Position numbers and translations under genes: made by a program. DNA of 64,000 nt, from positions 1 to 64,000 of IMG/VR virus record IMGVR_UViG_3300042307_001176; one strand, written 5' to 3'. Positions within the stretch are counted from its first letter, which is position 1, and the number at the start of each line of letters is the position of its first letter. This document shows, piece after piece, positions 1-64,000 of the stretch. Source of the stretch: a virus. The notes beneath the pieces are model-generated. The model did no database searches. It was not told the origin of the DNA and saw only the letters and a program-made list of their open reading frames with translations.

Positions 1-8
1 AATTAAAT

Positions 9-518
9 ATGAAACACGTAAAATTATTTGAACAATTTATGAGTTCAGATTCTTCTGCTACTTATAAGGACGTTACAAGAATGGGAGAATCAGTATTCTT
101 ATTCCATGAAGAAGACTCAATTTGGTATGGTATATTTCCAAATGATGTTGCAGAGGAACTTAGAGATGTTTCCGAATCCTATAAAGAAGTTGCAGTTAAG
201 TTTGGATCGGATGAGAATTTATACGACATTTTGATTGACGGAAGAGAAGGACTTGCTTATATCGAATGGGAGAGTCAAAATGAATGGAGAGCTTGCACCA
301 CAGGAGAAATTAATGTGGATGATTACGAATACATTACTATGCCAGACGGAACGGATGTGGAGACAAAAGGCACACCGAAATATGGAGGTCTTCCTTTATT
401 TGCTTTAGAAAGAGGAATGATCACTCATTATCAAGGAAACAATGGAACAGAATCTATGTCTGTTGACGATTTCTTTGATCATTTAGATGACGAAAGCGAT
501 AATTGGGCTGGTATGTAA
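9..518 (+). CDS. putative capsid-targeted protein, function unknown
   Basis: This 169-residue protein is not recognised beyond its first ten residues, MKHVKLFEQF. They match a short N-terminal signature seen on about 18 proteins in this window and resemble the capsid-targeting sequence of T4 internal proteins. A KLFE stretch could serve as an [I/L]-x-E prohead-protease site, but a clearer site is missing here. The body is acidic, ends in an Asp-rich tail and shows no membrane segment. A hairpin terminator follows the stop. Packaging in the virion is inferred from the N-terminus only. Confidence 0.75.
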   Translation: MKHVKLFEQFMSSDSSATYKDVTRMGESVFLFHEEDSIWYGIFPNDVAEELRDVSESYKEVAVKFGSDENLYDILIDGREGLAYIEWESQNEWRACTTGEINVDDYEYITMPDGTDVETKGTPKYGGLPLFALERGMITHYQGNNGTESMSVDDFFDHLDDESDNWAGM

Positions 519-541
519 TCTCAGGATCTAAATAATATATT

Positions 542-566
542 AAGCCAGCTTCTAGCTGGCTTTTTT
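542..566 (+). terminator. Rho-independent terminator
   Basis: An 8-bp stem (AAGCCAGC / GCTGGCTT) with a 5-nt loop runs into a T tract. It closes the transcript of the gene ending at 518. The T tract continues into TTGTGCGA, a tail also seen after the hairpin near 18860 and near 29030. Confidence 0.85.
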
Positions 567-610
567 GTGCGACAATAGTTTGCCCTCCGGGCTTTTAGAT
601 TTTTCTACAC

Positions 611-690
611 ACTTTGGAAGTGGCCCAGGGGGCCTTTAGCCTTAGATGGCTTGGAATTCTCTTTGGTTATGTGTGGATATATAAGATATG
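611..690 (+). repeat. leader repeat, copy A
   Basis: About 80 bp that recur, with small changes, at 1204-1281. Shared blocks are ACTTTGG, TGGCCCAGGGG, AGATGGCTT.GAATTCTC, TATGTGTG and GATATATAAGATATG. The GGCCcaggGGGCC part can form a hairpin. Both copies end at the start codon of similar-sized genes, so this looks like a duplicated gene together with its 5' control region. Confidence 0.7.
676..687 (+). promoter_or_regulatory. late-type promoter motif GATATATAAGAT
   Basis: A member of the recurrent GATATATA[A/G] family, directly before the ATG at 688. It resembles the T4 late box TATAAATA. Its closeness to the start codon would give a leaderless or very short-leader mRNA. Confidence 0.5.
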
Positions 691-1173
691 ATTTACTTTG
701 TTAATGCTTGGGAGATTACAGATGGATCTGCAGGACCGTATCGCACTTATAGATTATATTCCGGTGATTCTCCTGATGAAATAAAATTTAATTTAGTTAG
801 AGATTTAAAAGACACATGGCTTGATGTTTCTAAGAAGATTGATAATTTTAAGAATCCCACTAATATGGATTTCGGACAGATCGGTGATTTCTTCACCGAT
901 GTTATAGATGGGAAGGATGATTACATAACGGATTGTCACATAGAAATTAGTGCACCTTATACTAATATACAAGAGGCTGCGAGATTTTATGGAAATCATT
1001 TGGATGATGATGAGGAGTTTCCTGATGCTGAATTGGAATTTTACTCTTATGGTGAATTCGCTAAAGAATTGGAGAAAGTGCTTCCTCTACTAAGTGCTTT
1101 AGTTAGGGACTATAATGTCCATATTAGTCCAGATATAGTTACCCGTCTTTTAGCAAGAGGACTGATAAAATGA
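688..1173 (+). CDS. hypothetical protein, possible paralogue of the next gene
   Basis: This 161-residue acidic protein is not recognised. It lacks the MKH-type N-terminus. Its length, its Asp-rich middle and its C-terminus (LLARGLIK, compared with MIKRGII) resemble the protein at 1279-1800, and the two genes carry nearly the same leader. The simplest reading is an old tandem duplication. The start is fixed by the conserved GATATATAAGATATG junction. No signal peptide or membrane segment is visible. Confidence 0.7.
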   Translation: MIYFVNAWEITDGSAGPYRTYRLYSGDSPDEIKFNLVRDLKDTWLDVSKKIDNFKNPTNMDFGQIGDFFTDVIDGKDDYITDCHIEISAPYTNIQEAARFYGNHLDDDEEFPDAELEFYSYGEFAKELEKVLPLLSALVRDYNVHISPDIVTRLLARGLIK

Positions 1174-1203
1174 TCACATTTTTTATTCGAAGAAAATATT
1201 CTT

Positions 1204-1281
1204 AACTTTGGATATGGCCCAGGGGCCGTGATCTAAGATGGCTTAGAATTCTCTTGAATTATGTGTGATATATAAGATATG
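1204..1281 (+). repeat. leader repeat, copy B
   Basis: Second copy of the leader at 611-690, ending at the ATG at 1279. The GGCCCAGGGGCC hairpin, the AGATGGCTTAGAATTCTC block and the GATATATAAGATATG end are kept while the spacers differ. Conservation in non-coding DNA suggests a function in RNA structure or transcription. Confidence 0.7.
1267..1278 (+). promoter_or_regulatory. late-type promoter motif GATATATAAGAT
   Basis: Identical to the motif at 676-687 and in the same position, touching the ATG of the gene at 1279. Confidence 0.5.
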
Positions 1282-1800
1282 AAAGGATGGATTATAGATT
1301 ACCAGGCCAATGGGGGTCCTGATTACACTTTTAGAAAGATCATGGTTATCATTGATAAGGATGAAGAATCTGCTAAGAAAATATTTATAGAGCATGATGA
1401 GTATCCTAATGGCGAAGATTATTTGTTATGGGGATTTGAGGCGATGGTTACTGAGATAGTTGAAGAGGATCCAGAAGAGTATATGACTGGTGCTGGTTGG
1501 TCAATGAGTGTTAATTCGTATGATTATTATGAACGTGTCTCTTCTAATGAGCCATCGTATAAAGATTTTTATTTCGATACGGAGGATCCTAGTATTAAAG
1601 ATTTATATGATAGTATGGTTGCTATACTTCCTTCTATCAATGATTATATCAAGGATAAAATCGGAATAAGTTCACATTATAAAATTGATGATTTAATAGA
1701 AAGTATTGATTTAGATAATGGTGAATTTGAATTTCTTCTAGTTCCTGGAATTTCTCCTGTGTCTATTTTAAAGACTATGATTAAAAGAGGCATCATTTAG
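1279..1800 (+). CDS. hypothetical protein, possible paralogue of the previous gene
   Basis: This 173-residue acidic protein is not recognised. Sequence similarity to the 688-1173 product is weak but the ends and overall build agree, and the leaders are clearly duplicated. No transmembrane helix or known catalytic motif is visible. It could belong to the same virion-cargo transcription unit as its neighbours, although it lacks the shared N-terminus. Confidence 0.7.
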   Translation: MKGWIIDYQANGGPDYTFRKIMVIIDKDEESAKKIFIEHDEYPNGEDYLLWGFEAMVTEIVEEDPEEYMTGAGWSMSVNSYDYYERVSSNEPSYKDFYFDTEDPSIKDLYDSMVAILPSINDYIKDKIGISSHYKIDDLIESIDLDNGEFEFLLVPGISPVSILKTMIKRGII

Positions 1801-1884
1801 ATCTATATTGAGGCTGTTAAGGGTTATAGAAAAAATTGTATCATTTGGGTTTATTTTTATTTACTAGGAATATTCTTAATCTTG

Positions 1885-1901
1885 GATATATAATATAGCA
1901 T
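1885..1901 (+). promoter_or_regulatory. late-type promoter motif
   Basis: GATATATAATATAGCAT immediately before the ATG at 1902, of the same family as at 676 and 1267. Confidence 0.5.
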
Positions 1902-2441
1902 ATGAAACACATTAGAATATTTGAATCATTTAATCTTAGCGAAGCAGGTACTGGATACAATTCGTGGAAGGCGTATGGAGATATTAATGATCTAGCTGAT
2001 ACACTTAATAAAAAAATAACCTTCGAAAGAAATATTAGAGCTACTTTTAAAGGAATTCCAGGAATGGAGAAGATTATGGCTAAAGCTAGAATGATAATGC
2101 CTGTTATTGTAAAGAATGCTTGGGACTTCCATAAATTTATGGAGGTATTTGATATATTAGGTAATCCTCCTATGGGCGTATTTGATTTATCTACATCTTC
2201 TGATTTAAGTTCATTAGAATCTCTTAATGATGCTGCTGAAGGATTCTATGTGTTACGCAATAGTACTATGGTGGATACGAATATTTTAAATAGGATTGGA
2301 CAAAAATCGCCTGAAGCTGTTTTTATTAAGATTGAAGAACGTAAATTATCATCTAGTGAAACTGATGAAGCTGTAAGATATGCTCAAGCAGGTAACTATG
2401 TGATGCTACAAGAAGACCCGGATTTCTTTATATTATTATAG
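1902..2441 (+). CDS. putative capsid-targeted protein, function unknown
   Basis: This 179-residue protein begins MKHIRIFESFNLSE-AG, a good fit to a T4-type capsid-targeting peptide ending in an L-x-E prohead-protease site after residue 14. The remainder has no recognised motif. A stretch near residues 120-150 (YVLRNSTMVDTNI) recalls surface-exposed sheet, but nothing diagnostic is seen. The 3' end overlaps the convergent minus-strand gene by 6 nt. Confidence 0.75.
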   Translation: MKHIRIFESFNLSEAGTGYNSWKAYGDINDLADTLNKKITFERNIRATFKGIPGMEKIMAKARMIMPVIVKNAWDFHKFMEVFDILGNPPMGVFDLSTSSDLSSLESLNDAAEGFYVLRNSTMVDTNILNRIGQKSPEAVFIKIEERKLSSSETDEAVRYAQAGNYVMLQEDPDFFILL

Positions 2442-2996
2442 GCTTTTTAACCTATCTAAAGGAAATCTCTCAATAGAATATTTAGTTACAATAGCACTAG
2501 AATCCCTTAGGCTTTGCATCAAGTTATTGTATACGTCTGAGATGTCTACGGTTTTTGTAATGATCATTCCTGCTTCTTGAGCTTTCTTCGCTATGAAGTT
2601 GGCATATATCTTAGATCTTCTTTCGTCTCCTTGAGATTCAGATTTAGCTACCACTATAATAGATGCTAGGTCTCCTCCTTTGCTTCTTTCTTTAGCCCAT
2701 TCCTTTACTGCCCACCACACACTTCCCATAACATCCTGCATGTTGTTTCTTCCTGTGAGTGAGTCTGAGTATTCTGTGTCTGTGATTTTTGATTTAGATG
2801 CAAAATGTATTTCCAGAGTGGCTGTGTTGTCTTCCCACCTTCTCACCATGATGAACACTTTGTATATAGCTCCGTCTATTTCAAATTCGTATGTGATATC
2901 TTCATCTCTTGCTGGGATTCTATTTATGACATTGATGTCTGGGATTGTGTCCCACATCTCATTAATGAATTTGGAGTATTGAAAAATATTTTTCAT
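2436..2996 (-). CDS. putative capsid-targeted protein, function unknown
   Basis: I place the start at the ATG at 2996, giving 186 residues. An upstream in-frame codon at 3041 would add 15 residues, but it would read through the divergent promoter and move the signature MKNIFQYSKFINE-M away from the N-terminus. That signature ends in a clean I-x-E cleavage site at residue 13. The body (alternating strands and helices, IIVVAKSESQGD near the middle) could be a small nuclease-like or Rossmann-like fold, but no catalytic set is certain. Confidence 0.7.
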   Translation of the reverse strand: MKNIFQYSKFINEMWDTIPDINVINRIPARDEDITYEFEIDGAIYKVFIMVRRWEDNTATLEIHFASKSKITDTEYSDSLTGRNNMQDVMGSVWWAVKEWAKERSKGGDLASIIVVAKSESQGDERRSKIYANFIAKKAQEAGMIITKTVDISDVYNNLMQSLRDSSAIVTKYSIERFPLDRLKSL

Positions 2997-3028
2997 TCTA
3001 TTATATATCTTTTTTTGATATATAGCAT
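2997..3028. promoter_or_regulatory. divergent pair of late-type promoter motifs
   Basis: Two copies of the motif lie back to back: AGATATATAATAGA on the minus strand before the ATG at 2996 and GATATATAGCAT on the plus strand before the ATG at 3029. Only 32 nt separate the two start codons, so both genes must start transcription within this interval. This supports the motif being the promoter itself. Confidence 0.6.
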
Positions 3029-3469
3029 ATGATATTAGCATACGATAAATTTATACTCGAAAAAAAAGGACCTTGCTGGGCTGGCTACAAGCAAATTGGA
3101 ACCAAAGATAAAGACGGTAGACCTGTACCTAACTGTGTGAAAGAAAATTCCGGGGTAAACGAGGAAAAAGAGACCATTCAAGAATTTGCAGAAAATAGAT
3201 TAGCAGGTGCAACAAAAATATCTAAGGCTGCAAAAGAAAAAGGTGGCGATGCTTTATTAACATATCATCATTTTCATGTTAAACTTCCTTATTACCAAAA
3301 AAGTGTAGATGGCGAATTAGATATGGAGTCTCTTAAATCTGAGTATGACGATTTACTTACAGATCTTTATGAAGCCACTAGAAACTCTATGAATATATCT
3401 CAGGTGAAATTTCAAGAGCTTGTAGGTAAAATAGAGGTTGTAGGAGAGTTACTAATTGAAAATAAATAA
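3029..3469 (+). CDS. putative capsid-targeted protein with PCW-x-GY...PNCV motif
   Basis: This 146-residue protein begins MILAYDKFILE-KKG, with an I-x-E site after residue 11. It is followed at residues 14-36 by the pattern GPCWAGYKQIG...PVPNCV. Short PCW.GY...VPNCV modules recur in T4-like phage structural proteins and other phage proteins of unknown role. The C-terminal half is helical. No enzyme motif is seen. Presence in the particle is inferred. Confidence 0.75.
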   Translation: MILAYDKFILEKKGPCWAGYKQIGTKDKDGRPVPNCVKENSGVNEEKETIQEFAENRLAGATKISKAAKEKGGDALLTYHHFHVKLPYYQKSVDGELDMESLKSEYDDLLTDLYEATRNSMNISQVKFQELVGKIEVVGELLIENK

Positions 3470-3488
3470 ATAAAATTCTCGTAAAATC

Positions 3489-3512
3489 AAAAAGACCTTA
3501 GGGTCTTTTTTT
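3489..3512 (+). terminator. Rho-independent terminator
   Basis: Stem AAAGACC / GGTCTTT with a TTAG loop followed by a T tract, downstream of the gene ending at 3469. Confidence 0.8.
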
Positions 3513-3527
3513 GTGTGATAATAATTA

Positions 3528-3540
3528 GATATATAGTAGT
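3528..3540 (+). promoter_or_regulatory. late-type promoter motif
   Basis: GATATATAGTAGT directly before the ATG at 3541, just after a terminator, so it must serve the next gene. Confidence 0.55.
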
Positions 3541-4788
3541 ATGAAACATCTTAAGTCATTTGCACTTTTTGAAAGTAAGACGCACAGTTTAGAGCTTCCT
3601 ACGAATGAGAATGAGTTAGCTAAATTAAAACAAATGCCATCCTTTAGAAATTTACAATCTCTAATACCCAGAATGGTAATCGACCTTAATATAATTAGAG
3701 GAGGTTCTATTAGAATAGATGGACCTTCGTATGATTTTAAGATCACTAAGAATGGTGTTTTTTATTATGGTGCTTATCAAGTGGGACCACAGAATGCTAA
3801 ATTGGATACATGGGATAAAGTTTTTGATTATGTGTACATTTATTATTTGGCTAATGCTTTATCAAGAGGAGTAAAATCTTCTGAATTTGAAGATTTTGTT
3901 TTTGGCGGAATTATTGGTAGTAACACATATAATAAGATAAAGGGCAACAAATTTTATCAAAATGTATTAGAACTTAGTAGAAAATATAATGGGGATTTAG
4001 CAGATCAAGCTGTTACTAAAGCGATGGCGGAATCAGATAAATATATTAGTGATCCCATGAAGGTTTTAGAGACTCCTTCATATAAGTTTTTCGATTCTAT
4101 TTTAGATTTCTCTCCTAGTATTTCTGATAATGATCCTTACGAATTAGTGGTCACATTAAAAAACGTAACACCGCTAGGAGTTTTTAATAAAGGCGAAGGA
4201 CTATTTCTTAATAGTAAAATAGATATCACATTAGAAGGATCTCCTGAGGTTGGAACTTTTAAAACGAAGGTTAAAACATTCAAAGGTTTAGATAAAGCAT
4301 TTCTAAATAAAATTAAAGAATTCTCTAAACAGACTATCGCAACATGGAGAATGGATGAGATTTCTGTAATAAAATCTAATACCGCTATTCAGATATTAAA
4401 AGATATTATAGCAGCATATGAATCCGGTGATTCCTACACCCCCGATCCTTTAGATATGGTCAAGGCGAAAATTTTAGAAGTGTTAAATAATTGGGATTAT
4501 AATAAGATAGAAGAATTCTTTAAAACTGTTTCTGAATTATTAGGTGATAAAGATCTAAGAGTGATTGTTGAGGAATATGCTAATAGTGAATCTGGTAAAT
4601 CTAAGATGCGTAAGATGTTATTAGATTTAAAAAATAATAATGTATTAGATTATGCTAAAGTGGGTAAAGAATGGGGTAACAATCCAATTTTTGCTGATGT
4701 ATTTAGCGATATAATGAGAGACGATGCTAGTATGATAAAAGGAGGATCTATGATGAGAAGATTTGGATTCGGAGATGATAAGAATTAA
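3541..4788 (+). CDS. putative capsid-targeted protein, 415 residues
   Basis: One of the larger proteins with the shared N-terminus (MKHLKSFALFE-S; L-F-E is a possible cleavage site at residue 11). The rest is mixed alpha/beta, ending in a Met/Gly-rich tail (KGGSMMRRFGFGDD). No membrane segment, signal peptide or catalytic motif stands out. It has its own promoter and is followed after 12 nt by another gene of the same class. Confidence 0.75.
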   Translation: MKHLKSFALFESKTHSLELPTNENELAKLKQMPSFRNLQSLIPRMVIDLNIIRGGSIRIDGPSYDFKITKNGVFYYGAYQVGPQNAKLDTWDKVFDYVYIYYLANALSRGVKSSEFEDFVFGGIIGSNTYNKIKGNKFYQNVLELSRKYNGDLADQAVTKAMAESDKYISDPMKVLETPSYKFFDSILDFSPSISDNDPYELVVTLKNVTPLGVFNKGEGLFLNSKIDITLEGSPEVGTFKTKVKTFKGLDKAFLNKIKEFSKQTIATWRMDEISVIKSNTAIQILKDIIAAYESGDSYTPDPLDMVKAKILEVLNNWDYNKIEEFFKTVSELLGDKDLRVIVEEYANSESGKSKMRKMLLDLKNNNVLDYAKVGKEWGNNPIFADVFSDIMRDDASMIKGGSMMRRFGFGDDKN

Positions 4789-4800
4789 ATTGGATAAATT

Positions 4801-5523
4801 ATGAAACATATAAAACTATTTGAAGCTTTTTTAGCTAAGAAAAATCCGGTCTATAAAAAACCAGAGTATGAGTTTAAAGAATTCTACCGAGTTTTTAAGA
4901 ATTATCCGGAGTTAAAGGCTCTTCTTCCTTCTGATATTGATCAGAAGATATTTGACATCAAAGCAGACGGATTTAATGGCGAGCCTAAATGGTTAGAAAA
5001 ACACGTAGATCCACCTAGTAAGTCTGACGAGATCACAACTGAAGCACTTTTAATACTAGCGGAGCAGAATGACCCAAGGTTTATTCCCCTTATTATTTGG
5101 TGTCGTGAATTGTTTGAACAAGGGGAGATGGAAAAGATGCCTTTAGATTATATACGTCCAAGATTAAGTTCTAATTTTAAGAATCACGATTGGGATGCTT
5201 TAGAAAAAAATCCAGATTTTTTAGATGAATGTGAGAGAGAATACAATAAAGCAATCGCTGCAGGATTAGATGATGCGACTATTAGTAACACATTAGGTCT
5301 TGTACAGAAGTATCCTGATATCACTATAAACATGGCTCAATTCTGGATTTACATAAAAGGATCAATAGCTCATTTTAATCGTGTCGAAGCCAGCGGAGGA
5401 GAATTACCTTGTACTCAGTTTATACTATATAGAGGTAACTATTACACTGTGGGTGGTAGAAGAAGAATGTTCTGGCATTTCTATAATCATGTTGATCCTA
5501 CTGTTTGGGTAATAGGTATATAA
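4801..5523 (+). CDS. putative capsid-targeted protein, function unknown
   Basis: This 240-residue protein begins MKHIKLFEAFLAKK. The L-F-E at residues 6-8 is a possible protease site. The middle is helical with many acidic and aromatic residues. The C-terminus is basic (GGRRRMFWHFYNHV). It is not recognised. It follows the 3541 gene at 12 nt and probably shares its transcript. Confidence 0.72.
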   Translation: MKHIKLFEAFLAKKNPVYKKPEYEFKEFYRVFKNYPELKALLPSDIDQKIFDIKADGFNGEPKWLEKHVDPPSKSDEITTEALLILAEQNDPRFIPLIIWCRELFEQGEMEKMPLDYIRPRLSSNFKNHDWDALEKNPDFLDECEREYNKAIAAGLDDATISNTLGLVQKYPDITINMAQFWIYIKGSIAHFNRVEASGGELPCTQFILYRGNYYTVGGRRRMFWHFYNHVDPTVWVIGI

Positions 5524-5541
5524 TAATATAAAGAAATAAAT

Positions 5542-5949
5542 ATGAGAACCTTAAAAATTGGTCATATTGAATTAATCCCAATTGAGCCAAATAAGAGTTA
5601 CTTTCATTGTTATAGTGATCTTAAAGATTATTTAAGTGAATTGGGTTCCGAATATAAATTCACTTTAGTAGATGTTAGCTCGTATATAGTAGATGAATTT
5701 AGTAAATTAAAAATTTATCGAAATTTTAGTGATCTATACCAAGTTAGTGTCGTGACCCAAATTGATGTTGTTACAGATGATGGGAATTTGGTTATGATAG
5801 ATGACGAGGATGAAATAGAGAACTTTCATAAAGGAAAGGAATGTTATGGATTTGATGAAGATGGTGAAGAATCTGATGTTCATATGGACAGTTGTCAATC
5901 ATTTGAAGATACTGGATATTATTACTGTTTTATATATAGAAAAATATGA
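5542..5949 (+). CDS. hypothetical protein, tandem paralogue 1
   Basis: This 135-residue acidic protein is clearly related to the next product: the starts are MRTLKIGHIELIPIE and MSTLKLGHIELIPIH, and the Asp/Glu-rich centre, the YGFDEDGEE / YGYDGDGGEI block and the ends are alike. The two genes overlap by 4 nt (ATGA). The family is not recognised and the protein looks cytosolic. Confidence 0.72.
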   Translation: MRTLKIGHIELIPIEPNKSYFHCYSDLKDYLSELGSEYKFTLVDVSSYIVDEFSKLKIYRNFSDLYQVSVVTQIDVVTDDGNLVMIDDEDEIENFHKGKECYGFDEDGEESDVHMDSCQSFEDTGYYYCFIYRKI

Positions 5950-6356
5950 GTACATTAAAACTTGGCCATATAGAATTGATTCCTATACATAGAGATTTCT
6001 CTAGCTATAAAGAATTCTTGGATTGGGGTGATTCACTGAGCGATGGTTTGAAAAGAGCTAATTACAAACAATCAAAATATATAATCAGCTTAAAGAAATT
6101 AGGTGTTTTTGATCATATCAAGAATAATTACTCAGTGACACTCACTAGTGAAATAGTATTACAAGTTGATAGTGATTTCGGATATGGATCAAGTGTATTA
6201 ATCGATGATCCTATAGAGGTTGAAAAATTTCTTAATTCAGAAGATGCAGTAGGGTATGATGGAGATGGTGGTGAGATTGACTTGAACAGGGATCAGGCTA
6301 AAATTATAGATTGGTCAGAGGAATCGAGTATATCATTTATTATAAGGACAATATAA
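5946..6356 (+). CDS. hypothetical protein, tandem paralogue 2
   Basis: This 136-residue paralogue of the preceding gene has a start codon that overlaps that gene's stop. Both share an N-terminal GHIELIPI block and an acidic D-x-D-G-x-E patch near residue 110. The function is unknown. Confidence 0.72.
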   Translation: MSTLKLGHIELIPIHRDFSSYKEFLDWGDSLSDGLKRANYKQSKYIISLKKLGVFDHIKNNYSVTLTSEIVLQVDSDFGYGSSVLIDDPIEVEKFLNSEDAVGYDGDGGEIDLNRDQAKIIDWSEESSISFIIRTI

Positions 6357-6429
6357 ATCAATTTAATTCAGTTTCACGTTAAAATAAGATTACTTTTTAC
6401 TAATTCGTATCTTCTCTTAATTTTTTAGG

Positions 6430-6441
6430 AATATATAAATA
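6430..6441 (+). promoter_or_regulatory. late-type promoter motif
   Basis: AATATATAAATA contains the exact T4 late box TATAAATA. It lies 32 nt before the glycosyltransferase start at 6474, so this copy would give a normal leader rather than a leaderless mRNA. Confidence 0.5.
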
Positions 6442-6473
6442 AATGGGGGATTTCCTAAAAAATAAATAATCGA

Positions 6474-7199
6474 ATGATTAAATTATCGGATCAATTAACT
6501 ATCGTTATTCCTTGTAAAAACGAAAAGAATACCATTCTAAAAACCTTAGACCTTTTAAATTATCAATCAGGTATTAATGGTGTTAAAGTTATTGTTTGTG
6601 ACGCTTCTAATGACGGTGTAACAAAGCAAGATTTAATCGAAAGATTAGAGTATGGACGCACGACAGATATGTTTGATCTTCATTTAATGGACGGGGGACT
6701 TCCCGCAAAGGCAAGAAACAACGGATTTAAACTAGTTACAACACCATATGTTCTATTCATGGATGCAGATGTATTTCTGTTAGATCCCAAAGTGATTATC
6801 AGATCTATTATAAAAATAAACAAATACGTATTAGATTTAGTCACCACTAAATTTAGATCTGACAATGGTAAATATAATTATGTCTATAAGACATTCGATT
6901 TAATACAAATGGCATCTAAATGGACCACTCCTTTTTGTCTTGGTGGTTATATGTTAGTGAGATCAAATACTTTCAAAGAAATTGGAGGATTTGACGAGGA
7001 TATAAAAGTTGCAGAGGATTATATTTTTTCCAAACAAATAACACCAAAAAAATTCGGAAGAATAAACAATATTGTGTACACTCCTCCTAGAAGATTCGAA
7101 TCCAAAGGAATATGGTATATGCTAAAGTTGATGCTGGGATCTTTCTTTAACAGCAACAATAAGAAGTTTTTTGAAAGTGATAAAGGGTATTGGAAATGA
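6474..7199 (+). CDS. family 2 glycosyltransferase
   Basis: A GT-A fold glycosyltransferase of 241 residues. The nucleotide-sugar site opens with TIVIPCKNEKNTI (residues 9-21), the metal-binding DAD is at 97-99 (FMDADVF), and the acceptor-side motif GGFDED with an ED pair follows at 171-182. It is shorter than many bacterial GT2 enzymes and has only a weakly hydrophobic C-terminus, so it may be soluble or peripheral. It overlaps the next gene by 4 nt, which suggests joint action on a cell-surface or phage glycan. The sugar and acceptor cannot be read from the sequence. Confidence 0.9.
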   Translation: MIKLSDQLTIVIPCKNEKNTILKTLDLLNYQSGINGVKVIVCDASNDGVTKQDLIERLEYGRTTDMFDLHLMDGGLPAKARNNGFKLVTTPYVLFMDADVFLLDPKVIIRSIIKINKYVLDLVTTKFRSDNGKYNYVYKTFDLIQMASKWTTPFCLGGYMLVRSNTFKEIGGFDEDIKVAEDYIFSKQITPKKFGRINNIVYTPPRRFESKGIWYMLKLMLGSFFNSNNKKFFESDKGYWK

Positions 7200-7909
7200 A
7201 AAAGTGGAGAACTATAATAATGAGCGACTTGCATCTAGGAGCAAGACAATCACAGACTGATAAGATTATAAAATTTCTAGAAGAGAATGAATCAGAGACT
7301 CTAATACTTAATGGAGACATTATAGATGGATGGGCATTGAAAGGAAGCAATAAATGGAAACCTGAATGCACAAAGGTGTTCAGAAAGTTTATGAAAAGAT
7401 CTGAGAAAGACACTAAGGTGATTTACATCAGAGGTAACCATGATGATTTTCTAAAACCATTTATTCCATTCACTTTAAATAATATAGAGATTGTTAGAAA
7501 GTACACACACATAGGAGCAGACGGTAGAAGTTATTATTGCTTTCATGGAGATGTTCTAGATTTTGTTATTATGAAAGTGAGATGGCTAGCAGTTGTTGGT
7601 GGATGGTCTTATGATTTCGTAATCAGATTAAACACTTTATACAACTTCATAAGAAAAAAATTTAATCTCCCTTACTATTCATTGGCAAAGACAATTAAAC
7701 AGTCAGTAAAGGGTGCAATTAACTTCATAGACGACTTTGAAAAAAATGCTAAGGGATTAACAAGGGAGAAAGGGTATGATGTTGCAGTATGTGGACATAT
7801 ACACCAACCAAAACTAGAGTCTGATTATATGAATAGCGGAGATTTCTGTGAGAATACCACATGTCTTGTGGAAGACTTCGAAGGTAAATGGTACATTATA
7901 GAAACATAG
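7196..7909 (+). CDS. LpxH-like metallophosphoesterase
   Basis: This 237-residue calcineurin-like phosphoesterase carries the metal ligands in order: SDLHLG (10-15), NGDIID (39-44), GNHDD (80-84), FHGDVLD (117-123) and GHIHQ (200-204). The pattern SDLHLG...GDIID...GNHDD resembles the UDP-2,3-diacylglucosamine diphosphatase group. I chose the ATG at 7196, which overlaps the previous stop (ATGA), instead of a TTG 6 nt upstream. Coupling to a GT2 gene suggests work on a lipid-linked or surface sugar. The exact substrate is open. Confidence 0.88.
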   Translation: MKKWRTIIMSDLHLGARQSQTDKIIKFLEENESETLILNGDIIDGWALKGSNKWKPECTKVFRKFMKRSEKDTKVIYIRGNHDDFLKPFIPFTLNNIEIVRKYTHIGADGRSYYCFHGDVLDFVIMKVRWLAVVGGWSYDFVIRLNTLYNFIRKKFNLPYYSLAKTIKQSVKGAINFIDDFEKNAKGLTREKGYDVAVCGHIHQPKLESDYMNSGDFCENTTCLVEDFEGKWYIIET

Positions 7910-7940
7910 AATATCTTAAATCTAATATATAATTCATAGA

Positions 7941-7952
7941 GATATATAGTAT
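7941..7952 (+). promoter_or_regulatory. late-type promoter motif
   Basis: GATATATAGTAT touching the ATG at 7953. A second ATATATAAT sits about 15 nt upstream. Confidence 0.55.
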
Positions 7953-8591
7953 ATGAAGCATATTAAATCAATAGACCAATTTATTAATGAACAATTATTT
8001 CCGGATGCTAACATACTTGCTAAAGCATTAGGCTTCGGAGATAAATCAGAGGAGACCTCGACTTCTACTCCTAGCGGTCCTGTATCTCCTACAAGAAATG
8101 ATGAGTCTTCTTGTCCAAATAATGACTGTTGGACTCATTTTGGAAAGGAAGCATTTTGGAATGGGGTAAGTAAAGTTAACGATAAAACAGTTCCTAAGAT
8201 TGCTATAAATAAAACTCCTACCGCTTTTAATATTATTTATGATGGCCCACAATCCGGATTTCTTCTTAAACATGCTAAAGGAGGTAAAGGAGATACCATA
8301 CATCAGCTTCTGAATGTGCTAACTTTAGAATTAAATGAATACCTTAAAACTATTAGTGCCAAGCCAGATATTAAAAATATTAAAATGGAATTAGGAGGAA
8401 ATAAGTTAGTTGTGTCTGTTCCTTTAACAAAGATCCAAGATGGCAAACATTATGAGATAGCAAGAAGAGGAGGATTAGGTCATTCTGGCGATTATAGCGG
8501 ACTTGAAAAATATGAAGGTAAAGAAGGCTATGAAGAGGTTATACATAAATCTGGAAATCTCACCGAAAAATTCGTAACTGCAATAGCATAA
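7953..8591 (+). CDS. putative capsid-targeted protein, function unknown
   Basis: This 212-residue protein starts MKHIKSIDQFINE-QLF, one of the best matches to a capsid-targeting peptide with an I-x-E site at residue 13. A Ser/Thr/Pro linker (about residues 33-50) with a C-x4-C pair at its end leads into a compact domain of unknown type. The same NEQLF junction occurs in the proteins at 36907 and 37626. No membrane segment is seen. Confidence 0.78.
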   Translation: MKHIKSIDQFINEQLFPDANILAKALGFGDKSEETSTSTPSGPVSPTRNDESSCPNNDCWTHFGKEAFWNGVSKVNDKTVPKIAINKTPTAFNIIYDGPQSGFLLKHAKGGKGDTIHQLLNVLTLELNEYLKTISAKPDIKNIKMELGGNKLVVSVPLTKIQDGKHYEIARRGGLGHSGDYSGLEKYEGKEGYEEVIHKSGNLTEKFVTAIA

Positions 8592-8594
8592 TAT

Positions 8595-9071
8595 ATGAGA
8601 AATATTTCTAAATACGAAGACTTTGTAAATGAATCTGGAATTTATGCTCATCCCACAGGTGAAGCCACAGATTGGGTTCAGCTACATAAGCCAGATACTG
8701 CATATAAATTTTGTGTGGTTAAGAAGACAATGAGAAAACATGGTGAGGATTATGCTACACATTCTGCTCTTAGAATCAAAGGACCTAATGGTGTTAAAGA
8801 TTATAAGATCACTTCTAAATCTCCAATTTATCAAGGTGGAGTGACTCTTTCTGATTTTTGGAAAAGCACTAGAGGAGATTTCTATGTTATCAGAGACAAT
8901 GAAGGTGAAAGGAGAAAGATTGAAGCAGCGGATATGAAAAAGATTATTCAAATTTATAATTCAGAAGACAAACAAATCCCTGTACCCACATATGATAATT
9001 CTTCTGATGCTAAGTCAAAGATTGTAGATCTTATATTTAATATAACACCTGATTGGAAGAATATCAAATAA
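8595..9071 (+). CDS. putative capsid-targeted protein, function unknown
   Basis: This 158-residue protein begins MRNISKYEDFVNE-SG, with a V-x-E site at residue 13. It follows the previous gene after 3 nt and is probably co-transcribed. The rest is basic with many aromatic residues (TLSDFWKSTRGDFYVI). It is not recognised. Confidence 0.75.
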   Translation: MRNISKYEDFVNESGIYAHPTGEATDWVQLHKPDTAYKFCVVKKTMRKHGEDYATHSALRIKGPNGVKDYKITSKSPIYQGGVTLSDFWKSTRGDFYVIRDNEGERRKIEAADMKKIIQIYNSEDKQIPVPTYDNSSDAKSKIVDLIFNITPDWKNIK

Positions 9072-9079
9072 TATAGATT

Positions 9080-9169
9080 ATGAAAGAAAATAAGAGAGAA
9101 ATACACCCGATTATTTATGTGATTATTTGGTTTTCATTTATTGGATTACTCGGATACTTTTTCGGTTAA
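9080..9169 (+). CDS. single-pass membrane micropeptide
   Basis: A 29-residue frame with a charged start (MKENKREIHP) and one hydrophobic helix (about residues 11-29, ending LLGYFFG). It lies 8 nt after the previous gene and overlaps the convergent gene by 4 nt. Such small membrane proteins are common in phages. Coding status rests on position and composition only. Confidence 0.45.
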   Translation: MKENKREIHPIIYVIIWFSFIGLLGYFFG

Positions 9170-9609
9170 ATCGTTTTATCTATTTCTAGTAGCATCTTTT
9201 GATATTCGCAAGATAATAATGCCGATCCTTTTATCAAAAAATCCATATACTCTTTTACTGGAAGTAGTCCTTCCATTATATGTTCAGGCTGTGCTATATA
9301 AGTTATACACTTAATTGCTTCTCTGTCAGTTTCTATCTCTAAGATCTCTCTTCTATAATGTTTTGGTGCCCCTTCAAATTTATCAAGTAGTTTGAGATCG
9401 CTTTCTTTTATCGTAAAAACTAATCCTTCTACGATATCTCCTTCTGACTGTTCTATATTGGCAAAGCTCCAATCTCCTGCAGATGCTTTCTTATTAAATT
9501 TTAATTTCCAATTTTTTAGAGTGCCTTTGTGCCTCGTTTCTGGATTTACACCTCTATTAGATAGTCTTGTCATATCCATATTAGATCCGTATGCAAAATA
9601 TTTAATCAT
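9166..9609 (-). CDS. gamma-glutamylcyclotransferase-like protein
   Basis: This 147-residue protein begins with the family signature YFAYGSNM (residues 4-11), followed by the LKNWKLKFNK, EGLVF and LDKFEGAP..YRR blocks typical of the AIG2/GGCT fold. In FEGAP the Glu is the usual catalytic acid. Family members cleave gamma-glutamyl-amino acids to 5-oxoproline. A role in glutathione or poly-gamma-glutamyl turnover during infection is possible but not shown. It stands alone on the minus strand between plus-strand units. Confidence 0.88.
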   Translation of the reverse strand: MIKYFAYGSNMDMTRLSNRGVNPETRHKGTLKNWKLKFNKKASAGDWSFANIEQSEGDIVEGLVFTIKESDLKLLDKFEGAPKHYRREILEIETDREAIKCITYIAQPEHIMEGLLPVKEYMDFLIKGSALLSCEYQKMLLEIDKTI

Positions 9610-9620
9610 AAGTTATATAT

Positions 9621-9660
9621 GAATCATTTTTTTCTTTTTGGATTAATCTATACTTTTACC
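9621..9660 (+). promoter_or_regulatory. early-type promoter
   Basis: GAATCATTTTTTT, 17 nt, then ATCTATACTTTTACC: the recurrent two-part element found also at 10031, 13953, 14973, 29051, 31848 and 38405. The downstream box resembles the Bacteroidota -7 element TAnnTTTG. It runs into a frame open from 9619, which is why I move that gene's start downstream. Confidence 0.65.
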
Positions 9661-9672
9661 AAAATTAATAAT

Positions 9673-9819
9673 ATGGAAATAGGAAAAATGACAATCAGTG
9701 AAGCATTACCACATTTAAAATGCGTAGCTTTTGCTTATGGACTTAGACTTAATAGGGCTAAAGATTTTAAATTAGCCAGGATAATATTAGCTAATCTTTA
9801 TAGCAGAGAATTAGTATAA
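9673..9819 (+). CDS. small hypothetical protein
   Basis: A 48-residue protein starting MEIGKMTISEAL. The frame is open from an earlier ATG at 9619, but that codon lies upstream of the early promoter, so the ATG at 9673 is preferred. It is basic and helical with no membrane segment. It may be a small early protein that acts on a host target; that role is inferred from its promoter only. Confidence 0.6.
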   Translation: MEIGKMTISEALPHLKCVAFAYGLRLNRAKDFKLARIILANLYSRELV

Positions 9820-9846
9820 AGTATAATTAACCAAATAAACAAAAAA

Positions 9847-10029
9847 ATGAAACTTCATATAACAACCACATTATTATTATTAGCTCTAATAGGAGTAGTT
9901 ATTTATATACTCAATAGTCCTTTTATTATGAGCATAATCCTTCTTGTAGCATTGATCTATTTTGTGATCTGGGCTTCAATAAAAGTTTATAAAATGATCT
10001 ACCAGATGATAAAGAATTTTACATCTTAA
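9847..10029 (+). CDS. small two-helix membrane protein
   Basis: 60 residues with two hydrophobic stretches (about 5-24 and 28-47) separated by a short turn, and a basic C-terminus. It lies 27 nt after the previous small gene and is probably in the same early transcript. The function is unknown. Confidence 0.6.
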   Translation: MKLHITTTLLLLALIGVVIYILNSPFIMSIILLVALIYFVIWASIKVYKMIYQMIKNFTS

Positions 10030-10030
10030 T

Positions 10031-10070
10031 AAATCATTTTTTTATACGATTTATGCTTTATAGATTTGCA
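10031..10070 (+). promoter_or_regulatory. early-type promoter
   Basis: AAATCATTTTTTT, 17-18 nt, then TTTATAGATTTGC. The -7 box TAGATTTG is an exact TAnnTTTG match. It lies 23-60 nt before the gene at 10093. Confidence 0.7.
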
Positions 10071-10092
10071 TCACAATTAAAAATTAAAAGAT

Positions 10093-10740
10093 ATGGAAGG
10101 AAGAAGTAAAAAACAGAAAGGGAGATTATTTTTAGGCACTGAATTTTTTTCTATTGGCGAGGATTTTTTAGAGACAGAGAATGATAGAAGGATTGGTAAT
10201 ATGATTAAACTCACTGCAACTCTCTATATGTGTAATACGAAGGAGTTTAGTGAATTAATTGGAGATCTTGGACATGGGACATTTGAATCTATGTGGAAAT
10301 GGTACACTGAGAATGTAACAAATAAAGTGAAAAATCCAGACATTAAATTCAGAAATACTGGTCTAATAAGACAGAAATATAGCAATATTGATAATGTGGA
10401 AGATGGGATTAAAAAACTGTATGATGGGCTTCCAGCAATTCCTTTTAATAATCTACAGGGATTTGTTTCTAATACGTTTGACACTAGATTTATAATGGAA
10501 TTGAAGGCGAAGGATGATATAAAAGATTATGAAGAAATTTCAAAAATGTTAAATATAGTTGCACTTTCCATTATGATTTCTTGTCTAAATAAAGATTATA
10601 TAGACACGGTGGAATCTATTATTATTAAAAGATCTCTTAAAGGTATAGAATCTCCAGATCGAGATGCAATAGTGGGAACAGACTACAAAAAAATTGAAGA
10701 TATTAAAAATAAATATTCAATACTTAATAATCTAAATTAA
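10093..10740 (+). CDS. hypothetical early protein
   Basis: This 215-residue soluble protein is not recognised. It begins with a basic segment (MEGRSKKQKGRLF) and is mostly helical. It is driven by the early-type promoter at 10031 and followed after 1 nt by another small gene. Confidence 0.68.
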   Translation: MEGRSKKQKGRLFLGTEFFSIGEDFLETENDRRIGNMIKLTATLYMCNTKEFSELIGDLGHGTFESMWKWYTENVTNKVKNPDIKFRNTGLIRQKYSNIDNVEDGIKKLYDGLPAIPFNNLQGFVSNTFDTRFIMELKAKDDIKDYEEISKMLNIVALSIMISCLNKDYIDTVESIIIKRSLKGIESPDRDAIVGTDYKKIEDIKNKYSILNNLN

Positions 10741-10741
10741 T

Positions 10742-11017
10742 ATGAAAGCTCACGGAATTTTATTAAAGTCATCAGGTAAATCAGAAAAAATAGAGTTTTC
10801 TGGAAAGATGATAACTTTAAAAGAAATGCAGGATTGCGTTAAAGGTTATATAGAATTTGTCAGAATTCCTGATAATAAGATAATGGTAGTTAACGAAGAG
10901 GGAAAGATTGATGGACTAGAATTTAACACCTCAGCAACTTTATTTTTGCAGAATAATGGAATTTCCCACATCATTGTTGGTGATGTACTAATAATTGATA
11001 GTAAATTCGTAAATTAG
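10742..11017 (+). CDS. hypothetical protein, DUF3846-like
   Basis: 91 residues; the pattern of an N-terminal strand, then LKEMQDCVKGYIEFV (a Gly-Tyr-Ile-Glu turn), then MVVNEEGKIDGLEFN and a hydrophobic GDVLII end resembles phage and plasmid proteins grouped as DUF3846, which are small and of unknown role. The assignment is from pattern memory. It directly follows the 10093 gene. Confidence 0.6.
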   Translation: MKAHGILLKSSGKSEKIEFSGKMITLKEMQDCVKGYIEFVRIPDNKIMVVNEEGKIDGLEFNTSATLFLQNNGISHIIVGDVLIIDSKFVN

Positions 11018-11425
11018 TTATTTCAATTTATAATAATCTATTCCATTGGTGATTATTCCATAAAGCGGAGAATCAACAATGAACGAATAAGAGTTATCTA
11101 AAATTATTTCAGAAAGCTTAGAAAAATCTCTAGTTGATACTAGGATAACCGTGGGTCTTTCTCTTATATTATATCCGTGTGGACTTATTACTATCTGTTT
11201 GTTTAATATCTTAGATAGATCATTAACTCTTACCATAGTGATTGATCCTGGTTCTTGCCATTTATTAGATCCTGCAGAAATATATTCTGCTTCTATATTG
11301 GGATCTACTGCAACTATAAAAGGCGTTTTACCTTTATTAGATATCATAGATTCTATACCTCCTATTGATATTGGTGTAGGCTCTTTTTCATTAAAGAAAT
11401 TTTCAAAAAGTATTAAGTGTTTCAT
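11018..11425 (-). CDS. putative capsid-targeted protein, function unknown
   Basis: This 135-residue protein begins MKHLILFENFFNE-KEP, with an F-x-E site at residue 13. Its start overlaps the stop of the gene at 11422 by 4 nt. The core alternates strands and helices (PFIVAVDPN, TVILVSTRDF) and may be a small alpha/beta domain. No catalytic motif is certain. Confidence 0.72.
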   Translation of the reverse strand: MKHLILFENFFNEKEPTPISIGGIESMISNKGKTPFIVAVDPNIEAEYISAGSNKWQEPGSITMVRVNDLSKILNKQIVISPHGYNIRERPTVILVSTRDFSKLSEIILDNSYSFIVDSPLYGIITNGIDYYKLK

Positions 11426-12783
11426 ATTCTTGTCCAGTTGAGGTTATTAAGAATTTTATTTTTAATTAAATATTCTTTGTACATCTCTTTTATTTGTTCT
11501 TCTGACCCTATCCCTTTTTCTTTAGCAATCGATTTAATAGCAAAAGGTTGAGCAGCATCAATGTATCTATATTTTGGTATTTGCATTTTAACTTGATTTA
11601 TTAAAGCAAAAACTCTAGCTCCTATTTCTAATCTTTGTTTTGCTGTTAATGTATATGTTTCGTGTGATATTTGACTATTGAATGTGTACAGAACATACCC
11701 TATTATATTGTTTTCTATTCTTTTTTTAATAGATTCGTCATTAATATCTGGAATTATATTATCTATGTCAGCTTCTGCTTTTCTTATTGCATTACGTTTT
11801 TTGTAGTTGTCTATAATATTATCAAATAAATTACTGGATAATAAAGCCTCTTGTGTTTTATTTGAAGTGATATCTATTATTCCTGCAAGAATCTCGATTA
11901 TTTTATTTGATATATTTGCAAAATCTACAAAATGCTGGGTGTTATCATCTATTATGAGCATTTTTCCAGTATCCCCGTTTTCGTTACCAAATACGCAATC
12001 TACTACCGCGTCAACGAATTCTTCTTTTGCTGTATTATATTTAGGTCTAAGAAGGGATCTTACACTTCCTTTAATACCTGTTGATTTAATATTAAATGAG
12101 GGATTTTCTTCACCACCTTCTATTCTTTCTCTAAGACTTTTTGCTATTCTTTTTGCCCAATCTTCTACAAGAGAAGCAGTGGTAGAAAATCTATCTATAG
12201 GGTTTTTATCAGAATCAAATCTGGGTATTTCCATTTCCCTTTGGATAGCTCTTTCTAAAGCTTCTTTATCTATTGCATCATCTGCATTAAAGTAATCAAT
12301 CTTAGTTAAATCTATTACATTTGCTTCCGGGTATAAATTTAATAAAGAATCTCTCATAGTTTTTACTAATCCCTGTGATGATCCCACAGTAACTATATAG
12401 TTTATATTCTTCGATGATAAATTTTTAATTGCAGTTCCTTGAATAAATCCTTCTAACGTTTCTCCTGTGGCCATTGAAAAAATATCAGGGTTTGAATCTT
12501 TAAGATTATTCATGATGTATCCCTTAGCTCTTTGAGATGCTGGATCTCCGTTTGCTCCCCTTACCCCTGAATAAGGTGTTTTGGGATGTAATCCATAATA
12601 AACTTTAATACCTCCCATACCAACTTTATTAAAGTTGTCTCCATTTAGATATGGGGTTTTTAATAATTCGTTCGGATTATTAGGATCATTTTTTAAAGAA
12701 ACAAAAACTTTTACATTTTTCCCATTTTCCTCGTACCAAGCACCCTCGTTGATAAAATTTATAAATGATTTTAAATGTATCAT
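11422..12783 (-). CDS. putative capsid-targeted protein, phosphoribosyltransferase-like
   Basis: This 453-residue protein begins MIHLKSFINFINE-GAW, with an I-x-E site at residue 13. The middle contains YIVTVGSSQGLVKTM (about residue 131) and, about 130 residues later, KMLIIDDNTQ. Strands that end in two Asp followed by polar residues recall the PRPP-binding loop of type I phosphoribosyltransferases, and the first segment could be the PPi loop. The match is weak because the usual T-x-G end is missing. The C-terminal third is helical. It would be an unusually large packaged protein. Confidence 0.6.
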   Translation of the reverse strand: MIHLKSFINFINEGAWYEENGKNVKVFVSLKNDPNNPNELLKTPYLNGDNFNKVGMGGIKVYYGLHPKTPYSGVRGANGDPASQRAKGYIMNNLKDSNPDIFSMATGETLEGFIQGTAIKNLSSKNINYIVTVGSSQGLVKTMRDSLLNLYPEANVIDLTKIDYFNADDAIDKEALERAIQREMEIPRFDSDKNPIDRFSTTASLVEDWAKRIAKSLRERIEGGEENPSFNIKSTGIKGSVRSLLRPKYNTAKEEFVDAVVDCVFGNENGDTGKMLIIDDNTQHFVDFANISNKIIEILAGIIDITSNKTQEALLSSNLFDNIIDNYKKRNAIRKAEADIDNIIPDINDESIKKRIENNIIGYVLYTFNSQISHETYTLTAKQRLEIGARVFALINQVKMQIPKYRYIDAAQPFAIKSIAKEKGIGSEEQIKEMYKEYLIKNKILNNLNWTRI

Positions 12784-12784
12784 T

Positions 12785-12824
12785 AAATCGTTTTTTTATT
12801 TCATTAGTATATTCTATATTTGCT
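12785..12824 (+). promoter_or_regulatory. early-type promoter, variant
   Basis: AAATCGTTTTTTT (G for A in the upstream block), about 17 nt, then TTCTATATTTGC. The TATATTTG box is an exact TAnnTTTG match. It precedes the NADAR gene at 12842. Confidence 0.6.
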
Positions 12825-12841
12825 ATATAAAATCTGTTAAT

Positions 12842-13336
12842 ATGAAGTATATATCATTCACTAAAGTTGCTTTACCTTATGGCTGGTTAGGTAATATGTC
12901 ACCACATCCAGTAACATACAACGGCGAAGTTTGGCGAACTACCGAAGCTCTATTTCAAGCTCTTCGTTTTAACGATCCCTTGATACAGAAAGAGATACGG
13001 GACGAGAAAAGCCCGATGGGTGCTAAATTGAAAGCTAAGGGTATAATGAAGCGTCTTAAAGAGTCTGGCGACATTAGTAAGATTGCAGTTACACCTCTAT
13101 CTTCAGAAGATTTAAAAAACATGGAGATGTGTGTGGAATTAAAAATATCTCAGCATCCTGATCTTTTAAAAGAGCTATTAAAAACGGATAATCTTCCAAT
13201 ATATGAGGATGTGGCTTCTCGTGGTAAAAGAGGAAGTAATTTATTTTGGGGTGCTCTAATTGAAGAAGATTCTTGGATCGGACAGAGTCATCTTGGGAAA
13301 ATATGGGAAAAAGCAAGGGCTAATTATTCTAAATAA
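12842..13336 (+). CDS. NADAR (YbiA-like) ADP-ribose N-glycosidase
   Basis: 164 residues counted from the ATG at 12842; the frame is open further upstream, but that part crosses the promoter. Family blocks in order are YGWLGNMSPHPV near the start, WRTTEALFQALRF, KSPMGAKLKAKG, and LFWGAL...GQSHLGKIWEKAR near the end. NADAR proteins remove ADP-ribose by N-glycosidic cleavage, and some act on ADP-ribosylated guanine in DNA, opposing DarT1-type toxins. An early promoter and a Nudix-like neighbour fit a role in defeating NAD- or ADP-ribose-based host defence; that is inference. Confidence 0.88.
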   Translation: MKYISFTKVALPYGWLGNMSPHPVTYNGEVWRTTEALFQALRFNDPLIQKEIRDEKSPMGAKLKAKGIMKRLKESGDISKIAVTPLSSEDLKNMEMCVELKISQHPDLLKELLKTDNLPIYEDVASRGKRGSNLFWGALIEEDSWIGQSHLGKIWEKARANYSK

Positions 13337-13360
13337 GAAATATTTTTTGTGTTCTTATAT

Positions 13361-13372
13361 AATATATAGAAT
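13361..13372 (+). promoter_or_regulatory. late-type promoter motif
   Basis: AATATATAGAAT touching the ATG at 13373. A 7-bp inverted repeat (ATAAGAA / TTCTTAT, 13333-13358) lies just upstream. Confidence 0.5.
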
Positions 13373-13942
13373 ATGAAATACATTCTTTCTTCTAGACAAT
13401 TTGAAAATTTAGAATCTGGTAGTAATACTGATTTAAAATCATATCTAATCAGTTATGGTATTTCTATTAATGAATGGGGTAAAGGTTACGCAAAAACTAT
13501 AGAACATTTAGCGAAAGAAATAGAATCCAATGAATGTTCGCTGGTGGATAAAAATGGTGTTCTTGTAAGAGAGATAGAATTTGTAATGTGCGAGATATTT
13601 TATAAAGGTCTTAAACTAAAAGAAGAAAAACAAATATTTAAAGACGGAAGAGAAAGAACTAGAGTGAAAGAATCTTCAATGTCGGAGAAAATGGAAATAG
13701 GTGAAGACCCTTTGAATTCTTTAATTCGCGGAATAGCAGAAGAACTTGGTGTTGATGTCAGAGAGGATCAATTAATATCAGGTGGTTCAATAGACAGAGA
13801 AGGTGGATCTAGATCATTTCCTGGACTTACTACAAGATATATTGGGCACAAATACTCCTGTACTTTCGATGAATCTCAATATAATCCTGCGGGATATGTA
13901 GAGCACCAGAAAGATAAATCTACATATTTTATATGGGAATGA
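13373..13942 (+). CDS. Nudix-like protein with shared N-terminus
   Basis: 189 residues. The start MKYILSSRQFENLE-SG fits the packaged-protein signature. Around residue 120 the segment IGEDPLNSLIRGIAEELGV matches the Nudix box (G-x5-E-x7-R-E-U-x-E-E-x-G-U), with Gly in place of the first Glu of REU. The two following acidic residues are kept, so activity is uncertain. Nudix enzymes split nucleoside diphosphates linked to another moiety, such as ADP-ribose or NAD. The NADAR neighbour makes ADP-ribose a plausible substrate. Confidence 0.62.
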   Translation: MKYILSSRQFENLESGSNTDLKSYLISYGISINEWGKGYAKTIEHLAKEIESNECSLVDKNGVLVREIEFVMCEIFYKGLKLKEEKQIFKDGRERTRVKESSMSEKMEIGEDPLNSLIRGIAEELGVDVREDQLISGGSIDREGGSRSFPGLTTRYIGHKYSCTFDESQYNPAGYVEHQKDKSTYFIWE

Positions 13943-13952
13943 TTTTTTTTAA

Positions 13953-13994
13953 GAAATCATTTTTTTCTTTATAGATAAATCTATACATTTACAT
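13953..13994 (+). promoter_or_regulatory. early-type promoter
   Basis: GAAATCATTTTTTT, about 16 nt, then ATCTATACATTTAC, located 28 nt before the gene at 14022. Confidence 0.7.
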
Positions 13995-14021
13995 TATTAT
14001 TAATTAACAAATATCATAATT

Positions 14022-14363
14022 ATGGCTGTTAAAATGCAATCAGCAGATTTGCTGAAAGATTACTTCAATGGTGTTCTAGGTAGAGCCGATCACCACGCTA
14101 AGGGCGTACAAGAGATTTCTTTAGCTCTTATGGGAGCAGTGATCTGGAAATCCGAAGGGGATATCGAGGTTAAGTCCGTAAAAGACGGGGGAATGGGAAA
14201 TATCCTTTGGTTCAATGCTGAAAGTGGAAGATACGCAATGTATTACAATCACGAGACTATTAGTATTGAGATGAGAGCTAGAACAATGAATGGTGATACA
14301 CTTCATGTGTTCAATAATGAAACACCTATTTCAGAAGTGTTTAGTGTTTTTAAAGATCTGTAA
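14022..14363 (+). CDS. hypothetical early protein
   Basis: This 113-residue protein is not recognised. It has a strand-rich centre (IEVKSVKDGGMGNILWF, YAMYYNHETISIEM). It has its own early-type promoter and lies immediately upstream of the tRNA-like gene, with which it may share a transcript. Confidence 0.68.
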   Translation: MAVKMQSADLLKDYFNGVLGRADHHAKGVQEISLALMGAVIWKSEGDIEVKSVKDGGMGNILWFNAESGRYAMYYNHETISIEMRARTMNGDTLHVFNNETPISEVFSVFKDL

Positions 14364-14375
14364 AAAGATCTTTAT

Positions 14376-14495
14376 AGTCAGGTGGCGGAATGGTAGACGC
14401 TAACGTAAAAGGGTTCACATCCCGAAGATGAGCAAGTGTAATTGCTAACGTAGATGGTGTCATATCATCGTAGAGGTTCGAATCCTGTCCTGACT
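14376..14495 (+). tRNA. rearranged tRNA-like gene (Leu-type ends)
   Basis: The ends form a perfect 7-bp acceptor stem (AGTCAGG / CCTGACT). The D arm TGGCGGAATGGTAGACGC is typical of tRNA-Leu, and a T arm AGAGGTTCGAATCCTGT is present. The section between D and T arms is 71 nt, far longer than normal. It holds a 9-bp direct repeat GCTAACGTA (14399 and 14444), a second T-arm-like hairpin GGG-TTCACAT-CCC, a stem AGCAA/TTGCT, and GATGG/TCATC. I cannot assign an anticodon with confidence. Removing one repeat unit (45 nt) leaves about 75 nt. It may be a recombined tRNA, a tRNA with an insertion, or a decayed copy. Confidence 0.5.
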
Positions 14496-14511
14496 ACAAA
14501 CTAATAAAAAA

Positions 14512-14733
14512 ATGAAATTAACACACGAGGAAAAAAAAGTTATTAGGGATCATTACGATTTTTATATAAAAGAAAGGGATCCTTCATTTGAGCATATACT
14601 CGAAATGTCAGTGAATCATATAATATTGGAAGGTGTTATAAATTTAACTGAAGATGAAGATGGATCGTGTGAGGAAGCATTAATTGCCGAATCAAGAATA
14701 TATTTGGAATCATTAATGCACCAAAAAATTTAA
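14512..14733 (+). CDS. small acidic protein, paralogue 1
   Basis: This 73-residue helical protein is related to the next gene product: both begin M-x-LT, have an EDEDG / DEDGD block near residue 45-50, and end with a helical L-E-S/L-E-F segment. The function is unknown. The 14-nt gap to the next gene suggests one transcript. Confidence 0.62.
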   Translation: MKLTHEEKKVIRDHYDFYIKERDPSFEHILEMSVNHIILEGVINLTEDEDGSCEEALIAESRIYLESLMHQKI

Positions 14734-14746
14734 TTAATAAAATAAT

Positions 14747-14956
14747 ATGGAACTGACAAAAAATCAAAAATCATCTATCGAAGAAAAATATGATTCGATG
14801 GATCCAAGAAATATAGAATTTGAAGATATGGTAAGCATTATTGTAGACGACTTGCTTGACGAGAATATAGTTGATATTTCAGGAGACGAAGATGGAGATG
14901 CACACGAGGATTTATATAATAGTGTTTGGGAGCATTTAGAATTTTACTTGAAATAA
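14747..14956 (+). CDS. small acidic protein, paralogue 2
   Basis: A 69-residue relative of the previous product (MELTKNQKSSIEEKY compared with MKLTHEEKKVIRDHY). Very acidic in the C-terminal half. The function is unknown. Confidence 0.62.
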   Translation: MELTKNQKSSIEEKYDSMDPRNIEFEDMVSIIVDDLLDENIVDISGDEDGDAHEDLYNSVWEHLEFYLK

Positions 14957-14972
14957 ATCTATTAATATAGCA

Positions 14973-15012
14973 GGAATCATTTTTTTGTTTTAATAGATGT
15001 TTCTATATTTGT
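14973..15012 (+). promoter_or_regulatory. early-type promoter
   Basis: GGAATCATTTTTTT, about 15 nt, then TTTCTATATTTG. The TATATTTG box is an exact TAnnTTTG match. It sits inside the 5' part of a longer open frame, so the next gene starts at 15030. Confidence 0.7.
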
Positions 15013-15029
15013 TTTATAAAAATAACAAT

Positions 15030-15329
15030 ATGGATTTAAAAGCATACCTAGAGACAGAAGGATATTCAGAAATCAAAGAGATACCAGGAAAAGGTATTTG
15101 CGGACTGAAAGATTTTATTTTCACTACTGGATTAATAATAGGAATGACGGAAATTGGGTATCTAGGAAGATATTGTTATCCGACAGAATCAGAAGCTCTT
15201 GAGGCACTGAATAAATGGAACGGCGAAGGAGATCCTTCTGGCCCTTGGATTAAGTATAAAGGAAGTCCAGGAGAAAGAAGTAACCCATTAATAGAAAATG
15301 GATGCCTAACCTGTAAAGCAAATGGATAG
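15030..15329 (+). CDS. hypothetical early protein
   Basis: 99 residues from the ATG at 15030; an in-frame ATG at 14997 lies within the promoter and is rejected. The pattern LKAYLETEGYSEIKEIPGKGICGL...TTGLIIGM followed by a tyrosine-rich segment is seen in small phage proteins, but I do not know its role. A C-L-T-C pair is at the C-terminus. It overlaps the next gene by 8 nt. Confidence 0.65.
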   Translation: MDLKAYLETEGYSEIKEIPGKGICGLKDFIFTTGLIIGMTEIGYLGRYCYPTESEALEALNKWNGEGDPSGPWIKYKGSPGERSNPLIENGCLTCKANG

Positions 15330-15528
15330 AAAGCCATGCAAAGAATGTCCATGGACTAAGGATGATTCACACAGTAAATCTTGGCCAGGGTACGTTAAAA
15401 CTATCGAAGGAATAGGAAAGATTCAAAACAAAAAACATGCTTGTCATATGATAACTTCTGATATATGGGGTTATAAAGAGGATATAACAGATAATAATGT
15501 CTGTATTGGTTCACTAAAATCTAATTAA
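15322..15528 (+). CDS. DUF6283-like cysteine-rich protein
   Basis: This 68-residue protein begins MDRKPCKECPWTK, the CxxCPW pattern of a small phage and plasmid family (DUF6283, recalled by pattern). Two more Cys (CHM, CIG) and a His follow, so a metal site is likely. The biochemical role is unknown. Confidence 0.65.
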   Translation: MDRKPCKECPWTKDDSHSKSWPGYVKTIEGIGKIQNKKHACHMITSDIWGYKEDITDNNVCIGSLKSN

Positions 15529-15534
15529 AAAATT

Positions 15535-16143
15535 ATGGATAATATAGTATTTGCACCAGAAGATATAAAAGAGATAGTATCTCCAAATATGGATTTTTTA
15601 AGTATGATGAAAAAAATGAGAGAACTTGATAATATCGGGGATATCTACGGAAGGAGAGAGAAATTCAGGGTAGGAACATCATGGCACGTACCAACACAGG
15701 AATTGATCACTAAATTATTAGAGTATGGTCCGATAGTTTCCGTTGGCTGTGGTTTTGGCTACACAGAAAGCATAGCAATAGTACAGGGAGCTGATATCAT
15801 ACCAACTGATATACAGCCAAATAAAAAAAATGGATGGTGTAGAGATGGTAAATTCCATTGTAAGATCGAGAAATTAAATGCTAGCGAAGCGGTCAAAAAA
15901 TATGAAGATCGTAATGTTTTTATGGCTTGGCCTCCTTATGATAATCCAATGGCTCATGAAGTTGTATCAAACATGAAAGTGGGAACATATTTAATCTATA
16001 TAGGAGAAAGTGATGGCGGATGTACAGGTGACGATAATTTTTTTGAAGCTCTTTATCGGGATTTTGAAGAATGTGACTATTTGAGTATACCTAAATTTGC
16101 AGGTATAAATGATGGATGCTGGATTTATAAAAAAATCAAATAA
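15535..16143 (+). CDS. class I SAM-dependent methyltransferase-like protein
   Basis: 202 residues. SAM-binding motif I is VSVGCGFGYTES (residues 69-79), and D-I-Q-P at 92-95 may be the acidic end of strand 2. The catalytic-type motif is AWPPYDNP (131-138), a variant of the (D/N/S)PP(Y/F) motif of amino-methyltransferases. The target could be DNA, RNA or protein. A phage DNA adenine methyltransferase normally has DPPY, so WPPY argues for caution. It lies 6 nt downstream of the small Cys-rich gene. Confidence 0.75.
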   Translation: MDNIVFAPEDIKEIVSPNMDFLSMMKKMRELDNIGDIYGRREKFRVGTSWHVPTQELITKLLEYGPIVSVGCGFGYTESIAIVQGADIIPTDIQPNKKNGWCRDGKFHCKIEKLNASEAVKKYEDRNVFMAWPPYDNPMAHEVVSNMKVGTYLIYIGESDGGCTGDDNFFEALYRDFEECDYLSIPKFAGINDGCWIYKKIK

Positions 16144-16145
16144 TA

Positions 16146-16505
16146 TTGAGAAATAGTAAAGGCCAATTCTCTAAAGGATTAATTCCGTGGAATAAAGGAA
16201 AGAAAGGAGTTAACGGAAAATCCGATACTGTATTCACTAAAGGAGATCACCATACGGGGGAAAATCATACATGTTGGAGTGGAGGTGTTCAGGTAATGAA
16301 AAAAGACTGCGCTTATCTTTGGAACGGTACAGGAAAAAGAGCTAGGAGACCCAGAGTTGCTTACGAGGAAACATTTGGGGCTATTCCAGAAGGTCACGTT
16401 ATTGTACATATAGATGGAGATCGATATAATGATGATCCAAATAATTTAGAAGCAATATCAAGATCAGAAAATCTAAGGAGGAATAATAAAAAAAAGGATA
16501 TATAG
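16146..16505 (+). CDS. HNH homing endonuclease with NUMOD-type DNA-binding start
   Basis: This 119-residue protein starts from TTG, because no ATG fits before the conserved N-terminus. Residues 1-21 contain GQFSKGLIPWNKGKKG, a NUMOD3-like motif. The HNH nuclease core is GHVIVHIDGDRYNDDPNNLE followed by RSENLRRNN. It lies 2 nt after the methyltransferase. Free-standing HNH genes of this type move between phage genomes, so it may be a recent arrival. Confidence 0.85.
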   Translation: MRNSKGQFSKGLIPWNKGKKGVNGKSDTVFTKGDHHTGENHTCWSGGVQVMKKDCAYLWNGTGKRARRPRVAYEETFGAIPEGHVIVHIDGDRYNDDPNNLEAISRSENLRRNNKKKDI

Positions 16506-16512
16506 TCTATAT

Positions 16513-16525
16513 TAATATATAGAAC
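16513..16525 (+). promoter_or_regulatory. late-type promoter motif
   Basis: TAATATATAGAAC touching the ATG at 16526, just after the HNH gene. Confidence 0.5.
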
Positions 16526-17236
16526 ATGAAATATCTAAAAACATTCGAATCTATTACTGGACAGGATACAAGTAGTATTGACCGTATGAAAGCAAAATAC
16601 CCTAATGGTGTAGATATTCCTAAGGAAGTAAAAGCAACAGGATCAGGGAATTTTAAAATTGGTGTAGACTCTTTAGATCAAGCATCTAAGAAGTTTACTG
16701 AAATAGTTCAATTAATTAATGATCTTCTACTGAATACCAATGGCACAGTTAAAGTTGTTGTTGATAGCGGTGCTTCTGCAGTAGGAGCTAAAGGATTTGA
16801 TAATCAAGGATTAGCAGAAAGAAGAAGAGACAAAACTATAGAGGATCTAAATAATTACCCTTTTGTTGACAAAAAAAGAATTCAATTTATTAAAGGTAAA
16901 GCCACTGTAGGTAAAGCCACTATTAAAAATTCTCCAGAAGCTGAAGCTGAACAATTTGTTACTGTTTCTATATCAGGCACTGGCAGTATAAACGTTCCTA
17001 TTACGGGTGTACAAGGTGATAATACTAATGTTTATAGACCGGAATTATTTAAGGCAGATCTGATTAAAAAGAATGTAATAGATGATGATATAATTAATAT
17101 TAAGATAAAAAGAGTTTGTGTACAAATGCCCGAACAATATGTTGAGGATTTTAAAAAAGCTGTATGGAAATTTAAACAAGATCAAAGTATTACCAATCTT
17201 CCCTTAGGAGTCTATGATATAAATCCCAAAAAATAA
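16526..17236 (+). CDS. putative capsid-targeted protein, possible OmpA-like domain
   Basis: 236 residues beginning MKYLKTFESITGQD, a looser match to the shared N-terminus with no clear [I/L]-x-E site. Around residues 72-110, VKVVVDSGASAVG followed by GLAERRRDKTIEDL recalls the OmpA/MotB peptidoglycan-binding pattern (G-H-T-D then N-x2-L-S-x2-R-A-x2-V), although the key Asp and Asn are not certain. If real, the protein could hold the cell wall during DNA entry. Otherwise the function is unknown. Confidence 0.65.
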   Translation: MKYLKTFESITGQDTSSIDRMKAKYPNGVDIPKEVKATGSGNFKIGVDSLDQASKKFTEIVQLINDLLLNTNGTVKVVVDSGASAVGAKGFDNQGLAERRRDKTIEDLNNYPFVDKKRIQFIKGKATVGKATIKNSPEAEAEQFVTVSISGTGSINVPITGVQGDNTNVYRPELFKADLIKKNVIDDDIINIKIKRVCVQMPEQYVEDFKKAVWKFKQDQSITNLPLGVYDINPKK

Positions 17237-17256
17237 ATATATAAAAAAATAAATAA

Positions 17257-18819
17257 ATGGAATATCGTAACATATTAAATTTTAGCAGCTATACCCAAAT
17301 ATTTGAACAAGAAGCAGCAGGAACTGGTGCAACTGGTGGAGGTGGCACAGAAACAGAAAAACTTGCAGCAAAGAAAGCGGAGGAGCTTTTTGGATCTAAT
17401 AAAGGAGCATCTGGATCTACAGGAGGAACTGGAGGAACCGGAGGAACTGGAGGAACTGGGGGAACTGGAGCAGCAGGTGAAACATCAGGAGCAGTAAAAA
17501 CTATAAGCGAAGTAATATCTCTATTTTTTAAGTGCTATATGTTTGCAGCAACTAAGGCACCTAATTACCCAGATGTACTTGCGGATTTATTATCGGTATC
17601 GGAGGAAAAAGATCCTACTAAAAGAGCAAATACAATGGAAGCTGTAATTAAAAAGGTTTCCGATAAAGTAGATCCTAAATATGCAGCTGTAAAAGAAGAA
17701 GCTAATAAAGCAGCTTCATCTATTAAAGATCTTTATAATGATGTTGCTTCAACAGAAGAAGCTAAGAAATATAATGACGTAATCAATAAGATGGTTACTA
17801 GTAAGATCATAAGCTACCAAGATATTCTTAAAAACCAGCCATTAAAAGAAAATCGTAATGTCTCTCCTTATAAAAATCTATTAGGATTTGACAATTATCA
17901 TTACCCTTCACTTTACGAGAAAAATACATTTGATGACGAAAGAGATGCTCTTTCTGATAAAATGAAATCTATTTACTCTGAAATGATCTCTCAGCAAAAA
18001 AATCCTAGCAGTGAGACCTTAAAAGGTAAAGCTTCTGAGGTTATCAGTAAATTTGATGAATACCAAAAGTTACTCTCAGATAAGGGAGCTTGGGAGAAGA
18101 TGAAAAGGAAAGAAAGAAAAGACAAACTTGAATCAATGAATTCAGAAATTGATGAAATAATACAAAAAACTAACGATCTACAAAAATCAGAATTAACTAA
18201 AATTGGTGTTGATAAGAAGATAGCAGATACTATGTCTACTATTATCACAAGTATAAATTCAATGTCAGACAAAGCTAAAGAGATAGATGATAAAGCAATT
18301 GCTGATGCTAAAGCAAGTGAGTCGGAAAAAGCTATAGAATATAAAGCGGGTGATATAGTTAAATATAAAAGAGAAAACGGAGAGGAAGCTCAAAGCGAAA
18401 TAATTAAAATTGAGGGCGATAAGGTGTTCTTTAAAGATAAAGATGGAAAAGAATTTACTAAAGACAAAAAAGAGCTTACTGGAAAAGTAGAAGCGGGTGA
18501 TGAAAAAAAAGAGGCGGACAAAGATATTAAGAGTGGTAACGTCGAAAAGGGAAATCTTAAAAAAGATGGAGCTAATGCACCAGTCATTAAAAAATTCCAG
18601 GAAGATTATAACAATTTAGGAATAGGAATAAAATTAACAACAGACGGAGCATACGGTAAAAATACAGAGAAAGCTATAGTTAAAGTTGCTAACATGATTA
18701 AGAGCCTATCAGGAAAAGAAGTTAAAGTTGATGGAGGTAAGATACTTACAGGAGAACTTCAAGGATTAATTAAAAAGCTAATAGAAAATAAGGATAAGAT
18801 CAAGGGTCTTTTAGGATAA
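17257..18819 (+). CDS. putative capsid-targeted protein with Gly-Thr linker and C-terminal PG-binding-like domain
   Basis: 520 residues. The start MEYRNILNFSSYTQIFE-QE fits the packaged class with I-F-E at residues 15-17. A (GTGGTG)n stretch (about residues 55-71) is a flexible linker. Long Lys/Glu-rich coiled coils follow (about 210-350), then a small strand-rich segment (YKAGDIVKYKRENGEE), and finally a region near 441-515 (VIKKFQEDYNNLG...TTDGAYGKNTEKAI) that resembles a peptidoglycan-binding PG_binding_1 domain. It could be a large ejected or structural protein that contacts the wall. A strong terminator follows. Confidence 0.75.
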   Translation: MEYRNILNFSSYTQIFEQEAAGTGATGGGGTETEKLAAKKAEELFGSNKGASGSTGGTGGTGGTGGTGGTGAAGETSGAVKTISEVISLFFKCYMFAATKAPNYPDVLADLLSVSEEKDPTKRANTMEAVIKKVSDKVDPKYAAVKEEANKAASSIKDLYNDVASTEEAKKYNDVINKMVTSKIISYQDILKNQPLKENRNVSPYKNLLGFDNYHYPSLYEKNTFDDERDALSDKMKSIYSEMISQQKNPSSETLKGKASEVISKFDEYQKLLSDKGAWEKMKRKERKDKLESMNSEIDEIIQKTNDLQKSELTKIGVDKKIADTMSTIITSINSMSDKAKEIDDKAIADAKASESEKAIEYKAGDIVKYKRENGEEAQSEIIKIEGDKVFFKDKDGKEFTKDKKELTGKVEAGDEKKEADKDIKSGNVEKGNLKKDGANAPVIKKFQEDYNNLGIGIKLTTDGAYGKNTEKAIVKVANMIKSLSGKEVKVDGGKILTGELQGLIKKLIENKDKIKGLLG

Positions 18820-18824
18820 ATTTA

Positions 18825-18860
18825 AAAAAACCCCAGAACTTTAAAATTCTGGGGTTTTTT
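18825..18860 (+). terminator. Rho-independent terminator
   Basis: CCCCAGAA / TTCTGGGG stem with an A tract before and a T tract after, so the arms extend to 14 bp and the element can work in both directions. It ends the 16526-18819 unit. Confidence 0.9.
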
Positions 18861-18923
18861 GTGCGTAGTGGTAGAAACTTAAGATCACATTTGGTGTATA
18901 AATTAATATTATTAAACTAAAAA

Positions 18924-19937
18924 ATGAAGTCGATCTTAATACTTGATGCTTTTATCACTGACGAGGTGGATGAAAAAATTTTAAATAACTTTCTTGATTC
19001 GTCAAAAAGCTTTGGAGATGATGTGTTATTAATGACCAATACTAAGATTTCCAAGGAAACCCAAGATAAAGTAGATTTTCTTTTTTATGATAAAAGAAAT
19101 CAGCTTTTTACTGGTGAATACGAATTCGATAATAGCAAATTAGTTAGTTATTATACCATTAATGAATCATTTAAAGTATCAAACATTTTTATACACTCGC
19201 AGCCTCACGGTCTTTCAGTTTTAATTAATATATTTAATGGTGTAAAAATTGCAAAAGATCTGGGATATACTCATTTTTATAAGATGGAATATGATGCTCT
19301 ATTAGGTAATGAGACTAAAAATAGAATTAAAGAGATGAATAATTCTTGTGAATTAAATAGTAAAAAGGGTGTTTTTTTTACAGGGAAAGATGGCGAAGGT
19401 GGAGTTGAAGCACATTATTTCTTTTGTGAAATTGATTTTTTCTTAAATAATTTTTGGAATATTAGTAACGAGCAGGACTATATCGAATATTTGAATCGGG
19501 AAAATGGTAATCGTAATTTTGTGACGATGGAAGAATTTATGTATAAAAATTTAATAAAATCAAATACTGACGAATTATACATCTATGAAGAATTGAGGGA
19601 AGTATTTTCAGATACACATTTAAACACAAAACACACTAAGGTTTATTATGATGAAAAATTTAAAGATTGTTACACACGTTTTTATTTAATTAGGGATAGA
19701 CCTACTGTAGCTATTTATAGTGTTAATAAAAAACCAGCACCAGATTTTAGAAAGATTATTGTAGTCTTTACTGATGGAAATCAGATAGAATTGAATCACG
19801 AGTTTTTGTCTTATGGAGAGTGGTGCTATCATATAGTTGATAGTAATATTGAAAAAATGATGGTTTATGATAAGGATGATGTATTCTTATACGAAGATTA
19901 TTTTAAAAACATAGCAAACGAAATAGAATTTTATTAA
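18924..19937 (+). CDS. putative glycosyltransferase-like protein, first gene of glycan operon
   Basis: 337 residues. The N-terminal region (ILILDAFITDEV, VLLMTNTKIS) and the segment GVKIAKDLGYTHFYKMEYDALL (about residues 108-129) follow the layout of GT-A enzymes, in which a long helix leads to a metal-binding acidic motif; here EYDA may take the DxD role. The C-terminal 90 residues look like a beta-sandwich. The family is not known to me. A TATAAATTA box lies upstream at about 18897. All downstream genes to 29011 are close-packed. Confidence 0.55.
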   Translation: MKSILILDAFITDEVDEKILNNFLDSSKSFGDDVLLMTNTKISKETQDKVDFLFYDKRNQLFTGEYEFDNSKLVSYYTINESFKVSNIFIHSQPHGLSVLINIFNGVKIAKDLGYTHFYKMEYDALLGNETKNRIKEMNNSCELNSKKGVFFTGKDGEGGVEAHYFFCEIDFFLNNFWNISNEQDYIEYLNRENGNRNFVTMEEFMYKNLIKSNTDELYIYEELREVFSDTHLNTKHTKVYYDEKFKDCYTRFYLIRDRPTVAIYSVNKKPAPDFRKIIVVFTDGNQIELNHEFLSYGEWCYHIVDSNIEKMMVYDKDDVFLYEDYFKNIANEIEFY

Positions 19938-19938
19938 T

Positions 19939-20583
19939 ATGGCACAAGGAGTACATAAAATTACTGAAGATTTTGAAAGATCCCTGTGTGATTACACGGG
20001 ATCACCTCATGCAATTGCATTGGACAACATGAGTAATGCTTTATTTTTAGCTTTGTATTACGAAAAAAACATAAAGAAAAGTTTATCATCAGGAAAAGTA
20101 GATTGCCCATCTAAAACATACCCCTCAGTTCCGTGTGAGATTATTCATGCAGGTCTTAAGGTTAATTTTACTCCTGTTAAGGGAGATAAGATTAAAGGTG
20201 CATATCAGCTATCGCCAAGTAATGTTTGGGATTCAGCATTAAGATTTGATGCTGATATGTATATTCCGGGATCGCATATGTGTCTTTCATTTACTGGTCC
20301 TTATAAGACATTAAAATTAAGTAAGGGAGGCGCAATTTTAACTGACGATTACCAAGCTATGCTATGGTTTAAAAGAGCAAGGTTTAGTGGAAGGAGAGAG
20401 TGCTCATATCATGATGATAATTTTGATATGCTGGGGTGGAATTTTTATATGATGCCAGAGTTAGCTGCGAGAGGATTATTAATGATGAGTCAATTTTATA
20501 ATTTAGATGGCTCTAAAAAACATAATGTTGATTTGGAATTACCATACCCTGATTTGTCCAAATTTAAAATATACAAACAATGA
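19939..20583 (+). CDS. shortened DegT/DnrJ-type aminotransferase-like protein, copy 1
   Basis: 214 residues, compared with about 370 for normal DegT sugar aminotransferases. It keeps the N-terminal large-domain features: FERSLCDYTGSPHAIALDNMS, the SKTYPSVP loop, WDSALRF, the SFTGPYKTLKLSKGGA segment that should hold the PLP-binding Lys, and GWNFYMMPELAARGL. The whole C-terminal small domain is missing. It may act as a heterodimer or have lost catalysis. It overlaps the next gene by 4 nt and is paralogous to 22244-22870. Confidence 0.75.
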   Translation: MAQGVHKITEDFERSLCDYTGSPHAIALDNMSNALFLALYYEKNIKKSLSSGKVDCPSKTYPSVPCEIIHAGLKVNFTPVKGDKIKGAYQLSPSNVWDSALRFDADMYIPGSHMCLSFTGPYKTLKLSKGGAILTDDYQAMLWFKRARFSGRRECSYHDDNFDMLGWNFYMMPELAARGLLMMSQFYNLDGSKKHNVDLELPYPDLSKFKIYKQ

Positions 20584-22241
20584 GAATAGAGCAAACTAGC
20601 GTTGCAGGATGCCTTGGCTTCTTTAAGCCAGGATTCCTTGATAGATGGAAATTGGACGATTATAATGATGTAAATAAACCCTGCTTCTTTCTTGGAATAG
20701 AGCAGGTTGATATCATTAATAATCATAGAGGATTAAAGATTATCTATCCAATAAGTCCATATGATTGTACATTCCTTGAAAGAATAGAATACTCGGACAG
20801 CATCATCCTTATAGGAAGTCCATTCTTACCAGAGAATACAAGATATAAGATTAAGAATGTAGAATTGGAGCTTAAAGATTACTCAGAATTTAAACCAAAC
20901 GTGTTAGGTGATAAAATATATTGTTATATTGGATTCGAGTCAAGAAAGAATGAATTTGATTTTGATAGGATATGCAGGATACAAGAAAGAATAAACTACG
21001 AGATCATATATGTAAATACCGGTAGTCTATATGGGTACCTTCCCCCTAAAACACTAAAAGAAAACTATTACGATAGATGCTTTGTAAGTATAAACCTCAA
21101 TGGAGGAACGGGAATGACCACCGTCAGGGAATTGGGTTTAATGGGAAGAAATACCATTACAAATTCGAGATATAATTTTCCATCTATGCTAGAATATAAG
21201 AGTGATGACGATATAATTAGTCTCATAAATTCGGAGGCTAAAAAAATAGGAACCGTACAGGATTCAATGAATTGCCATAATGTGAATGATGAATGGCTTG
21301 ATTGTGATTTCTGGACCAATAATAATGAAGATATGAAAATAATAGAAATGAGAAATTCCTCTAATACACAGGGACTGCTTGATCTGATTAAAGCCTTACC
21401 AGATAATATTATAATGGGTGAGATTGGGTGTTATGCTGGAGAAAGCACCAGCATGTTTATGAAATCAGGCAAGGTAAGAAAAATGTACGCTATAGATATA
21501 TGGGAAGATGAATTGAACGTGTATGAGAATATAGAAAAAAATCATAGCTTCAGACTAGTAGAAACCAAATTTGATGATGCAACAAGGGGTATGAATATAG
21601 TCAAATTAAAAATGGATGCTGAGAGTGCATTACCAGAACTACCAGAGCTTGATGTAATATACATAGATGCAAATCACGAGTATGATTATATTAAAAAAGA
21701 TATAGAGGCTTCACTAAAAAGACTGAGTCCGGGATCGATTATTTGCGGTCATGACTATAATTTAGATTCTCCTGGAGTTATACGTGCAGTTAATGAATTT
21801 TTTGGAAAACCTGATAGAATATTTTCAGATTCAAGCTGGCTTGTTAAATTAAAAAATATAAAACTGGTACAATGCTCAGAGACATATTGGGAATTTGTTA
21901 GGTTATTAAGACTTGACGAAAGGGTTATTAATGGATTTATTAAAACATCACATATAAGCGCAGAGGAGCAGAGCGAATATATGAAAGTACACAGCAAAAA
22001 TTATCGAGTTGCATTATTTGATGGATCACCTGCCGGGTATATTGGTGTTATTGATGATGATATTAGGATCTGCACGCATCCAGATTTTCAAAGAATGGGT
22101 GTTGGTAGATTTATGGTTAATGAATGTATGGAAATCTGGAAATCTGCTTTTGCTAAAATAAAATTGGACAATTATGAGAGTATTAGATTTTTTGAATCAT
22201 GTGGATTTGAAAAGAAATTTTACATTCTAAAAAAAAATTAA
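20580..22241 (+). CDS. three-domain fusion: glycosyltransferase-like, methyltransferase, GNAT acetyltransferase
   Basis: 553 residues. Residues 1-240 resemble a GT-B-like domain (IYCYIGFESRKNEF, SINLNGGTGMTTVRELGLMG). Residues 260-430 are a class I methyltransferase (GEIGCYAGESTSMF, then VIYIDANHEYDYIKKDIEASL and GSIICGHDY), close to Methyltransf_24. Residues 440-553 are a GNAT acetyltransferase (ICTHPDFQRMGVGRFMVNE, then ESIRFFESCGFEKK). The first domain is short for a full GT-B enzyme. Joined activities imply ordered decoration of one sugar chain. No frameshift or linker breakdown is seen. Confidence 0.82.
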   Translation: MRIEQTSVAGCLGFFKPGFLDRWKLDDYNDVNKPCFFLGIEQVDIINNHRGLKIIYPISPYDCTFLERIEYSDSIILIGSPFLPENTRYKIKNVELELKDYSEFKPNVLGDKIYCYIGFESRKNEFDFDRICRIQERINYEIIYVNTGSLYGYLPPKTLKENYYDRCFVSINLNGGTGMTTVRELGLMGRNTITNSRYNFPSMLEYKSDDDIISLINSEAKKIGTVQDSMNCHNVNDEWLDCDFWTNNNEDMKIIEMRNSSNTQGLLDLIKALPDNIIMGEIGCYAGESTSMFMKSGKVRKMYAIDIWEDELNVYENIEKNHSFRLVETKFDDATRGMNIVKLKMDAESALPELPELDVIYIDANHEYDYIKKDIEASLKRLSPGSIICGHDYNLDSPGVIRAVNEFFGKPDRIFSDSSWLVKLKNIKLVQCSETYWEFVRLLRLDERVINGFIKTSHISAEEQSEYMKVHSKNYRVALFDGSPAGYIGVIDDDIRICTHPDFQRMGVGRFMVNECMEIWKSAFAKIKLDNYESIRFFESCGFEKKFYILKKN

Positions 22242-22243
22242 TT

Positions 22244-22870
22244 ATGCTACATAATCCATATAAGATAGTGCAGATGTTTGAGGAGGAGATTGCTGAATAT
22301 ACAGGATCAACCTACGCTGTATCGGTTGATAGCTGCACTAGTGCTATTTTTCTGTGTTGTAAATACCTAAATGTTGGTAGTGTTACTATACCATCAAAAA
22401 CATACCTTTCTGTGCCTATGAGCATAATAAATGCTGGAGGTGATGTCATTTTTGATACTAACCAGGAAACAAACCACTGGGTAGGCCAATACCAACTTAA
22501 GCCATATTCTATTTATGACTCAGCAAAAAGATTAACATCCAGCATGTATATTAGCAGTTCGTTTATGTGTCTTTCTTTTCATATCAAGAAACAGCTACCT
22601 ATAGGTAAAGGAGGAATGATATTGACAGATAATAAGGATGCAGCAGATTGGTTTAAGCGTGCAAGATACGAGGGAAGAAGTGAGAAATATTATAAGGATG
22701 ATAATATCGATATGATTGGCTGGAATATGTATATGACGCCACAGGAAGCTGCACATGGTTTATGTTTAATGCAAAATTATCCTAGACATAATTCGGATAT
22801 GAGCGAATTGAATGGCTATAGGGATTTAACTGAATTCACGATATTCAAAAATAATAAAATAATAAAATAA
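22244..22870 (+). CDS. shortened DegT/DnrJ-type aminotransferase-like protein, copy 2
   Basis: 208 residues, a paralogue of 19939-20583 with the same truncation. Shared blocks are FEEEIAEYTGSTYAVSVDS, SKTYLSVP, YDSAKRL, SFHIKKQLPIGKGGMILTD (with candidate PLP Lys) and GWNMYMTPQEAAHGL. Two short DegT-type proteins in one operon could form a mixed dimer. A product such as an amino sugar is inferred from the family. Confidence 0.75.
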   Translation: MLHNPYKIVQMFEEEIAEYTGSTYAVSVDSCTSAIFLCCKYLNVGSVTIPSKTYLSVPMSIINAGGDVIFDTNQETNHWVGQYQLKPYSIYDSAKRLTSSMYISSSFMCLSFHIKKQLPIGKGGMILTDNKDAADWFKRARYEGRSEKYYKDDNIDMIGWNMYMTPQEAAHGLCLMQNYPRHNSDMSELNGYRDLTEFTIFKNNKIIK

Positions 22871-22873
22871 TAT

Positions 22874-23500
22874 ATGAATAATATTATATACGATAATAGA
22901 TATGATTTAATTAGTGATTTAAAAAAATTAATTCCAAGCGGTAAAGGAGTTGAAATTGGTGTGTTTAAAGGAGAATTTTCTAAACACATTTTAAACAACT
23001 GGGAAGGAACCCTTTATATGGTTGATGTTTGGAGACCATTGGGTGATGAATATGAGGATGATAGTAATCATAAAAATCATATGGAAGCTTATCAAGATAC
23101 TATGGAAAATATTAAAGGTTTTGAGGATAAAGGTATTATGGTAAGATCAACTTCAGAAATCGCTGCGGATATGTTTCAAGACGAGTCATTAGACTTTATT
23201 TTTATTGATGCTAATCACGCTTATGATTTTGTTGTTGAAGACATTAGTTTATGGTTCCCAAAGTTAAAAAAAGGTGGTATCTTTTCAGGACATGACTATA
23301 TTAATATGGATTGGTATAATGACCCAAATTTTGCTCCGAACGGGAAAGATAAATATATTTATACCTCAAGATTAGATGGTACTCCAATATATAATGGGAT
23401 TTTTGGTGTTAATACTGCTGTTGATGAGTTTTGCAATAAACATGGATACACTCCTAATTTAACTAAAGAGTGGTTTGGTACTTGGTGGTTTATTAAATAA
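22874..23500 (+). CDS. class I methyltransferase (Methyltransf_24-like)
   Basis: 208 residues. SAM site GVEIGVFKGEFSKHIL (about residues 31-46), acidic strand-2 end MVDVW, and the family hallmark FIFIDANHAYDFVVEDI (about 115-131) followed by KKGGIFSGHDY. Enzymes of this type often methylate sugars or sugar-linked groups in polysaccharide clusters, which fits the location. The DNA just downstream contains a broken copy of the 5' end of this gene. Confidence 0.85.
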   Translation: MNNIIYDNRYDLISDLKKLIPSGKGVEIGVFKGEFSKHILNNWEGTLYMVDVWRPLGDEYEDDSNHKNHMEAYQDTMENIKGFEDKGIMVRSTSEIAADMFQDESLDFIFIDANHAYDFVVEDISLWFPKLKKGGIFSGHDYINMDWYNDPNFAPNGKDKYIYTSRLDGTPIYNGIFGVNTAVDEFCNKHGYTPNLTKEWFGTWWFIK

Positions 23501-23502
23501 TA

Positions 23503-23560
23503 AAATAATATATTAATAATATTATGTACGATCATGGAGCTGATTTATTAAAATTTAAAG
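23503..23560 (+). pseudogene. relic of the 5' end of the upstream methyltransferase gene
   Basis: This 58-bp stretch aligns with 22865-22925: AAAATAATATATTAATAATATTATGTACGAT compares with the region across the start of the gene at 22874, where the initiating ATG has become ATT. Similarity fades after about 50 bp. It records a past duplication or gene replacement at this place. Confidence 0.6.
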
Positions 23561-23570
23561 TTTATAATCA

Positions 23571-24275
23571 ATGAAACAATTATTTTTAGAAGGATACCTG
23601 GATTATCTAAATCATATGCGGGGAGTAATACAGGATTATGATAATTCTGTAGGACACGGAACTCGAAGAAAACAATGTCAAACTTTAATCGATTCAATAA
23701 ATGACAGCTTCAAATTTGAAAATATTATTTTTTTAGAGACTGGTGCTTCTTCAAGTTATGGAGATGGGTTATTTGGCTTATTTTTAGGTTATGTTGCAAA
23801 AAAAACGGGAGGTAAAATGATCTCAGTTGATATATTTCCAGATATTACAGAAAAAAGTAAAGCAATATTTAAAAATGCAATTCCGGGATTAGATTACTCT
23901 ATTCACGTTGATGATTCTGTTTCTTTTCTAAAGGGGCTTGAAGAAATCCCAAATTTAGTTCATTTAGATAGTTGGGATTTTGATTTATTTAATCCGTTAC
24001 CAAGTGCGTTACATGGATGGGAAGAATTCAAATCAATCGAATCAAAAATGGAGAGTGGAAGTATTATAATAATCGATGATAATTATCGACAAGGTACTTA
24101 TCTTGAATGGTTTCATAACGATGGCCAAAGGGCTGACGATGTGATTAAATATCCAATGATCGGTAAAGGAGCTCATGTATATCAACATGTGTTAAATAAT
24201 GTTACTGATTGGAAATTGATTGGTGCTCACTACGATACTCACGATAACATTAAAATTATTATTCAGAAGAAATGA
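23571..24275 (+). CDS. class I methyltransferase-like protein
   Basis: 234 residues. NIIFLETGASSSYGDGLFGLF (about residues 50-70) fits motif I, KMISVDIF is the acidic strand-2 end, LVHLDSWDFDLF is the post-motif, and SGSIIIIDDNY is like the GHDY region of related enzymes. The C-terminus carries His-rich segments (GAHYDTHDNIK). It probably methylates a sugar, judged by neighbours; the substrate is unknown. It overlaps the next gene by 4 nt. Confidence 0.75.
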   Translation: MKQLFLEGYLDYLNHMRGVIQDYDNSVGHGTRRKQCQTLIDSINDSFKFENIIFLETGASSSYGDGLFGLFLGYVAKKTGGKMISVDIFPDITEKSKAIFKNAIPGLDYSIHVDDSVSFLKGLEEIPNLVHLDSWDFDLFNPLPSALHGWEEFKSIESKMESGSIIIIDDNYRQGTYLEWFHNDGQRADDVIKYPMIGKGAHVYQHVLNNVTDWKLIGAHYDTHDNIKIIIQKK

Positions 24276-24850
24276 AAAGGGCATTAATCGGATATGGTGG
24301 ACACGCAAGAGAAGTCATGGCTCAAATGGGTGCTAAATTAACTTGTTTTGTTGACGACGAATATGTTGTGTACGGGACAAATCGAATATCTGAGTTTGAT
24401 CCTAATGAATATGATGTAATGGTTGCTGTTTCTAATTCAAAAGACCGATTTGATATTACCCAAAGATTACCTAAAGAAACAAAATATTTCAGCTGGGTTC
24501 ATCCAACGGCTTTAATTATGGATGAAAATATTGAAATAGGTGATGGGAGTTTTATTGGTGCTTATTCAATTTTAACTACAAATATAAAGATAGGTAAACA
24601 CGCAATTCTAAATAGAGGTAATCACATTGGACATGATTGTGAAATAGGAGATTACTTTAGTGCTATGCCGGGTGCGATTGTTTCTGGTAATGTTAAAATA
24701 TTTGATTGTGTTTATATGGGTAATAACTCATCTATAAGAGAAAAATTATCAATTCATAGTTTATCCACAATTGGTATGAATAGTGCGGTTGTTAAACATA
24801 TTGGAGAACCCGGAATTTACGTAGGTTGTCCTACAAAAATGATTAAATAA
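24272..24850 (+). CDS. NeuD/PglD-like sugar O/N-acetyltransferase
   Basis: 192 residues. It opens with a Rossmann-type start RALIGYGGHAREVM and continues into hexapeptide repeats of a left-handed beta-helix (IEIGDGSFIGAYSILTTNIKIG, HIGHDCEIGDY, VKIFDCVYMGNNS). This is the layout of NeuD and PglD acetyltransferases, which act on sialic acid-like or bacillosamine-type sugars using acetyl-CoA. With the DegT-type genes it suggests an acylated amino sugar. Confidence 0.88.
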   Translation: MKRALIGYGGHAREVMAQMGAKLTCFVDDEYVVYGTNRISEFDPNEYDVMVAVSNSKDRFDITQRLPKETKYFSWVHPTALIMDENIEIGDGSFIGAYSILTTNIKIGKHAILNRGNHIGHDCEIGDYFSAMPGAIVSGNVKIFDCVYMGNNSSIREKLSIHSLSTIGMNSAVVKHIGEPGIYVGCPTKMIK

Positions 24851-24851
24851 T

Positions 24852-25769
24852 ATGTTATTAAAGAGTAGTGAAAATAAATTAACTTTTATAGTTAACACGA
24901 TGATTTCAATCGGGTTAGAAAATAAAGGAGCATCTTTTGCTTTACATAAATTAGCATATGAGATAGCTTTAAAGGGGCATCATGTTTATGTGTTTAATAA
25001 CCCAAAATATAATCACGAGAATATTGAGGTTATACCAACACATGTCTCAGAAATTTTTGATGATGGGTGGAGAAACAATTTTACATGGGAAGGATTTAAT
25101 TTCAATTTAAGTAGAACAATATCCATTTCACCACAAACAACATATGGTAATCAATTTAATACTATGTACAATTCTAGATGGATATTACATGATTATTCAC
25201 AAGAACAATGGGATACATTTAATGTTGATGATGTTATTTTTAATTATGGTACCTTCAAAGTACCTGAAGGGGCCAAACAACTTCCATTGACCGTTTTTGA
25301 TTATAATTTTGATAAATTTTATAATACTAATAACCCGCGTCGAAAAGGATTCGGACATATTATACATAAAAATACACCTGATTGGGGAATAGAATTTTTA
25401 AATCATTTAGGGTCAACAGATATACCACATTATAATGGAAAAAAGGATCTAGATTATTTGTTAGATGAATTTAATAAATATGAATATGTTTTAACATTTG
25501 ACGATAAAAGTTATTATACTACCGCAGCTACATTATGCGGGGCTAAAAGTATAATACTAAATCCAAATAAAGATATTACACCTATTGAATATCGATTACA
25601 AAATCCAATTCAGATGTGCGGGGTTGCTTATGGTATGAATGATATTAAATGGGCTGAACAAACAATTGGGTTAGTTAAAGATAATTTATTAGAATTAGAA
25701 AAACGAGATGGTAGAACTATTGATGAATTTATAAAATATTGGGAAAATAAAATTTTAAAAAATGAATAA
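24852..25769 (+). CDS. putative GT-B glycosyltransferase
   Basis: 305 residues. FALHKLAYEIALKGHHVYVF (about residues 29-48) is the usual first helix and strand of a GT-B donor/acceptor domain, and VLTFDDKSYYTTAATLCGAKSIIL (about 210-233) matches the nucleotide-sugar-binding part near the C-terminus. It overlaps the next gene by 8 nt. Specificity is unknown. Confidence 0.72.
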   Translation: MLLKSSENKLTFIVNTMISIGLENKGASFALHKLAYEIALKGHHVYVFNNPKYNHENIEVIPTHVSEIFDDGWRNNFTWEGFNFNLSRTISISPQTTYGNQFNTMYNSRWILHDYSQEQWDTFNVDDVIFNYGTFKVPEGAKQLPLTVFDYNFDKFYNTNNPRRKGFGHIIHKNTPDWGIEFLNHLGSTDIPHYNGKKDLDYLLDEFNKYEYVLTFDDKSYYTTAATLCGAKSIILNPNKDITPIEYRLQNPIQMCGVAYGMNDIKWAEQTIGLVKDNLLELEKRDGRTIDEFIKYWENKILKNE

Positions 25770-27627
25770 TAAAATAGTTTTAATACAAGTTTGGTTTGGT
25801 AAAATACCAGACTACTTTTGGTTTCATTATGAAACCACGAAAGATATTATTGGGTTTGACTTTATATTATTCACTGATCAAGATATTAAATTAGATTCTA
25901 AAAACTATACAGTAGTTAATACAACAAAGGATGATATTGAAATAAGACTGTCTGGTAAATTAAACTATAATATTAAGATATCGAATAATAAAAAAACTTG
26001 CGATCTAAAGGCAGCTTTCGGTGATATATTTGAGGAATATCTTGTAGATTATGATTATTTCGGTTGTTACGATATCGATACTTTATTCGGTGATGTCTAT
26101 AATGGAGTAAAACCATATTTGAATCATTATGATTTTATTACTATTGGCGAAGAAACTTTCCATAATAGATTAGCAGGTCCATTTTTAATTATAAAAAATA
26201 CTCAAGATTTACGAGATCTTTATAAAAAAGGTGATTATATTGGATGTATGTTAAGTGATAACGTTGAGTGTTACGAAGAACATACTTTAAGTGATTTGGC
26301 TAAAGAAAAATACAAGGTCAAGATCTTCAATTCAATGAATTGTGAATCCGAAAATGGAGGTAAGAACACCTATGATGTTTGTTGGAGTGGAGGTAAATTA
26401 ATAGTTGGTGATGTAGAAAAGCATCTCTATCATTTCATTAGAAAAGATCACACAATTTTTCAAAAAGTCGAAAATAAGATCTTTGGACGATACGACAAGA
26501 AGTTTATTGGCGATTTTTATTGGGTGTTTGGGTTTACGGAAAATTATTCCCATACAATTTCATTCTTAATGGATTCAATAAATAAATACTCCAATAGAAA
26601 ATGTATAATTTACTCTATTAATTTTGATTACAACATACCAAATAAATTCTTAACCAGTGATCAATTTATCTTTAAAAGAATTGACATAGAATCAGGAAAG
26701 AAAGATTCAAGAGGAAGGGATGAAAATATCATTAGTTGTAAGCCAAGATTAATGGTGGATGTTATTAATTTCTTACCGGATAAGAAATTTATATTCATTG
26801 ATAGTGATGTGTATTTAACAACAGCTTCTGACGACTTCGCATCATATTTTAATCAACTCGAAAATTATCCTCTAATTAATCAACACACTCATGATAGATT
26901 GTATTTGTGTAATATAATCGATGGTGAAGACTGGACTAGTACTGTTGATATTTTAGCAGAAGCAGCAAACGTAGAAGTTACTGTATTTCCTAGAAGAAAA
27001 ACAAACGTAATGTTATTCGACAAAAACTCCGAATGGTTTTTTAAAGAACAACTACAAATGTATGAGGAGTATAAGGATAGCAGACCCGGTATTTTTACAT
27101 TACATGATGAGGATTCAGCGAATGTTATTTTATCAAAATATGGTTTAAATAAATCATTACATTTATGTGATATAGAGGAATCATCAAACATTAACATGTC
27201 TAAATTTACAGATATGAATCATCCTTTCCATGCAACTGAACTTTCGGAGCATTTAATATTACCTAGTCATCAGAATGATGTATTTTGCTTTCATGGATTA
27301 AAACATGATTGGCAGTATAAAAACATCCAAGGTGATTATGGCAACTCTGTAATTGATTGCGAGGAGATTTTGGTTTACTATAAAGACAACAGCATCTCAT
27401 TCGATAAAAATTCTTTCTTGAGCACTAAAAAAATTAATGAGAATGTCGATTTTATTATTAAAACAATCGACGGAAAGGTGGTAGAATCTTTAAAAAATCA
27501 GAACTTATTTCAATATTGGTTATTTTACATATCAGATATAGAATTAACAGATAGAAGGTATATAGTTGAAATAGTTAAAACAAACAGCAGAGTAAAAATA
27601 TATAACAATTTATTAGAGATATCATGA
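25762..27627 (+). CDS. two-domain glycosyltransferase (DUF6625-like plus GT-A domain)
   Basis: 621 residues. The N-terminal half contains KTCDLKAAFGDIFEEYL and YFGCYDIDTLFGDV (about residues 74-112), the pattern of DUF6625-type glycosyltransferases found in polysaccharide loci. The second half (from about 265) has KPRLMVDVINFLPDKKFIFIDSDVYL, a clear GT-A DxD motif. A beta-rich end closes the protein. Two catalytic sites in one chain may build an alternating disaccharide. Confidence 0.8.
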   Translation: MNNKIVLIQVWFGKIPDYFWFHYETTKDIIGFDFILFTDQDIKLDSKNYTVVNTTKDDIEIRLSGKLNYNIKISNNKKTCDLKAAFGDIFEEYLVDYDYFGCYDIDTLFGDVYNGVKPYLNHYDFITIGEETFHNRLAGPFLIIKNTQDLRDLYKKGDYIGCMLSDNVECYEEHTLSDLAKEKYKVKIFNSMNCESENGGKNTYDVCWSGGKLIVGDVEKHLYHFIRKDHTIFQKVENKIFGRYDKKFIGDFYWVFGFTENYSHTISFLMDSINKYSNRKCIIYSINFDYNIPNKFLTSDQFIFKRIDIESGKKDSRGRDENIISCKPRLMVDVINFLPDKKFIFIDSDVYLTTASDDFASYFNQLENYPLINQHTHDRLYLCNIIDGEDWTSTVDILAEAANVEVTVFPRRKTNVMLFDKNSEWFFKEQLQMYEEYKDSRPGIFTLHDEDSANVILSKYGLNKSLHLCDIEESSNINMSKFTDMNHPFHATELSEHLILPSHQNDVFCFHGLKHDWQYKNIQGDYGNSVIDCEEILVYYKDNSISFDKNSFLSTKKINENVDFIIKTIDGKVVESLKNQNLFQYWLFYISDIELTDRRYIVEIVKTNSRVKIYNNLLEIS

Positions 27628-28172
27628 TAGAAAATATACATTTATGGAATGCGGACAGAGGAACTTATTTTGATCGAAATGTCAATATAATTTCTTGGAG
27701 CGATGAATACAAGATCAATGTTGGAAAGTATTGTTCAATAGGTAGGGATTGTAATTTCTTTTTACATGCTAATCATAGATCTGATTGGATAACAACAAGT
27801 TCACAGCTTCTAGGACCGGTTACTAATGAGATTGCAGAAATGCACATGGGAATGGGACATCCTTCTTGTAAGGGAGATATAACAATAGGAAGTGATGTCT
27901 GGATTGGCGCTAAATCAACTATAATGTCCGGTGTTAGGATTGGACACGGATCAATTGTTGCTGCTGGTTCTTTAGTCACAAAAGATGTTGAGCCATATTC
28001 AGTTGTAGGAGGAAACCCAGCAAAGCATTTAAAGTATAGATTTGAAGATCAGCAGATAATTGACTTATTAGACATAGCTTGGTGGGATTGGACCGAAACT
28101 AAGATAAAAGAAAATGCTATGATAATGTGGAGTCAAGACATAAATTATTTCATTAAAAAACATAAAAAATGA
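27624..28172 (+). CDS. hexapeptide-repeat O-acetyltransferase
   Basis: 182 residues. The left-handed beta-helix pattern is clear: INVGKYCSIGRDCNFFLHANHR, then GDITIGSDVWIGAKSTIMSG, VRIGHGSIVAAGSLVTKDV and YSVVGGNPAKHLKYRF. The His in HANHR is the usual catalytic base. It belongs to the Vat/xenobiotic acetyltransferase group, many members of which acetylate polysaccharides. Its place in the operon favours glycan O-acetylation over antibiotic modification. Confidence 0.9.
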   Translation: MIENIHLWNADRGTYFDRNVNIISWSDEYKINVGKYCSIGRDCNFFLHANHRSDWITTSSQLLGPVTNEIAEMHMGMGHPSCKGDITIGSDVWIGAKSTIMSGVRIGHGSIVAAGSLVTKDVEPYSVVGGNPAKHLKYRFEDQQIIDLLDIAWWDWTETKIKENAMIMWSQDINYFIKKHKK

Positions 28173-29011
28173 TTACTGTAACATATAACACTGATGGTAT
28201 TAAAGTTAATGTAGGTGAAATTAGTAAATACAATAAAAATTTACCCCTAAGATTAAAAATAAAAAAACATGTAAGTGGTGAAGAACAATGGTCAACCGAG
28301 CTAAATGATAATTGGTTTGCTACTTTCCCTAATACTGAAATGTTCGATGTTGAGATATGTGATAGCACAGATAGGCTAGTTTATAAAAAAGAATGGGACA
28401 TTATGGAGCATGGAAATCATTTTTATAAATCTCTATACATATTTAATAAGAGCATTATATCAGCAGGAAAATTTCCAAGAGGACTTGTTATAGGAACTCA
28501 TGACGGCGAGTTTGGAGAATGGGTACCAATTGTCGAAAAAAGAGAGTGTGAGATTATACTGGTCGAAGCTTCAGATAAACAATATAATAGATTAAAGAAT
28601 AACTACAAGAATAATTCTCTAGTTAAAACAGTACAGGAATTAGTAACTACCAACGGAGAGGACGTTGAGTTTTTTGAAGGAGGCGCGGGATACACTAATA
28701 CGATTGTCGAGAATGTTATCAGACATTGGGAGACTGAAGAAATTAGTTCTTCGAAAAGAAAATCAATTAGTATTACTGATTTAATTATGAATGAATGCAA
28801 AGGGCATATTGATTGGCTACATTTAGATGTGGAAGGACTAGATGCTGAGCTGATTATGAGTATAGATGAATCCAAGATTAAATTGCCAGATCTTATCATA
28901 TTTGAAGATTATAATTTAACACAGGATAAAAAAGAAGAAATTTATAACTGGTTTCAAAGTCGGGGATATCAAACTTATTCCGATGGCGGAATTTGTGAAG
29001 CAATTAAATAG
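28169..29011 (+). CDS. FkbM-like methyltransferase
   Basis: 280 residues. The N-terminal 90 are beta-rich. The methyltransferase part has LVIGTHDGEFGEW (about residues 107-119) as motif I, IILVEAS as the strand-2 acid, and DWLHLDVEGLDAELI (about 211-225), the FkbM hallmark. FkbM-type enzymes O-methylate sugars or polyketides. It is the last gene of the glycan operon. Confidence 0.85.
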   Translation: MITVTYNTDGIKVNVGEISKYNKNLPLRLKIKKHVSGEEQWSTELNDNWFATFPNTEMFDVEICDSTDRLVYKKEWDIMEHGNHFYKSLYIFNKSIISAGKFPRGLVIGTHDGEFGEWVPIVEKRECEIILVEASDKQYNRLKNNYKNNSLVKTVQELVTTNGEDVEFFEGGAGYTNTIVENVIRHWETEEISSSKRKSISITDLIMNECKGHIDWLHLDVEGLDAELIMSIDESKIKLPDLIIFEDYNLTQDKKEEIYNWFQSRGYQTYSDGGICEAIK

Positions 29012-29050
29012 AATCACTCTTTTATTTTTGTGCGATTTCGAAAGATAGAA

Positions 29051-29090
29051 GAATCATTTTTTTATAAAATAAGAATTTTCTACTTTAGCG
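29051..29090 (+). promoter_or_regulatory. early-type promoter of the sigma-factor gene
   Basis: GAATCATTTTTTT, about 17 nt, then TTCTACTTTAGC, 26 nt before the ATG at 29116. The -7 box is a weaker match to TAnnTTTG. It shows that the sigma gene is expressed with the early class. Confidence 0.65.
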
Positions 29091-29115
29091 TTTATAAACT
29101 TTTAAAACCTTATAA

Positions 29116-29982
29116 ATGAGACAACTTAAAATCGGACAATCCATTACTAATCGTGCGGATAAGTCTTTGGAGAAATATCTGAGTGATATTTCAAAAGAAG
29201 AGATGATTACAGCAGAGGAAGAAACAATATTAGCAAGAAAAATTAGGAATGGAGACCAAGATGCTTTACAGAAGCTAACTAAAGCAAATTTAAGATTTGT
29301 CGTATCTGTTGCTAAACAATATCAGAATCAGGGATTACCTTTAATAGATATTATAAACGAGGGTAATGTGGGTTTAATAAAAGCTGCTAAAAAATTCGAC
29401 GAAACTAGGGGATTCAAATTTATTTCATATGCTGTTTGGTGGATCAGACAATCTATACTAGAAGCTCTTTCTGAAAAATCAAGAATAATAAGAATGCCGC
29501 TGAACCAAGTAGGTGTATTAGGAAAAATAAATAAGGTAGTATGTAAATTGGAACAGGATTTAGAAAGAATGCCTACACACGAAGAGATTTCTGCTGCATT
29601 AAATATATTAGAATGTAAAGTTTCCGAGACTATTACCGCATCATTAAAATCTTCATCTATTGATGCACCTTTAGGCGGTAACGAAGATTCTTCGTCTATG
29701 CTTGAAGTATTGGTTAATAATGATTCTCCTTTAGCAGACAGAATGTTAATACAGGAATCATTAAAAATTGAAATAGAAAGGAGCCTTAGCACACTAGATC
29801 CCCGTTCTAAAGATGTAATTAAAATGTTCTATGGAATAGATCATATATGTCCAATATCTTTAGATGAGATTGGAAACAAATTAGAGATCTCTAGAGAACG
29901 TGCAAGACAGATAAAAGAGAAGAGCATTAAGAAGCTCAGGGTTTCTACAAGAAGCAAATTACTAAAATCTTATCTTGGATAA
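29116..29982 (+). CDS. RNA polymerase sigma factor, housekeeping (SigA/RpoD) type
   Basis: 288 residues, the normal length of the Bacteroidota primary sigma, which lacks a long region 1.1. It begins MRQLKIGQSITNR like host SigA. Region 1.2 is SLEKYLSDISKEE, region 2 has NLRFVVSVAKQYQNQGLPLIDIINEGN and FDETRGFKFISYAVWWIRQSI, region 3 follows, and the region 4.2 helix-turn-helix is ISLDEIGNKLEISRERARQIKEK. It should bind host core polymerase. Early expression and a match to a primary rather than alternative sigma suggest that it replaces host sigma or directs a later phage class. Confidence 0.95.
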   Translation: MRQLKIGQSITNRADKSLEKYLSDISKEEMITAEEETILARKIRNGDQDALQKLTKANLRFVVSVAKQYQNQGLPLIDIINEGNVGLIKAAKKFDETRGFKFISYAVWWIRQSILEALSEKSRIIRMPLNQVGVLGKINKVVCKLEQDLERMPTHEEISAALNILECKVSETITASLKSSSIDAPLGGNEDSSSMLEVLVNNDSPLADRMLIQESLKIEIERSLSTLDPRSKDVIKMFYGIDHICPISLDEIGNKLEISRERARQIKEKSIKKLRVSTRSKLLKSYLG

Positions 29983-29994
29983 TATTTTTAAATT

Positions 29995-30010
29995 GGATAT
30001 ATAGTTTATA
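29995..30010 (+). promoter_or_regulatory. late-type promoter motif
   Basis: GGATATATAGTTTATA, 14 nt before the ATG at 30025; this copy leaves a short leader. Confidence 0.5.
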
Positions 30011-30024
30011 TTATTTACAAAATT

Positions 30025-31650
30025 ATGAGTTATATAGAATCTTTTCAGTCTTTTCACTTAAGAAATATGGGGATAGACTATGACGACCTTTTTTCTTTAC
30101 AAGAAAATAAATCACAAGCAAAATATTCATTTCAAGAATTTAAAAATTACTTCTCCGACTTTCTTTTAGAAAGTGAGGGATATATTGACGAGTCTCTTTT
30201 AGAGAATTCTTTTGCTTTTTATGAATGCTCTATGCTTTACGAAGCAAAATCACATTGGTTTGAAGGAGCTGGGATTGGTAATTCTGATTATTTAGATTGT
30301 GGTACACATGCACTTGTTATTAAAGACGGGGAAGGATTTTTAATAGAGAAGATAACATTCAATAAAATAAACGAATGGCTTACCATGGATGATATCCATA
30401 AAGCTTGGGGAAATTTAAAAAAATCAGCAGGTAATGCCTGGGATAAAGGCGAAAAGATTATAAAATCAGCAGGTAAAGCAATATCTTACGGAGCAGAGAA
30501 AGCTTGGAGCTTTTTAAAATCTTGCGGAAATGCAGTAGTAAAATTCGTACAAGGAATGACATTCTTAGAATGGGCCGCACTAGTATTTAGTATACTTTCT
30601 GCAGTTCTTGGTATAGCTGGAGCTGGTGCATCTGCAACTGGTCTTGGAGCATTACTTATACCAATTGGCGGTCTATGTCAGATGATTTCTGGAGGTATTC
30701 ACCTATATGAGGGATGGCACAAATACGACGGTGCAATTAAAGCATTTGGTAAAGGCGGTATTAGTCCGGAGCAGAAATTTTATACTGCTTTAGCTACGGC
30801 TCTTCCTGAGGGTTTGGTTGGTACTTTGTTACTTCTATTGGGAATAAATGATGTTATAACAGGAGCAGGAGGATTAGTTGATCCTAGTGCTGGCGCAAGA
30901 GCAGTTGCAACTAACACTTCCGCTAAAATGACACTGAAAGGATTTTTAAAAGCACCGGGAGCAGCTATAGAAAAAGGAATTGAGGATTTAGGAATGCATG
31001 CTTTAAAAAAAGCTGGCATATCATTATCCCACGCAGCAGCAGAGGGAATGGGTAAAGTTGCAACAACAGTTTTTGCTACTGTAGCCCCTGCAATATTAAG
31101 TTCAATGTTTACATGGTTATTTAAGTCTTTGTTAGAAGTTGGTAGCGGGATAACAAAAGGGATAGATGCACTAATTAACATTCCTGCTAAAATATCGGAT
31201 TCAATTTCTAAATTCCAAAAAGGAGCAAAAGGAGGTTTAGGCGGATTACTAGCTAAGGGATTATCAACAGTTGTTAAACCTATGACTGATTGCGCAGCCA
31301 AAGTTATTAAAAAGTATATACAACCAATGGTAGACAATGTTAAAAATTGGTTTAAGAATCAGCTTGCATCATATGACAAGAATAAAAAAATAATGGACGA
31401 GTATATGCACGAATTGCATACAGGAAAGAAACACGATCACAAGGAAGAAAAAAAGGGCAAGCCTGTATTCAATGTCGACAAGATAAAAGAATTATCAAAG
31501 AAAGAGGTTGAGTTGATAAAAACTGCTGCAGATAAATCTAAATCCGAAACAGGATCGAAAGACAAAAATAACAAAAAGAAAAAAGTGAAAGAATCACAAG
31601 TCTGGGAAATGAACTATCTTAGATCATTTGATGATTTAGAATTTATTTAA
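30025..31650 (+). CDS. large hydrophobic protein, candidate packaged membrane-active protein
   Basis: 541 residues. It starts MSYIESFQSF like the packaged class, and an SLQE-NK site could be cut near residue 28. Residues 180-300 are Ala/Gly-rich hydrophobic segments (WAALVFSILSAVLGIAGAGAS, GLVGTLLLLLGIND), and another lies near 350 (TVFATVAPAILSSMFTWLF). The C-terminal third is Lys-rich. The last residues, MNYLRSFDDLEFI, repeat the N-terminal signature. It could form a pore for genome entry, as internal ejection proteins do. This is inference. Confidence 0.65.
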   Translation: MSYIESFQSFHLRNMGIDYDDLFSLQENKSQAKYSFQEFKNYFSDFLLESEGYIDESLLENSFAFYECSMLYEAKSHWFEGAGIGNSDYLDCGTHALVIKDGEGFLIEKITFNKINEWLTMDDIHKAWGNLKKSAGNAWDKGEKIIKSAGKAISYGAEKAWSFLKSCGNAVVKFVQGMTFLEWAALVFSILSAVLGIAGAGASATGLGALLIPIGGLCQMISGGIHLYEGWHKYDGAIKAFGKGGISPEQKFYTALATALPEGLVGTLLLLLGINDVITGAGGLVDPSAGARAVATNTSAKMTLKGFLKAPGAAIEKGIEDLGMHALKKAGISLSHAAAEGMGKVATTVFATVAPAILSSMFTWLFKSLLEVGSGITKGIDALINIPAKISDSISKFQKGAKGGLGGLLAKGLSTVVKPMTDCAAKVIKKYIQPMVDNVKNWFKNQLASYDKNKKIMDEYMHELHTGKKHDHKEEKKGKPVFNVDKIKELSKKEVELIKTAADKSKSETGSKDKNNKKKKVKESQVWEMNYLRSFDDLEFI

Positions 31651-31660
31651 TTTAATCCGT

Positions 31661-31864
31661 ATGTATACATTGTTTGTTATTTTTATGACACTTATGTTAT
31701 CTTCTGGTATTATTGTGTGGTTGATATCTATATTTAACCAAAAAATAAAAAGACCATTGGTATTATTAATAGGATGTTTATTTTGGCCTTTGAGTCTAAT
31801 TTTTATTTATACCTACTTATTTTTATATAATAGGGTATTTTCTAAGGAATCATTTTTTTCTTAA
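31661..31864 (+). CDS. small two-helix membrane protein
   Basis: 67 residues with hydrophobic stretches at about 1-24 and 32-53 and a short basic loop between them (NQKIKRP). It lies 10 nt after the large hydrophobic protein and its 3' end overlaps the next early promoter. The function is unknown. Confidence 0.6.
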   Translation: MYTLFVIFMTLMLSSGIIVWLISIFNQKIKRPLVLLIGCLFWPLSLIFIYTYLFLYNRVFSKESFFS

Positions 31865-31885
31865 CCGAATATTCTATAGATTTAC
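31848..31885 (+). promoter_or_regulatory. early-type promoter
   Basis: GGAATCATTTTTTT, about 15 nt, then TTCTATAGATTTAC, 14 nt before the lipoprotein start at 31900. Confidence 0.7.
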
Positions 31886-31899
31886 GTAAAATAAAAAAA

Positions 31900-32340
31900 A
31901 TGAATAGAAATATCTTTCCTATATTATTTATTATCCCTGTTGTTTTAATGTCTCTTAATTCTTGTAATACTAGTCCCGAAGAGAAATTAAATAAGCCCAA
32001 TGTTATAGAAGTTACTAACTATGCCATTTACACTCTAGATGGATGCGAATACGTTAAAGTTGGACACGGGAACTTTTCTTGGGGATCACACAAAGGGAAC
32101 TGTTCTAATCCAATACACAAAGGACAGAGTTCTTCCAATGATCAATTAGAAATAGATGATGATTATTATATAGCCACTGACGAAAAGCACTTTGATTGTG
32201 TAGTAAATGAGGCTATTATAGAAAGAAGAGATAATCCACCTTATGCTTATATTACTGAATGTGGGATTCTTTTTTATTCCGACGTAAAATATAAAGTGGG
32301 AGATGTGATTGAAAATTTTAAATCAGGAAAGCACAAATAA
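31900..32340 (+). CDS. early lipoprotein
   Basis: 146 residues. A signal peptide of about 23 residues ends in the lipobox LNSC, so the mature protein would be lipid-anchored at Cys. The body has five further Cys and Gly/His-rich motifs (YVKVGHGNFSWGSHKGNC). An early-expressed lipoprotein suggests superinfection exclusion or surface change, as for other phage lipoproteins; this is inferred. Confidence 0.75.
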   Translation: MNRNIFPILFIIPVVLMSLNSCNTSPEEKLNKPNVIEVTNYAIYTLDGCEYVKVGHGNFSWGSHKGNCSNPIHKGQSSSNDQLEIDDDYYIATDEKHFDCVVNEAIIERRDNPPYAYITECGILFYSDVKYKVGDVIENFKSGKHK

Positions 32341-32345
32341 TACAC

Positions 32346-32357
32346 GATATATAAATA
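32346..32357 (+). promoter_or_regulatory. late-type promoter motif
   Basis: GATATATAAATA contains an exact TATAAATA and touches the GTG start at 32358. Confidence 0.6.
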
Positions 32358-32990
32358 GTGAAAAACATAAAATTATTTGAAAATTTTGATTCTAAGTACT
32401 TATGGCCAGAAGCTAAATTTTGGATTGATAAGTTAGAACCGGAAGAATTATGTTTTCTTGGTGTTTATTCTTACATGTTAGAGAATGATAAAAAACAACC
32501 ATTATTTGAGACTGAATATGACGGAACAAATGAAACAGATCCCGATGAACAAGATGGCGATGGAAGTTTGGAAATGTCATTTACTTTCCCTGTAGCAAAA
32601 GCTGAATATTCTCCTAGTTTAACGTGTGAGATCATATTTAGCGGTGATTATTTACCTTATGATCCTGGAGATTATATGAATGCCCCAGAAGGAGGAGAAT
32701 ATGTATTAAATAACATTGATATTGAATCTGCTTATTATTTAGATAAAGACGAAGTCAACGATTACGAATTGGCCAATATGGAATATAAATCCGAATTTGT
32801 TACCAAATCGGATATGATTAATCTATTAAAATATATTGCTAGTTATTTTATAAGACATGACGAAGATAGTACGGATTCTAAACCCCCAGTTATTCCACAG
32901 GGTCTGAAAGATAAATGTGAAAATTTAAGGAAAGAAATGCCTAATGTTACTAAAGGGTATGGAATGATCAGTAGATTTACTGGTAAGTAA
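32358..32990 (+). CDS. putative capsid-targeted protein, function unknown
   Basis: 210 residues starting from GTG; the MKNIKLFENFDS signature fixes this start. KLFE-N is a possible cleavage site. The protein is very acidic (DEQDGDGS, YLDKDEVND). Acidic internal proteins are common in phage heads. No known domain is seen. Confidence 0.73.
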   Translation: MKNIKLFENFDSKYLWPEAKFWIDKLEPEELCFLGVYSYMLENDKKQPLFETEYDGTNETDPDEQDGDGSLEMSFTFPVAKAEYSPSLTCEIIFSGDYLPYDPGDYMNAPEGGEYVLNNIDIESAYYLDKDEVNDYELANMEYKSEFVTKSDMINLLKYIASYFIRHDEDSTDSKPPVIPQGLKDKCENLRKEMPNVTKGYGMISRFTGK

Positions 32991-33203
32991 TTAATAATCT
33001 TTATCGTCTGCATAAGCTTTAAGATTTGATATTTCTATTTTAAGCCTTATTATCTCCTCGTTAAGCTCTCGTATTTCGTCTATCTTCTCTTTGACCATAT
33101 CAAACCCTAGATTTACTATTTCTTTCTCTGTATGGCTAAAATCATCTTCTTTTAGTGATACTCTTTCTGAGATTATTTTTATGTATTCTTTTTTTAGATC
33201 CAT
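32991..33203 (-). CDS. small coiled-coil protein
   Basis: 70 residues, with a strong heptad pattern over residues 38-63 (IDEIRELNEEIIRLKIEISNL). Its stop abuts the convergent gene. The function is unknown; a dimeric regulator or a structural role is possible. Confidence 0.6.
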   Translation of the reverse strand: MDLKKEYIKIISERVSLKEDDFSHTEKEIVNLGFDMVKEKIDEIRELNEEIIRLKIEISNLKAYADDKDY

Positions 33204-33263
33204 TTTTTTTTATTTTTTCGGGAAACAAAAATATTCTATATTTATATAATATCCAAATATATT

Positions 33264-33539
33264 ATGAAAATCTTTTCCTTAAGCTTATTCTTATTGTTTT
33301 ATGCGACGTCATATACACAAGATTCATGGAACCAAAGAATATCTTTAGTTTCTCCTAATAGAGATACATTATGGCTTCTTAATAATGATATTGGTCATTC
33401 AATTGCGTATTCTTGGAAAAATTATGAAGATACACAGGAACAGAAGAAACCTGTTATACTTCTGGTAAATGCTCTTCCTTTAGATAGATATTGTTACACA
33501 AATAACAAGAAGAAAAATGAAAAAAGGAGAAGGAAATAA
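33264..33539 (+). CDS. small exported protein
   Basis: 91 residues with a signal peptide (MKIFSLSLFLLFYATSYTQD, cut probably after about residue 18) and a basic C-terminus (KKKNEKRRRK). TTCTATATTTAT (33234-33245) just upstream resembles the early -7 box, and a T-rich stretch lies before it. It overlaps the next small gene by 23 nt. The function is unknown. Confidence 0.6.
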   Translation: MKIFSLSLFLLFYATSYTQDSWNQRISLVSPNRDTLWLLNNDIGHSIAYSWKNYEDTQEQKKPVILLVNALPLDRYCYTNNKKKNEKRRRK

Positions 33540-33672
33540 ATGTTTATATTGCGGGGATCCTAATTGTGATCTTAGTTGTAAACCTATTAGTGGTGTCAAT
33601 GAATTTTTAATTTTATTTATTCCTGTTATTTCATTAACTGCTTTATTATATTTTTGTTTTATACGAAAATAA
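33517..33672 (+). CDS. small membrane protein with Cys-rich head
   Basis: 51 residues: a head with CLYCGDPNCDLSC (four Cys that could bind metal) followed by one membrane helix (about residues 29-48). It starts inside the previous gene in another frame. Its coding status rests on composition and the uninterrupted frame. Confidence 0.5.
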   Translation: MKKGEGNKCLYCGDPNCDLSCKPISGVNEFLILFIPVISLTALLYFCFIRK

Positions 33673-33673
33673 A

Positions 33674-33690
33674 GATATATAATCTATAAA
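33674..33690 (+). promoter_or_regulatory. late-type promoter motif
   Basis: GATATATAATCTATAAA, 11 nt before the ATG at 33702. Confidence 0.5.
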
Positions 33691-33701
33691 AAAATATTAA
33701 A

Positions 33702-34136
33702 ATGAAATATATTAAGCTTTTTGAAAATTTTGATTCTAATATAGGAAGCACAGACGATCTAATTTTTGATTGGATGCCTTTCGACGATCAAATAACTAAT
33801 CCGATACAATCATCTATACCAGAGACTCTTTCTATTACTGAATTGGCAGATTTTTTAATGTCTGCAGAAAAAAATGGAAATGATTCACAAATATTAGAAG
33901 CAGGTCTTTTTATGTCTCATAGAAAAAACTCAGATGGGGGATTTAATAGATTTATTACTAAATCAATTTCTCCTTTAATGTTCGAGATTGAGGTATTTAA
34001 TTCAGATTTTGAATCTGTTAATAAATTTGAAAATGTTGATGCTAGTAAGATGGGTAATTTAGGTGCATTTAATAAAGGCGCATCTATGTTAGGAAAATTT
34101 GGTCTTTTTGGTAAAGGTGGAAAAGAACAATTATAA
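33702..34136 (+). CDS. putative capsid-targeted protein, function unknown
   Basis: 144 residues starting MKYIKLFENFDSN, nearly identical at the N-terminus to the 32358 product (MKNIKLFENFDSK). KLFE-N is a possible site. It has a Gly/Lys/Phe-rich tail (MLGKFGLFGKGGKEQL). It is followed by a strong terminator. Not recognised. Confidence 0.73.
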   Translation: MKYIKLFENFDSNIGSTDDLIFDWMPFDDQITNPIQSSIPETLSITELADFLMSAEKNGNDSQILEAGLFMSHRKNSDGGFNRFITKSISPLMFEIEVFNSDFESVNKFENVDASKMGNLGAFNKGASMLGKFGLFGKGGKEQL

Positions 34137-34160
34137 GTAAAACATTGTTAATAAATTATT

Positions 34161-34188
34161 AGCCTGCTTTTTAAAAAGCAGGCTTTTT
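34161..34188 (+). terminator. Rho-independent terminator
   Basis: GCCTGCTTTTT / AAAAAGCAGGC, an 11-bp perfect stem followed by a T tract, after the gene ending at 34136. Confidence 0.9.
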
Positions 34189-34214
34189 TTATGCTTTTTT
34201 ATTTAATAATAGTT

Positions 34215-34230
34215 GATATATAATCAATAA
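34215..34230 (+). promoter_or_regulatory. late-type promoter motif
   Basis: GATATATAATCAATAA, 16 nt before the speD start; the only possible promoter between the terminator and that gene. Confidence 0.5.
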
Positions 34231-34246
34231 ATAATTTTTTTAAAAA

Positions 34247-34618
34247 ATGGAAGAATTCGGACCTCATATTACCCTAGATTTAAAAGGATGCCCAAAAGAG
34301 GTATTATCGGATTATAACTTGCATTTTGATTATTTAAAATCCCTTCCTGGGTTAATTCACATGACTCCTATAACTCAACCATATGTTTTTCCTTATTCGG
34401 GATTAGTCCCTGAGGATAAAGGAATTACTGGAATCGTTATTATTGCGGAAAGTCATATATCTGTTCATTCGTTTGAAGATAAAGGATATTGCTTCATTGA
34501 TATATTCTCTTGCAAAGATTTTGATGTTGAAAGAGCTATACAGATAACTAAGGATTTATTTAAACCAGAGAATTGCGAAATACACGTAGTTGCTAGAGGT
34601 AAAGATTTTCCTAGATAA
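34247..34618 (+). CDS. speD: S-adenosylmethionine decarboxylase proenzyme
   Basis: 123 residues, the length of bacterial class 1 AdoMet decarboxylases. The self-processing motif IIAESHISVHS is at residues 65-75: cleavage before Ser69 would create the pyruvoyl group, with His74 and Cys89 (IDIFSCKDF) as the other expected catalytic residues. The enzyme makes decarboxylated SAM, the aminopropyl donor for spermidine. It may feed polyamine synthesis together with the gene at 35812, or lower SAM; only the first has a partner in the window. Confidence 0.93.
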   Translation: MEEFGPHITLDLKGCPKEVLSDYNLHFDYLKSLPGLIHMTPITQPYVFPYSGLVPEDKGITGIVIIAESHISVHSFEDKGYCFIDIFSCKDFDVERAIQITKDLFKPENCEIHVVARGKDFPR

Positions 34619-35137
34619 TTAATTCTTTTTTATCTTCTTTTTCATCTCATCTATCATAGATATAGTTGAACTGATCCGGGGTTTTTTGTAAACTATTACT
34701 TTCTCCTCTCTAGGTGATTCAGGTACAAGCATCATAGATACGGAGGAATCACCAACGGTGTATATTCTTTTTTCTTTTGAAATAGTATTAAGTCTTACTA
34801 TTCTTTCTTCTGTGTTTCTATTATTGCTTCGAATATCACCTTTTAATTGATCTAGCATTTGTAAAAATTCTTCTTCCCTGAATACTATTTGATTTGTACA
34901 TTCTTTTTCGTTTCTTCTTATACTAGATTCTAATGAATCAACATCAGATTCTAATTTCTCTATCTTCACATCTTGTTTTTTTATTTCACTATCTAATTCG
35001 TCCCTATCTAATGTTATTGATGATATAAAAGAAGGTGCTATACTAATTATTACAATTGCTAAAAGTAGCATGGAAAGAGCCACAATTTTTTGTGGAGTTG
35101 AGAATTGTGCTAGGATTTTTGAAATATATTTGAACAT
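34619..35137 (-). CDS. membrane-anchored coiled-coil protein, i-spanin candidate
   Basis: 172 residues. One N-terminal membrane helix (about residues 17-40) is followed by a long heptad-rich region (DRDELDSEIKKQDVKIEKLESDVDSLESS). The layout, membrane anchor plus periplasmic coiled coil, fits an inner-membrane spanin, but no overlapping lipoprotein partner is seen. A late-type motif lies directly upstream on the minus strand. Confidence 0.6.
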   Translation of the reverse strand: MFKYISKILAQFSTPQKIVALSMLLLAIVIISIAPSFISSITLDRDELDSEIKKQDVKIEKLESDVDSLESSIRRNEKECTNQIVFREEEFLQMLDQLKGDIRSNNRNTEERIVRLNTISKEKRIYTVGDSSVSMMLVPESPREEKVIVYKKPRISSTISMIDEMKKKIKKN

Positions 35138-35150
35138 ATATTATATATTA
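35135..35150 (-). promoter_or_regulatory. late-type promoter motif (minus)
   Basis: Read on the minus strand: TAATATATAATATATG, ending in the ATG of the gene at 35137. It forms a divergent pair with the copy at 35161. Confidence 0.5.
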
Positions 35151-35160
35151 CACCTTCTTT

Positions 35161-35175
35161 AATATATAGTGATAT
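35161..35175 (+). promoter_or_regulatory. late-type promoter motif
   Basis: AATATATAGTGATAT immediately before the ATG at 35176. Confidence 0.5.
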
Positions 35176-35484
35176 ATGAACAATATTATTTTAAATAGGC
35201 TAGAAATAATGTTTGAGGATCTTCCTAATAAAATGCCATGGACATCAGTTGCAGGAGAACTTGAAGCATTGGGGGGAAACGGATGGAGATTACCTACCGA
35301 ATTGGAATTTAAAGATATCTATAACTTTTCTAAATTAGGAATAGGTGGATTTAAGCCAGAAAAATATTGGTCAGCATCTTCATCTGGTAATAAAGCTTGG
35401 TATTACAATTTAGGCAAAGGATATTCACCACACATTACTAATCAATCTAATCAATTGTATGTGAGATTAGTTAGAAATATCTAG
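35176..35484 (+). CDS. DUF1566-like C-type-lectin-fold protein
   Basis: 102 residues. GGNGWRLPTELEFKDIY (about residues 33-49), EKYWSASSSGNKAWYYNLGKG and the final YVRLVRNI match the DUF1566 pattern (GWRLP, YWSS, VRLVR), a fold related to the formylglycine-enzyme and C-type lectin group. Such domains often bind ligands at surfaces or in tail proteins. No signal peptide is present, so a cytoplasmic or virion location is likely. Confidence 0.72.
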   Translation: MNNIILNRLEIMFEDLPNKMPWTSVAGELEALGGNGWRLPTELEFKDIYNFSKLGIGGFKPEKYWSASSSGNKAWYYNLGKGYSPHITNQSNQLYVRLVRNI

Positions 35485-35702
35485 TATTGATCCTGGTTTC
35501 TTATTCTAGACAAAGACTTATCTATGGATCTGTCTAAATCTTCCGTTGCTTTTCTTAAATCCTGATTGTGTATAGAAGATAAAGATCTTGCTATTTCATA
35601 TCTGTCTAAAAATACTTCGTATTTATAATTTTTCTCTTTTAAGATAACTTCATCAGCAATTTCTTTTCCAAATTCTTCTAATTGTTTTTCGTAAGACTTC
35701 AT
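35481..35702 (-). CDS. small helical protein
   Basis: 73 residues, charged and helical, with no membrane segment. It overlaps the convergent gene by 4 nt. Not recognised. Confidence 0.55.
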   Translation of the reverse strand: MKSYEKQLEEFGKEIADEVILKEKNYKYEVFLDRYEIARSLSSIHNQDLRKATEDLDRSIDKSLSRIRNQDQY

Positions 35703-35811
35703 GGGGTTTTATATTAGTTTTTTGTAAATGTAAGAATTTACTACATATAATTGTATATTATATATTCGAAATAATTTCATTCTCTCACACTATAATTAAA
35801 TAAAAAAGAAT

Positions 35812-36792
35812 ATGGCAAAGAAGAAAGGTCCTATATCAATGTTTATAGAAAGAAATTACAAGCATTTTAATGCCGCTGCATTAAAAGATGCAGCAATTGG
35901 CTACGAGACTCACATAGATAAGGGAGGTAAAATGCTAGTTTCGCTTGCTGGTGCAATGAGTACAGCAGAGCTAGGTATTTCTTTAGCAGAAATGATTAGA
36001 GCTGGTAAAGTTGATATTATCTCTTGTACTGGAGCTAACTTAGAAGAGGATCTAATGAATCTCGTAGCACATTCACATTATAAAAGAATACCAAATTATA
36101 GGGATCTTACACCCGAGCAAGAAAGAGAATTGCTAGACCAAGGTTTAAATAGAGTTACTGATACATGTATTCCCGAAGAAGAGGCTTTTAGGAGATTACA
36201 ATCACATATCTATAATCTTTGGAAAGAAGCAGAAGATGTGGGAGAAAAATATTTTCCACATGAATTCATGTATATGTTAATTAATAGTGGTGTTCTCACA
36301 CAGTATTATGAGATTGATCCTAAGGACTCTTGGATGGTTGCTGCAGCAGAAAGAAATCTACCGATGGTTGTACCTGGATGGGAAGATTCAACATTAGGGA
36401 ATATATTTGCTTCTTATGTTATAAAAGGCGAATTAGACCCGAATACTGTAAGAAATGGTATTGAATATATGGTTTATCTTAGTGAATGGTACAGAAATAA
36501 TTGTTCAGAGCCTGGAATAGGATTTTTCCAAATTGGCGGAGGCATTGCTGGTGATTTTCCAATATGTGTTGTTCCGATGATGTATCAGGATCTTGAATGG
36601 GAAGATGTGCCATTCTGGTCTTACTTCTGTCAAATATCAGATTCAACAACATCTTATGGATCTTACTCAGGAGCAGTACCGAATGAGAAAATAACATGGG
36701 GTAAATTGGACGCAGACACTCCAAAATTTATAGTAGAATCTGATGCAACGATAGTTGCTCCTCTTATATTTGCTTGGATACTTAATCAATAA
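35812..36792 (+). CDS. deoxyhypusine synthase family protein (homospermidine synthase-like)
   Basis: 326 residues, close to full family length. NAD-binding blocks are LAGAMSTAELG (45-55) and IISCTGANLEEDL (69-81). The C-terminal catalytic block is SYSGAVPNEKITWGKLD, with the active-site Lys expected at 298, then FIVESDATIVAPL. Eukaryotic members modify eIF5A; bacterial homologues are thought to make homospermidine from spermidine or putrescine, and homospermidine is a major polyamine in flavobacteria. With SpeD nearby this points to phage control of polyamines. Confidence 0.92.
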   Translation: MAKKKGPISMFIERNYKHFNAAALKDAAIGYETHIDKGGKMLVSLAGAMSTAELGISLAEMIRAGKVDIISCTGANLEEDLMNLVAHSHYKRIPNYRDLTPEQERELLDQGLNRVTDTCIPEEEAFRRLQSHIYNLWKEAEDVGEKYFPHEFMYMLINSGVLTQYYEIDPKDSWMVAAAERNLPMVVPGWEDSTLGNIFASYVIKGELDPNTVRNGIEYMVYLSEWYRNNCSEPGIGFFQIGGGIAGDFPICVVPMMYQDLEWEDVPFWSYFCQISDSTTSYGSYSGAVPNEKITWGKLDADTPKFIVESDATIVAPLIFAWILNQ

Positions 36793-36825
36793 ATACATTA
36801 TCAAATAAAACCCTCGTATTCTTTT

Positions 36826-36837
36826 GATATATAGTAG
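36826..36837 (+). promoter_or_regulatory. late-type promoter motif
   Basis: GATATATAGTAG touching an ATG at 36838 that opens a 23-codon hydrophobic extension in frame with the gene at 36907. Confidence 0.5.
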
Positions 36838-36906
36838 ATGATAAGATCCTGTATTATTATAGGACTATTTTTTATATTAGGTTATATACATAATAGAAGT
36901 AATAGA

Positions 36907-37623
36907 ATGAAGCATTTGAAATCAATAGATGAGTTTAAACAAGTAAACGAACAATTGTTTGGAAACATTACTAGGGAGCTTACTAAAGGTATTTTAAAAA
37001 ATGATGATTCTAAATCTAAAGATGATAGTGGAGGAACAGGAGGAGCAGGAGGAGGAACAGGGCCTGCACCAGATAAGGCAGCAGGAGTTGTAGGAGATTA
37101 TGGCAAATTTAGTGATGGTGCAAGTAAATCATCGCCATTAGCTATTGTTTTTGGGGGAATTCCAGTAGGCGGGAAACAAAGTGGAGAGTATATGTACGAT
37201 TACTTTAATAAAACAGGAAACAAGTTTAATCTTTTTGTCGCATCTAATTCAAATGTCAATGGTAAGGCTTCTTATGATTCAGTAATTAAAAAAGATATAA
37301 CTCCATCTAAAAAGATACTTTATTTATTTTCTGGGGGATATAAACCAGGAATGGAATTATTAAAAAGTGTTGGTGCTGATAAATTTGATAAAATCTATCT
37401 AGTTGATATTTGGATGGGTAATTCTTCTGTATCAGATTTCTACACTAAACTAGCTAAAGACAATAAAGAAAAAGTTGAATATTATTATACCAGTTTTGGA
37501 GCAAATAATAATACAGCAAGAAATACTATCTCGCAGACTGTTTCAAAATCTGTAGCAAATAGCAAAAATAATCACATGGAGACAAACAATGATGCAGTTG
37601 AGGCATTGATAAAATATATTTAA
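36907..37623 (+). CDS. putative capsid-targeted protein, possible hydrolase fold
   Basis: 238 residues from the ATG at 36907, where the signature MKHLKSIDEFKQVNE-QLFG begins (V-x-E site at residue 15). The frame is also open from 36838, adding a membrane-like segment that starts MIRSCIIIGLFF; I prefer the shorter start because the signature would otherwise be internal, but the promoter motif favours 36838. A Gly-rich linker (about residues 41-52) leads to an alpha/beta domain with KILYLFSGGYKPGMELL, whose Ser-Gly-Gly turn could be a nucleophile elbow. Confidence 0.68.
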   Translation: MKHLKSIDEFKQVNEQLFGNITRELTKGILKNDDSKSKDDSGGTGGAGGGTGPAPDKAAGVVGDYGKFSDGASKSSPLAIVFGGIPVGGKQSGEYMYDYFNKTGNKFNLFVASNSNVNGKASYDSVIKKDITPSKKILYLFSGGYKPGMELLKSVGADKFDKIYLVDIWMGNSSVSDFYTKLAKDNKEKVEYYYTSFGANNNTARNTISQTVSKSVANSKNNHMETNNDAVEALIKYI

Positions 37624-37625
37624 TA

Positions 37626-38399
37626 ATGAAACACCTTAAAACCATAGAGAATTTTAAAATTGTAAATGAACAATTATTTAAGGCTGATATAGCTATGTTT
37701 AATAAACTAATGGGAATATCTGTTGAAGAAACTGGAATAGCAGAACCTAATCTTTTTCCAGCCGAAGCTCCTTCTGGGTTAGGACAAGCATTAGCTCCTA
37801 TAGCTAATATAAATACTGACCAAATGGATTCTTACGGATCTACTGCGGGAATAATGGATAAGAATGACGGTGCTGATTATAAACAACCCCTTAGAGGTCC
37901 TATAGGAAATATAGTCAATTCAGCTTATGCTAATCTTAATGTACCAACAAGAAAAATACCAGGAACAGGAGGGGGTAATCTAGGATGTGCAGCAGCTGTT
38001 TCTATTATATTTTATAGAGCAACTGGATATGCTATAGCTGGATCTGGAGCTATCACTCTTGGTACAGGATCTCTTTGGAGTTACATGAGTAAAGAAAGTG
38101 AAAAAAGCGACGGTGTTTGGAAAAAAATAACAGATTGGAAAACAGGATCACAACCTGGCGACATAATTCTAACTGCTAGAGGATCAAAAGCTGGTCACGT
38201 AGGTGTTGTTATAAATGGAGGAAATATAATTTCTAATTCATCCGGGGGATTTAAAGGAGATAAAAAAGGACAGATTGAAATGAACTATAACTTGAATAGC
38301 TGGTCTAGTGTTGCTGCAAGAAATCCTTCACAAACTGCAGCATTCAGATATGTAGGTCCATATAAAAAAACATGGGGATCTGAAGCTCAGTTAGCATAA
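37626..38399 (+). CDS. putative packaged CHAP/NlpC-like peptidoglycan hydrolase
   Basis: 257 residues beginning MKHLKTIENFKIVNE-QLF, with a V-x-E site at residue 15 and the NEQLF junction shared with 7953 and 36907. The C-terminal domain has the layout of a Cys/His peptidase: GNLGCAAAVSIIFYRATG with Cys121, then SQPGDIILTARGSKAGHVGVVI with His191, then a polar residue near 204 (ISNSS). Such enzymes cut peptidoglycan cross-links. A packaged wall hydrolase would help DNA entry. It starts 2 nt after the previous stop. Confidence 0.75.
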   Translation: MKHLKTIENFKIVNEQLFKADIAMFNKLMGISVEETGIAEPNLFPAEAPSGLGQALAPIANINTDQMDSYGSTAGIMDKNDGADYKQPLRGPIGNIVNSAYANLNVPTRKIPGTGGGNLGCAAAVSIIFYRATGYAIAGSGAITLGTGSLWSYMSKESEKSDGVWKKITDWKTGSQPGDIILTARGSKAGHVGVVINGGNIISNSSGGFKGDKKGQIEMNYNLNSWSSVAARNPSQTAAFRYVGPYKKTWGSEAQLA

Positions 38400-38404
38400 T
38401 TTCA

Positions 38405-38445
38405 GAAATCATTTTTTTATACAACTAGAAGTTTCTATATTTACC
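38405..38445 (+). promoter_or_regulatory. early-type promoter
   Basis: GAAATCATTTTTTT, about 15 nt, then TTTCTATATTTACC, 14 nt before the ATG at 38459. It opens the 38.4-44.6 kb block. Confidence 0.75.
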
Positions 38446-38458
38446 CAAAATAACTAAT

Positions 38459-38671
38459 ATGGGTGAAAAAATAATTAAGGTCCTGGATAATTACCGGACA
38501 AATCCAGAAAGCCATATTCCTGGCGGTTCTGTAGTAGAGACTTTTAACGACAAAGGTCTAAGATTAGTATATGACAAGATTAAAAATCCTGGAGCATATA
38601 TTAAAAGAATTACTAAAGACGAATCAATCATTAAAGTTTACGTTGATGGAGAACTCAAGTTTGAAAGATAA
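38459..38671 (+). CDS. small hypothetical early protein
   Basis: 70 residues, basic, with a strand-turn-strand end (IIKVYVDGELKFER). It is the first gene after the early promoter at 38405. Function unknown. Confidence 0.62.
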   Translation: MGEKIIKVLDNYRTNPESHIPGGSVVETFNDKGLRLVYDKIKNPGAYIKRITKDESIIKVYVDGELKFER

Positions 38672-38736
38672 TTCTAATACATTAAATTGGGAAAATTGTA
38701 ATATTATCAAAATCTAATAAACTAATCTTAAATATT

Positions 38737-39078
38737 ATGGCACTAAATTATGACTTAAGGGAAATAAAGAATTACAAAAAATTGTGGGAAAGAAGTGAAA
38801 TTACACAAGAAAATACACAAATGAAGGAACCTTATCGTACAATAATTTTTTGTACAATGATAGTGGGAATGAGGGAGATAACGGAAGAGAACTGTTCTAA
38901 ATTCCTTGAGAGAGTTTCTTTCGTAGAGAAAACACAGGGTAGCTTTTTCTATAAGAATAAAAAACCTCTATACATCTCTGAGAAGGATATCAATAGAATG
39001 ATTGGTTTAAAAACTAATGCTTCACTTCTTACCAAAGCACAATTTATTAAGAGACACACACAAGATTTAAAGATCTAA
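38737..39078 (+). CDS. hypothetical early protein
   Basis: 113 residues, helical and basic, with no recognised motif. It may belong to the same early unit as the genes on both sides, from spacing. Confidence 0.65.
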   Translation: MALNYDLREIKNYKKLWERSEITQENTQMKEPYRTIIFCTMIVGMREITEENCSKFLERVSFVEKTQGSFFYKNKKPLYISEKDINRMIGLKTNASLLTKAQFIKRHTQDLKI

Positions 39079-39094
39079 TTAAAAAATTAAAATC

Positions 39095-39604
39095 ATGACT
39101 TATTTAGATTACGAAGTAACGCAATTACCCAATAGTGTCGAAATGATCTTCTGTAAACCATTAGACGAAGATGGAGTGAGAAAAGGATTAGATGAAACAC
39201 AAAAAAAAATTATCATTAAATTACTTCAATTTTCACAGAGTGAGATAGATGAAATGTATGATGATATTAAGTCTCAGCATGGGATTTTATCAATATTAGA
39301 AGGTAGATTAAATAGTATTAACTGTAAGATTGATAAAGCATCAAGAATATTAATATCTCTTTCCTGTTCATCTCCGGGTGAAGCTGTCATGTATACATAT
39401 TACATAGCTTATATGATGAAAAAAAAGAATATAAGTGATTTGTCTTTAGATAGACTTTTTATTGATGTATTTCATGTTGGATTTTTTTCTGCAGAGTCTC
39501 TTTACGAATACTGGAGCAAACAAAAAGTTAATCAAGGAAAAAATCAAGGGGGTGACAATTTATTAGATTATCCGAAAGCATCAGAAAGTTTATTGATGAA
39601 ATAA
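39095..39604 (+). CDS. hypothetical protein
   Basis: 169 residues, mostly helical, not recognised. A hydrophobic helix around residues 118-137 (CSSPGEAVMYTYYIAYMM) is probably buried and not membrane-spanning. It follows the previous gene after 16 nt. Confidence 0.65.
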   Translation: MTYLDYEVTQLPNSVEMIFCKPLDEDGVRKGLDETQKKIIIKLLQFSQSEIDEMYDDIKSQHGILSILEGRLNSINCKIDKASRILISLSCSSPGEAVMYTYYIAYMMKKKNISDLSLDRLFIDVFHVGFFSAESLYEYWSKQKVNQGKNQGGDNLLDYPKASESLLMK

Positions 39605-39638
39605 AATAGTTTTATCCCAGTATAATAAATAAAAGAAT

Positions 39639-39791
39639 ATGGGAGATAATAAAATTGACGAAATCGGAGCTATCGAAGAGATGGTTAAAAAATACCCAAA
39701 CGATTCAGAGCTGGGTAAAAAAATAAGAGAGCATTTTATAGCTAAAGGAATATACGAAAATACTGTAGCTGGGGTGAAAGCAAATAAGTAG
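39639..39791 (+). CDS. small hypothetical protein
   Basis: 50 residues starting MGDNKIDEIG; helical with an LGKKIREHFIAKGIYE segment. It is placed regularly between two genes with short gaps (34 nt before, 7 nt after). Confidence 0.55.
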   Translation: MGDNKIDEIGAIEEMVKKYPNDSELGKKIREHFIAKGIYENTVAGVKANK

Positions 39792-39798
39792 TAAATTA

Positions 39799-40101
39799 AT
39801 GACCGAAAATCACCAAGCACCATCAGTAACAGATTGGGAAGCTTTTGTTAATAACGAAAAATCTATAAGTATAAAGATTAATGAATCTTTAGATATTACA
39901 GATAGTAAGATTAAATTCTTAGGGAAAAATCGGGAATTCTTAATTGAGATGAAACTTAACTCTCACAATATTAATATCTGCTTAGCTATAGGAAATCCGC
40001 TATTTGTGGAACTACATACGCCAAAGGGCGTTTCTGTACAATATGTAAAAGGATCAGGAAAAGATCACTATAAGAAATTGCAGGAAGAAAAAAATAAATA
40101 A
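39799..40101 (+). CDS. hypothetical protein
   Basis: 100 residues; a beta-rich centre (INESLDITDSKIKFLG, NICLAIGNPLFVEL) and a Lys-rich end. Not recognised. It lies 5 nt before the DprA-like gene. Confidence 0.62.
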   Translation: MTENHQAPSVTDWEAFVNNEKSISIKINESLDITDSKIKFLGKNREFLIEMKLNSHNINICLAIGNPLFVELHTPKGVSVQYVKGSGKDHYKKLQEEKNK

Positions 40102-40106
40102 TTATA

Positions 40107-40628
40107 ATGGAATCTGTTAATAAATTTTATGCTGGAATAGGTTCTAGAGAAACACCCCCAGGAATAGAGCCAATGATTGAAGAAGCTGCTCGGTTTTTAG
40201 GACTTTTTGGATACACTTTAAGATCAGGAGCAGCTCCTGGGTCTGATTTTATGTTTGAAACTCATTGCATTCACGACAAAGAAATATATCTACCATGGAA
40301 AGGATTTAATGATAATATCTCTGATCTTTATCTTGACAATATGGATCAGACTAAAGTAGCTGAAGCTAGAGAGATAGCTAAGGATCACCATCCTTCTTGG
40401 AACTATTTGTCTGAAGCTGCAAAAAAGCTTATGACTAGAAACACATTCCAAGTTCTAGGCAAGGACCTTAAAACACCCGTTTCTTTTATTGTGTGTTGGA
40501 CTAAAGGTGGTAGGATAGAAGGAGGTACTGGACAAGCACTTAGAATTGCTAAGAGAAACTTTATACCCATATTCAATCTATATAATAAAGATTGTTTACA
40601 TCAAATAAAAATACACATAACAAAATAA
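40107..40628 (+). CDS. DprA/SLOG-like Rossmann protein
   Basis: 173 residues. FYAGIGSRETPPGI (about residues 7-20) and GYTLRSGAAPGSDFMFE (about 35-51) are the nucleotide-binding loops of the SLOG/DprA-like family; FIVCWTKGGRIEGGTGQAL (about 127-145) is the third. Phage members of this family are common and of unsettled function, perhaps binding nucleotides or DNA. It is followed after 1 nt by the ClpP-like gene. Confidence 0.83.
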   Translation: MESVNKFYAGIGSRETPPGIEPMIEEAARFLGLFGYTLRSGAAPGSDFMFETHCIHDKEIYLPWKGFNDNISDLYLDNMDQTKVAEAREIAKDHHPSWNYLSEAAKKLMTRNTFQVLGKDLKTPVSFIVCWTKGGRIEGGTGQALRIAKRNFIPIFNLYNKDCLHQIKIHITK

Positions 40629-40629
40629 A

Positions 40630-41202
40630 ATGTCAGAAACTATTAATTTGCCCAGTCCAAAAGAAAGAAAATTATTTCTTGATCGTCAGGTATCACAAAG
40701 TTCCATTAATGCTATCTCTAAAGAAATTATTGGAATTAACGACCACGATGAGTATATTGAAAGAATATACGAAGCTCATGATTTACAATACGTACCTAAA
40801 CCTATAAAGTTATATATAGATTCGTATGGTGGATTAGTCTATCAATGTCTAGGTCTTTTAGGAATAATGAAATCTAGTAAAGCTCCTATTCACACGATAG
40901 TTACTGGATGTGCTATGTCTTGTGGATTTTTAATTTCTATATCAGGGCATAAAAGATATGGGTATCCAAGATCAACTTATCTTTATCATCAAGTTGGGGG
41001 TGGAGCAGTTGGTAAGGTTAAAGATATAGAAGAAGAATTAGTTGAGATGCTAAGACTACAAAAACACGTAGAAGAAATTACTCTCGAGCAGACAAAAATA
41101 CCGGCTAAAAGATTGGAGAGAGTTTATAAATCAAAAAAAGATTGGTATATGGATTCAAATGAGGCAATTAAATTTAAAGTTATAGACGAGGTTATTTTAT
41201 AA
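40630..41202 (+). CDS. ClpP-like serine protease
   Basis: 190 residues, the size of ClpP. The strand pair KPIKLYIDSYGG is at 57-68, the nucleophile region VTGCAMSCGFLIS puts Ser at 97, and the His motif STYLYHQVGGG puts His at 120. DWYMDSNEAIKFKVIDEVI supplies the expected Asp (171 or 175). It may team with a host Clp ATPase, or process phage or host proteins. Prohead proteases of some phages also have this fold, but the setting among early genes argues against that. Confidence 0.88.
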   Translation: MSETINLPSPKERKLFLDRQVSQSSINAISKEIIGINDHDEYIERIYEAHDLQYVPKPIKLYIDSYGGLVYQCLGLLGIMKSSKAPIHTIVTGCAMSCGFLISISGHKRYGYPRSTYLYHQVGGGAVGKVKDIEEELVEMLRLQKHVEEITLEQTKIPAKRLERVYKSKKDWYMDSNEAIKFKVIDEVIL

Positions 41203-41205
41203 AGA

Positions 41206-42642
41206 ATGAGCGGGGAAAAAGTTAAGGACAAAAAATACAAGTCAATAGTAGATATTTCCACATTAAATGGCGATCAGAAGAAATCTTTTGATGAATTGAA
41301 AGATTTTATTTATGATAGGAATGACGATAGTATTTATGTACTAAAAGGATGGGCAGGAACAGGTAAAACCTATTGTGTTAGTTTCTTGGTGAAGTATGTT
41401 CTTGACGTGATTTATCCGAACAAAAATTGGTATAAAATAGCAGTAACTGGACCAACTAATAAATCTGTTAGAGTTATAAAAAAGACTACAGGTATAAAAA
41501 ATCCTAGAGTAACTTTTCAGACAATACATAAGCTTTTGGGACTGACTGAAAGAATCACTTCCGACGGTCAACAGGAGTTTGTAAATCAAGGAGATTTTGA
41601 GCCTCAGATAAAAAAGACAAAGCTTCTTATAATAGATGAGGTTTCTATGCTTAACGATGATTTATTTCACGAGATTCTTAGATATAGAAGTGATATCAAA
41701 ATAATCTGCATGGGAGATCCGGCTCAAATTCCTCCGGTTGGAAAACCTGATTGTATTCCATTTATGGATGAATTATTAGAAATGTATGGTATAAAAACTT
41801 TGGAGTTAAAAACCATCATGAGACAGAAAGGCGATAATCCTATAATTGATACATCAGTATTAATTAGAACTGATTTGGAAAATCCTTATATAGAGACTGG
41901 TATAGAATCTAATCTAAATGATAGAGGAGAGGGAATAGAATTTCTAAATCTTAATTCTTCTTCGATAAGAGAATCTTTTAATGATATACTTTCATCGTAT
42001 TTTAATAGTGAAGAATTTAAAGAAGATCCTGAATATTCTAAAATAATTGCATGGAGGAATAAGACAGTAGAGAAAATGAATCAATTAGTAAGGAAAGTTA
42101 TATACGGGGATGAATCTATTGGATCTAAGATATTACTAGGAGAAAAGCTTATAGCAAATAATCCTATAATTGAGATGGGACAAATTCTTTTCAACACTAA
42201 CGATGAATTTACTGTTGATAAATTTGAAATAAAAACTGAGAAGGTTAAGGTTGCTGACGAAGAAGGAGGCTTAAAATATTATGAAACTGGAGTTACATTC
42301 TTAAATGATGAAGACAAAAAAATCACATATTTTATTGATATTCTTCACGAGGACAGCGAATCATATTTCTTTGTTCTAGCAAACAAATTAAAAAAGATAG
42401 CAATAGAGAAAAAAGGCAAAGAAAAATCTTGGATAAAGTATTACGACTTTATCAGAAGATTTGCAGATGTTAGCTATGCTTATTCTATAACTGCTCATAA
42501 ATCTCAAGGAAGCACATATACAACAGCTTTTGTTTTGGATGATGATATAGATGTTAACCCCAATGTTGTAGAAAGAAATAGAATAAAATATACAGCATAC
42601 ACAAGATCAAGTAAAAAACTATATGTACTTAAACGATTCTAA
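41206..42642 (+). CDS. dda: Dda-like SF1 DNA helicase
   Basis: 478 residues. Walker A is GWAGTGKT (48-55), motif Ia is VTGPTNKSV, the DEVSML Walker B is at 144-149, motif III is MGDPAQIPPV, and the late motifs are SITAHKSQGSTY and YTAYTRSSKKLYVL near the end. This order is that of T4 Dda and related RecD-type helicases, which move 5' to 3' and help start replication and clear proteins from DNA. It lies 3 nt after the ClpP-like gene. Confidence 0.92.
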   Translation: MSGEKVKDKKYKSIVDISTLNGDQKKSFDELKDFIYDRNDDSIYVLKGWAGTGKTYCVSFLVKYVLDVIYPNKNWYKIAVTGPTNKSVRVIKKTTGIKNPRVTFQTIHKLLGLTERITSDGQQEFVNQGDFEPQIKKTKLLIIDEVSMLNDDLFHEILRYRSDIKIICMGDPAQIPPVGKPDCIPFMDELLEMYGIKTLELKTIMRQKGDNPIIDTSVLIRTDLENPYIETGIESNLNDRGEGIEFLNLNSSSIRESFNDILSSYFNSEEFKEDPEYSKIIAWRNKTVEKMNQLVRKVIYGDESIGSKILLGEKLIANNPIIEMGQILFNTNDEFTVDKFEIKTEKVKVADEEGGLKYYETGVTFLNDEDKKITYFIDILHEDSESYFFVLANKLKKIAIEKKGKEKSWIKYYDFIRRFADVSYAYSITAHKSQGSTYTTAFVLDDDIDVNPNVVERNRIKYTAYTRSSKKLYVLKRF

Positions 42643-43012
42643 TATTAAACACCTGTTAGCCATTTTCTTCGGAATTGGAATTGCTGAAGAATTATCAATT
42701 CTATTTGATGTAAGAATGCCAATTTTAGCACTAACCTATGTTGTGTGTCTATTCATTGTGATATTCAATTTTTCCAAATTGAAAGAAGGTAAATACATAT
42801 GGGAACCTGGATTTGGATTAATAGGAATTTTTGCTATTCTATATCTTATATTTTTAGGTATTGGATACAAAGCCCAATTCTTTGGAAAATTATCAGCTGG
42901 TGTATCTTTAATGGTGTGGATAAGATCTATAAGATATTTAAGTGAAGATAAAACAGAAGAAAATAATGATCAAGATGATCAAGAAATAAATGAAGTAGAT
43001 GGAAATAAATGA
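42623..43012 (+). CDS. multi-helix membrane protein
   Basis: 129 residues with hydrophobic stretches at about 11-27, 32-48, 66-84 and 88-103 and an acidic tail (DKTEENNDQDDQE). It overlaps the helicase gene by 20 nt and the next gene by 14 nt. Function unknown; an inner-membrane location is likely. Confidence 0.65.
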   Translation: MYLNDSNIKHLLAIFFGIGIAEELSILFDVRMPILALTYVVCLFIVIFNFSKLKEGKYIWEPGFGLIGIFAILYLIFLGIGYKAQFFGKLSAGVSLMVWIRSIRYLSEDKTEENNDQDDQEINEVDGNK

Positions 43013-43433
43013 AAAATATAAACATATAGGATATTCATATCCAGGTGTTCCTAAAGGATGGAAGCATGTAGTTGAAAAAGCAATAGAGGATATTGAAAAA
43101 GCCATGTGGCCCAGTTGGATACCTATGTTTATTAAGCGTAAAATACACTTTTTAGCAACCGGAAATTCCGTTATTGGGATTAAGTATAGATTTTGGTATA
43201 AAGTGCGTAAGAAGCTAACTAACGGACAAATAGTAACGGATATTAAAGATAAGTTTGCAGGACTTAGAATATATGGACATTTTGGTCCAGAGATAGAAGA
43301 AATAGTAAAGCAAGCAGAAGATGAATGCTACAGAACTTGTGAAAGGTGTGGAAGCAATAAGAATGTAAGAACTATAGGTAAGGGATGGCTTTATAATCTA
43401 TGCAAATCTTGCAGATATAGTAAAAAGAAATAG
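42999..43433 (+). CDS. zinc-ribbon-ended hypothetical protein
   Basis: 144 residues. GYSYPGVPKGWKHVVEKAIEDIEK starts a helical part, DKFAGLRIYGHFGPEIEEIVKQAEDE follows, and the C-terminus has CERCG...LCKSC, a four-Cys zinc ribbon. Similar proteins with a K-F-x-G-L-R-x-Y block plus a zinc ribbon occur in many phages; the function is not known. Confidence 0.68.
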   Translation: MEINEKYKHIGYSYPGVPKGWKHVVEKAIEDIEKAMWPSWIPMFIKRKIHFLATGNSVIGIKYRFWYKVRKKLTNGQIVTDIKDKFAGLRIYGHFGPEIEEIVKQAEDECYRTCERCGSNKNVRTIGKGWLYNLCKSCRYSKKK

Positions 43434-43474
43434 AATCGGTTTTTTACTCAAGTATTTAAAATTAAATTTATAGT

Positions 43475-44296
43475 GTGAAAAAGATATTAACCATAGGAGA
43501 TGTTCACGGTCGTAATAAATGGATGTTTCATACTCACGGAAGTGATTATGAATTCAATCATTGGCTGACGATGGTCGAAAATGGTGTTCCCGCGGACGAT
43601 AAGGAATTTTGGAAAGAAATGCCTTATACCCAATATGATAAGATAGTATTTGTTGGCGATTATGTTGATAGCTATGATCTTAGTAACGTATTGATTCTAG
43701 ATAATCTTAAAAAAATTCTTCTATTTAAAAAAGCATTACCTGATAAAGTTATACTTCTACTTGGAAATCATGATATACAATATTTTGTTCCTAATGAAGT
43801 GTGTAGTGGATATAGAGCAGAAATGAAACCAGATCTTTATCAGATATTTACTGAAAATCGGGAATGTTTTAAAGTAGCACATTTAGAAAAAGATAACACT
43901 GGTGTTAAGTATTTATGGACACATGCTGGTGTTACTAGTGGATGGTTAAAAGACACTCGTAATGACATTTATAATCCAAGATATAGAAATTATGAAATAA
44001 CTAAAGATTTTGATACAGAGGATCTTGAAAAGTTTATAAATGATCTATTTGAGCTAAGAGTAGATAATTTATTTAATGTGGATGCTCATAGTGGAGGATA
44101 CAACTTATGGGCAGGTCCTTTCTGGGTTAGACCAACAATTCTTAATGACTTTCCTTTAGAAGGAGTTAATCAAATAGTTGGACACACACCACAGAAGATG
44201 ATAAAAGATGTTATTTGTGGAGAGGTTACTCACTATTTAGTTGATTGTCTTTGGGAAGATTATAATGATGTCTTAGTTTTAGATATTGATGTATGA
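43475..44296 (+). CDS. calcineurin-like metallophosphatase
   Basis: 273 residues from a GTG start. Metal ligand motifs are ILTIGDVHGRN (4-14), FVGDYVDSY (about 64-72), LLGNHD (about 98-103), WTHAGVTSGW and GHTPQ. The GDxHG-GDxVDR/S-GNHD order is that of PPP-type protein phosphatases and bacterial diadenosine tetraphosphatases. Substrate unknown. GAATCGGTTTTTTA upstream at 43434 may be a weak early-type promoter block. Confidence 0.85.
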   Translation: MKKILTIGDVHGRNKWMFHTHGSDYEFNHWLTMVENGVPADDKEFWKEMPYTQYDKIVFVGDYVDSYDLSNVLILDNLKKILLFKKALPDKVILLLGNHDIQYFVPNEVCSGYRAEMKPDLYQIFTENRECFKVAHLEKDNTGVKYLWTHAGVTSGWLKDTRNDIYNPRYRNYEITKDFDTEDLEKFINDLFELRVDNLFNVDAHSGGYNLWAGPFWVRPTILNDFPLEGVNQIVGHTPQKMIKDVICGEVTHYLVDCLWEDYNDVLVLDIDV

Positions 44297-44613
44297 CAAG
44301 AAGATTTAAATTCTATAAGGAAGATAACAGATGGTTTGCTGATCTACCGGAATGGGAAGGAGAAAAAGACGATCTAGAGATGGTAATGGGTGCTGACATT
44401 TTATTAGAAATTCTTTCGGGAAATTCAGACTATTGTTATGTTACTTTTAGTGACGAGCCTTTTGATGATGCTAAGATTCTTTCTTACGATCATAACGAAT
44501 CTACTGCGGGATATTACAACAATGACGCGTGGCACGGTCCTTCTACTATTTGGCTTTGTTATGTGACTGAATTTGTTTTTGGAGGATATCCGGAGAAGAT
44601 TTATTTCTCGTAG
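44293..44613 (+). CDS. hypothetical protein
   Basis: 106 residues. Its start overlaps the phosphatase stop (ATGA), which suggests coupled translation. The fold looks beta-rich (RRFKFYKEDNRWFADLPEW, YVTFSDEP) with several Trp. Plant- and phage-type DUF6717-like proteins have this kind of start, but I am not sure. It overlaps the convergent zincin gene by 13 nt. Confidence 0.62.
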   Translation: MTRRFKFYKEDNRWFADLPEWEGEKDDLEMVMGADILLEILSGNSDYCYVTFSDEPFDDAKILSYDHNESTAGYYNNDAWHGPSTIWLCYVTEFVFGGYPEKIYFS

Positions 44614-45053
44614 TATTCTATCATCTTTACAGCATTTGATATTAACCAGGCATCAACTTCAGGGACTTTCATTAAAAAATTAAGTTCGTATCTGTAGCAA
44701 AGGGACTCTTCCTTATTAGGATCTAATTTAAAGTAAAGTTGCTTAATGTATAGATGCATGGATTCATGAACTAGTATAGCAGCTATATTATAGATATTGG
44801 ATGACTTTATATCATTAACAGCTATAGTTATCATCGAATCTCCCTCAGTTGTTGAAAAAGCCCCGTTCCAATATCCTATATTATGACACGTCTCTAATAA
44901 AACATTATATTTTTCTTGATCATATTTTTTTATTATTAAAATTGCACTATCTACTTTATTTTTCCACCCATCCCCGACATCTGCTACTTTTATTTGTGCA
45001 AATAAAGGGAATAAATTAAAAGATATTAATAAAATAATACATGATCTAATCAT
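44601..45053 (-). CDS. secreted zincin-like protein
   Basis: 150 residues. A signal peptide (MIRSCIILLISFNLFPLFAQ, cut after about residue 19) is followed by a domain with AAILVHESMHLYI: the HExxH zinc motif is at 96-100, and Glu115 or Glu116 (NKEESLCYRYE) may be the third ligand. The domain is small for a metallopeptidase. It is last in the minus-strand exported-protein operon, and its start overlaps the upstream stop by 4 nt. Confidence 0.72.
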   Translation of the reverse strand: MIRSCIILLISFNLFPLFAQIKVADVGDGWKNKVDSAILIIKKYDQEKYNVLLETCHNIGYWNGAFSTTEGDSMITIAVNDIKSSNIYNIAAILVHESMHLYIKQLYFKLDPNKEESLCYRYELNFLMKVPEVDAWLISNAVKMIEYYEK

Positions 45054-45502
45054 AGTTTAGAAGCTGCTTCGTGTATTGCTTTTTTAAGCGATGTTGATAC
45101 AGTCATTTTTTCGAAAGGAATAGCTCCTTCCTGAACCTCTATCATAATAGCTCTTATTTCGGTATCTGATTCACCTATACCTTCGTACTTGTTACCTTTA
45201 TAGTATAGCCTAACACCTACCTGTGTTATTGTATTAGTTTTTTCTACACCAACTATTCTTATTGTCGTTTTAGGTAAGCCAAAATAGAATACCTCAACCT
45301 TAACCGGATCACCTTCGTCAGAAAGACAAAACTTCTGAGATAACTCCTCCTCGACTATTTGTTTTATACCGAATCTTATATCCCTAGATCCTAGCTCTCT
45401 AAGCTTTGCTGTAACGTAAACCGTGTCTACCTTTACACAATCTTGTGCTTGTGCTGTTATACCAATAAGTACAAGTCCGAAAAATATGATAATTTTTTTC
45501 AT
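45050..45502 (-). CDS. small exported protein with a CsgG-like C-terminal half
   Basis: 150 residues with a signal peptide (MKKIIIFFGLVLIGITAQAQ). The second half (ITQVGVRLYYKGNKYEGIGES, then MTVSTSLKKAIHEA) follows the same order as the end of the CsgG-like protein at 49468 (TTRLGLQIKFVDAETSQVI, GLGEAS, STIGISTKKALETA). It may be a periplasmic partner or a reduced paralogue. It is not clearly CsgE or CsgF. Confidence 0.62.
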   Translation of the reverse strand: MKKIIIFFGLVLIGITAQAQDCVKVDTVYVTAKLRELGSRDIRFGIKQIVEEELSQKFCLSDEGDPVKVEVFYFGLPKTTIRIVGVEKTNTITQVGVRLYYKGNKYEGIGESDTEIRAIMIEVQEGAIPFEKMTVSTSLKKAIHEAASKL

Positions 45503-46095
45503 TATTTAATAATATATTTAGTGTAGTCAGTTGATGCTGGCTTTTCATTTTTAAAATAATATCTCTCAACATTATTTCCGTATTTAATTGTCTTAATGTA
45601 TCCATCAGGTATTGTTGCACCAGTTGGTAATACTATAGATTTGCTAGAAAATATACATCTTATCTCGACAGTAACTGTTTTATTAGTTCTAGCAAGTTCT
45701 CTTTCTCTTACTTCTAATAATCTCCAAGTTGTTCTATTTAGGTTTTCTTGCTGTAGTGAGCAGTTCAAATATGTGAATGTTTTATATAATAATTCCTTAG
45801 TGCAATTAAAGTCCGCTGCTGGAGCTAAATGTCCTTTATCGTAAGGGTTATTTTCATAATCCTTATTGTCTGAAGTCAAAATTGAATCACATATATAAAA
45901 ATCCATCCCAGTCCTCGGAGCAGTTCCGTTTGGACATTGTACAGTGTATCTGATAAATTTAGGCTGTTGTAATTTTTCTGAGTATACAATCTCAAACATA
46001 TTAGTTTTAATGTATACTGAATCTCTTAACGTTTTTTGCCCATAAATAAATAATGGGGTTGTAAATAGTAAAAATGATAGTAATAGATTTTTCAT
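45502..46095 (-). CDS. secreted DNA/RNA non-specific endonuclease (NUC1 type)
   Basis: 197 residues. A signal peptide (MKNLLLSFLLFTTPLFIYGQ) precedes a beta-beta-alpha-metal nuclease. The catalytic motif YDKGHLAPAADF is at 85-96 with His89 as the general base, and NCSLQQENLNRTTWRLLE (111-128) holds the metal-binding Asn and the following Asn, Trp and Glu of the family. The usual motif is DRGH; here it is DKGH. Export suggests it degrades extracellular or periplasmic nucleic acid, such as competing phage DNA or host eDNA. Confidence 0.9.
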   Translation of the reverse strand: MKNLLLSFLLFTTPLFIYGQKTLRDSVYIKTNMFEIVYSEKLQQPKFIRYTVQCPNGTAPRTGMDFYICDSILTSDNKDYENNPYDKGHLAPAADFNCTKELLYKTFTYLNCSLQQENLNRTTWRLLEVRERELARTNKTVTVEIRCIFSSKSIVLPTGATIPDGYIKTIKYGNNVERYYFKNEKPASTDYTKYIIK

Positions 46096-47804
46096 TAGTC
46101 TGATTTTCCTGTTTTTATTATATAAAATACCGAAGACCCACCGGCCGTCGGATTAGTTAATGTTATGCTTTGTGATCCTGGATAAGATGGTACCGGATTT
46201 CCTGGGTGTGAATTTATTAATGTAAATTCTGTCTGCGTAATAATTCTATAATTAGGTACTCCAATAGGCCACGATAATCCATTTATTTTCATGTATATCC
46301 AATATATATCAGTAACAGAAAGTGTAGAATTAGTATTCACATCCATTCTATAGTAGTCCATTTTTTGAAAATTCTGATTCAATATTTTATCAATAAAGAA
46401 ATTTACGTCTAAATTATTTGGTAGATCTACAGACAAATTATCTAGTGTAACTTGAAAATCATAAATTGCTGTATCCAGCTGAGTAGTTATTGAAAAACTT
46501 CCTAATGAATTTGTAGTATAAGTCTGTAGTAACGTATATGTTAATCCTGATTTTAATTTATAAAATAACTTAACTGATATTCCAGGAACAGCTATAGATT
46601 TAGAGTTGTATATAATCCCTGAATACGTAAATGGAATAGGATAGTTTACTGTAGCAATGACTGGTGTTCTTGAAGAGCTAACACATCCACTTGTTGTGTT
46701 TCTTGACTGAGCATAGTATGTTGTTGTATTTGATATACTAGGTGTAGTGTAATTAGTAACACCTAGACCATTTGATAACACATTTCCCCCAATTGAGTTT
46801 GCGTACCAATCTACAGTAGATCCGGAAGGAGGGGTTGCAGATAAAGCAACAGTTCCAGCCAGCATCCTACTTCCGTTAATACCACCAGGAGCATTAGGAG
46901 CATTTGCAGCAGTACAAGATATTTGGTGGGTAACAAACCCGGTATAAAACTGTGTAAATGTTTGGTTAGCTGGATCAGTCCACGTACCGTATTCGATTAC
47001 ATAGGGACAAGAAAAATTATTTGGTAAATCGTTCCATTGGGATCCGTTCCATTTAGTAACAGCATAGTGTTCACCCCCTGCGTTATTAGGTTCTCCTCCA
47101 GCCCAGTTATTATATTGACCAGCTATGTTACCCGCAAATTGACCATTTTGAGTTTTAATTAAAGTTCCATTTTCTGGACCTGCATCTATTCTCCAATACC
47201 CTTCTTGAGCAACATCGGATAGTGCAAACCATATTTGAGACTGAGGTACATTATTATATATGAATGCGTCTTCGTCTGCTGATGTGATAGTTACTAAATA
47301 CCCAGTTTGCCCTTTAAACGTGGTAGCTGCAGCTGCAGATTTAGCTGAACTGTAAAATGCACCAGTTGAGATCGGTCTATAGAAATGTCCATTAGATGGA
47401 AGATAAAAGTACCCAACAGGATTCTCTGTAGCAGTTACTGCAATGTAAACATTACCTGGGATAGATCCAGTATTTAATCTTAAAGAAGCCAATACGCTAT
47501 TTACATTAGATAATGTCCCAGTAAAACTTATTCTCGTAAAGTTTGCTGTAATATTGTATCCAGTACTAGCAGTTACTCCTGCAGTTGTATTTAGTCTTAA
47601 TGTTGTTCCTGAAGGTGGATTAACCAATCCTATTGTGATTAGTAGAGTTGAAGAGGCATTAAATCCCGTTACTGAGAATCCACTTATAATTTGGTTAGAT
47701 GTATTTTGAGGGTATGATGATGCACTTGGTGCCACAACACTCTGTGCACTTAAAGAAGTCCAAGTGAATAATATTATTGCCCAATTACAAATCTTGTACC
47801 ACAT
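46095..47804 (-). CDS. secreted multi-domain protein with C-type lectin domain
   Basis: 569 residues from the ATG at 47804, which precedes the signal peptide MWYKICNWAIILFTWTSLSAQ. An N-terminal beta-rich domain is followed by a C-type lectin domain (about residues 138-272: AFYSSAKSAAAAT, WFALSDVAQEGYWRI, WAGGEPNNAGGEHYAV, WNDLPNNFSCPYVIEY). An Ig-like repeat (GTVALSATPPSGSTVDWYA), a carboxypeptidase-regulatory-like beta domain, and a dockerin-like segment (MDVNTNSTLSVTDIYWIYM) follow. The E-P-N triad in the lectin loop suggests calcium-dependent sugar binding. No T9SS tail is present. Confidence 0.85.
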   Translation of the reverse strand: MWYKICNWAIILFTWTSLSAQSVVAPSASSYPQNTSNQIISGFSVTGFNASSTLLITIGLVNPPSGTTLRLNTTAGVTASTGYNITANFTRISFTGTLSNVNSVLASLRLNTGSIPGNVYIAVTATENPVGYFYLPSNGHFYRPISTGAFYSSAKSAAAATTFKGQTGYLVTITSADEDAFIYNNVPQSQIWFALSDVAQEGYWRIDAGPENGTLIKTQNGQFAGNIAGQYNNWAGGEPNNAGGEHYAVTKWNGSQWNDLPNNFSCPYVIEYGTWTDPANQTFTQFYTGFVTHQISCTAANAPNAPGGINGSRMLAGTVALSATPPSGSTVDWYANSIGGNVLSNGLGVTNYTTPSISNTTTYYAQSRNTTSGCVSSSRTPVIATVNYPIPFTYSGIIYNSKSIAVPGISVKLFYKLKSGLTYTLLQTYTTNSLGSFSITTQLDTAIYDFQVTLDNLSVDLPNNLDVNFFIDKILNQNFQKMDYYRMDVNTNSTLSVTDIYWIYMKINGLSWPIGVPNYRIITQTEFTLINSHPGNPVPSYPGSQSITLTNPTAGGSSVFYIIKTGKSD

Positions 47805-49471
47805 GTTATAGTATAATTTAAAGCGCTTGTTTTTAAATCCCAAGCTCCTCCGCCATTTATATTAAATTTGAATTTCTTAGTTATTTTTATGTTTGTTCCT
47901 ATACTTGGAAGCATCACATACGGTGATTTTAAAAGTACATCGTTATAATAACTTACATAAGGAGCATAAACCATTAAATTCATTAGTTTTATATCAAATC
48001 TTTTACCTACCCTAAAATCATATGTTCCACCCACTATTAATGCAGTTCCTAGAAATGATTCCCTATATACTGTACCGTATGAAACCGTGGCCATGTAAAG
48101 CAATTTAAGATTCTTTGGTTTTTTTATATTAAACATTTGTCCTGCTGCAAATGTTCCGTATAATGATCTATTACCTTCGAAACCTATTGTTAAAGTACCT
48201 GAAGTCAATATAATAGACTTAGGTCTTATCCATGCATAAAATGTTGTTATGTTAGGTCCTTTTAATGCTGATGTGTAATCTACAAGAGCACCATAGCTTC
48301 TTTTTCCGTCCCATCTCATCGATGTATATCCTCCTGTTGCTTTAGCACCAGTCTTAACTTCTGAGTTTTTAAAATTGAATCCTATAAAATCAGCACTTCC
48401 AACAACAGTTGGTTTTCCCCCTTCCTTACTAGTTGGTGTTGATTTAATTGTAGTAGAAGCACCTGCAGTTATATTTGTTTTGCCTTGTCCTTGTTCAGAT
48501 TGTGTGTTTGTTTGTCCTTCTTCCGTCTGCCCGTTAGAATTATTATTTCCTGAACCATTCCCATTATTCCCAGTGCTACCAGTATTACCATTGGGATTAT
48601 TATTACTAGATTCTCCATTTCCTGATGTTTGATTATTTGTTTGCGCATTCTCCGATTCTTGAGAAGTTGTATTACTGTTTTGCTGTTCCCCTTGTGTGCT
48701 TGTTGTTCCTTGAGTTTGTGTTGTTGTACCTTCCCCTGTAGTATTTGTTTGTCCGTTTTGAGTATTTCCACCACTAGTAGTTGTTGTGTTTCCTGGTCCT
48801 TGAGGTGTATTGGTTGTATTTCCTGTATTTTGTCCACCTTCAGGTTGGGATCCTGATCCTCCGTTTGTTGATCCTTGCCCTTCCTGTTGAGATCCAGATC
48901 CTCCGTTTGTTGATCCAGGTTCAGTATTTTGAGACCCTTCCTGCTGAGATCCTGTATTATTAGTCTGATTTTGAGATCCGTTTTCCTGTGTCTGTGTGTT
49001 ATTTGCTGATTCGTTATTGTTATTTTTTTTATTTTCTTTTTTTCCTTCACTCTTTCCTCCACCAGCATTAGAAACTGAATTTACTGATCCGCCTAATATA
49101 TTTGTTGATCCTGCTATATCTGATATAGTTGATAAAGAATTTAAAATACCTATTACATTTAATGCGGTACTTTGTGTTACGTTTACTGCTGTCCCTAGTC
49201 CAACTATTTCTGAGCAAGGACTATTTGTTCCGTATTGTGAAAATATGTTACTTGCCCACGCCTCAAAATTTCCATTAGTAAAATCGTTATAGCTAAAAGA
49301 TCCTATTGATCCATAATATCCTACTGTAACGTTTCCATTTATAGGGACTATTATTGTTTTATCGTTACCTGTACATGGATCGGTATAGGTGTAGTTGTAT
49401 GTCTGTGCACTTATTTTATAAGAACTGAATAGACAAACAAATAAGAGTAATATAATTGCATTTGGTTTCAA
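47774..49471 (-). CDS. outer-membrane beta-barrel protein with long low-complexity linker
   Basis: 565 residues from a TTG whose bases overlap the upstream stop (TTGA), as expected for coupled translation. A signal peptide (MKPNAIILLLFVCLFSSYKISAQ) comes first. Residues 140-340 are a Asn/Gly/Gln/Ser/Thr-rich linker with a 45-bp repeat in the DNA. The C-terminal 200 residues form regular amphipathic strands that end in an aromatic residue near the terminus (GTRFVIGQ), as in outer-membrane barrels. It may pair with the CsgG-like pore in front of it. Confidence 0.78.
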   Translation of the reverse strand: MKPNAIILLLFVCLFSSYKISAQTYNYTYTDPCTGNDKTIIVPINGNVTVGYYGSIGSFSYNDFTNGNFEAWASNIFSQYGTNSPCSEIVGLGTAVNVTQSTALNVIGILNSLSTISDIAGSTNILGGSVNSVSNAGGGKSEGKKENKKNNNNESANNTQTQENGSQNQTNNTGSQQEGSQNTEPGSTNGGSGSQQEGQGSTNGGSGSQPEGGQNTGNTTNTPQGPGNTTTTSGGNTQNGQTNTTGEGTTTQTQGTTSTQGEQQNSNTTSQESENAQTNNQTSGNGESSNNNPNGNTGSTGNNGNGSGNNNSNGQTEEGQTNTQSEQGQGKTNITAGASTTIKSTPTSKEGGKPTVVGSADFIGFNFKNSEVKTGAKATGGYTSMRWDGKRSYGALVDYTSALKGPNITTFYAWIRPKSIILTSGTLTIGFEGNRSLYGTFAAGQMFNIKKPKNLKLLYMATVSYGTVYRESFLGTALIVGGTYDFRVGKRFDIKLMNLMVYAPYVSYYNDVLLKSPYVMLPSIGTNIKITKKFKFNINGGGAWDLKTSALNYTITCGTRFVIGQ

Positions 49472-50214
49472 TTTTTAAATATCCCTTTCGTAATCATTCT
49501 GCTTACCACTCTTGACGATGCGGTTTCTAAAGCTTTCTTTGTGGATATACCTATAGTTGATTGATTAAATTTAACATCATCTGAAATATCACCTAAAATA
49601 TTAGATGTTTTTACTGTGCTTGCTTCACCTAATCCAGATCCCACAATAACTTGACTTGTTTCAGCATCTACGAATTTTATTTGTAATCCTAATCTTGTTG
49701 TTTGTGTAGTTGTTTGTTGTCCGTTAATCTTAACAACCTCATCTTCAGAAACACTAAAGTCATATACTTCAATGTATACAAAATATTTGGCTAGTATTAC
49801 ATTTCCTTTTACGTCTATTTTGTTAACTGATATACCCTTATCTGAAGCTTTATCTTGTGATATCATTCTTTGCTTAATATCTTCTTTTTCTTCAGTGAAT
49901 ATGAATCTACCAGTATACTCTAGATATTCTATAACTATATTGGTTACACCTAAGCCTACCCTTTTGTCTTTGAGCTCTGGATATAATTCATATAATTCCT
50001 CATTTATACCAATCTTTAAAAGCTGTATAGGAACTTGTATTGTGTCTGTATAATCTGCAACATCGTTTATAGATTGCTTTTTTTCAAACTCTGCCTGATA
50101 TTGTTCAGTTTTTACTGAGCCAATACCACCGCCATTATTTTGAGGTGGCTGTGCCTGTAAATTTTTACAACCAAATAAGCTTAATATTGATATTATGAAT
50201 ATTATTTTTTTCAT
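49468..50214 (-). CDS. CsgG-like outer-membrane secretion channel lipoprotein
   Basis: 248 residues from the ATG at 50214; an upstream extension is open but would precede the signal peptide. The signal ends in the lipobox LFGC (Cys16). YLEYTGRFIFTEEKEDIKQRM matches the CsgG block that contains a Gly-Arg-Phe turn, NVILAKYFVYIEVYDFSV the next, and TTTQTTRLGLQIKFVDAETSQVI with STIGISTKKALETASSRV the C-terminal part. CsgG forms a nonameric pore that exports curli subunits. No curlin repeat gene is seen nearby, so the cargo would differ. Confidence 0.85.
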   Translation of the reverse strand: MKKIIFIISILSLFGCKNLQAQPPQNNGGGIGSVKTEQYQAEFEKKQSINDVADYTDTIQVPIQLLKIGINEELYELYPELKDKRVGLGVTNIVIEYLEYTGRFIFTEEKEDIKQRMISQDKASDKGISVNKIDVKGNVILAKYFVYIEVYDFSVSEDEVVKINGQQTTTQTTRLGLQIKFVDAETSQVIVGSGLGEASTVKTSNILGDISDDVKFNQSTIGISTKKALETASSRVVSRMITKGIFKN

Positions 50215-50216
50215 TT

Positions 50217-50858
50217 TTACTCTTCTATTTGACTTCTTAATAATCCACATGTTTGGCATTCTTCAAAACCATCACCATCTGAGTCTCCCCAAATATGCTC
50301 GCAATTTCTATGTTCAAAGTATTCATCAATATCTCCATCGCCATCAGTATCGTAACCGTCATTTACTCCGTCACCATCTTCGTCAACTTCAACTTTTTGT
50401 GATTCGTTTACAATATATTGTTCTACAGGAGAAAAATATTCAACTGCCGGTTCCTCTTCGTAAACTTCCTCTACGTCTTCAGTTTTTTTTTCGGCGGTAG
50501 GTGAATCCATGGAAGGATCAGCAACATTAGAAAGAGTTACACCATCTTCTTCGTCAACTTTTTGAATTAGCATTTTATCTCTATCTTCAGAATTGAACCA
50601 ATAATCTACTACTTTATTTAAGTTACCTACAAATGCTCCTAATAGTATTAATAGCATTTCTTTCCAATCTTCTCCGATGCTCTTTCCTAAAAATACGCCA
50701 GCATTAATACCTAATATAATAAGAGTAAATAATCCTAATACGATTGCTGTTATTCTCCATCTATTTGCTTGCATCTGTTGAAGCATGTAGTAGAACCTAT
50801 TTTTATCTTCTACTTTGACATAGTCAGTTTTACTGTTAAAGAAATTTTTAATTGCCAT
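50217..50858 (-). CDS. holin-like membrane protein with calcium-type D-x-D-G repeats
   Basis: 213 residues. Two membrane helices (about 34-58 and 66-82) are followed by NLNKVVDYWFNSEDRDK, resembling the end of the holin 3-TM family. The C-terminus has D-x-D-x-D-G loops (DEDGDGVNDGYDTDGDGDID, DSDGDGFEEC) like thrombospondin type 3 or EF-hand calcium sites, and two CxxC pairs. A long acidic linker joins the two. It may be a holin with an added sensor, or a scaffold for the secretion genes. Confidence 0.65.
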   Translation of the reverse strand: MAIKNFFNSKTDYVKVEDKNRFYYMLQQMQANRWRITAIVLGLFTLIILGINAGVFLGKSIGEDWKEMLLILLGAFVGNLNKVVDYWFNSEDRDKMLIQKVDEEDGVTLSNVADPSMDSPTAEKKTEDVEEVYEEEPAVEYFSPVEQYIVNESQKVEVDEDGDGVNDGYDTDGDGDIDEYFEHRNCEHIWGDSDGDGFEECQTCGLLRSQIEE

Positions 50859-50881
50859 TTTTTTTTATTTTTTTTATTTTT

Positions 50882-51223
50882 TTACCAAGATTCCTCTTCC
50901 TCTTTTTTAGGTTTAATAGGTTCTTGTGTTGTTGGTGCAGGTTTTTCAATAATTCTTTCGTGTATAATTGTATTACCTCCACCATTTTCAGTCTTTTGTT
51001 TATTCTCCTGATTTTGCTCTACATTGATAGTAATTGGTGCTTGTCCCCCAGATTGTTCTGTTTTATTTTCCTCTGCTGGTTCGTCGCTACCGCCTCCGAA
51101 CAATGTAGTACTTAACCATATTCCACCGCCTGCAATTACTGTAGTTAGTGTTCCGATGATTGTCTTTTTTAATCCAGACCAAGTTCCATCATTAGTCTCT
51201 GGTGCATTTGTTTCTTCGCTCAT
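50882..51223 (-). CDS. single-pass membrane protein with acidic/Gln-rich tail
   Basis: 113 residues: one hydrophobic stretch (about 20-44, including TIIGTLTTVIAGGGIWLSTTLFGGG), then a low-complexity tail rich in Glu, Gln and Pro. It could be a holin or antiholin partner of the next gene. Function unknown. Confidence 0.6.
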   Translation of the reverse strand: MSEETNAPETNDGTWSGLKKTIIGTLTTVIAGGGIWLSTTLFGGGSDEPAEENKTEQSGGQAPITINVEQNQENKQKTENGGGNTIIHERIIEKPAPTTQEPIKPKKEEEESW

Positions 51224-51227
51224 ATTT

Positions 51228-53159
51228 TTATTTTATTTTAGCTATTTTTTCCACTATAGTTTTTCCGTTTTCTGTAGATAGAGTTACGAAATATAATCCT
51301 GATTGTAATCTGCCAAGATCTGTACAGTAAGAAAATTGTCCATTTGGTACTTGACCAGTTAATATTGTAGCTAGCTTCCTTCCTTGTAAATCCGATACAT
51401 ATAAAGTAGCATTTGATGTTTCTGATAGGCTAAATGTTATTGTGACATCTTTTTCAAATGGATTAGGATAAACTATCATAGAGTTTGAATCTAATAATTG
51501 TCCATTAGATATCTTTAATACTTGAAGTATTCCATTTGTTGGTGTTAGAGTTAAATCTTTAGAATTTGCTGCATTTCCTGCAAATTTTCTGGTAGTGTAT
51601 AAAGGACTCTCATCCCATTGATTTTGCGGTTGAAGTGCTACGAATTGTAGTGTAACAACATCGTCTCCATTTTTTAAAGTATTCTGACTGTTAGTAATAT
51701 CATATCCTCCCCAATCTATTTCACCGTCGTTTGCATTAATATAAGTTAACCATTTCATTGCAGAAGATGATGAATAAACTCCTTTGAATAAAAGTAAGTC
51801 TGAATTATATTTCAATCCAAATTGTAGTGAGTTTAGTTCAATACCATTAGTTAATACTTTAACTGGTATATTTACTAAGTTACCCTCTTGAACTGATATG
51901 TGAGGCACATTAACTTCTATAGAAGATGTTGGGAAATCATATTCAACTTTAGTGTCTATTACATTATAGATCTGATTCTCTAATCCTGGTGCAGGTCCTA
52001 CAAGAACTTCAATTGGAGTTACACGAGCCATATGATAACCTGTACCATTAGCATCACCAGGTACAACTACGTAATAAATAACCGAATCTGGTTGACCTGG
52101 CAATATATCGAATGTAAAGTTTGTTGCTCCTGATATTGACGCAGTATAGTTAGTTGATGATCCATTAATAGTATTGTATTCTGTCTGTGTAAAGAATTTA
52201 ACATCTTCGGTATTATTAGGCCATACTGAGAATCTTCCAGAAATTCTACCGAATACCCCATATGCGTCAGATATCGTTATATTATCTGATTCATTAACAT
52301 CTGCTGCATAATAATTAAATCCTGTCATTGTACCGTTACCTAATACCCATTGATTTATTAACTGTGCATCTGCAGTTGAAATAACATTACCTACTGCCAT
52401 TGAATCTCCTTGTACTGCTAATCTTACATCCCAATAAGTAGTATCTAAAGGAACCGAGATAGCAAAGTCTCCGTTTATGTCAGTAGTATAAGCCGAGTGT
52501 TGTGTCCAAGTATTACCTCCTAGTGGTCTTCTCTGTAATGCTAATGTTAAGTTCTTAGCTGGTGTTCCGGTTACATTATTAAATGTTCCGTGATATGCAA
52601 AGTTTTGAAATATAAAGTTACCACCATAACTGTGTATATTTAAAGTCGTATCTGTTCCATCCTGTTTTGCTGAATACGGAGGAAATGTATTAGCTGCTGG
52701 AACAACCGACCAAGCTAATGGTGTGATAGATGCTAAGTTATTAAATATTGATGAAGCAGCGTGTGTGAAAGTAATCTCGAATCTTTCTCCATCTGGTAAT
52801 GTATATACAGAACTAGCTCCAGTATAAACTAATGTCATAGTTACATAACCGTTTGCGGCACTTGTTATATACTGAAAATCTAAGTTGGTTGGAGATCCTA
52901 AAAGAGATACAGTAGCATTAGTGAATGCTATTTTATCATAGAATACTCTGAATTGTACACCTGTATATTTAGTAAGAGTTGTATTTTTTAAAGTGACCTT
53001 TGCTGTGGTAAATCCTTGTGTAGTTGTACCGACTGTGTAATTAGTGTCGATTATGGCCCATATACCAGTAGAAGGTGCTGGTGGACCAGATTGTGAAAAT
53101 AAGTTAAGAGTTAGCGTCATAAAAAACGCTAGAACACTTAACATTCTTAATGTCCTCAT
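51228..53159 (-). CDS. T9SS-secreted cohesin/dockerin-like surface protein
   Basis: 643 residues. A signal peptide (MRTLRMLSVLAFFMTLTLNLFSQ) opens the protein. A dockerin-like stretch (AADVNESDNITISDAYGVF, about residues 285-303) and a cohesin-like domain (about 415-555: GNLVNIPVKVLTNGIELNSL, LLLFKGVYSS) follow. The last 80 residues are a type A T9SS sorting domain (MIVYPNPFEKDVTITFSLSE, LYVSDLQGRKL, LQSGLYFVTLST). This signal directs export through the host type IX system and surface attachment. The gene heads the minus-strand operon. Confidence 0.9.
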   Translation of the reverse strand: MRTLRMLSVLAFFMTLTLNLFSQSGPPAPSTGIWAIIDTNYTVGTTTQGFTTAKVTLKNTTLTKYTGVQFRVFYDKIAFTNATVSLLGSPTNLDFQYITSAANGYVTMTLVYTGASSVYTLPDGERFEITFTHAASSIFNNLASITPLAWSVVPAANTFPPYSAKQDGTDTTLNIHSYGGNFIFQNFAYHGTFNNVTGTPAKNLTLALQRRPLGGNTWTQHSAYTTDINGDFAISVPLDTTYWDVRLAVQGDSMAVGNVISTADAQLINQWVLGNGTMTGFNYYAADVNESDNITISDAYGVFGRISGRFSVWPNNTEDVKFFTQTEYNTINGSSTNYTASISGATNFTFDILPGQPDSVIYYVVVPGDANGTGYHMARVTPIEVLVGPAPGLENQIYNVIDTKVEYDFPTSSIEVNVPHISVQEGNLVNIPVKVLTNGIELNSLQFGLKYNSDLLLFKGVYSSSSAMKWLTYINANDGEIDWGGYDITNSQNTLKNGDDVVTLQFVALQPQNQWDESPLYTTRKFAGNAANSKDLTLTPTNGILQVLKISNGQLLDSNSMIVYPNPFEKDVTITFSLSETSNATLYVSDLQGRKLATILTGQVPNGQFSYCTDLGRLQSGLYFVTLSTENGKTIVEKIAKIK

Positions 53160-53270
53160 TTTTTTTAGTTATTTAGTTGGTTGTCTACATATATATTTTT
53201 TACCCGTAAAAAAACTGCTAGCATTTTAAAAAATATATTAAATATTTAAAATAATTGAATTAAAATTAAA

Positions 53271-53370
53271 AAGGGCCAAGGTGGTTGCGATTTCCTTGAC
53301 CCTTAGATTATTACTTGCGTAACATCACGGTCCTAAGCCGTGTAAGATTGAAATTTTCGAGTCTTTATAT
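53271..53370. other. structured non-coding segment
   Basis: The gap 53160-53401 holds no gene. It contains a hairpin AAGGGcCAAGG / CCTTGaCCCTT (53271-53304, one mismatch) and a second, CACGG-TCCTAAG-CCGTG (53326-53342). Read on the minus strand the first hairpin is followed by a T tract, as in a terminator, so a short minus-strand RNA could end here. A tRNA was considered but the arms do not fit. The rest of the gap is AT-rich and may hold promoters for both sides. Confidence 0.3.
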
Positions 53371-53401
53371 AGTATAAATATTATATTATATATCTAAAAT
53401 T

Positions 53402-53578
53402 ATGGAAGAAAAATTAGAAATAACACAGGGAAGAAAGTTAGAAGGAAGTAGATTAGAATTGTACGAGCTATTTAGAAAAAAACACCACAAAGGAAATAAA
53501 GAAGCACAAACAAAAATGTGTTTGCAAATAGCAGACGAAAGAATTAAAGTATATATAGACATATTTAAAGAAAAATAG
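53402..53578 (+). CDS. small charged protein
   Basis: 58 residues starting MEEKLEITQGRKLEG, Lys/Glu-rich and helical. ATATATCTAAAATT lies just before the ATG. Not recognised. Confidence 0.55.
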   Translation: MEEKLEITQGRKLEGSRLELYELFRKKHHKGNKEAQTKMCLQIADERIKVYIDIFKEK

Positions 53579-53622
53579 AATTTTCTTTTTTTATATTAAA
53601 TATAAATACTTACATTTGGAAT

Positions 53623-53877
53623 ATGAGAAAAAAAATTTTAATATCATCATTAATTTCTTTATCATTTTTATCATCTTGCTTAGAAATCAAGGAGAAAAGA
53701 GAAATTATTAAATGCGTAGTTGTTTCATGTGAAGAAATAACTCCCGTTTCTATACACGACGAAATGAATATTCCTCTGGGATACAGATTAGAAACATCTT
53801 GCGGAAGATCATTTAAGAGTAAGGTCAAGTACTCCTCCGGGGACACTATAGATGTTACTCGCGTTAGTTATCGATAG
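53623..53877 (+). CDS. small lipoprotein
   Basis: 84 residues with a signal peptide and the lipobox FLSSC (Cys19). Three more Cys in the mature part could form disulfides. TACTTACATTTGG (53606-53618) upstream contains TACATTTG, a match to the -7 box, and CTTTTTTT lies before it. It might be an o-spanin, a superinfection factor, or both; the sequence does not decide. Confidence 0.65.
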   Translation: MRKKILISSLISLSFLSSCLEIKEKREIIKCVVVSCEEITPVSIHDEMNIPLGYRLETSCGRSFKSKVKYSSGDTIDVTRVSYR

Positions 53878-53893
53878 TTTTTGTTAGACTGGG

Positions 53894-53904
53894 AATATAT
53901 AATG
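53894..53904 (+). promoter_or_regulatory. late-type promoter motif
   Basis: AATATATAATG, 15 nt before the endolysin start at 53919. Confidence 0.45.
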
Positions 53905-53918
53905 AAAAATATATTCTT

Positions 53919-54740
53919 ATGTTACTTAAAAATGGATCAAAAGGAGATGATGTAAAAAAACTCCAAGAAAAATTAGGACTGGCCTCAGATGGTTCTTTCG
54001 GTCCCGGTACAGAAGCTAAAGTTAAAGAATGGCAAGCAGCTAATGGATTAACAGCAGATGGTATTGTCGGCGATGGTACTTGGTCTAAAATGTTCGGTTC
54101 AGCACCAATTGCAGCAGCACCAATTTCTATTCCTTCTTCATCTTTTAAGTTGGAAAATTTAAAAGGACACGTTCCCGATTCAGTTCTTGCACAGATCCCA
54201 GATACAGCAGCTAAATTTAATATTACAAATACATTAAGACTTGCTCACTTCTTAGCACAGTGTGGTCATGAGTCTGGAGGCTTTAAAGCAGTTTCAGAGA
54301 ATCTAAACTACTCTGCTGACGGTCTTAAAAAAATCTTCCCTAAATATTTCCCCGGTAATCTTAATGAGTCTTATGCAAGACAGCCAGAGAAAATTGCTTC
54401 AAGAGTTTACGGAAGCAGAATGGGTAATGGCGATGAATCTTCTAAAGAAGGATACAAATTTAGAGGTAGAGGCTATATTCAATTAACTGGTAAATCTAAT
54501 TATTCTTCTTTTGATAAATTAGTAGAGGATGATATCGTAGGAAATCCAGATTTAGTTGCTACTAAATACCCTTTAATGTCTGCAGCATTTTTCTTTAATA
54601 ATAATAGCCTTTGGTCTATTTGTGATAAAGGAGCAGATGATGCTACAGTTACTGCAGTAACAAAAAGAGTAAATGGAGGTACTATTGGATTATCTGATAG
54701 AATTAAACACTTTAAAGAGTATTACGCATTACTTAAATAA
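53919..54740 (+). CDS. endolysin: PG_binding_1 plus GH19 domain
   Basis: 273 residues. Residues 1-60 are a peptidoglycan-binding domain with two half-repeats (VKKLQEKLGLASDGSFGPGT and VKEWQAANGLTADGIVGDGT). Residues 80-273 are a glycoside hydrolase 19 lysozyme-like domain: LAHFLAQCGHESGGF puts the catalytic Glu at 118, and YKFRGRGYIQLTGKSNY and FFFNNNSLW follow. It would cut the glycan strands of peptidoglycan at lysis. No signal peptide is present, so release through a holin is expected. Confidence 0.93.
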   Translation: MLLKNGSKGDDVKKLQEKLGLASDGSFGPGTEAKVKEWQAANGLTADGIVGDGTWSKMFGSAPIAAAPISIPSSSFKLENLKGHVPDSVLAQIPDTAAKFNITNTLRLAHFLAQCGHESGGFKAVSENLNYSADGLKKIFPKYFPGNLNESYARQPEKIASRVYGSRMGNGDESSKEGYKFRGRGYIQLTGKSNYSSFDKLVEDDIVGNPDLVATKYPLMSAAFFFNNNSLWSICDKGADDATVTAVTKRVNGGTIGLSDRIKHFKEYYALLK

Positions 54741-54761
54741 TATAAATATTACAAAAAAATT

Positions 54762-56114
54762 ATGAAAAAAATTATATTAGGTCTATTAATGATTTTTGTA
54801 GGACTATTTATTGTACTATATTCATGTATTAAAAATAAAAAAATCACACCAGTTCAATTCCCAGATGTAGCAATCCAAAATTTTAAATTTCCAGAGGATT
54901 CAACAACTATTAATCAGTGGTTATCTAAACAAGACACCGCACAGATTATAAGTCATGCATGGGGTATTTGGGCAGGTTTAACTGAACCTACTGATCAAAA
55001 ATATAACGGCCAAACTTTATTAGTGTTTGAAACATGGTTAGGTATACAGGAAATAGCAAATTCGTCAAATAATAACACTTCTAAAATTAATAGAACTGCA
55101 TTAAATGTACCAAAACAATTCATCCATGGAGCATTAAAAGACCCACAAGTTATAGACACTACATTTCAAGTATTAGAAACTGTGTCATATGATCCATGGG
55201 CAGCAAACTTTGCAATATCTAATCAACTGTTGACTGGCTCAAAATTAAGATCTTATGCAGTAAGCGATGGAATTGGTTCTATACCAGATTTTCCCAATGC
55301 ATCTATTGTAACTAAACCTACATACTATACGGGAATACCAGATAAGAATAGTTTAATCAGAGTTCCTGTTTGGGTATCACCAGTTCCTGCTAAGGCGTTC
55401 AGGTCTTCAGATTGGAAAACTTGGGTTTATGCTGATATTAACAACCGTCAGAAACCCAATAAGATTTTAGTTCCTGTCACTTCTTCAAATCCCTCTAAAA
55501 AAGAGATTGAAAATGCAACATGCAACCTAAACGAATTTATTAACTACAAACTTGATGAAGAAGGTGCTGAGTATTTAAATCTACACGAGGATTTTAATAG
55601 TACCACTTATAAAGATGGTGATTATGTTTTATTGGTTGCTATGCACGTTGCGACTAAGGAAATTAAAAACTGGACATGGCAAACATATTTTTGGTGTCCA
55701 GATCCAAAAAATCCTCCATCACCAAGCTCAAAATTTGCAGCAGACTTAAAACCTAAAGAATTAAAAGGTGCAGCATCTCATTATGCAGTCAGTGTTGCTT
55801 ATGCAATGGTTTGGCCAAATCAACCAATAACGGGTGGCAGCGACAAAAACACAAGACCTATCATATCATTTAATCCTTATTTAGAAGGAGGTTTTGGACC
55901 TAAAGTTTTTAACTATCCTAACACATATAAACCAGAATTTATTTATGGAATGCAAACTAATTGTATGTCTTGTCATGCATTAGCAACATATAAAGGTACA
56001 GCCGGATATACGACAGATCAATACATAGATATGAAAAATTTAAAACTATTTAAAAACGATATCCAATTAGATTTTCTTTGGTCAATTCAAGGAAATATGG
56101 ATACGCTTAAATAA
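54762..56114 (+). CDS. lipoprotein with c-type haem-binding motif
   Basis: 450 residues. An N-terminal hydrophobic segment ends in VLYSC, a probable lipobox near residue 22. Near the C-terminus CMSCH (401-405) is a CxxCH haem c attachment motif. The body is soluble with many Trp and Pro and has the look of cytochrome-family hypothetical proteins of Bacteroidota. Such a gene is unexpected between endolysin and tail-collar genes. The axial ligand and true haem binding cannot be decided from sequence. Confidence 0.65.
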   Translation: MKKIILGLLMIFVGLFIVLYSCIKNKKITPVQFPDVAIQNFKFPEDSTTINQWLSKQDTAQIISHAWGIWAGLTEPTDQKYNGQTLLVFETWLGIQEIANSSNNNTSKINRTALNVPKQFIHGALKDPQVIDTTFQVLETVSYDPWAANFAISNQLLTGSKLRSYAVSDGIGSIPDFPNASIVTKPTYYTGIPDKNSLIRVPVWVSPVPAKAFRSSDWKTWVYADINNRQKPNKILVPVTSSNPSKKEIENATCNLNEFINYKLDEEGAEYLNLHEDFNSTTYKDGDYVLLVAMHVATKEIKNWTWQTYFWCPDPKNPPSPSSKFAADLKPKELKGAASHYAVSVAYAMVWPNQPITGGSDKNTRPIISFNPYLEGGFGPKVFNYPNTYKPEFIYGMQTNCMSCHALATYKGTAGYTTDQYIDMKNLKLFKNDIQLDFLWSIQGNMDTLK

Positions 56115-56137
56115 AAATAAATAAATAAAAACAGATT

Positions 56138-56395
56138 ATGAACGATGAAAATATAATGGGCAGTATTATGCTATTTGCTGGAAATTTTGCACCACAAGGA
56201 TGGGCTTACTGTAATGGAGCAACATTGGAAATACAGCAATACGAGGCGCTATACGCTATTCTTGGAAATACTTATGGAGGAGACGGAGCTACCAATTTTA
56301 AATTACCAAATCTTGTAGGCCCAGTACCTACAATAGGAGTAGCACCTATGAATTACGTTATTTGTACTCAGGGAATTTTTCCAAGTAGATCATAA
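56138..56395 (+). CDS. tail collar domain protein, single domain
   Basis: 85 residues. GSIMLFAGNFAPQGWAYCNG, EALYAILGNTYGGDG and FKLPNL form one phage Tail Collar domain (Pfam PF07484 by pattern). It is shorter than usual and probably assembles as a trimer or with the three-domain homologue at 56722. A role in short tail fibre or receptor binding is likely. Confidence 0.88.
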   Translation: MNDENIMGSIMLFAGNFAPQGWAYCNGATLEIQQYEALYAILGNTYGGDGATNFKLPNLVGPVPTIGVAPMNYVICTQGIFPSRS

Positions 56396-56413
56396 TAAAT
56401 TATAGACTAATTA

Positions 56414-56713
56414 ATGGAGAATAAAGAGGAAAATAAAGATCAAACACCAATATCAGGATTTGCTGATGTATTTCTTTCAAAGCTAAAAGAGCAGTCATTT
56501 GTGATCATTCTTATGCTTGGTGTAATATATTACCAACACAGATTAATGGAAGAGAGAGTAGCATTTTGGCAAAAGCAATACGAAGAGAAAGAAGCTTATA
56601 TTCAACAAACAGTAGCAAGCGACAAAGAAATCATGTTAGATAGAATTAAGTATCTTCAAGATCAAAGGGATCAATATGCACAAGATGCAATAGATGAATT
56701 AAAAAATAAATAA
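56414..56713 (+). CDS. single-pass membrane protein with coiled coil
   Basis: 99 residues: a membrane helix at about 28-44 (FVIILMLGVIYYQ) followed by a charged helix of 50 residues (MEERVAFWQKQYEEKEAYI). It lies between two collar genes. It may be an i-spanin-like or accessory lysis protein; no lipoprotein partner overlaps it. Confidence 0.62.
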   Translation: MENKEENKDQTPISGFADVFLSKLKEQSFVIILMLGVIYYQHRLMEERVAFWQKQYEEKEAYIQQTVASDKEIMLDRIKYLQDQRDQYAQDAIDELKNK

Positions 56714-56721
56714 AAACTGAA

Positions 56722-57537
56722 ATGGATTGGATGGAATCCGCACTAGGAGAAATTACAATATTTGCTGGATCATCAAGAAATCTACCAAAAGGGTGGATTT
56801 TTTGTAACGGTCAAACTCTAAATGAAATGCAAAATAATGCCTTATATGCAGTTATAGGAGATTCATACGGGACTAAAGATCCTAATCACCAAGTTTTTTA
56901 TATACCAAATATTACAAATATTTCTTCTAATGCTGAAGATTGGGATGATAGCCCAGCTTTAAGATATATGATGGGTATTAATTCTGATTGTTCTATGTGG
57001 CCTTATGCAGAATCAGATAACGATAATTCAATAATTAACGGAATAACCGGATCAATTATATTATTTTCTGGAATTTTTATTGAGGGATCTGATAATAAGA
57101 CTTTAGGTAAAAGCTGGAGACTCTGTGATGGAAGAATATTAGAAATAACAGATTATCCTATTCTATTTAAATTGATAGGAACTAAATACGGTGGAAATGG
57201 AATTACCACGTTTGGTCTTCCAAATCTCTCCGGTCCATCAAACAATTCGGTAAAATATTTTATGTGCGTTGATGGAATTTCACCTGATGATAGTGGTGAA
57301 GGATATTCAGGAGAAATCAGATTATTTGGTGGAGATACTGCACCACAAGGATGGATTTTTTGTAACGGAAAAGCTTTAAAAGTTCAAGACTATTCGCCTT
57401 TATTCTGTCTTATAGGATGTACCTATGGTGGAGATGGTGTACATACATTTGAATTGCCAAATATTCCTAGCCCAGAGGGAACTACATTAAAATATATGAT
57501 ATGTGTCAATGGTATTTGGCCAGTATCAGAGGACTAA
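56722..57537 (+). CDS. tail collar protein with three collar domains
   Basis: 271 residues with three copies of the collar pattern: GEITIFAGSSRNLPKGWIFCN (about 8-28), GSIILFSGIFIEGSDNKTLG...WRLCDG (about 110-137), and GEIRLFGGDTAPQGWIFCNG (about 192-211), each followed by a YGG..G..F.LPN loop. The third copy is closest to the single-domain protein at 56138, so domain duplication within the locus is likely. A tail-fibre or baseplate tip role is inferred. Confidence 0.88.
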   Translation: MDWMESALGEITIFAGSSRNLPKGWIFCNGQTLNEMQNNALYAVIGDSYGTKDPNHQVFYIPNITNISSNAEDWDDSPALRYMMGINSDCSMWPYAESDNDNSIINGITGSIILFSGIFIEGSDNKTLGKSWRLCDGRILEITDYPILFKLIGTKYGGNGITTFGLPNLSGPSNNSVKYFMCVDGISPDDSGEGYSGEIRLFGGDTAPQGWIFCNGKALKVQDYSPLFCLIGCTYGGDGVHTFELPNIPSPEGTTLKYMICVNGIWPVSED

Positions 57538-57548
57538 ATAAAAAAAAT

Positions 57549-58154
57549 ATGAAAATAAACACACAAGAGCAAAGATTACAAGAATTAACTAACATTGCCC
57601 CAACAGTATCCGTCAAAATGGATATGGAGTGGTTGGGCTCAACAACTAACACTGCAGACTTCCTGATTCGTTTGACAAACACTGGTACATCAGTAGTTAA
57701 ATTAAATGCTTTAATTATACGCGGGGTTCATTCACCAAAGATAACAACAGGAACTATAACATGGAAAGCATTAAATGACAATACTGATCCTAAGTGGTTA
57801 GGTTGGCCTAAGGTAACAACTAACTTACCTTATATTTCAGGGCAAAGAAAATTAAATTTCTCTTCAGCAACAAATATCTTCACTAACGAAACAGCTCCTA
57901 TTATACCAACCGGAACAGGAGTAGTAGTTGGAACCTTTAGGGTTTCTACATCAACAACATGGAACCCAAATAGTGATTTTGGTTTTGTATGGGAAATGAC
58001 AACAGGTGGAGTAGTTGGTTACGTAAATTTCGACAAACCATCTACGACTTCAGCGTCACCAGTTGGTTTTTTACATTATGGTCCAATCACATCTAATTCA
58101 ATAGGTAAATGTTTAACAGTAACAGCATCAGTTAAACAAACATTAAATAAATAA
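57549..58154 (+). CDS. beta-sandwich hypothetical protein
   Basis: 201 residues from the ATG at 57549; an earlier open frame overlaps the collar gene and is rejected. The protein is Thr/Ser-rich and all-beta (FLIRLTNTGTSVVKLNALII, GVVVGTFRVSTSTTW), like a fibronectin-type or other beta-sandwich surface domain. No signal peptide is present, so it is probably a virion surface part. Not recognised. Confidence 0.65.
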   Translation: MKINTQEQRLQELTNIAPTVSVKMDMEWLGSTTNTADFLIRLTNTGTSVVKLNALIIRGVHSPKITTGTITWKALNDNTDPKWLGWPKVTTNLPYISGQRKLNFSSATNIFTNETAPIIPTGTGVVVGTFRVSTSTTWNPNSDFGFVWEMTTGGVVGYVNFDKPSTTSASPVGFLHYGPITSNSIGKCLTVTASVKQTLNK

Positions 58155-58161
58155 AAATAAA

Positions 58162-59526
58162 ATGACAGACAAAAAACACAAACACGTTAATGCAGACGCT
58201 AACGTTTCAGTAGAAACTAATGATAGCGTTTCAACACAGACAGGAAATGAAAATGCTGGTGCAAGTGCCGATGCATCATATTCAGCAAGTGCAGAAGCTA
58301 GCGCTCATGCAGAAGCAGGTATAGACGGAACTATGGCATCTGCATCCGCTGAAGCTGGTGTAAGTGCAGAAGTATCCGCCGAGGCAAATGCCGAAGCTCA
58401 TGCTAATCAAGATTTAGGTGGCGGTGTTAGTATAGGTGCTGAGGCTGATGTAAGTGTATCTGCAAGTGCTTCTGCTGAGGCAAGTGCTGAAGCGCACGCC
58501 GAAGCTGGATGGGACGGATCTGATGCTAAAGTTGAAGGTGGTGCTTCAGTAGAAGCAAGAGTTGAAGTAGCTGTAGATGCAAACGCACATACTGAAGCTG
58601 GTCTTGATACTCCGCTTGGAGAAGTTAAAGTTGAAGCAGATGCTGAAGGACACGCAGGTGCTTATGCAGAAGCACACGCTGGCGTAGAAGGACATGCTAG
58701 TGTGGGTGAACACGGTGTAGATGTTGGAGGTGGAGCTATGGCTGGTGCCGGTGTTGGTGTTGAAGCTGGCGGAAGTGTTGGTGTCAATACTCCAATTGGA
58801 GGTGCGGAGGCAAACGCTTCAGCTGGAGCTAGTATTGGTGTTCAAGTTGGTGCTGAAGGAGAAGCTCATGGAACTTTTAATGATGGGGAAGTAAGCGTAG
58901 GAATTAGCGGAGAAGCTGCTTTACTCGTTGGACTTGACGCTGATATTAATGTTAATCTTGATTTGAATCCTGCTATTGATTTAGGCAATGCAATTGCTGA
59001 CGGTGAGGCTGAGGAAAAAGCTAAAATGGTAGCACAGGAAGCAGAAAGACTAGCAAACCAAGCTAGAGAAGATGCTTTAAGAGAAGCTGATAGATTAGCA
59101 CCAGAAGCAGAAAGGCTAGCAAAACAAGCTAGAGAAGATGCTTTAAGAGAAGCTGATAGATTAGCAGAAGAAACAGCAAGACTAGAAAATCAAGCTAGAG
59201 AAGATGCTCTAAGAGAAGCTGATAATCTAAAAAGAATTGCTGAAGAACAAGCTGAAGCTGCTCGAAAAGAAACAGAAAGATTAGCAAATGAAGCCAAAGA
59301 AGCTGCTGAAGCCGCTCAAAGAGAAACAGATAGATTAGCAAATGAAGCTAGAGAAGCTGCTGAAGCTGCTCAAAGAGAAACAGATAGATTAGCAAATGAA
59401 GCTAGAGAAGCTGCTGAAGCTGCTCAAAGAGAAACAGAAAGAGTAGCTAGAGAAGCACAAGATGCTTTAAATAAAGCTGCAGAAGATGCTAAAAAATCAA
59501 AATGGAACCCTAAAAATTGGTTTTAA
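58162..59526 (+). CDS. Ala/Glu-rich repetitive protein with C-terminal coiled coil
   Basis: 454 residues. Residues 1-275 are a run of short Ala-x-Ala-Glu-Ala / Ser-Ala-x-Ala repeats with Gly, His and Val (AEASAHAEAGIDG, HAEAHAGVEGHAS) and no long hydrophobic helix, which suggests regular beta or beta-helix structure. Residues 290-440 are a heptad-compatible helix with 22-residue repeats (AREDALREADRLA) and then 18-residue repeats (EAAEAAQRETDRLANEAR). The tail is Lys/Trp/Pro. It could be a long fibre with a stalk. No close family is known to me. Confidence 0.72.
   Translation: MTDKKHKHVNADANVSVETNDSVSTQTGNENAGASADASYSASAEASAHAEAGIDGTMASASAEAGVSAEVSAEANAEAHANQDLGGGVSIGAEADVSVSASASAEASAEAHAEAGWDGSDAKVEGGASVEARVEVAVDANAHTEAGLDTPLGEVKVEADAEGHAGAYAEAHAGVEGHASVGEHGVDVGGGAMAGAGVGVEAGGSVGVNTPIGGAEANASAGASIGVQVGAEGEAHGTFNDGEVSVGISGEAALLVGLDADINVNLDLNPAIDLGNAIADGEAEEKAKMVAQEAERLANQAREDALREADRLAPEAERLAKQAREDALREADRLAEETARLENQAREDALREADNLKRIAEEQAEAARKETERLANEAKEAAEAAQRETDRLANEAREAAEAAQRETDRLANEAREAAEAAQRETERVAREAQDALNKAAEDAKKSKWNPKNWF
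59059..59456 (+). repeat. tandem repeats of 66 bp then 54 bp within the coiled-coil gene
   Basis: CAAGCTAGAGAAGATGCT recurs at 59059, 59125 and 59191 (66-bp period), and GAAGCTGCTGAAGC recurs at 59299, 59353 and 59407 (54-bp period). Copies within each set are nearly identical, which marks recent expansion. Confidence 0.85.
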
Positions 59527-59565
59527 TTAATAAAAAAACAACTACAAAATAAATAAAATAAAGCA

Positions 59566-60165
59566 ATGTATACAAGAGAACAAATTGAAGGTGCGGTTAA
59601 AGCCAAGGGTTATGTCTATTTTGAAGACGCTAACAAAAAAGGATTTGATGTTAATATTATTGGAATTAGAAATTCTTCTACAGGACAGAAGGTTACTAAC
59701 GCTTTTGACGATCTATTAACTATATCATACAAAGATGAAACTGGAGCTTGGAAATATCACGAATGGCCAGCTACAACAGATCCAGGAAAAAAAGGTGTTT
59801 TGGAATACCACAATACAGCTGGTGTAGCTAGACTAGTAGAAGGTCAATATAGAGGATCTCACACAATTAGATTACATCAAGGTAAATATGAAGCATTAGG
59901 ACAAGCTAAAAACGTTAAAGTTTATAGAGATGCTAATAAAGATCTAAACTATGATGAGAATAAAATTCAAGAAGGAGTATTTGGTATAAATATACACAAA
60001 GCTGGAGCAGATTCAACTTATGTTGAAAACTGGTCTGAAGGATGTCAAGTATTTAAAAAATCAGCCGATTTTGAAGCGTTTATGAAAATTTGTAGAAAAT
60101 CAAAAGATTTACACGGCAATTCATTTACATATACATTAATTGAATCAACAGATATTAAGGTTTAA
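59566..60165 (+). CDS. L,D-transpeptidase-like or related Cys protein
   Basis: 199 residues. RGSHTIRLHQGKYEALG, FGINIHKAG and ENWSEGCQVFK match the spacing of YkuD-type domains, in which a His precedes an S-x-G-C catalytic Cys motif. The usual SHGC is SEGC here. Phage proteins of this kind are found near tail genes. Peptidoglycan binding or modification is likely, activity uncertain. Confidence 0.62.
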   Translation: MYTREQIEGAVKAKGYVYFEDANKKGFDVNIIGIRNSSTGQKVTNAFDDLLTISYKDETGAWKYHEWPATTDPGKKGVLEYHNTAGVARLVEGQYRGSHTIRLHQGKYEALGQAKNVKVYRDANKDLNYDENKIQEGVFGINIHKAGADSTYVENWSEGCQVFKKSADFEAFMKICRKSKDLHGNSFTYTLIESTDIKV

Positions 60166-60201
60166 ATTCTATTAAAATTTATATAATAAATCTTTTAATA
60201 C

Positions 60202-60259
60202 ATATTTCATAGGACTAATTTTAGCAACGGTGTTTAGTGATCTGATCACTATGAAATAT
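60202..60259. repeat. nested inverted repeats between convergent genes
   Basis: ATATTTCATAG (60202-60212) pairs perfectly with CTATGAAATAT (60249-60259). Inside it AGTGATC-T-GATCACT (60236-60250) is a second perfect palindrome that shares two bases with the outer arm. The two hairpins cannot form together. It could be a two-way terminator or a protein-binding site. No T tract is beside it. Confidence 0.65.
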
Positions 60260-60260
60260 C

Positions 60261-61718
60261 TTATACCTCGATTCCGTCTTGTATTGTCCATGATTTTATA
60301 CCTGTCAAGTAACCCTTTCCTACAGCACCTGCTGCTGTATAGTCTGCTGATCCAAAACTTATAGTTATTCCTGATTGTACTGTTTTAGGAGAAGCAATCC
60401 ATCCATTATAAATAGCATCTAAGTTAGCATTAGAGAAAGTAGCATTTGTTTTAGTAACCATAAAGTCTACAAAGTTTGTGACATTACCTACATTCCAAGC
60501 TCCTATGTTTTGATTGAATGCAGTAGCTGTATGGAACATATGATTCATATCAGTAACAGCTTCTGTGTCCCATGTACCAATAGGTTGATTAAAGACATAA
60601 CAAGAAGCAAACATAAAACTCATATCAGTAACAGCTTCTGTGTTCCATGAACCAATAGGTTGATTAAAGACATGACAATTAATAAACATAGACTGCATAG
60701 TAGTTACTAATGCTGTACTTGTAAATGTTAATGGTTGATTAAATACTTCACACGAACCAAGCATGGTATCCATATTAGTAACTGCAGAGGTGTTGAATGT
60801 TAATGCACTATTTAGTGATGTGCATCCTAAAAACATGGCCTCCATATCAGTAACAGCTGCTGTATTAAATGATAATGGTTGATTAAATGCTGCGCAACCC
60901 CAAAACATAAAACTCATATCAGTAATTGCCGATGTATTCCAAGAATTAATATTATTGATAGTAGTGAGAGATAAGCACTCCCAAAACATACCCTCAAGAA
61001 TGACAACCCCCGTCAAGTCAAGCACATCAGATACTGACGATAAATCTAAGTTGGCACATTCGTAAAAATAAACCCCTTGATTATTTCCGAATCGTAACTG
61101 TCCCCATTGTACTACTGATTTAATTTTTAATTTACTATCAGCGACTACTCCAAAATTCCAGCCAGTGCAAGTTCCATTTATTACCACTGTATATGTTCCT
61201 GCTGTTGTATATTGATGTGTTCTGTTATCATAGCTATTAGCAGATGTATTACCATCTCCCCAATCTATAGTGCCTGAATAAGTGCCTCCAACTAAATACG
61301 GTAATGTAATACTTTCACTTGGAGTTGTAGTAGCCCACGTAGTAGTGAAAATTCCAGCACCATATGATGTCCAATATCCATTAACACTTAGCCAACCTAA
61401 ACACAATCCAACAGTTGTAAAGCTCTGATTAAAATAAGAATTAACTAATGCAATAAATGACACATCAGTTAGATCAGAAGTTCTAATAAAAGCAACTGAA
61501 GCAGTAACACCAGATACTGGTGTTGGTTGGGAATCATCAGGTACGGGTCTAGCTATAATATAGCCTAAATTCTCATCTGGACCCATCCACCATTCAAGTC
61601 CAGTTGATGCAAATCCAGCAGTTGGTGTACCAATTGCTAGACTTCCTAGTTGAATTGTTCCGGGTATTGGTACTATTGGTGATCCATTATTGTATGCAAA
61701 CGGTCTACTTGTTGACAT
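60261..61718 (-). CDS. BspA-like (DUF285) repeat protein, likely tail fibre or receptor-binding
   Basis: 485 residues. A PKD-like domain (GTIDWGDGNTSANS, HQYTTAGTYTVVING) near residues 140-190 is followed by about eight BspA/DUF285 repeats of 23-26 residues with the pattern W-N-T-x2-V-T-D-M-x-x-M-F-x-x-C-x-x-F-N-Q-P-(I/L). In the DNA a 75-bp unit recurs at 60546 and 60621. There is no signal peptide. BspA repeats bind host molecules, so an adhesive fibre role is likely. Confidence 0.85.
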   Translation of the reverse strand: MSTSRPFAYNNGSPIVPIPGTIQLGSLAIGTPTAGFASTGLEWWMGPDENLGYIIARPVPDDSQPTPVSGVTASVAFIRTSDLTDVSFIALVNSYFNQSFTTVGLCLGWLSVNGYWTSYGAGIFTTTWATTTPSESITLPYLVGGTYSGTIDWGDGNTSANSYDNRTHQYTTAGTYTVVINGTCTGWNFGVVADSKLKIKSVVQWGQLRFGNNQGVYFYECANLDLSSVSDVLDLTGVVILEGMFWECLSLTTINNINSWNTSAITDMSFMFWGCAAFNQPLSFNTAAVTDMEAMFLGCTSLNSALTFNTSAVTNMDTMLGSCEVFNQPLTFTSTALVTTMQSMFINCHVFNQPIGSWNTEAVTDMSFMFASCYVFNQPIGTWDTEAVTDMNHMFHTATAFNQNIGAWNVGNVTNFVDFMVTKTNATFSNANLDAIYNGWIASPKTVQSGITISFGSADYTAAGAVGKGYLTGIKSWTIQDGIEV

Positions 61719-61798
61719 TTTATAATATTTTTTTTAATGAAACAATAAATCCTTTTCTATTTAATCTATTAATGTCATTTAGTTTCATAAAGTATATA

Positions 61799-62071
61799 TT
61801 ATGTTGATCTAGTAATTTTAACATTCAAAGGAGTGGAACCTTTTATAATTCGGTGCCATTCCCCTTTTTTTATTTCTATAGTTCCTTCCATTTTAATTGG
61901 GAGCTGATCGTCAAATTGGAACTTCCAATCGTTATCATTTAGTATCTCTACTACTCGATCCTCCATATCTATATGCCATTTAAGTTCCTCGTCTATTAGA
62001 TCAGGACTAAAAGATCTTAAAGATATCTTATCTGAAATCCAGGATTCTTCAAATGGTAAATAATTATTCAT
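61799..62071 (-). CDS. small hypothetical protein
   Basis: 90 residues, acidic, beta-rich at the end (EGTIEIKKGEWHRIIKGSTP). It has no recognised domain. The gap 61719-61798 holds only AT-rich DNA and a 7-bp inverted repeat ATGAAAC / GTTTCAT. Confidence 0.6.
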   Translation of the reverse strand: MNNYLPFEESWISDKISLRSFSPDLIDEELKWHIDMEDRVVEILNDNDWKFQFDDQLPIKMEGTIEIKKGEWHRIIKGSTPLNVKITRST

Positions 62072-62186
62072 ATTTTATATATTAGAAGAAACACAATGGA
62101 ATAATAATACGTGATTGTAATATTAGAATTTATCTGTATACCTAATAAATAAGACAGCAATTTAAAAGGATTAAAATAATATTTAG

Positions 62187-62741
62187 CTACCCTTTTTCGT
62201 GCCTTTTCTTTGCAGCTACTGCATCTAAATACTCTAATAAGGTCATTTCATTAGAATCGTCAATAACGACAAAATTAGTAACTCCTAAATCACAATTAGA
62301 ATCGGTAGTTTTATCAATAATAGATGCACCTAAGATGTATTCTATTTCTTGCTTCATGCTATTTCTAGTAGAAGTCTCGTTAAACTCAAATTCATATTTT
62401 TCTAATACACCAGTGACTCTTTCTCTAAGTAAATGAGCTTCCACTGAAGATGGCAGAAGATTGTTTATGACATTAGAGTTGTATAGGTATTTTGCTAATT
62501 CTTTATTTGGAATCATTCTCATCATTACTACCGGTGAAAATGTTTCTTCGTCTATCCACGTATCAAATTCAATATCTTCAATTTTGTCTTTGTGTTGTTC
62601 AAGATAATCTTCTATTACTTCTATACATCCTTCTGGATCGTGTTTTAAATCCTCTAATGTGAATACGAAGAATTTATTTATTGTTGCGGGTTTATTTAAA
62701 AGCGATTCTATCTTATTAAATATCAGTTTCTTTACTTCCAT
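62187..62741 (-). CDS. hypothetical protein
   Basis: 184 residues, helical and acidic, not recognised. Its start lies inside the end of the GT17 gene (26-nt overlap), which suggests coupled translation. It may be a small virion or regulatory protein. Confidence 0.65.
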   Translation of the reverse strand: MEVKKLIFNKIESLLNKPATINKFFVFTLEDLKHDPEGCIEVIEDYLEQHKDKIEDIEFDTWIDEETFSPVVMMRMIPNKELAKYLYNSNVINNLLPSSVEAHLLRERVTGVLEKYEFEFNETSTRNSMKQEIEYILGASIIDKTTDSNCDLGVTNFVVIDDSNEMTLLEYLDAVAAKKRHEKG

Positions 62742-63525
62742 CTTTTATTTTATATTTTTCTTCTAGTGGTAAAAGTATTCTCCAGTTCTTTGGCAGGAAT
62801 TCATTTTTTTCTGGATCTATATGTACAAACTCTCTCCATTCTCCAAAAAGATCTTTGCCATTTTTTATTTTGTCAAATATATAATTCTCGTCTTTGTAAT
62901 AATCGGTATTATATTCTTGATGTGAAAAATCATTTAGCTTTGCTGATATCCTAGAAGGACCTCCAAAATAAGTAAAATGCCATCCGCCCTTTTCCCACCA
63001 TTGACAATCGAAAGTTAATCTACATCCTTCTATACTCCTAGATTTAAGATTTCCCCAGTTTATAACCTTAGGGTGATACCATTTATCCTTTTGCTTATTT
63101 GAAAGAGAACCGAAGTAGTTATCCATTTCTAATTTAAAAATGCCATTAAGATTGTATTCTTTTTTGATGTGTGATATTATTTCAGGATTAGGAATTTCAT
63201 CTAGGTCTGTGATAATAACTACTGAATTATCATTAAGACACATTGAATGAAGAAATGGTAATGAAGAATTTCTTTGATATTTTTCTCTGCTCCACGCATC
63301 AGTAAGATTATCAGGAATATAGACTTTTATGTGTGCTACTTTGTCCCACCACTTTTCAAATCTCCATTTGTTTTCTTCGAGTATAAAAGGCTTAAAATCT
63401 CCCTTAAATGTTTTGTTTGCCTCAACTATAATAAACTTGTCTACTACATCGTAAAGCTCCATAAACCTTAGCTCAAGAATCTCTAGTTCATTATAAAAAG
63501 TAAAACAATCTACTACAGTCTTCAT
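62716..63525 (-). CDS. family 17 glycosyltransferase
   Basis: 269 residues. The GT17 pattern is complete: VVDCFTFYNELEILELRFMEL (4-24), VDKFIIVEANKTFKGDFKP (28-46), SREKYQR (about 79-85), VVIITDLDEIPNP (about 101-113, DxD-type motif) and KWYHPKVI. Family members transfer N-acetylglucosamine to mannose in eukaryotic N-glycans; bacterial and viral ones act on surface sugars. It directly follows the capsid-like gene (adjacent stop and start), so virion glycosylation is a possibility. Confidence 0.88.
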   Translation of the reverse strand: MKTVVDCFTFYNELEILELRFMELYDVVDKFIIVEANKTFKGDFKPFILEENKWRFEKWWDKVAHIKVYIPDNLTDAWSREKYQRNSSLPFLHSMCLNDNSVVIITDLDEIPNPEIISHIKKEYNLNGIFKLEMDNYFGSLSNKQKDKWYHPKVINWGNLKSRSIEGCRLTFDCQWWEKGGWHFTYFGGPSRISAKLNDFSHQEYNTDYYKDENYIFDKIKNGKDLFGEWREFVHIDPEKNEFLPKNWRILLPLEEKYKIKDGSKETDI

Positions 63526-64000
63526 TTATATAGATATAATTTTTTCCCATAGAGGTTTCTTAGTAAAAGAAACCTCAAATTTTATAAAATTCTTTTCCGA
63601 ATTTTCTGTGTGTACAAAAGACAATCTTTCATGAAGTGATTTCGATTTAATCATTCTATTATCTTCTATCATAGCAGTTTCTATAACCTCTCTAGCTCCT
63701 TTATTTTCTATAATATAAACACCAGGCTCATTCTCTTGCGTTTTTCTTCCTATTATTATAGTGTTATCAGTGAATCTTTGGAATGGGTTAATAAATACTT
63801 CCATATTTTCTCCTATACTTCCTATAGATCTGATTTCATCTGATGTCTTGTTGTATACATTATTTTCTAAATAAACAAAAGATGGATGTGTCTGTATTAA
63901 TGAGCCAACTGACCCATTACATATAATAAAATTTGCAGGTCCTCTTCTGCTTCTAGCACCGATTAGATTTGATTTAGTTATAATACTTGAAATTAATAAT
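63526..64000 (-). CDS. C-terminal part of a gp23-like major capsid protein (partial)
   Basis: The frame is open on the minus strand from the right edge to a stop at 63526, about 157 residues, with the 5' end outside the window. An ATG at 63804 is internal, because the preceding codons are also open and coding-like. KSNLIGARSRRGPANFIIC (a basic RRG-x-x-NF-I block), then MEVFINPFQRFTDNTIIIGRK, resembles the C-terminal part of T4 gp23 (RRG-x-x-NFIV..., then VYIDPY and VGYKG). A vertex (gp24-type) protein or another virion protein is an alternative. No N-terminal part is visible. Confidence 0.5.
   Translation of the reverse strand, partial: LLISSIITKSNLIGARSRRGPANFIICNGSVGSLIQTHPSFVYLENNVYNKTSDEIRSIGSIGENMEVFINPFQRFTDNTIIIGRKTQENEPGVYIIENKGAREVIETAMIEDNRMIKSKSLHERLSFVHTENSEKNFIKFEVSFTKKPLWEKIISI

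Follow-up and report, generated by a model that had tools for sequence, protein, structure and literature searches.

Organization of a conserved phage operon

The window, a 64,000-nucleotide stretch of viral DNA (positions 1 to 64,000 of IMG/VR record IMGVR_UViG_3300042307_001176), had been described in a preliminary reading of its letters as carrying a minus-strand operon of nine exported proteins. All nine open reading frames exist on that strand at 44601-53159, running from a T9SS surface scaffold through two small membrane proteins (TM113 and TM213), a CsgG-fold protein, an outer-membrane barrel, a C-type lectin protein and a non-specific endonuclease to a small CsgG-fold paralogue and a putative zincin. 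With the starts of the CsgG-like and lectin genes corrected to Met 50214 and Met 47804, five of the eight junctions overlap, by 4, 31, 1, 1 and 4 nt, much as the preliminary description had it, and the remaining three are gaps of 4, 23 and 2 nt. Seven of the nine products carry, by inspection, a signal peptide or lipobox, again in agreement with that description. Directly adjoining the operon is a divergent GH19 endolysin gene (53919-54740, plus strand), which the first reading passed over and which belongs to the same conserved neighbourhood.

Gene order, on whose conservation the first reading had staked its proposal, is kept across 125 loci to a degree far above chance expectation; the operon is no chance array but a module that phages conserve. 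Among 20 divergent lineages with enough flanking sequence, the constant members are the scaffold (19/20), TM113 (19/20), the CsgG-like protein, the barrel (20/20) and the small CsgG-like protein (20/20). The view of the operon as a phage-encoded surface or envelope module centred on a CsgG-fold protein is supported. Among the sequences listed, the closest relative alone shares the leader at 53160-53400, and a search of it for RNA elements gave no Rfam match, the sole hit being a sub-threshold CRISPR repeat match elsewhere. In a phage-type promoter motif search, TATTTATA was common upstream of first genes, with a weak orientation preference that gives no timing.

At least 539 viral contigs encode a relative of the CsgG-like protein, versus one of 84,980 prokaryote genomes. 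The single matching prokaryotic contig bears the same module together with the endolysin, and for that reason probably represents phage sequence assigned to a MAG during binning. A temperate or cellular origin of the module was considered and rejected, only this one prokaryotic genome contig having matched. The module is present in phages of Flavobacterium, including the cultured phage immuto, where it lies amid replication and nucleotide-metabolism genes.

The surface scaffold and its lectin partner

The first gene (51228-53159, minus strand) encodes a 643-residue protein that Pfam, NCBIfam and PDB sequence matches identify as a predicted scaffoldin. It comprises a signal peptide, an N-terminal β domain, a dockerin-bearing domain, a cohesin (residues 414-543) and a T9SS type A sorting domain (residues 563-639). 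The sorting domain (PF18962, E = 5e-12; PF18962 and TIGR04183 above cut-off) confirms the preliminary assignment as a T9SS surface protein and, together with the signal peptide, gives the protein the features of T9SS cargo. It recurs in 24 of 24 relatives, in which cohesin and dockerin are found 22 and 14 times, respectively, at E ≤ 0.1. The cohesin of the window protein (E = 8.8e-5) falls just under the curated cut-off when taken alone and reaches E = 8e-13 in the best relative; a candidate second cohesin at the N terminus is a weak match (E = 0.13). Cohesin and dockerin are the domains expected of a cellulosome-type scaffoldin, and the PDB sequence matches comprise a scaffoldin cohesin, a dockerin and a Por CTD, with the scaffoldin matches at E = 0.001-0.006.

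The lectin protein (46095-47804, minus strand) carries Lectin_C (E = 3e-6), as first proposed, an Ig_7 domain (E = 1e-14) and a C-terminal dockerin-bearing domain of 160 residues that it has in common with the scaffold (E = 3.5e-34). It has no T9SS sorting domain, and a sorting-domain-like end was found in none of 102 downstream dockerin/lectin proteins. Among its relatives Lectin_C, LamG and GEVED replace one another as the binding module, and the dockerin-bearing end is kept.

Sorting domains in every scaffold and in none of the downstream proteins, binding modules that swap above a fixed dockerin-bearing end, and a scaffold that ranks among the most constant genes all speak for surface remodelling or adhesion. 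Scaffold and lectins would then use the host T9SS to coat the living cell, which would keep other phages out or glue cells to one another, with a complex of CsgG-fold protein and barrel helping to export or anchor the dockerin proteins that have no sorting domain. Such gluing, termed sibling capture, has been proposed for the curli genes of pelagimyophages (PMC7029224); however, Buchholz et al. observed no clumping with Melnitz (PMC9004378), and adhesion leaves TM113 and the linkage to endolysin and holin-like genes unexplained. We regard it as possible rather than probable.

The CsgG-fold protein, its paralogue and the barrel

The protein encoded at 49468-50214 (minus strand, true start Met at 50214) is predicted to have a CsgG fold. 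When its AF2 model (pLDDT 65) was compared with the PDB by Foldseek, the top 22 matches were all CsgG (best E = 5.8e-9), PelC was also among the matches, and the best viral structural match was a phage CsgG (E = 8.5e-9). Neither the protein nor 23 relatives matched PF03783 in Pfam/NCBIfam searches, and hhalign of the family with real CsgG was not significant (2% probability). Proof of CsgG homology from sequence thus failed where fold comparison works, and of the original CsgG-like assignment it is the fold, in which CsgG outranks all else, that stands, and the expected PF03783 match that does not. The window protein has the lipobox LFGC; a lipobox occurs in about 40 of 77 non-redundant family members and is missing in about 30-37 of them, many relatives being of the signal peptidase I type. 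The amphipathicity of the strands did not set the family apart from real CsgG, and an argument against a pore based on polar hairpins was dropped, since the strands of real CsgG had hydrophobicity scores that were no higher. The small exported paralogue (45050-45502, minus strand), with conserved cysteines, is related to the CsgG-like family by hhalign (96%, E = 1.7e-9), in line with its preliminary description as CsgG-related.

The barrel protein (47774-49471, minus strand) has a periplasmic N-terminal domain (residues 24-119), a low-complexity linker of about 220 residues rich in N/Q/G/S/T and a C-terminal barrel (residues 355-564). In the AF2 model the barrel has 12 strands, with block pLDDT mostly 75-93, which supports the outer-membrane barrel of the preliminary description; its Foldseek matches are 12-strand barrels, including the amyloid secretion channel FapF and EstA.

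The CsgG fold seen by model comparison, the FapF-like overall layout and an N/Q/G-rich linker reminiscent of amyloid substrates would fit type VIII-like secretion, with the CsgG-fold protein as a nonameric outer-membrane pore secreting the lectin, nuclease, zincin or barrel linker. Against it stand the failed PF03783 and hhalign comparisons, the lipobox missing from nearly half of the family, the folded-enzyme type of the endonuclease, unlike CsgG substrates, and family-profile searches in which none of the nine proteins showed curlin or CsgF homology. We consider this reading unlikely. As these family searches gave no match to PF03783, CsgF or curlin, a simple curli operon was rejected, as it had been in the preliminary description.

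That description had also proposed export or surface display of cargo encoded by the operon itself, and export in that form is not supported. The T9SS sorting domain of the scaffold makes the host T9SS, not a phage pore, the predicted exit for this protein; the many family members without a lipobox, unlike CsgG, further disfavour it.

Exported enzymes and small membrane proteins

The endonuclease (45502-46095, minus strand) matches Endonuclease_NS (PF01223, E = 1.4e-19), and its D[RK]GH motif is found in 26 of 26 unique relatives. The putative zincin peptidase (44601-45053, minus strand) gave weak PHROG matches to families of unknown function and has HExxH with a downstream Glu in 56 of 56 unique relatives. 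Both assignments agree with the first reading, and both proteins are exported, which, with the ribonucleotide reductase genes that adjoin the immuto module, might suggest nutrient scavenging: nuclease and peptidase would digest extracellular polymers, and a complex of barrel and CsgG-fold protein would import the products during a long infection. We think this very improbable, as the two enzymes are the most dispensable members (nuclease 5/20, zincin 12/20 lineages) while other core genes are constant, and transporter or TonB-type parts are absent.

TM113 (50882-51223, minus strand) has a weakly hydrophobic N-terminal segment, a Pro/Asn/Gln-rich tail and a C-terminal Trp that is invariant in 72 of 72 unique relatives (EESW, DAPW and others); the divergent analogue at loci L067 and L068 likewise ends in Trp. 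Its orientation is likely N-in. The topology would be plausible for an i-spanin, and the terminal Trp is invariant, but the hydrophobic segment is weak. TM213 (50217-50858, minus strand) is holin-like by topology and matched no family and no protein of cultured phages. In other lineages, families c9 or c15 fill the slot between TM113 and the CsgG-like gene, and TM213, c9 or c15 lies within 1.5 kb of the latter in 17 of 20 lineages. Topology and position make them putative holins; family searches found no holin match, and a search elsewhere in genome G000 for holins resembling c9, c15 or the immuto families gave none either.

Linkage to a GH19 endolysin

The endolysin adjoining the operon combines PG_binding_1 and Glyco_hydro_19 (phrog_181, E = 7e-65; Pfam). 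Its family is the commonest non-core neighbour of the module (70 of 125 loci, median distance 663 bp) and lies in or next to it in 15 of 20 lineages, versus 7 of 20 for the next non-core family, counts that are only partly independent, because the lineages have common ancestors and relatives are the best 80 per scan. The link survives rearrangement, as all four positions and orientations occur (6/4/4/1). At the divergent locus L067, a single strand carries, in one uninterrupted series, nuclease, endolysin, small CsgG-like protein, two exported proteins, a TM113-like protein, c9, CsgG-like protein and barrel. A second putative wall-lytic protein of the window, family c10 (59566-60165, plus strand; phrog_33083 endolysin, E = 5e-12), is a recurrent neighbour as well (37/125 loci).

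In immuto, the c9 homologue gp192 sits beside the endolysin gp191, an orthologue of the window endolysin (62.6%), and the annotated holin gp190. The link is not absolute, because the immuto module, in which TM113, the CsgG-like protein and the barrel are gp16, gp17 and gp18, lies about 27 kb from this cassette. The host of immuto is Flavobacterium sp. LMO8. The constant endolysin and holin-like association favours lysis or egress over secretion for its own sake.

A putative egress module

We tentatively favour, at somewhat less than an even chance, a role as an egress module of Bacteroidota-infecting phages, in which a trans-envelope complex and surface proteins would open and clear the host envelope at the departure of progeny, hijacking the host T9SS. 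TM213, or c9/c15 in relatives, would give the endolysin access to the wall. TM113 would sit in the inner membrane, its long periplasmic tail docking through the Trp on a partner at the outer-membrane side. The CsgG-fold protein and its paralogue may assemble into a ring on the periplasmic side of the outer membrane, beside the barrel, whose N-terminal domain would hang into the periplasm on its flexible linker; ring and barrel would replace spanins in breaching the outer membrane. The scaffold would leave via the host T9SS and anchor dockerin-bearing lectins that mask glycan receptors or hold cells or debris, and nuclease and zincin would break down released DNA and protein. The invariant Trp, the CsgG fold and the nearby holin-like proteins speak for egress; lysis has no obvious need for a T9SS-exported lectin scaffold, and the distance between module and endolysin in immuto also counts against it.

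Bacteroidota phages B124-14 and P2559S/Y are among those without a detected spanin, Bacteroides and Croceibacter phages stand on the published spanin-less list, and an outer-membrane protein acting as o-spanin has been suggested (PMC6139136). As in the two-component spanins of lambda, Rz/Rz1, an inner-membrane protein with a periplasmic tail and an outer-membrane-side partner would lie near endolysin and holin-like genes. Unlike in lambda, no coiled-coil Rz-like protein or short o-spanin lipoprotein was identified, and the outer partner would be the CsgG-fold protein with the 12-strand barrel.

Among described systems, the CsgGF operon of pelagimyophages comes nearest. Pelagimyophages (HTVC008M) and the Methylophilales phage Melnitz, large phages too, carry CsgG/CsgF operons of unknown function, for which roles in lysis, uptake and sibling capture have been proposed (PMC7029224, PMC9004378). 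They likewise combine a CsgG-fold outer-membrane protein with an operon of exported proteins; however, their CsgG is 37-40% identical to E. coli CsgG over >90% of the query, and they have CsgF, annotated curlin-repeat proteins and a cyclase, none of which the present family has. In their stead it has the scaffold, TM113, barrel and lectin genes and the linkage to an endolysin.

The cryoconite 'Cryophage' also encodes proteins with T9SS type A sorting domains, and this cargo is expected to use the host T9SS (PMC7468147); those are variable single genes (endoglucanase, GH39, PA14), in contrast to the present scaffold, which is conserved and has a set place in an operon. In view of the CsgG/CsgF operons and of such T9SS cargo, the preliminary statement on the lack of a described phage system needs to be qualified.

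Cellulosomes, too, have a scaffold anchored at the surface that contains cohesin and dockerin, and their binding partners likewise bear dockerins; the present scaffold is instead phage-encoded and T9SS-anchored, with lectins in place of cellulases and a predicted cohesin-dockerin pairing. FapF shares the 12-strand barrel with an N-terminal periplasmic domain and flexible linker. In PelC-PelB, a CsgG-fold ring has a barrel partner, a combination of CsgG-fold protein and barrel also found here; the module has no sequence relation to either system and no amyloid or Pel genes.

Implications for phage lysis

From its domains, the scaffold looks like a phage-encoded surface scaffold of cohesin-dockerin type that uses the host T9SS; we found no description of such a scaffold in the literature searched. 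With this module, CsgG-fold proteins are seen in phages for a second time, in what looks like an independent case. The module also bears on the way in which the outer membrane is breached by phages that have no recognisable spanins, a question made directly testable by its wide distribution and its presence in cultured immuto. It is conceivable, though doubtful, that Bacteroidota phages replaced spanins by a dedicated outer-membrane-opening complex of TM113 tether, CsgG-fold ring with paralogue and 12-strand barrel, and that this complex is coupled to a lectin coat, built on cohesin and dockerin and exported by the T9SS, which masks receptors or clears them away at egress; if true, this would be a new class of phage lysis machinery. 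That the conserved gene set so often accompanies a cell-wall-cutting lysis gene suggests a mechanism, not described before, for opening or remodelling the host outer envelope late in infection.

Organization and conservation of the operon

An ORF check of the window, which spans the initial 64 kb of a virus record of 154,411 bases, bore out the nine-gene minus-strand arrangement at 44601-53159 reported in the preliminary description. Two starts were refined, to Met 50214 for the CsgG-like gene (49468-50214, minus strand), matching its relatives, and to Met 47804 for the lectin gene (46095-47804, minus strand). With these starts, the gene overlaps said to prevail stand at five of eight junctions (1-31 nt), the other three having gaps of 2-23 nt. 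By inspection, seven proteins carry an N-terminal signal or lipobox, as originally proposed; those lacking one are the two small membrane proteins, TM113 (50882-51223, minus strand) and TM213 (50217-50858, minus strand). Of the three short hairpins in the operon leader (53160-53400, minus strand), one, GGGTCAAGG...CCTTGGCCC, precedes T5 and is terminator-like. An Rfam search of this leader returned no match; among the sequences listed, the leader also occurs in the close relative L003. In related loci, the region upstream of the first gene contains TATTTATA/ATATTTAT ~4-5 times more often than expected, and this is a possible phage promoter element.

Relatives of the CsgG-like protein are encoded by at least 539 viral contigs and by 1 of 84,980 prokaryote genomes. 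This sole prokaryotic match, L073 (CAIWBA010000291.1), is a 254-kb contig of a Bacteroidetes MAG with the same module and endolysin; it is probably a large phage that was assigned to the same bin as its host. The only cultured phage with a relative is Flavobacterium phage immuto, whose gp12-gp19 comprise nuclease, lectin, split scaffold, TM113, CsgG-like, barrel and small CsgG-like genes. Across 125 loci, picked by similarity and capped at the best 80 matches of each scan, gene order is kept with limited shuffling: scaffold-TM113-(TM213/c9/c15)-CsgG-barrel-lectin-(nuclease)-small CsgG-zincin, where c9 and c15 are membrane protein families filling the TM213 slot. Clustering at 90% identity left 20 lineages with enough flank, whose common ancestry means that the following counts are not independent: barrel and small CsgG-like protein 20 each, scaffold and TM113 19 each, holin-like membrane protein 17, endolysin 15, zincin 12 and nuclease 5.

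Surface proteins

In the scaffold (51228-53159), a T9SS type A sorting domain (5e-12) accompanies a cohesin and a dockerin-like stretch, and PDB entries matched by its profile include scaffoldin cohesins and dockerins and a Por CTD. The sorting domain occurs in all of a diverse set of 24 relatives, the cohesin in 22 and the dockerin in 14. The C-terminal ~160-residue domain of the lectin aligns to the dockerin-bearing domain of the scaffold (E 3.5e-34), while the binding part varies among 20 relatives (Lectin_C in 11, LamG in 5, GEVED in 3). None of 102 downstream proteins in related loci has a T9SS-sorting-domain-like end. The nuclease motif D[RK]GH is kept in 26/26 unique relatives, and HExxH in 56/56 unique zincin relatives. 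T9SS cargo is already known from phages (PMC7468147); we found no description of a phage cohesin-dockerin scaffold, or of the present operon, in the open-licence literature. Three loci (L066, L067 and L068) carry a divergent module; in place of the scaffold they encode an exported protein of ~570 aa and a lipoprotein of ~125 aa with a sorting-domain-like end, and they may come from phages that infect another host group.

The CsgG-like protein and its partners

CsgG structures make up the first 22 PDB matches of the AlphaFold2 model of the CsgG-like protein (best 5.8e-9); other members of the fold class, FlgT and PelC among them, come next, and the best viral structure match is a phage CsgG. 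Shallow alignments limited the models to moderate quality, with a mean pLDDT of 65 for this protein. The expected assignment to PF03783 found no support, with no match in Pfam, NCBIfam or PDB sequences and no significant profile similarity to E. coli or phage CsgG. Thus, the modelled CsgG fold is supported, and membership of the CsgG family is not. The protein at 45050-45502 (minus strand) is indeed CsgG-related: a profile comparison (96%, 1.7e-9) identifies it as a paralogue. Among the non-redundant relatives of the CsgG-like protein, the lipobox is missing from nearly half. A strand test for membrane-pore hairpins gave the same outcome for real CsgG and this family, and hence does not discriminate. 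A true secretion pore, to which the structure matches might point, is a less likely reading. The pelagimyophage and Melnitz operons differ in holding true CsgG, CsgF and curlin-repeat genes (PMC7029224, PMC9004378); one metagenomic survey counts csgG with the 'virulence' genes that are most abundant in marine phages (PMC7003362).

In the model of the barrel protein (47774-49471, minus strand), residues 24-119 form a periplasmic-type domain at the N terminus, and a disordered linker rich in N/Q/G/S/T connects it to a 12-strand barrel (355-564). Its structure matches are generic 12-strand barrels, including the amyloid-secretion channel FapF, which it resembles in layout and barrel size only. 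TM113 ends in Trp in 72/72 unique relatives, preceded by an acidic or proline-containing motif, and the Trp is kept in the divergent analogues of L067 and L068. Its predicted inner-membrane anchor, joined to a long tail whose last residue is fixed, suggests that TM113 may carry a docking peptide.

Linkage to lysis genes

Adjoining the module is an endolysin gene (53919-54740, plus strand; PG_binding_1 and GH19; phrog_181, 7e-65). Endolysin is the most frequent non-core neighbour (median distance 663 bp) and lies upstream or downstream, on both strands; plain synteny does not readily explain why the two should have come together repeatedly in varying arrangements. In L067, endolysin, nuclease, small CsgG-like, TM113-like, c9, CsgG-like and barrel genes form a single same-strand run. 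A further gene found repeatedly nearby encodes a second putative wall-lytic protein (59566-60165).

Beside the endolysin, a 450-aa exported protein (54762-56114, plus strand) with a CxSCH-type motif (MQTNCMSCHALATYKG) matches phrog_19967, of unknown function (1.3e-27), and is possibly cytochrome-like. Consecutive ORFs at 56138-57537 (plus strand) contain several tail-collar-like repeats (FAGNFAPQGWAYCNG...), resembling microcystin-dependent/MdpB-type proteins, and a 553-aa single chain at 20580-22241 (plus strand) matches both DNA methyltransferase and acetyltransferase PHROGs.

In immuto, ~27 kb separate the module from a cluster of the orthologous endolysin, an annotated holin and a c9 homologue, indicating two units able to exist apart. 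The main rival reading is that the module acts in surface remodelling or adhesion on living cells. The endolysin linkage agrees with the lysis-timing role proposed by the Melnitz authors (PMC9004378). We favour an egress module for the nine operon genes, whose inventory and linkage to endolysin the sequence analysis shows and whose mechanism, partners and timing we infer. Wall access would be provided by the holin-like proteins and endolysin, the outer-membrane step would be carried out by TM113 with the CsgG-fold proteins and the barrel, and the surface work would be done by the T9SS-exported scaffold, lectins and hydrolases.
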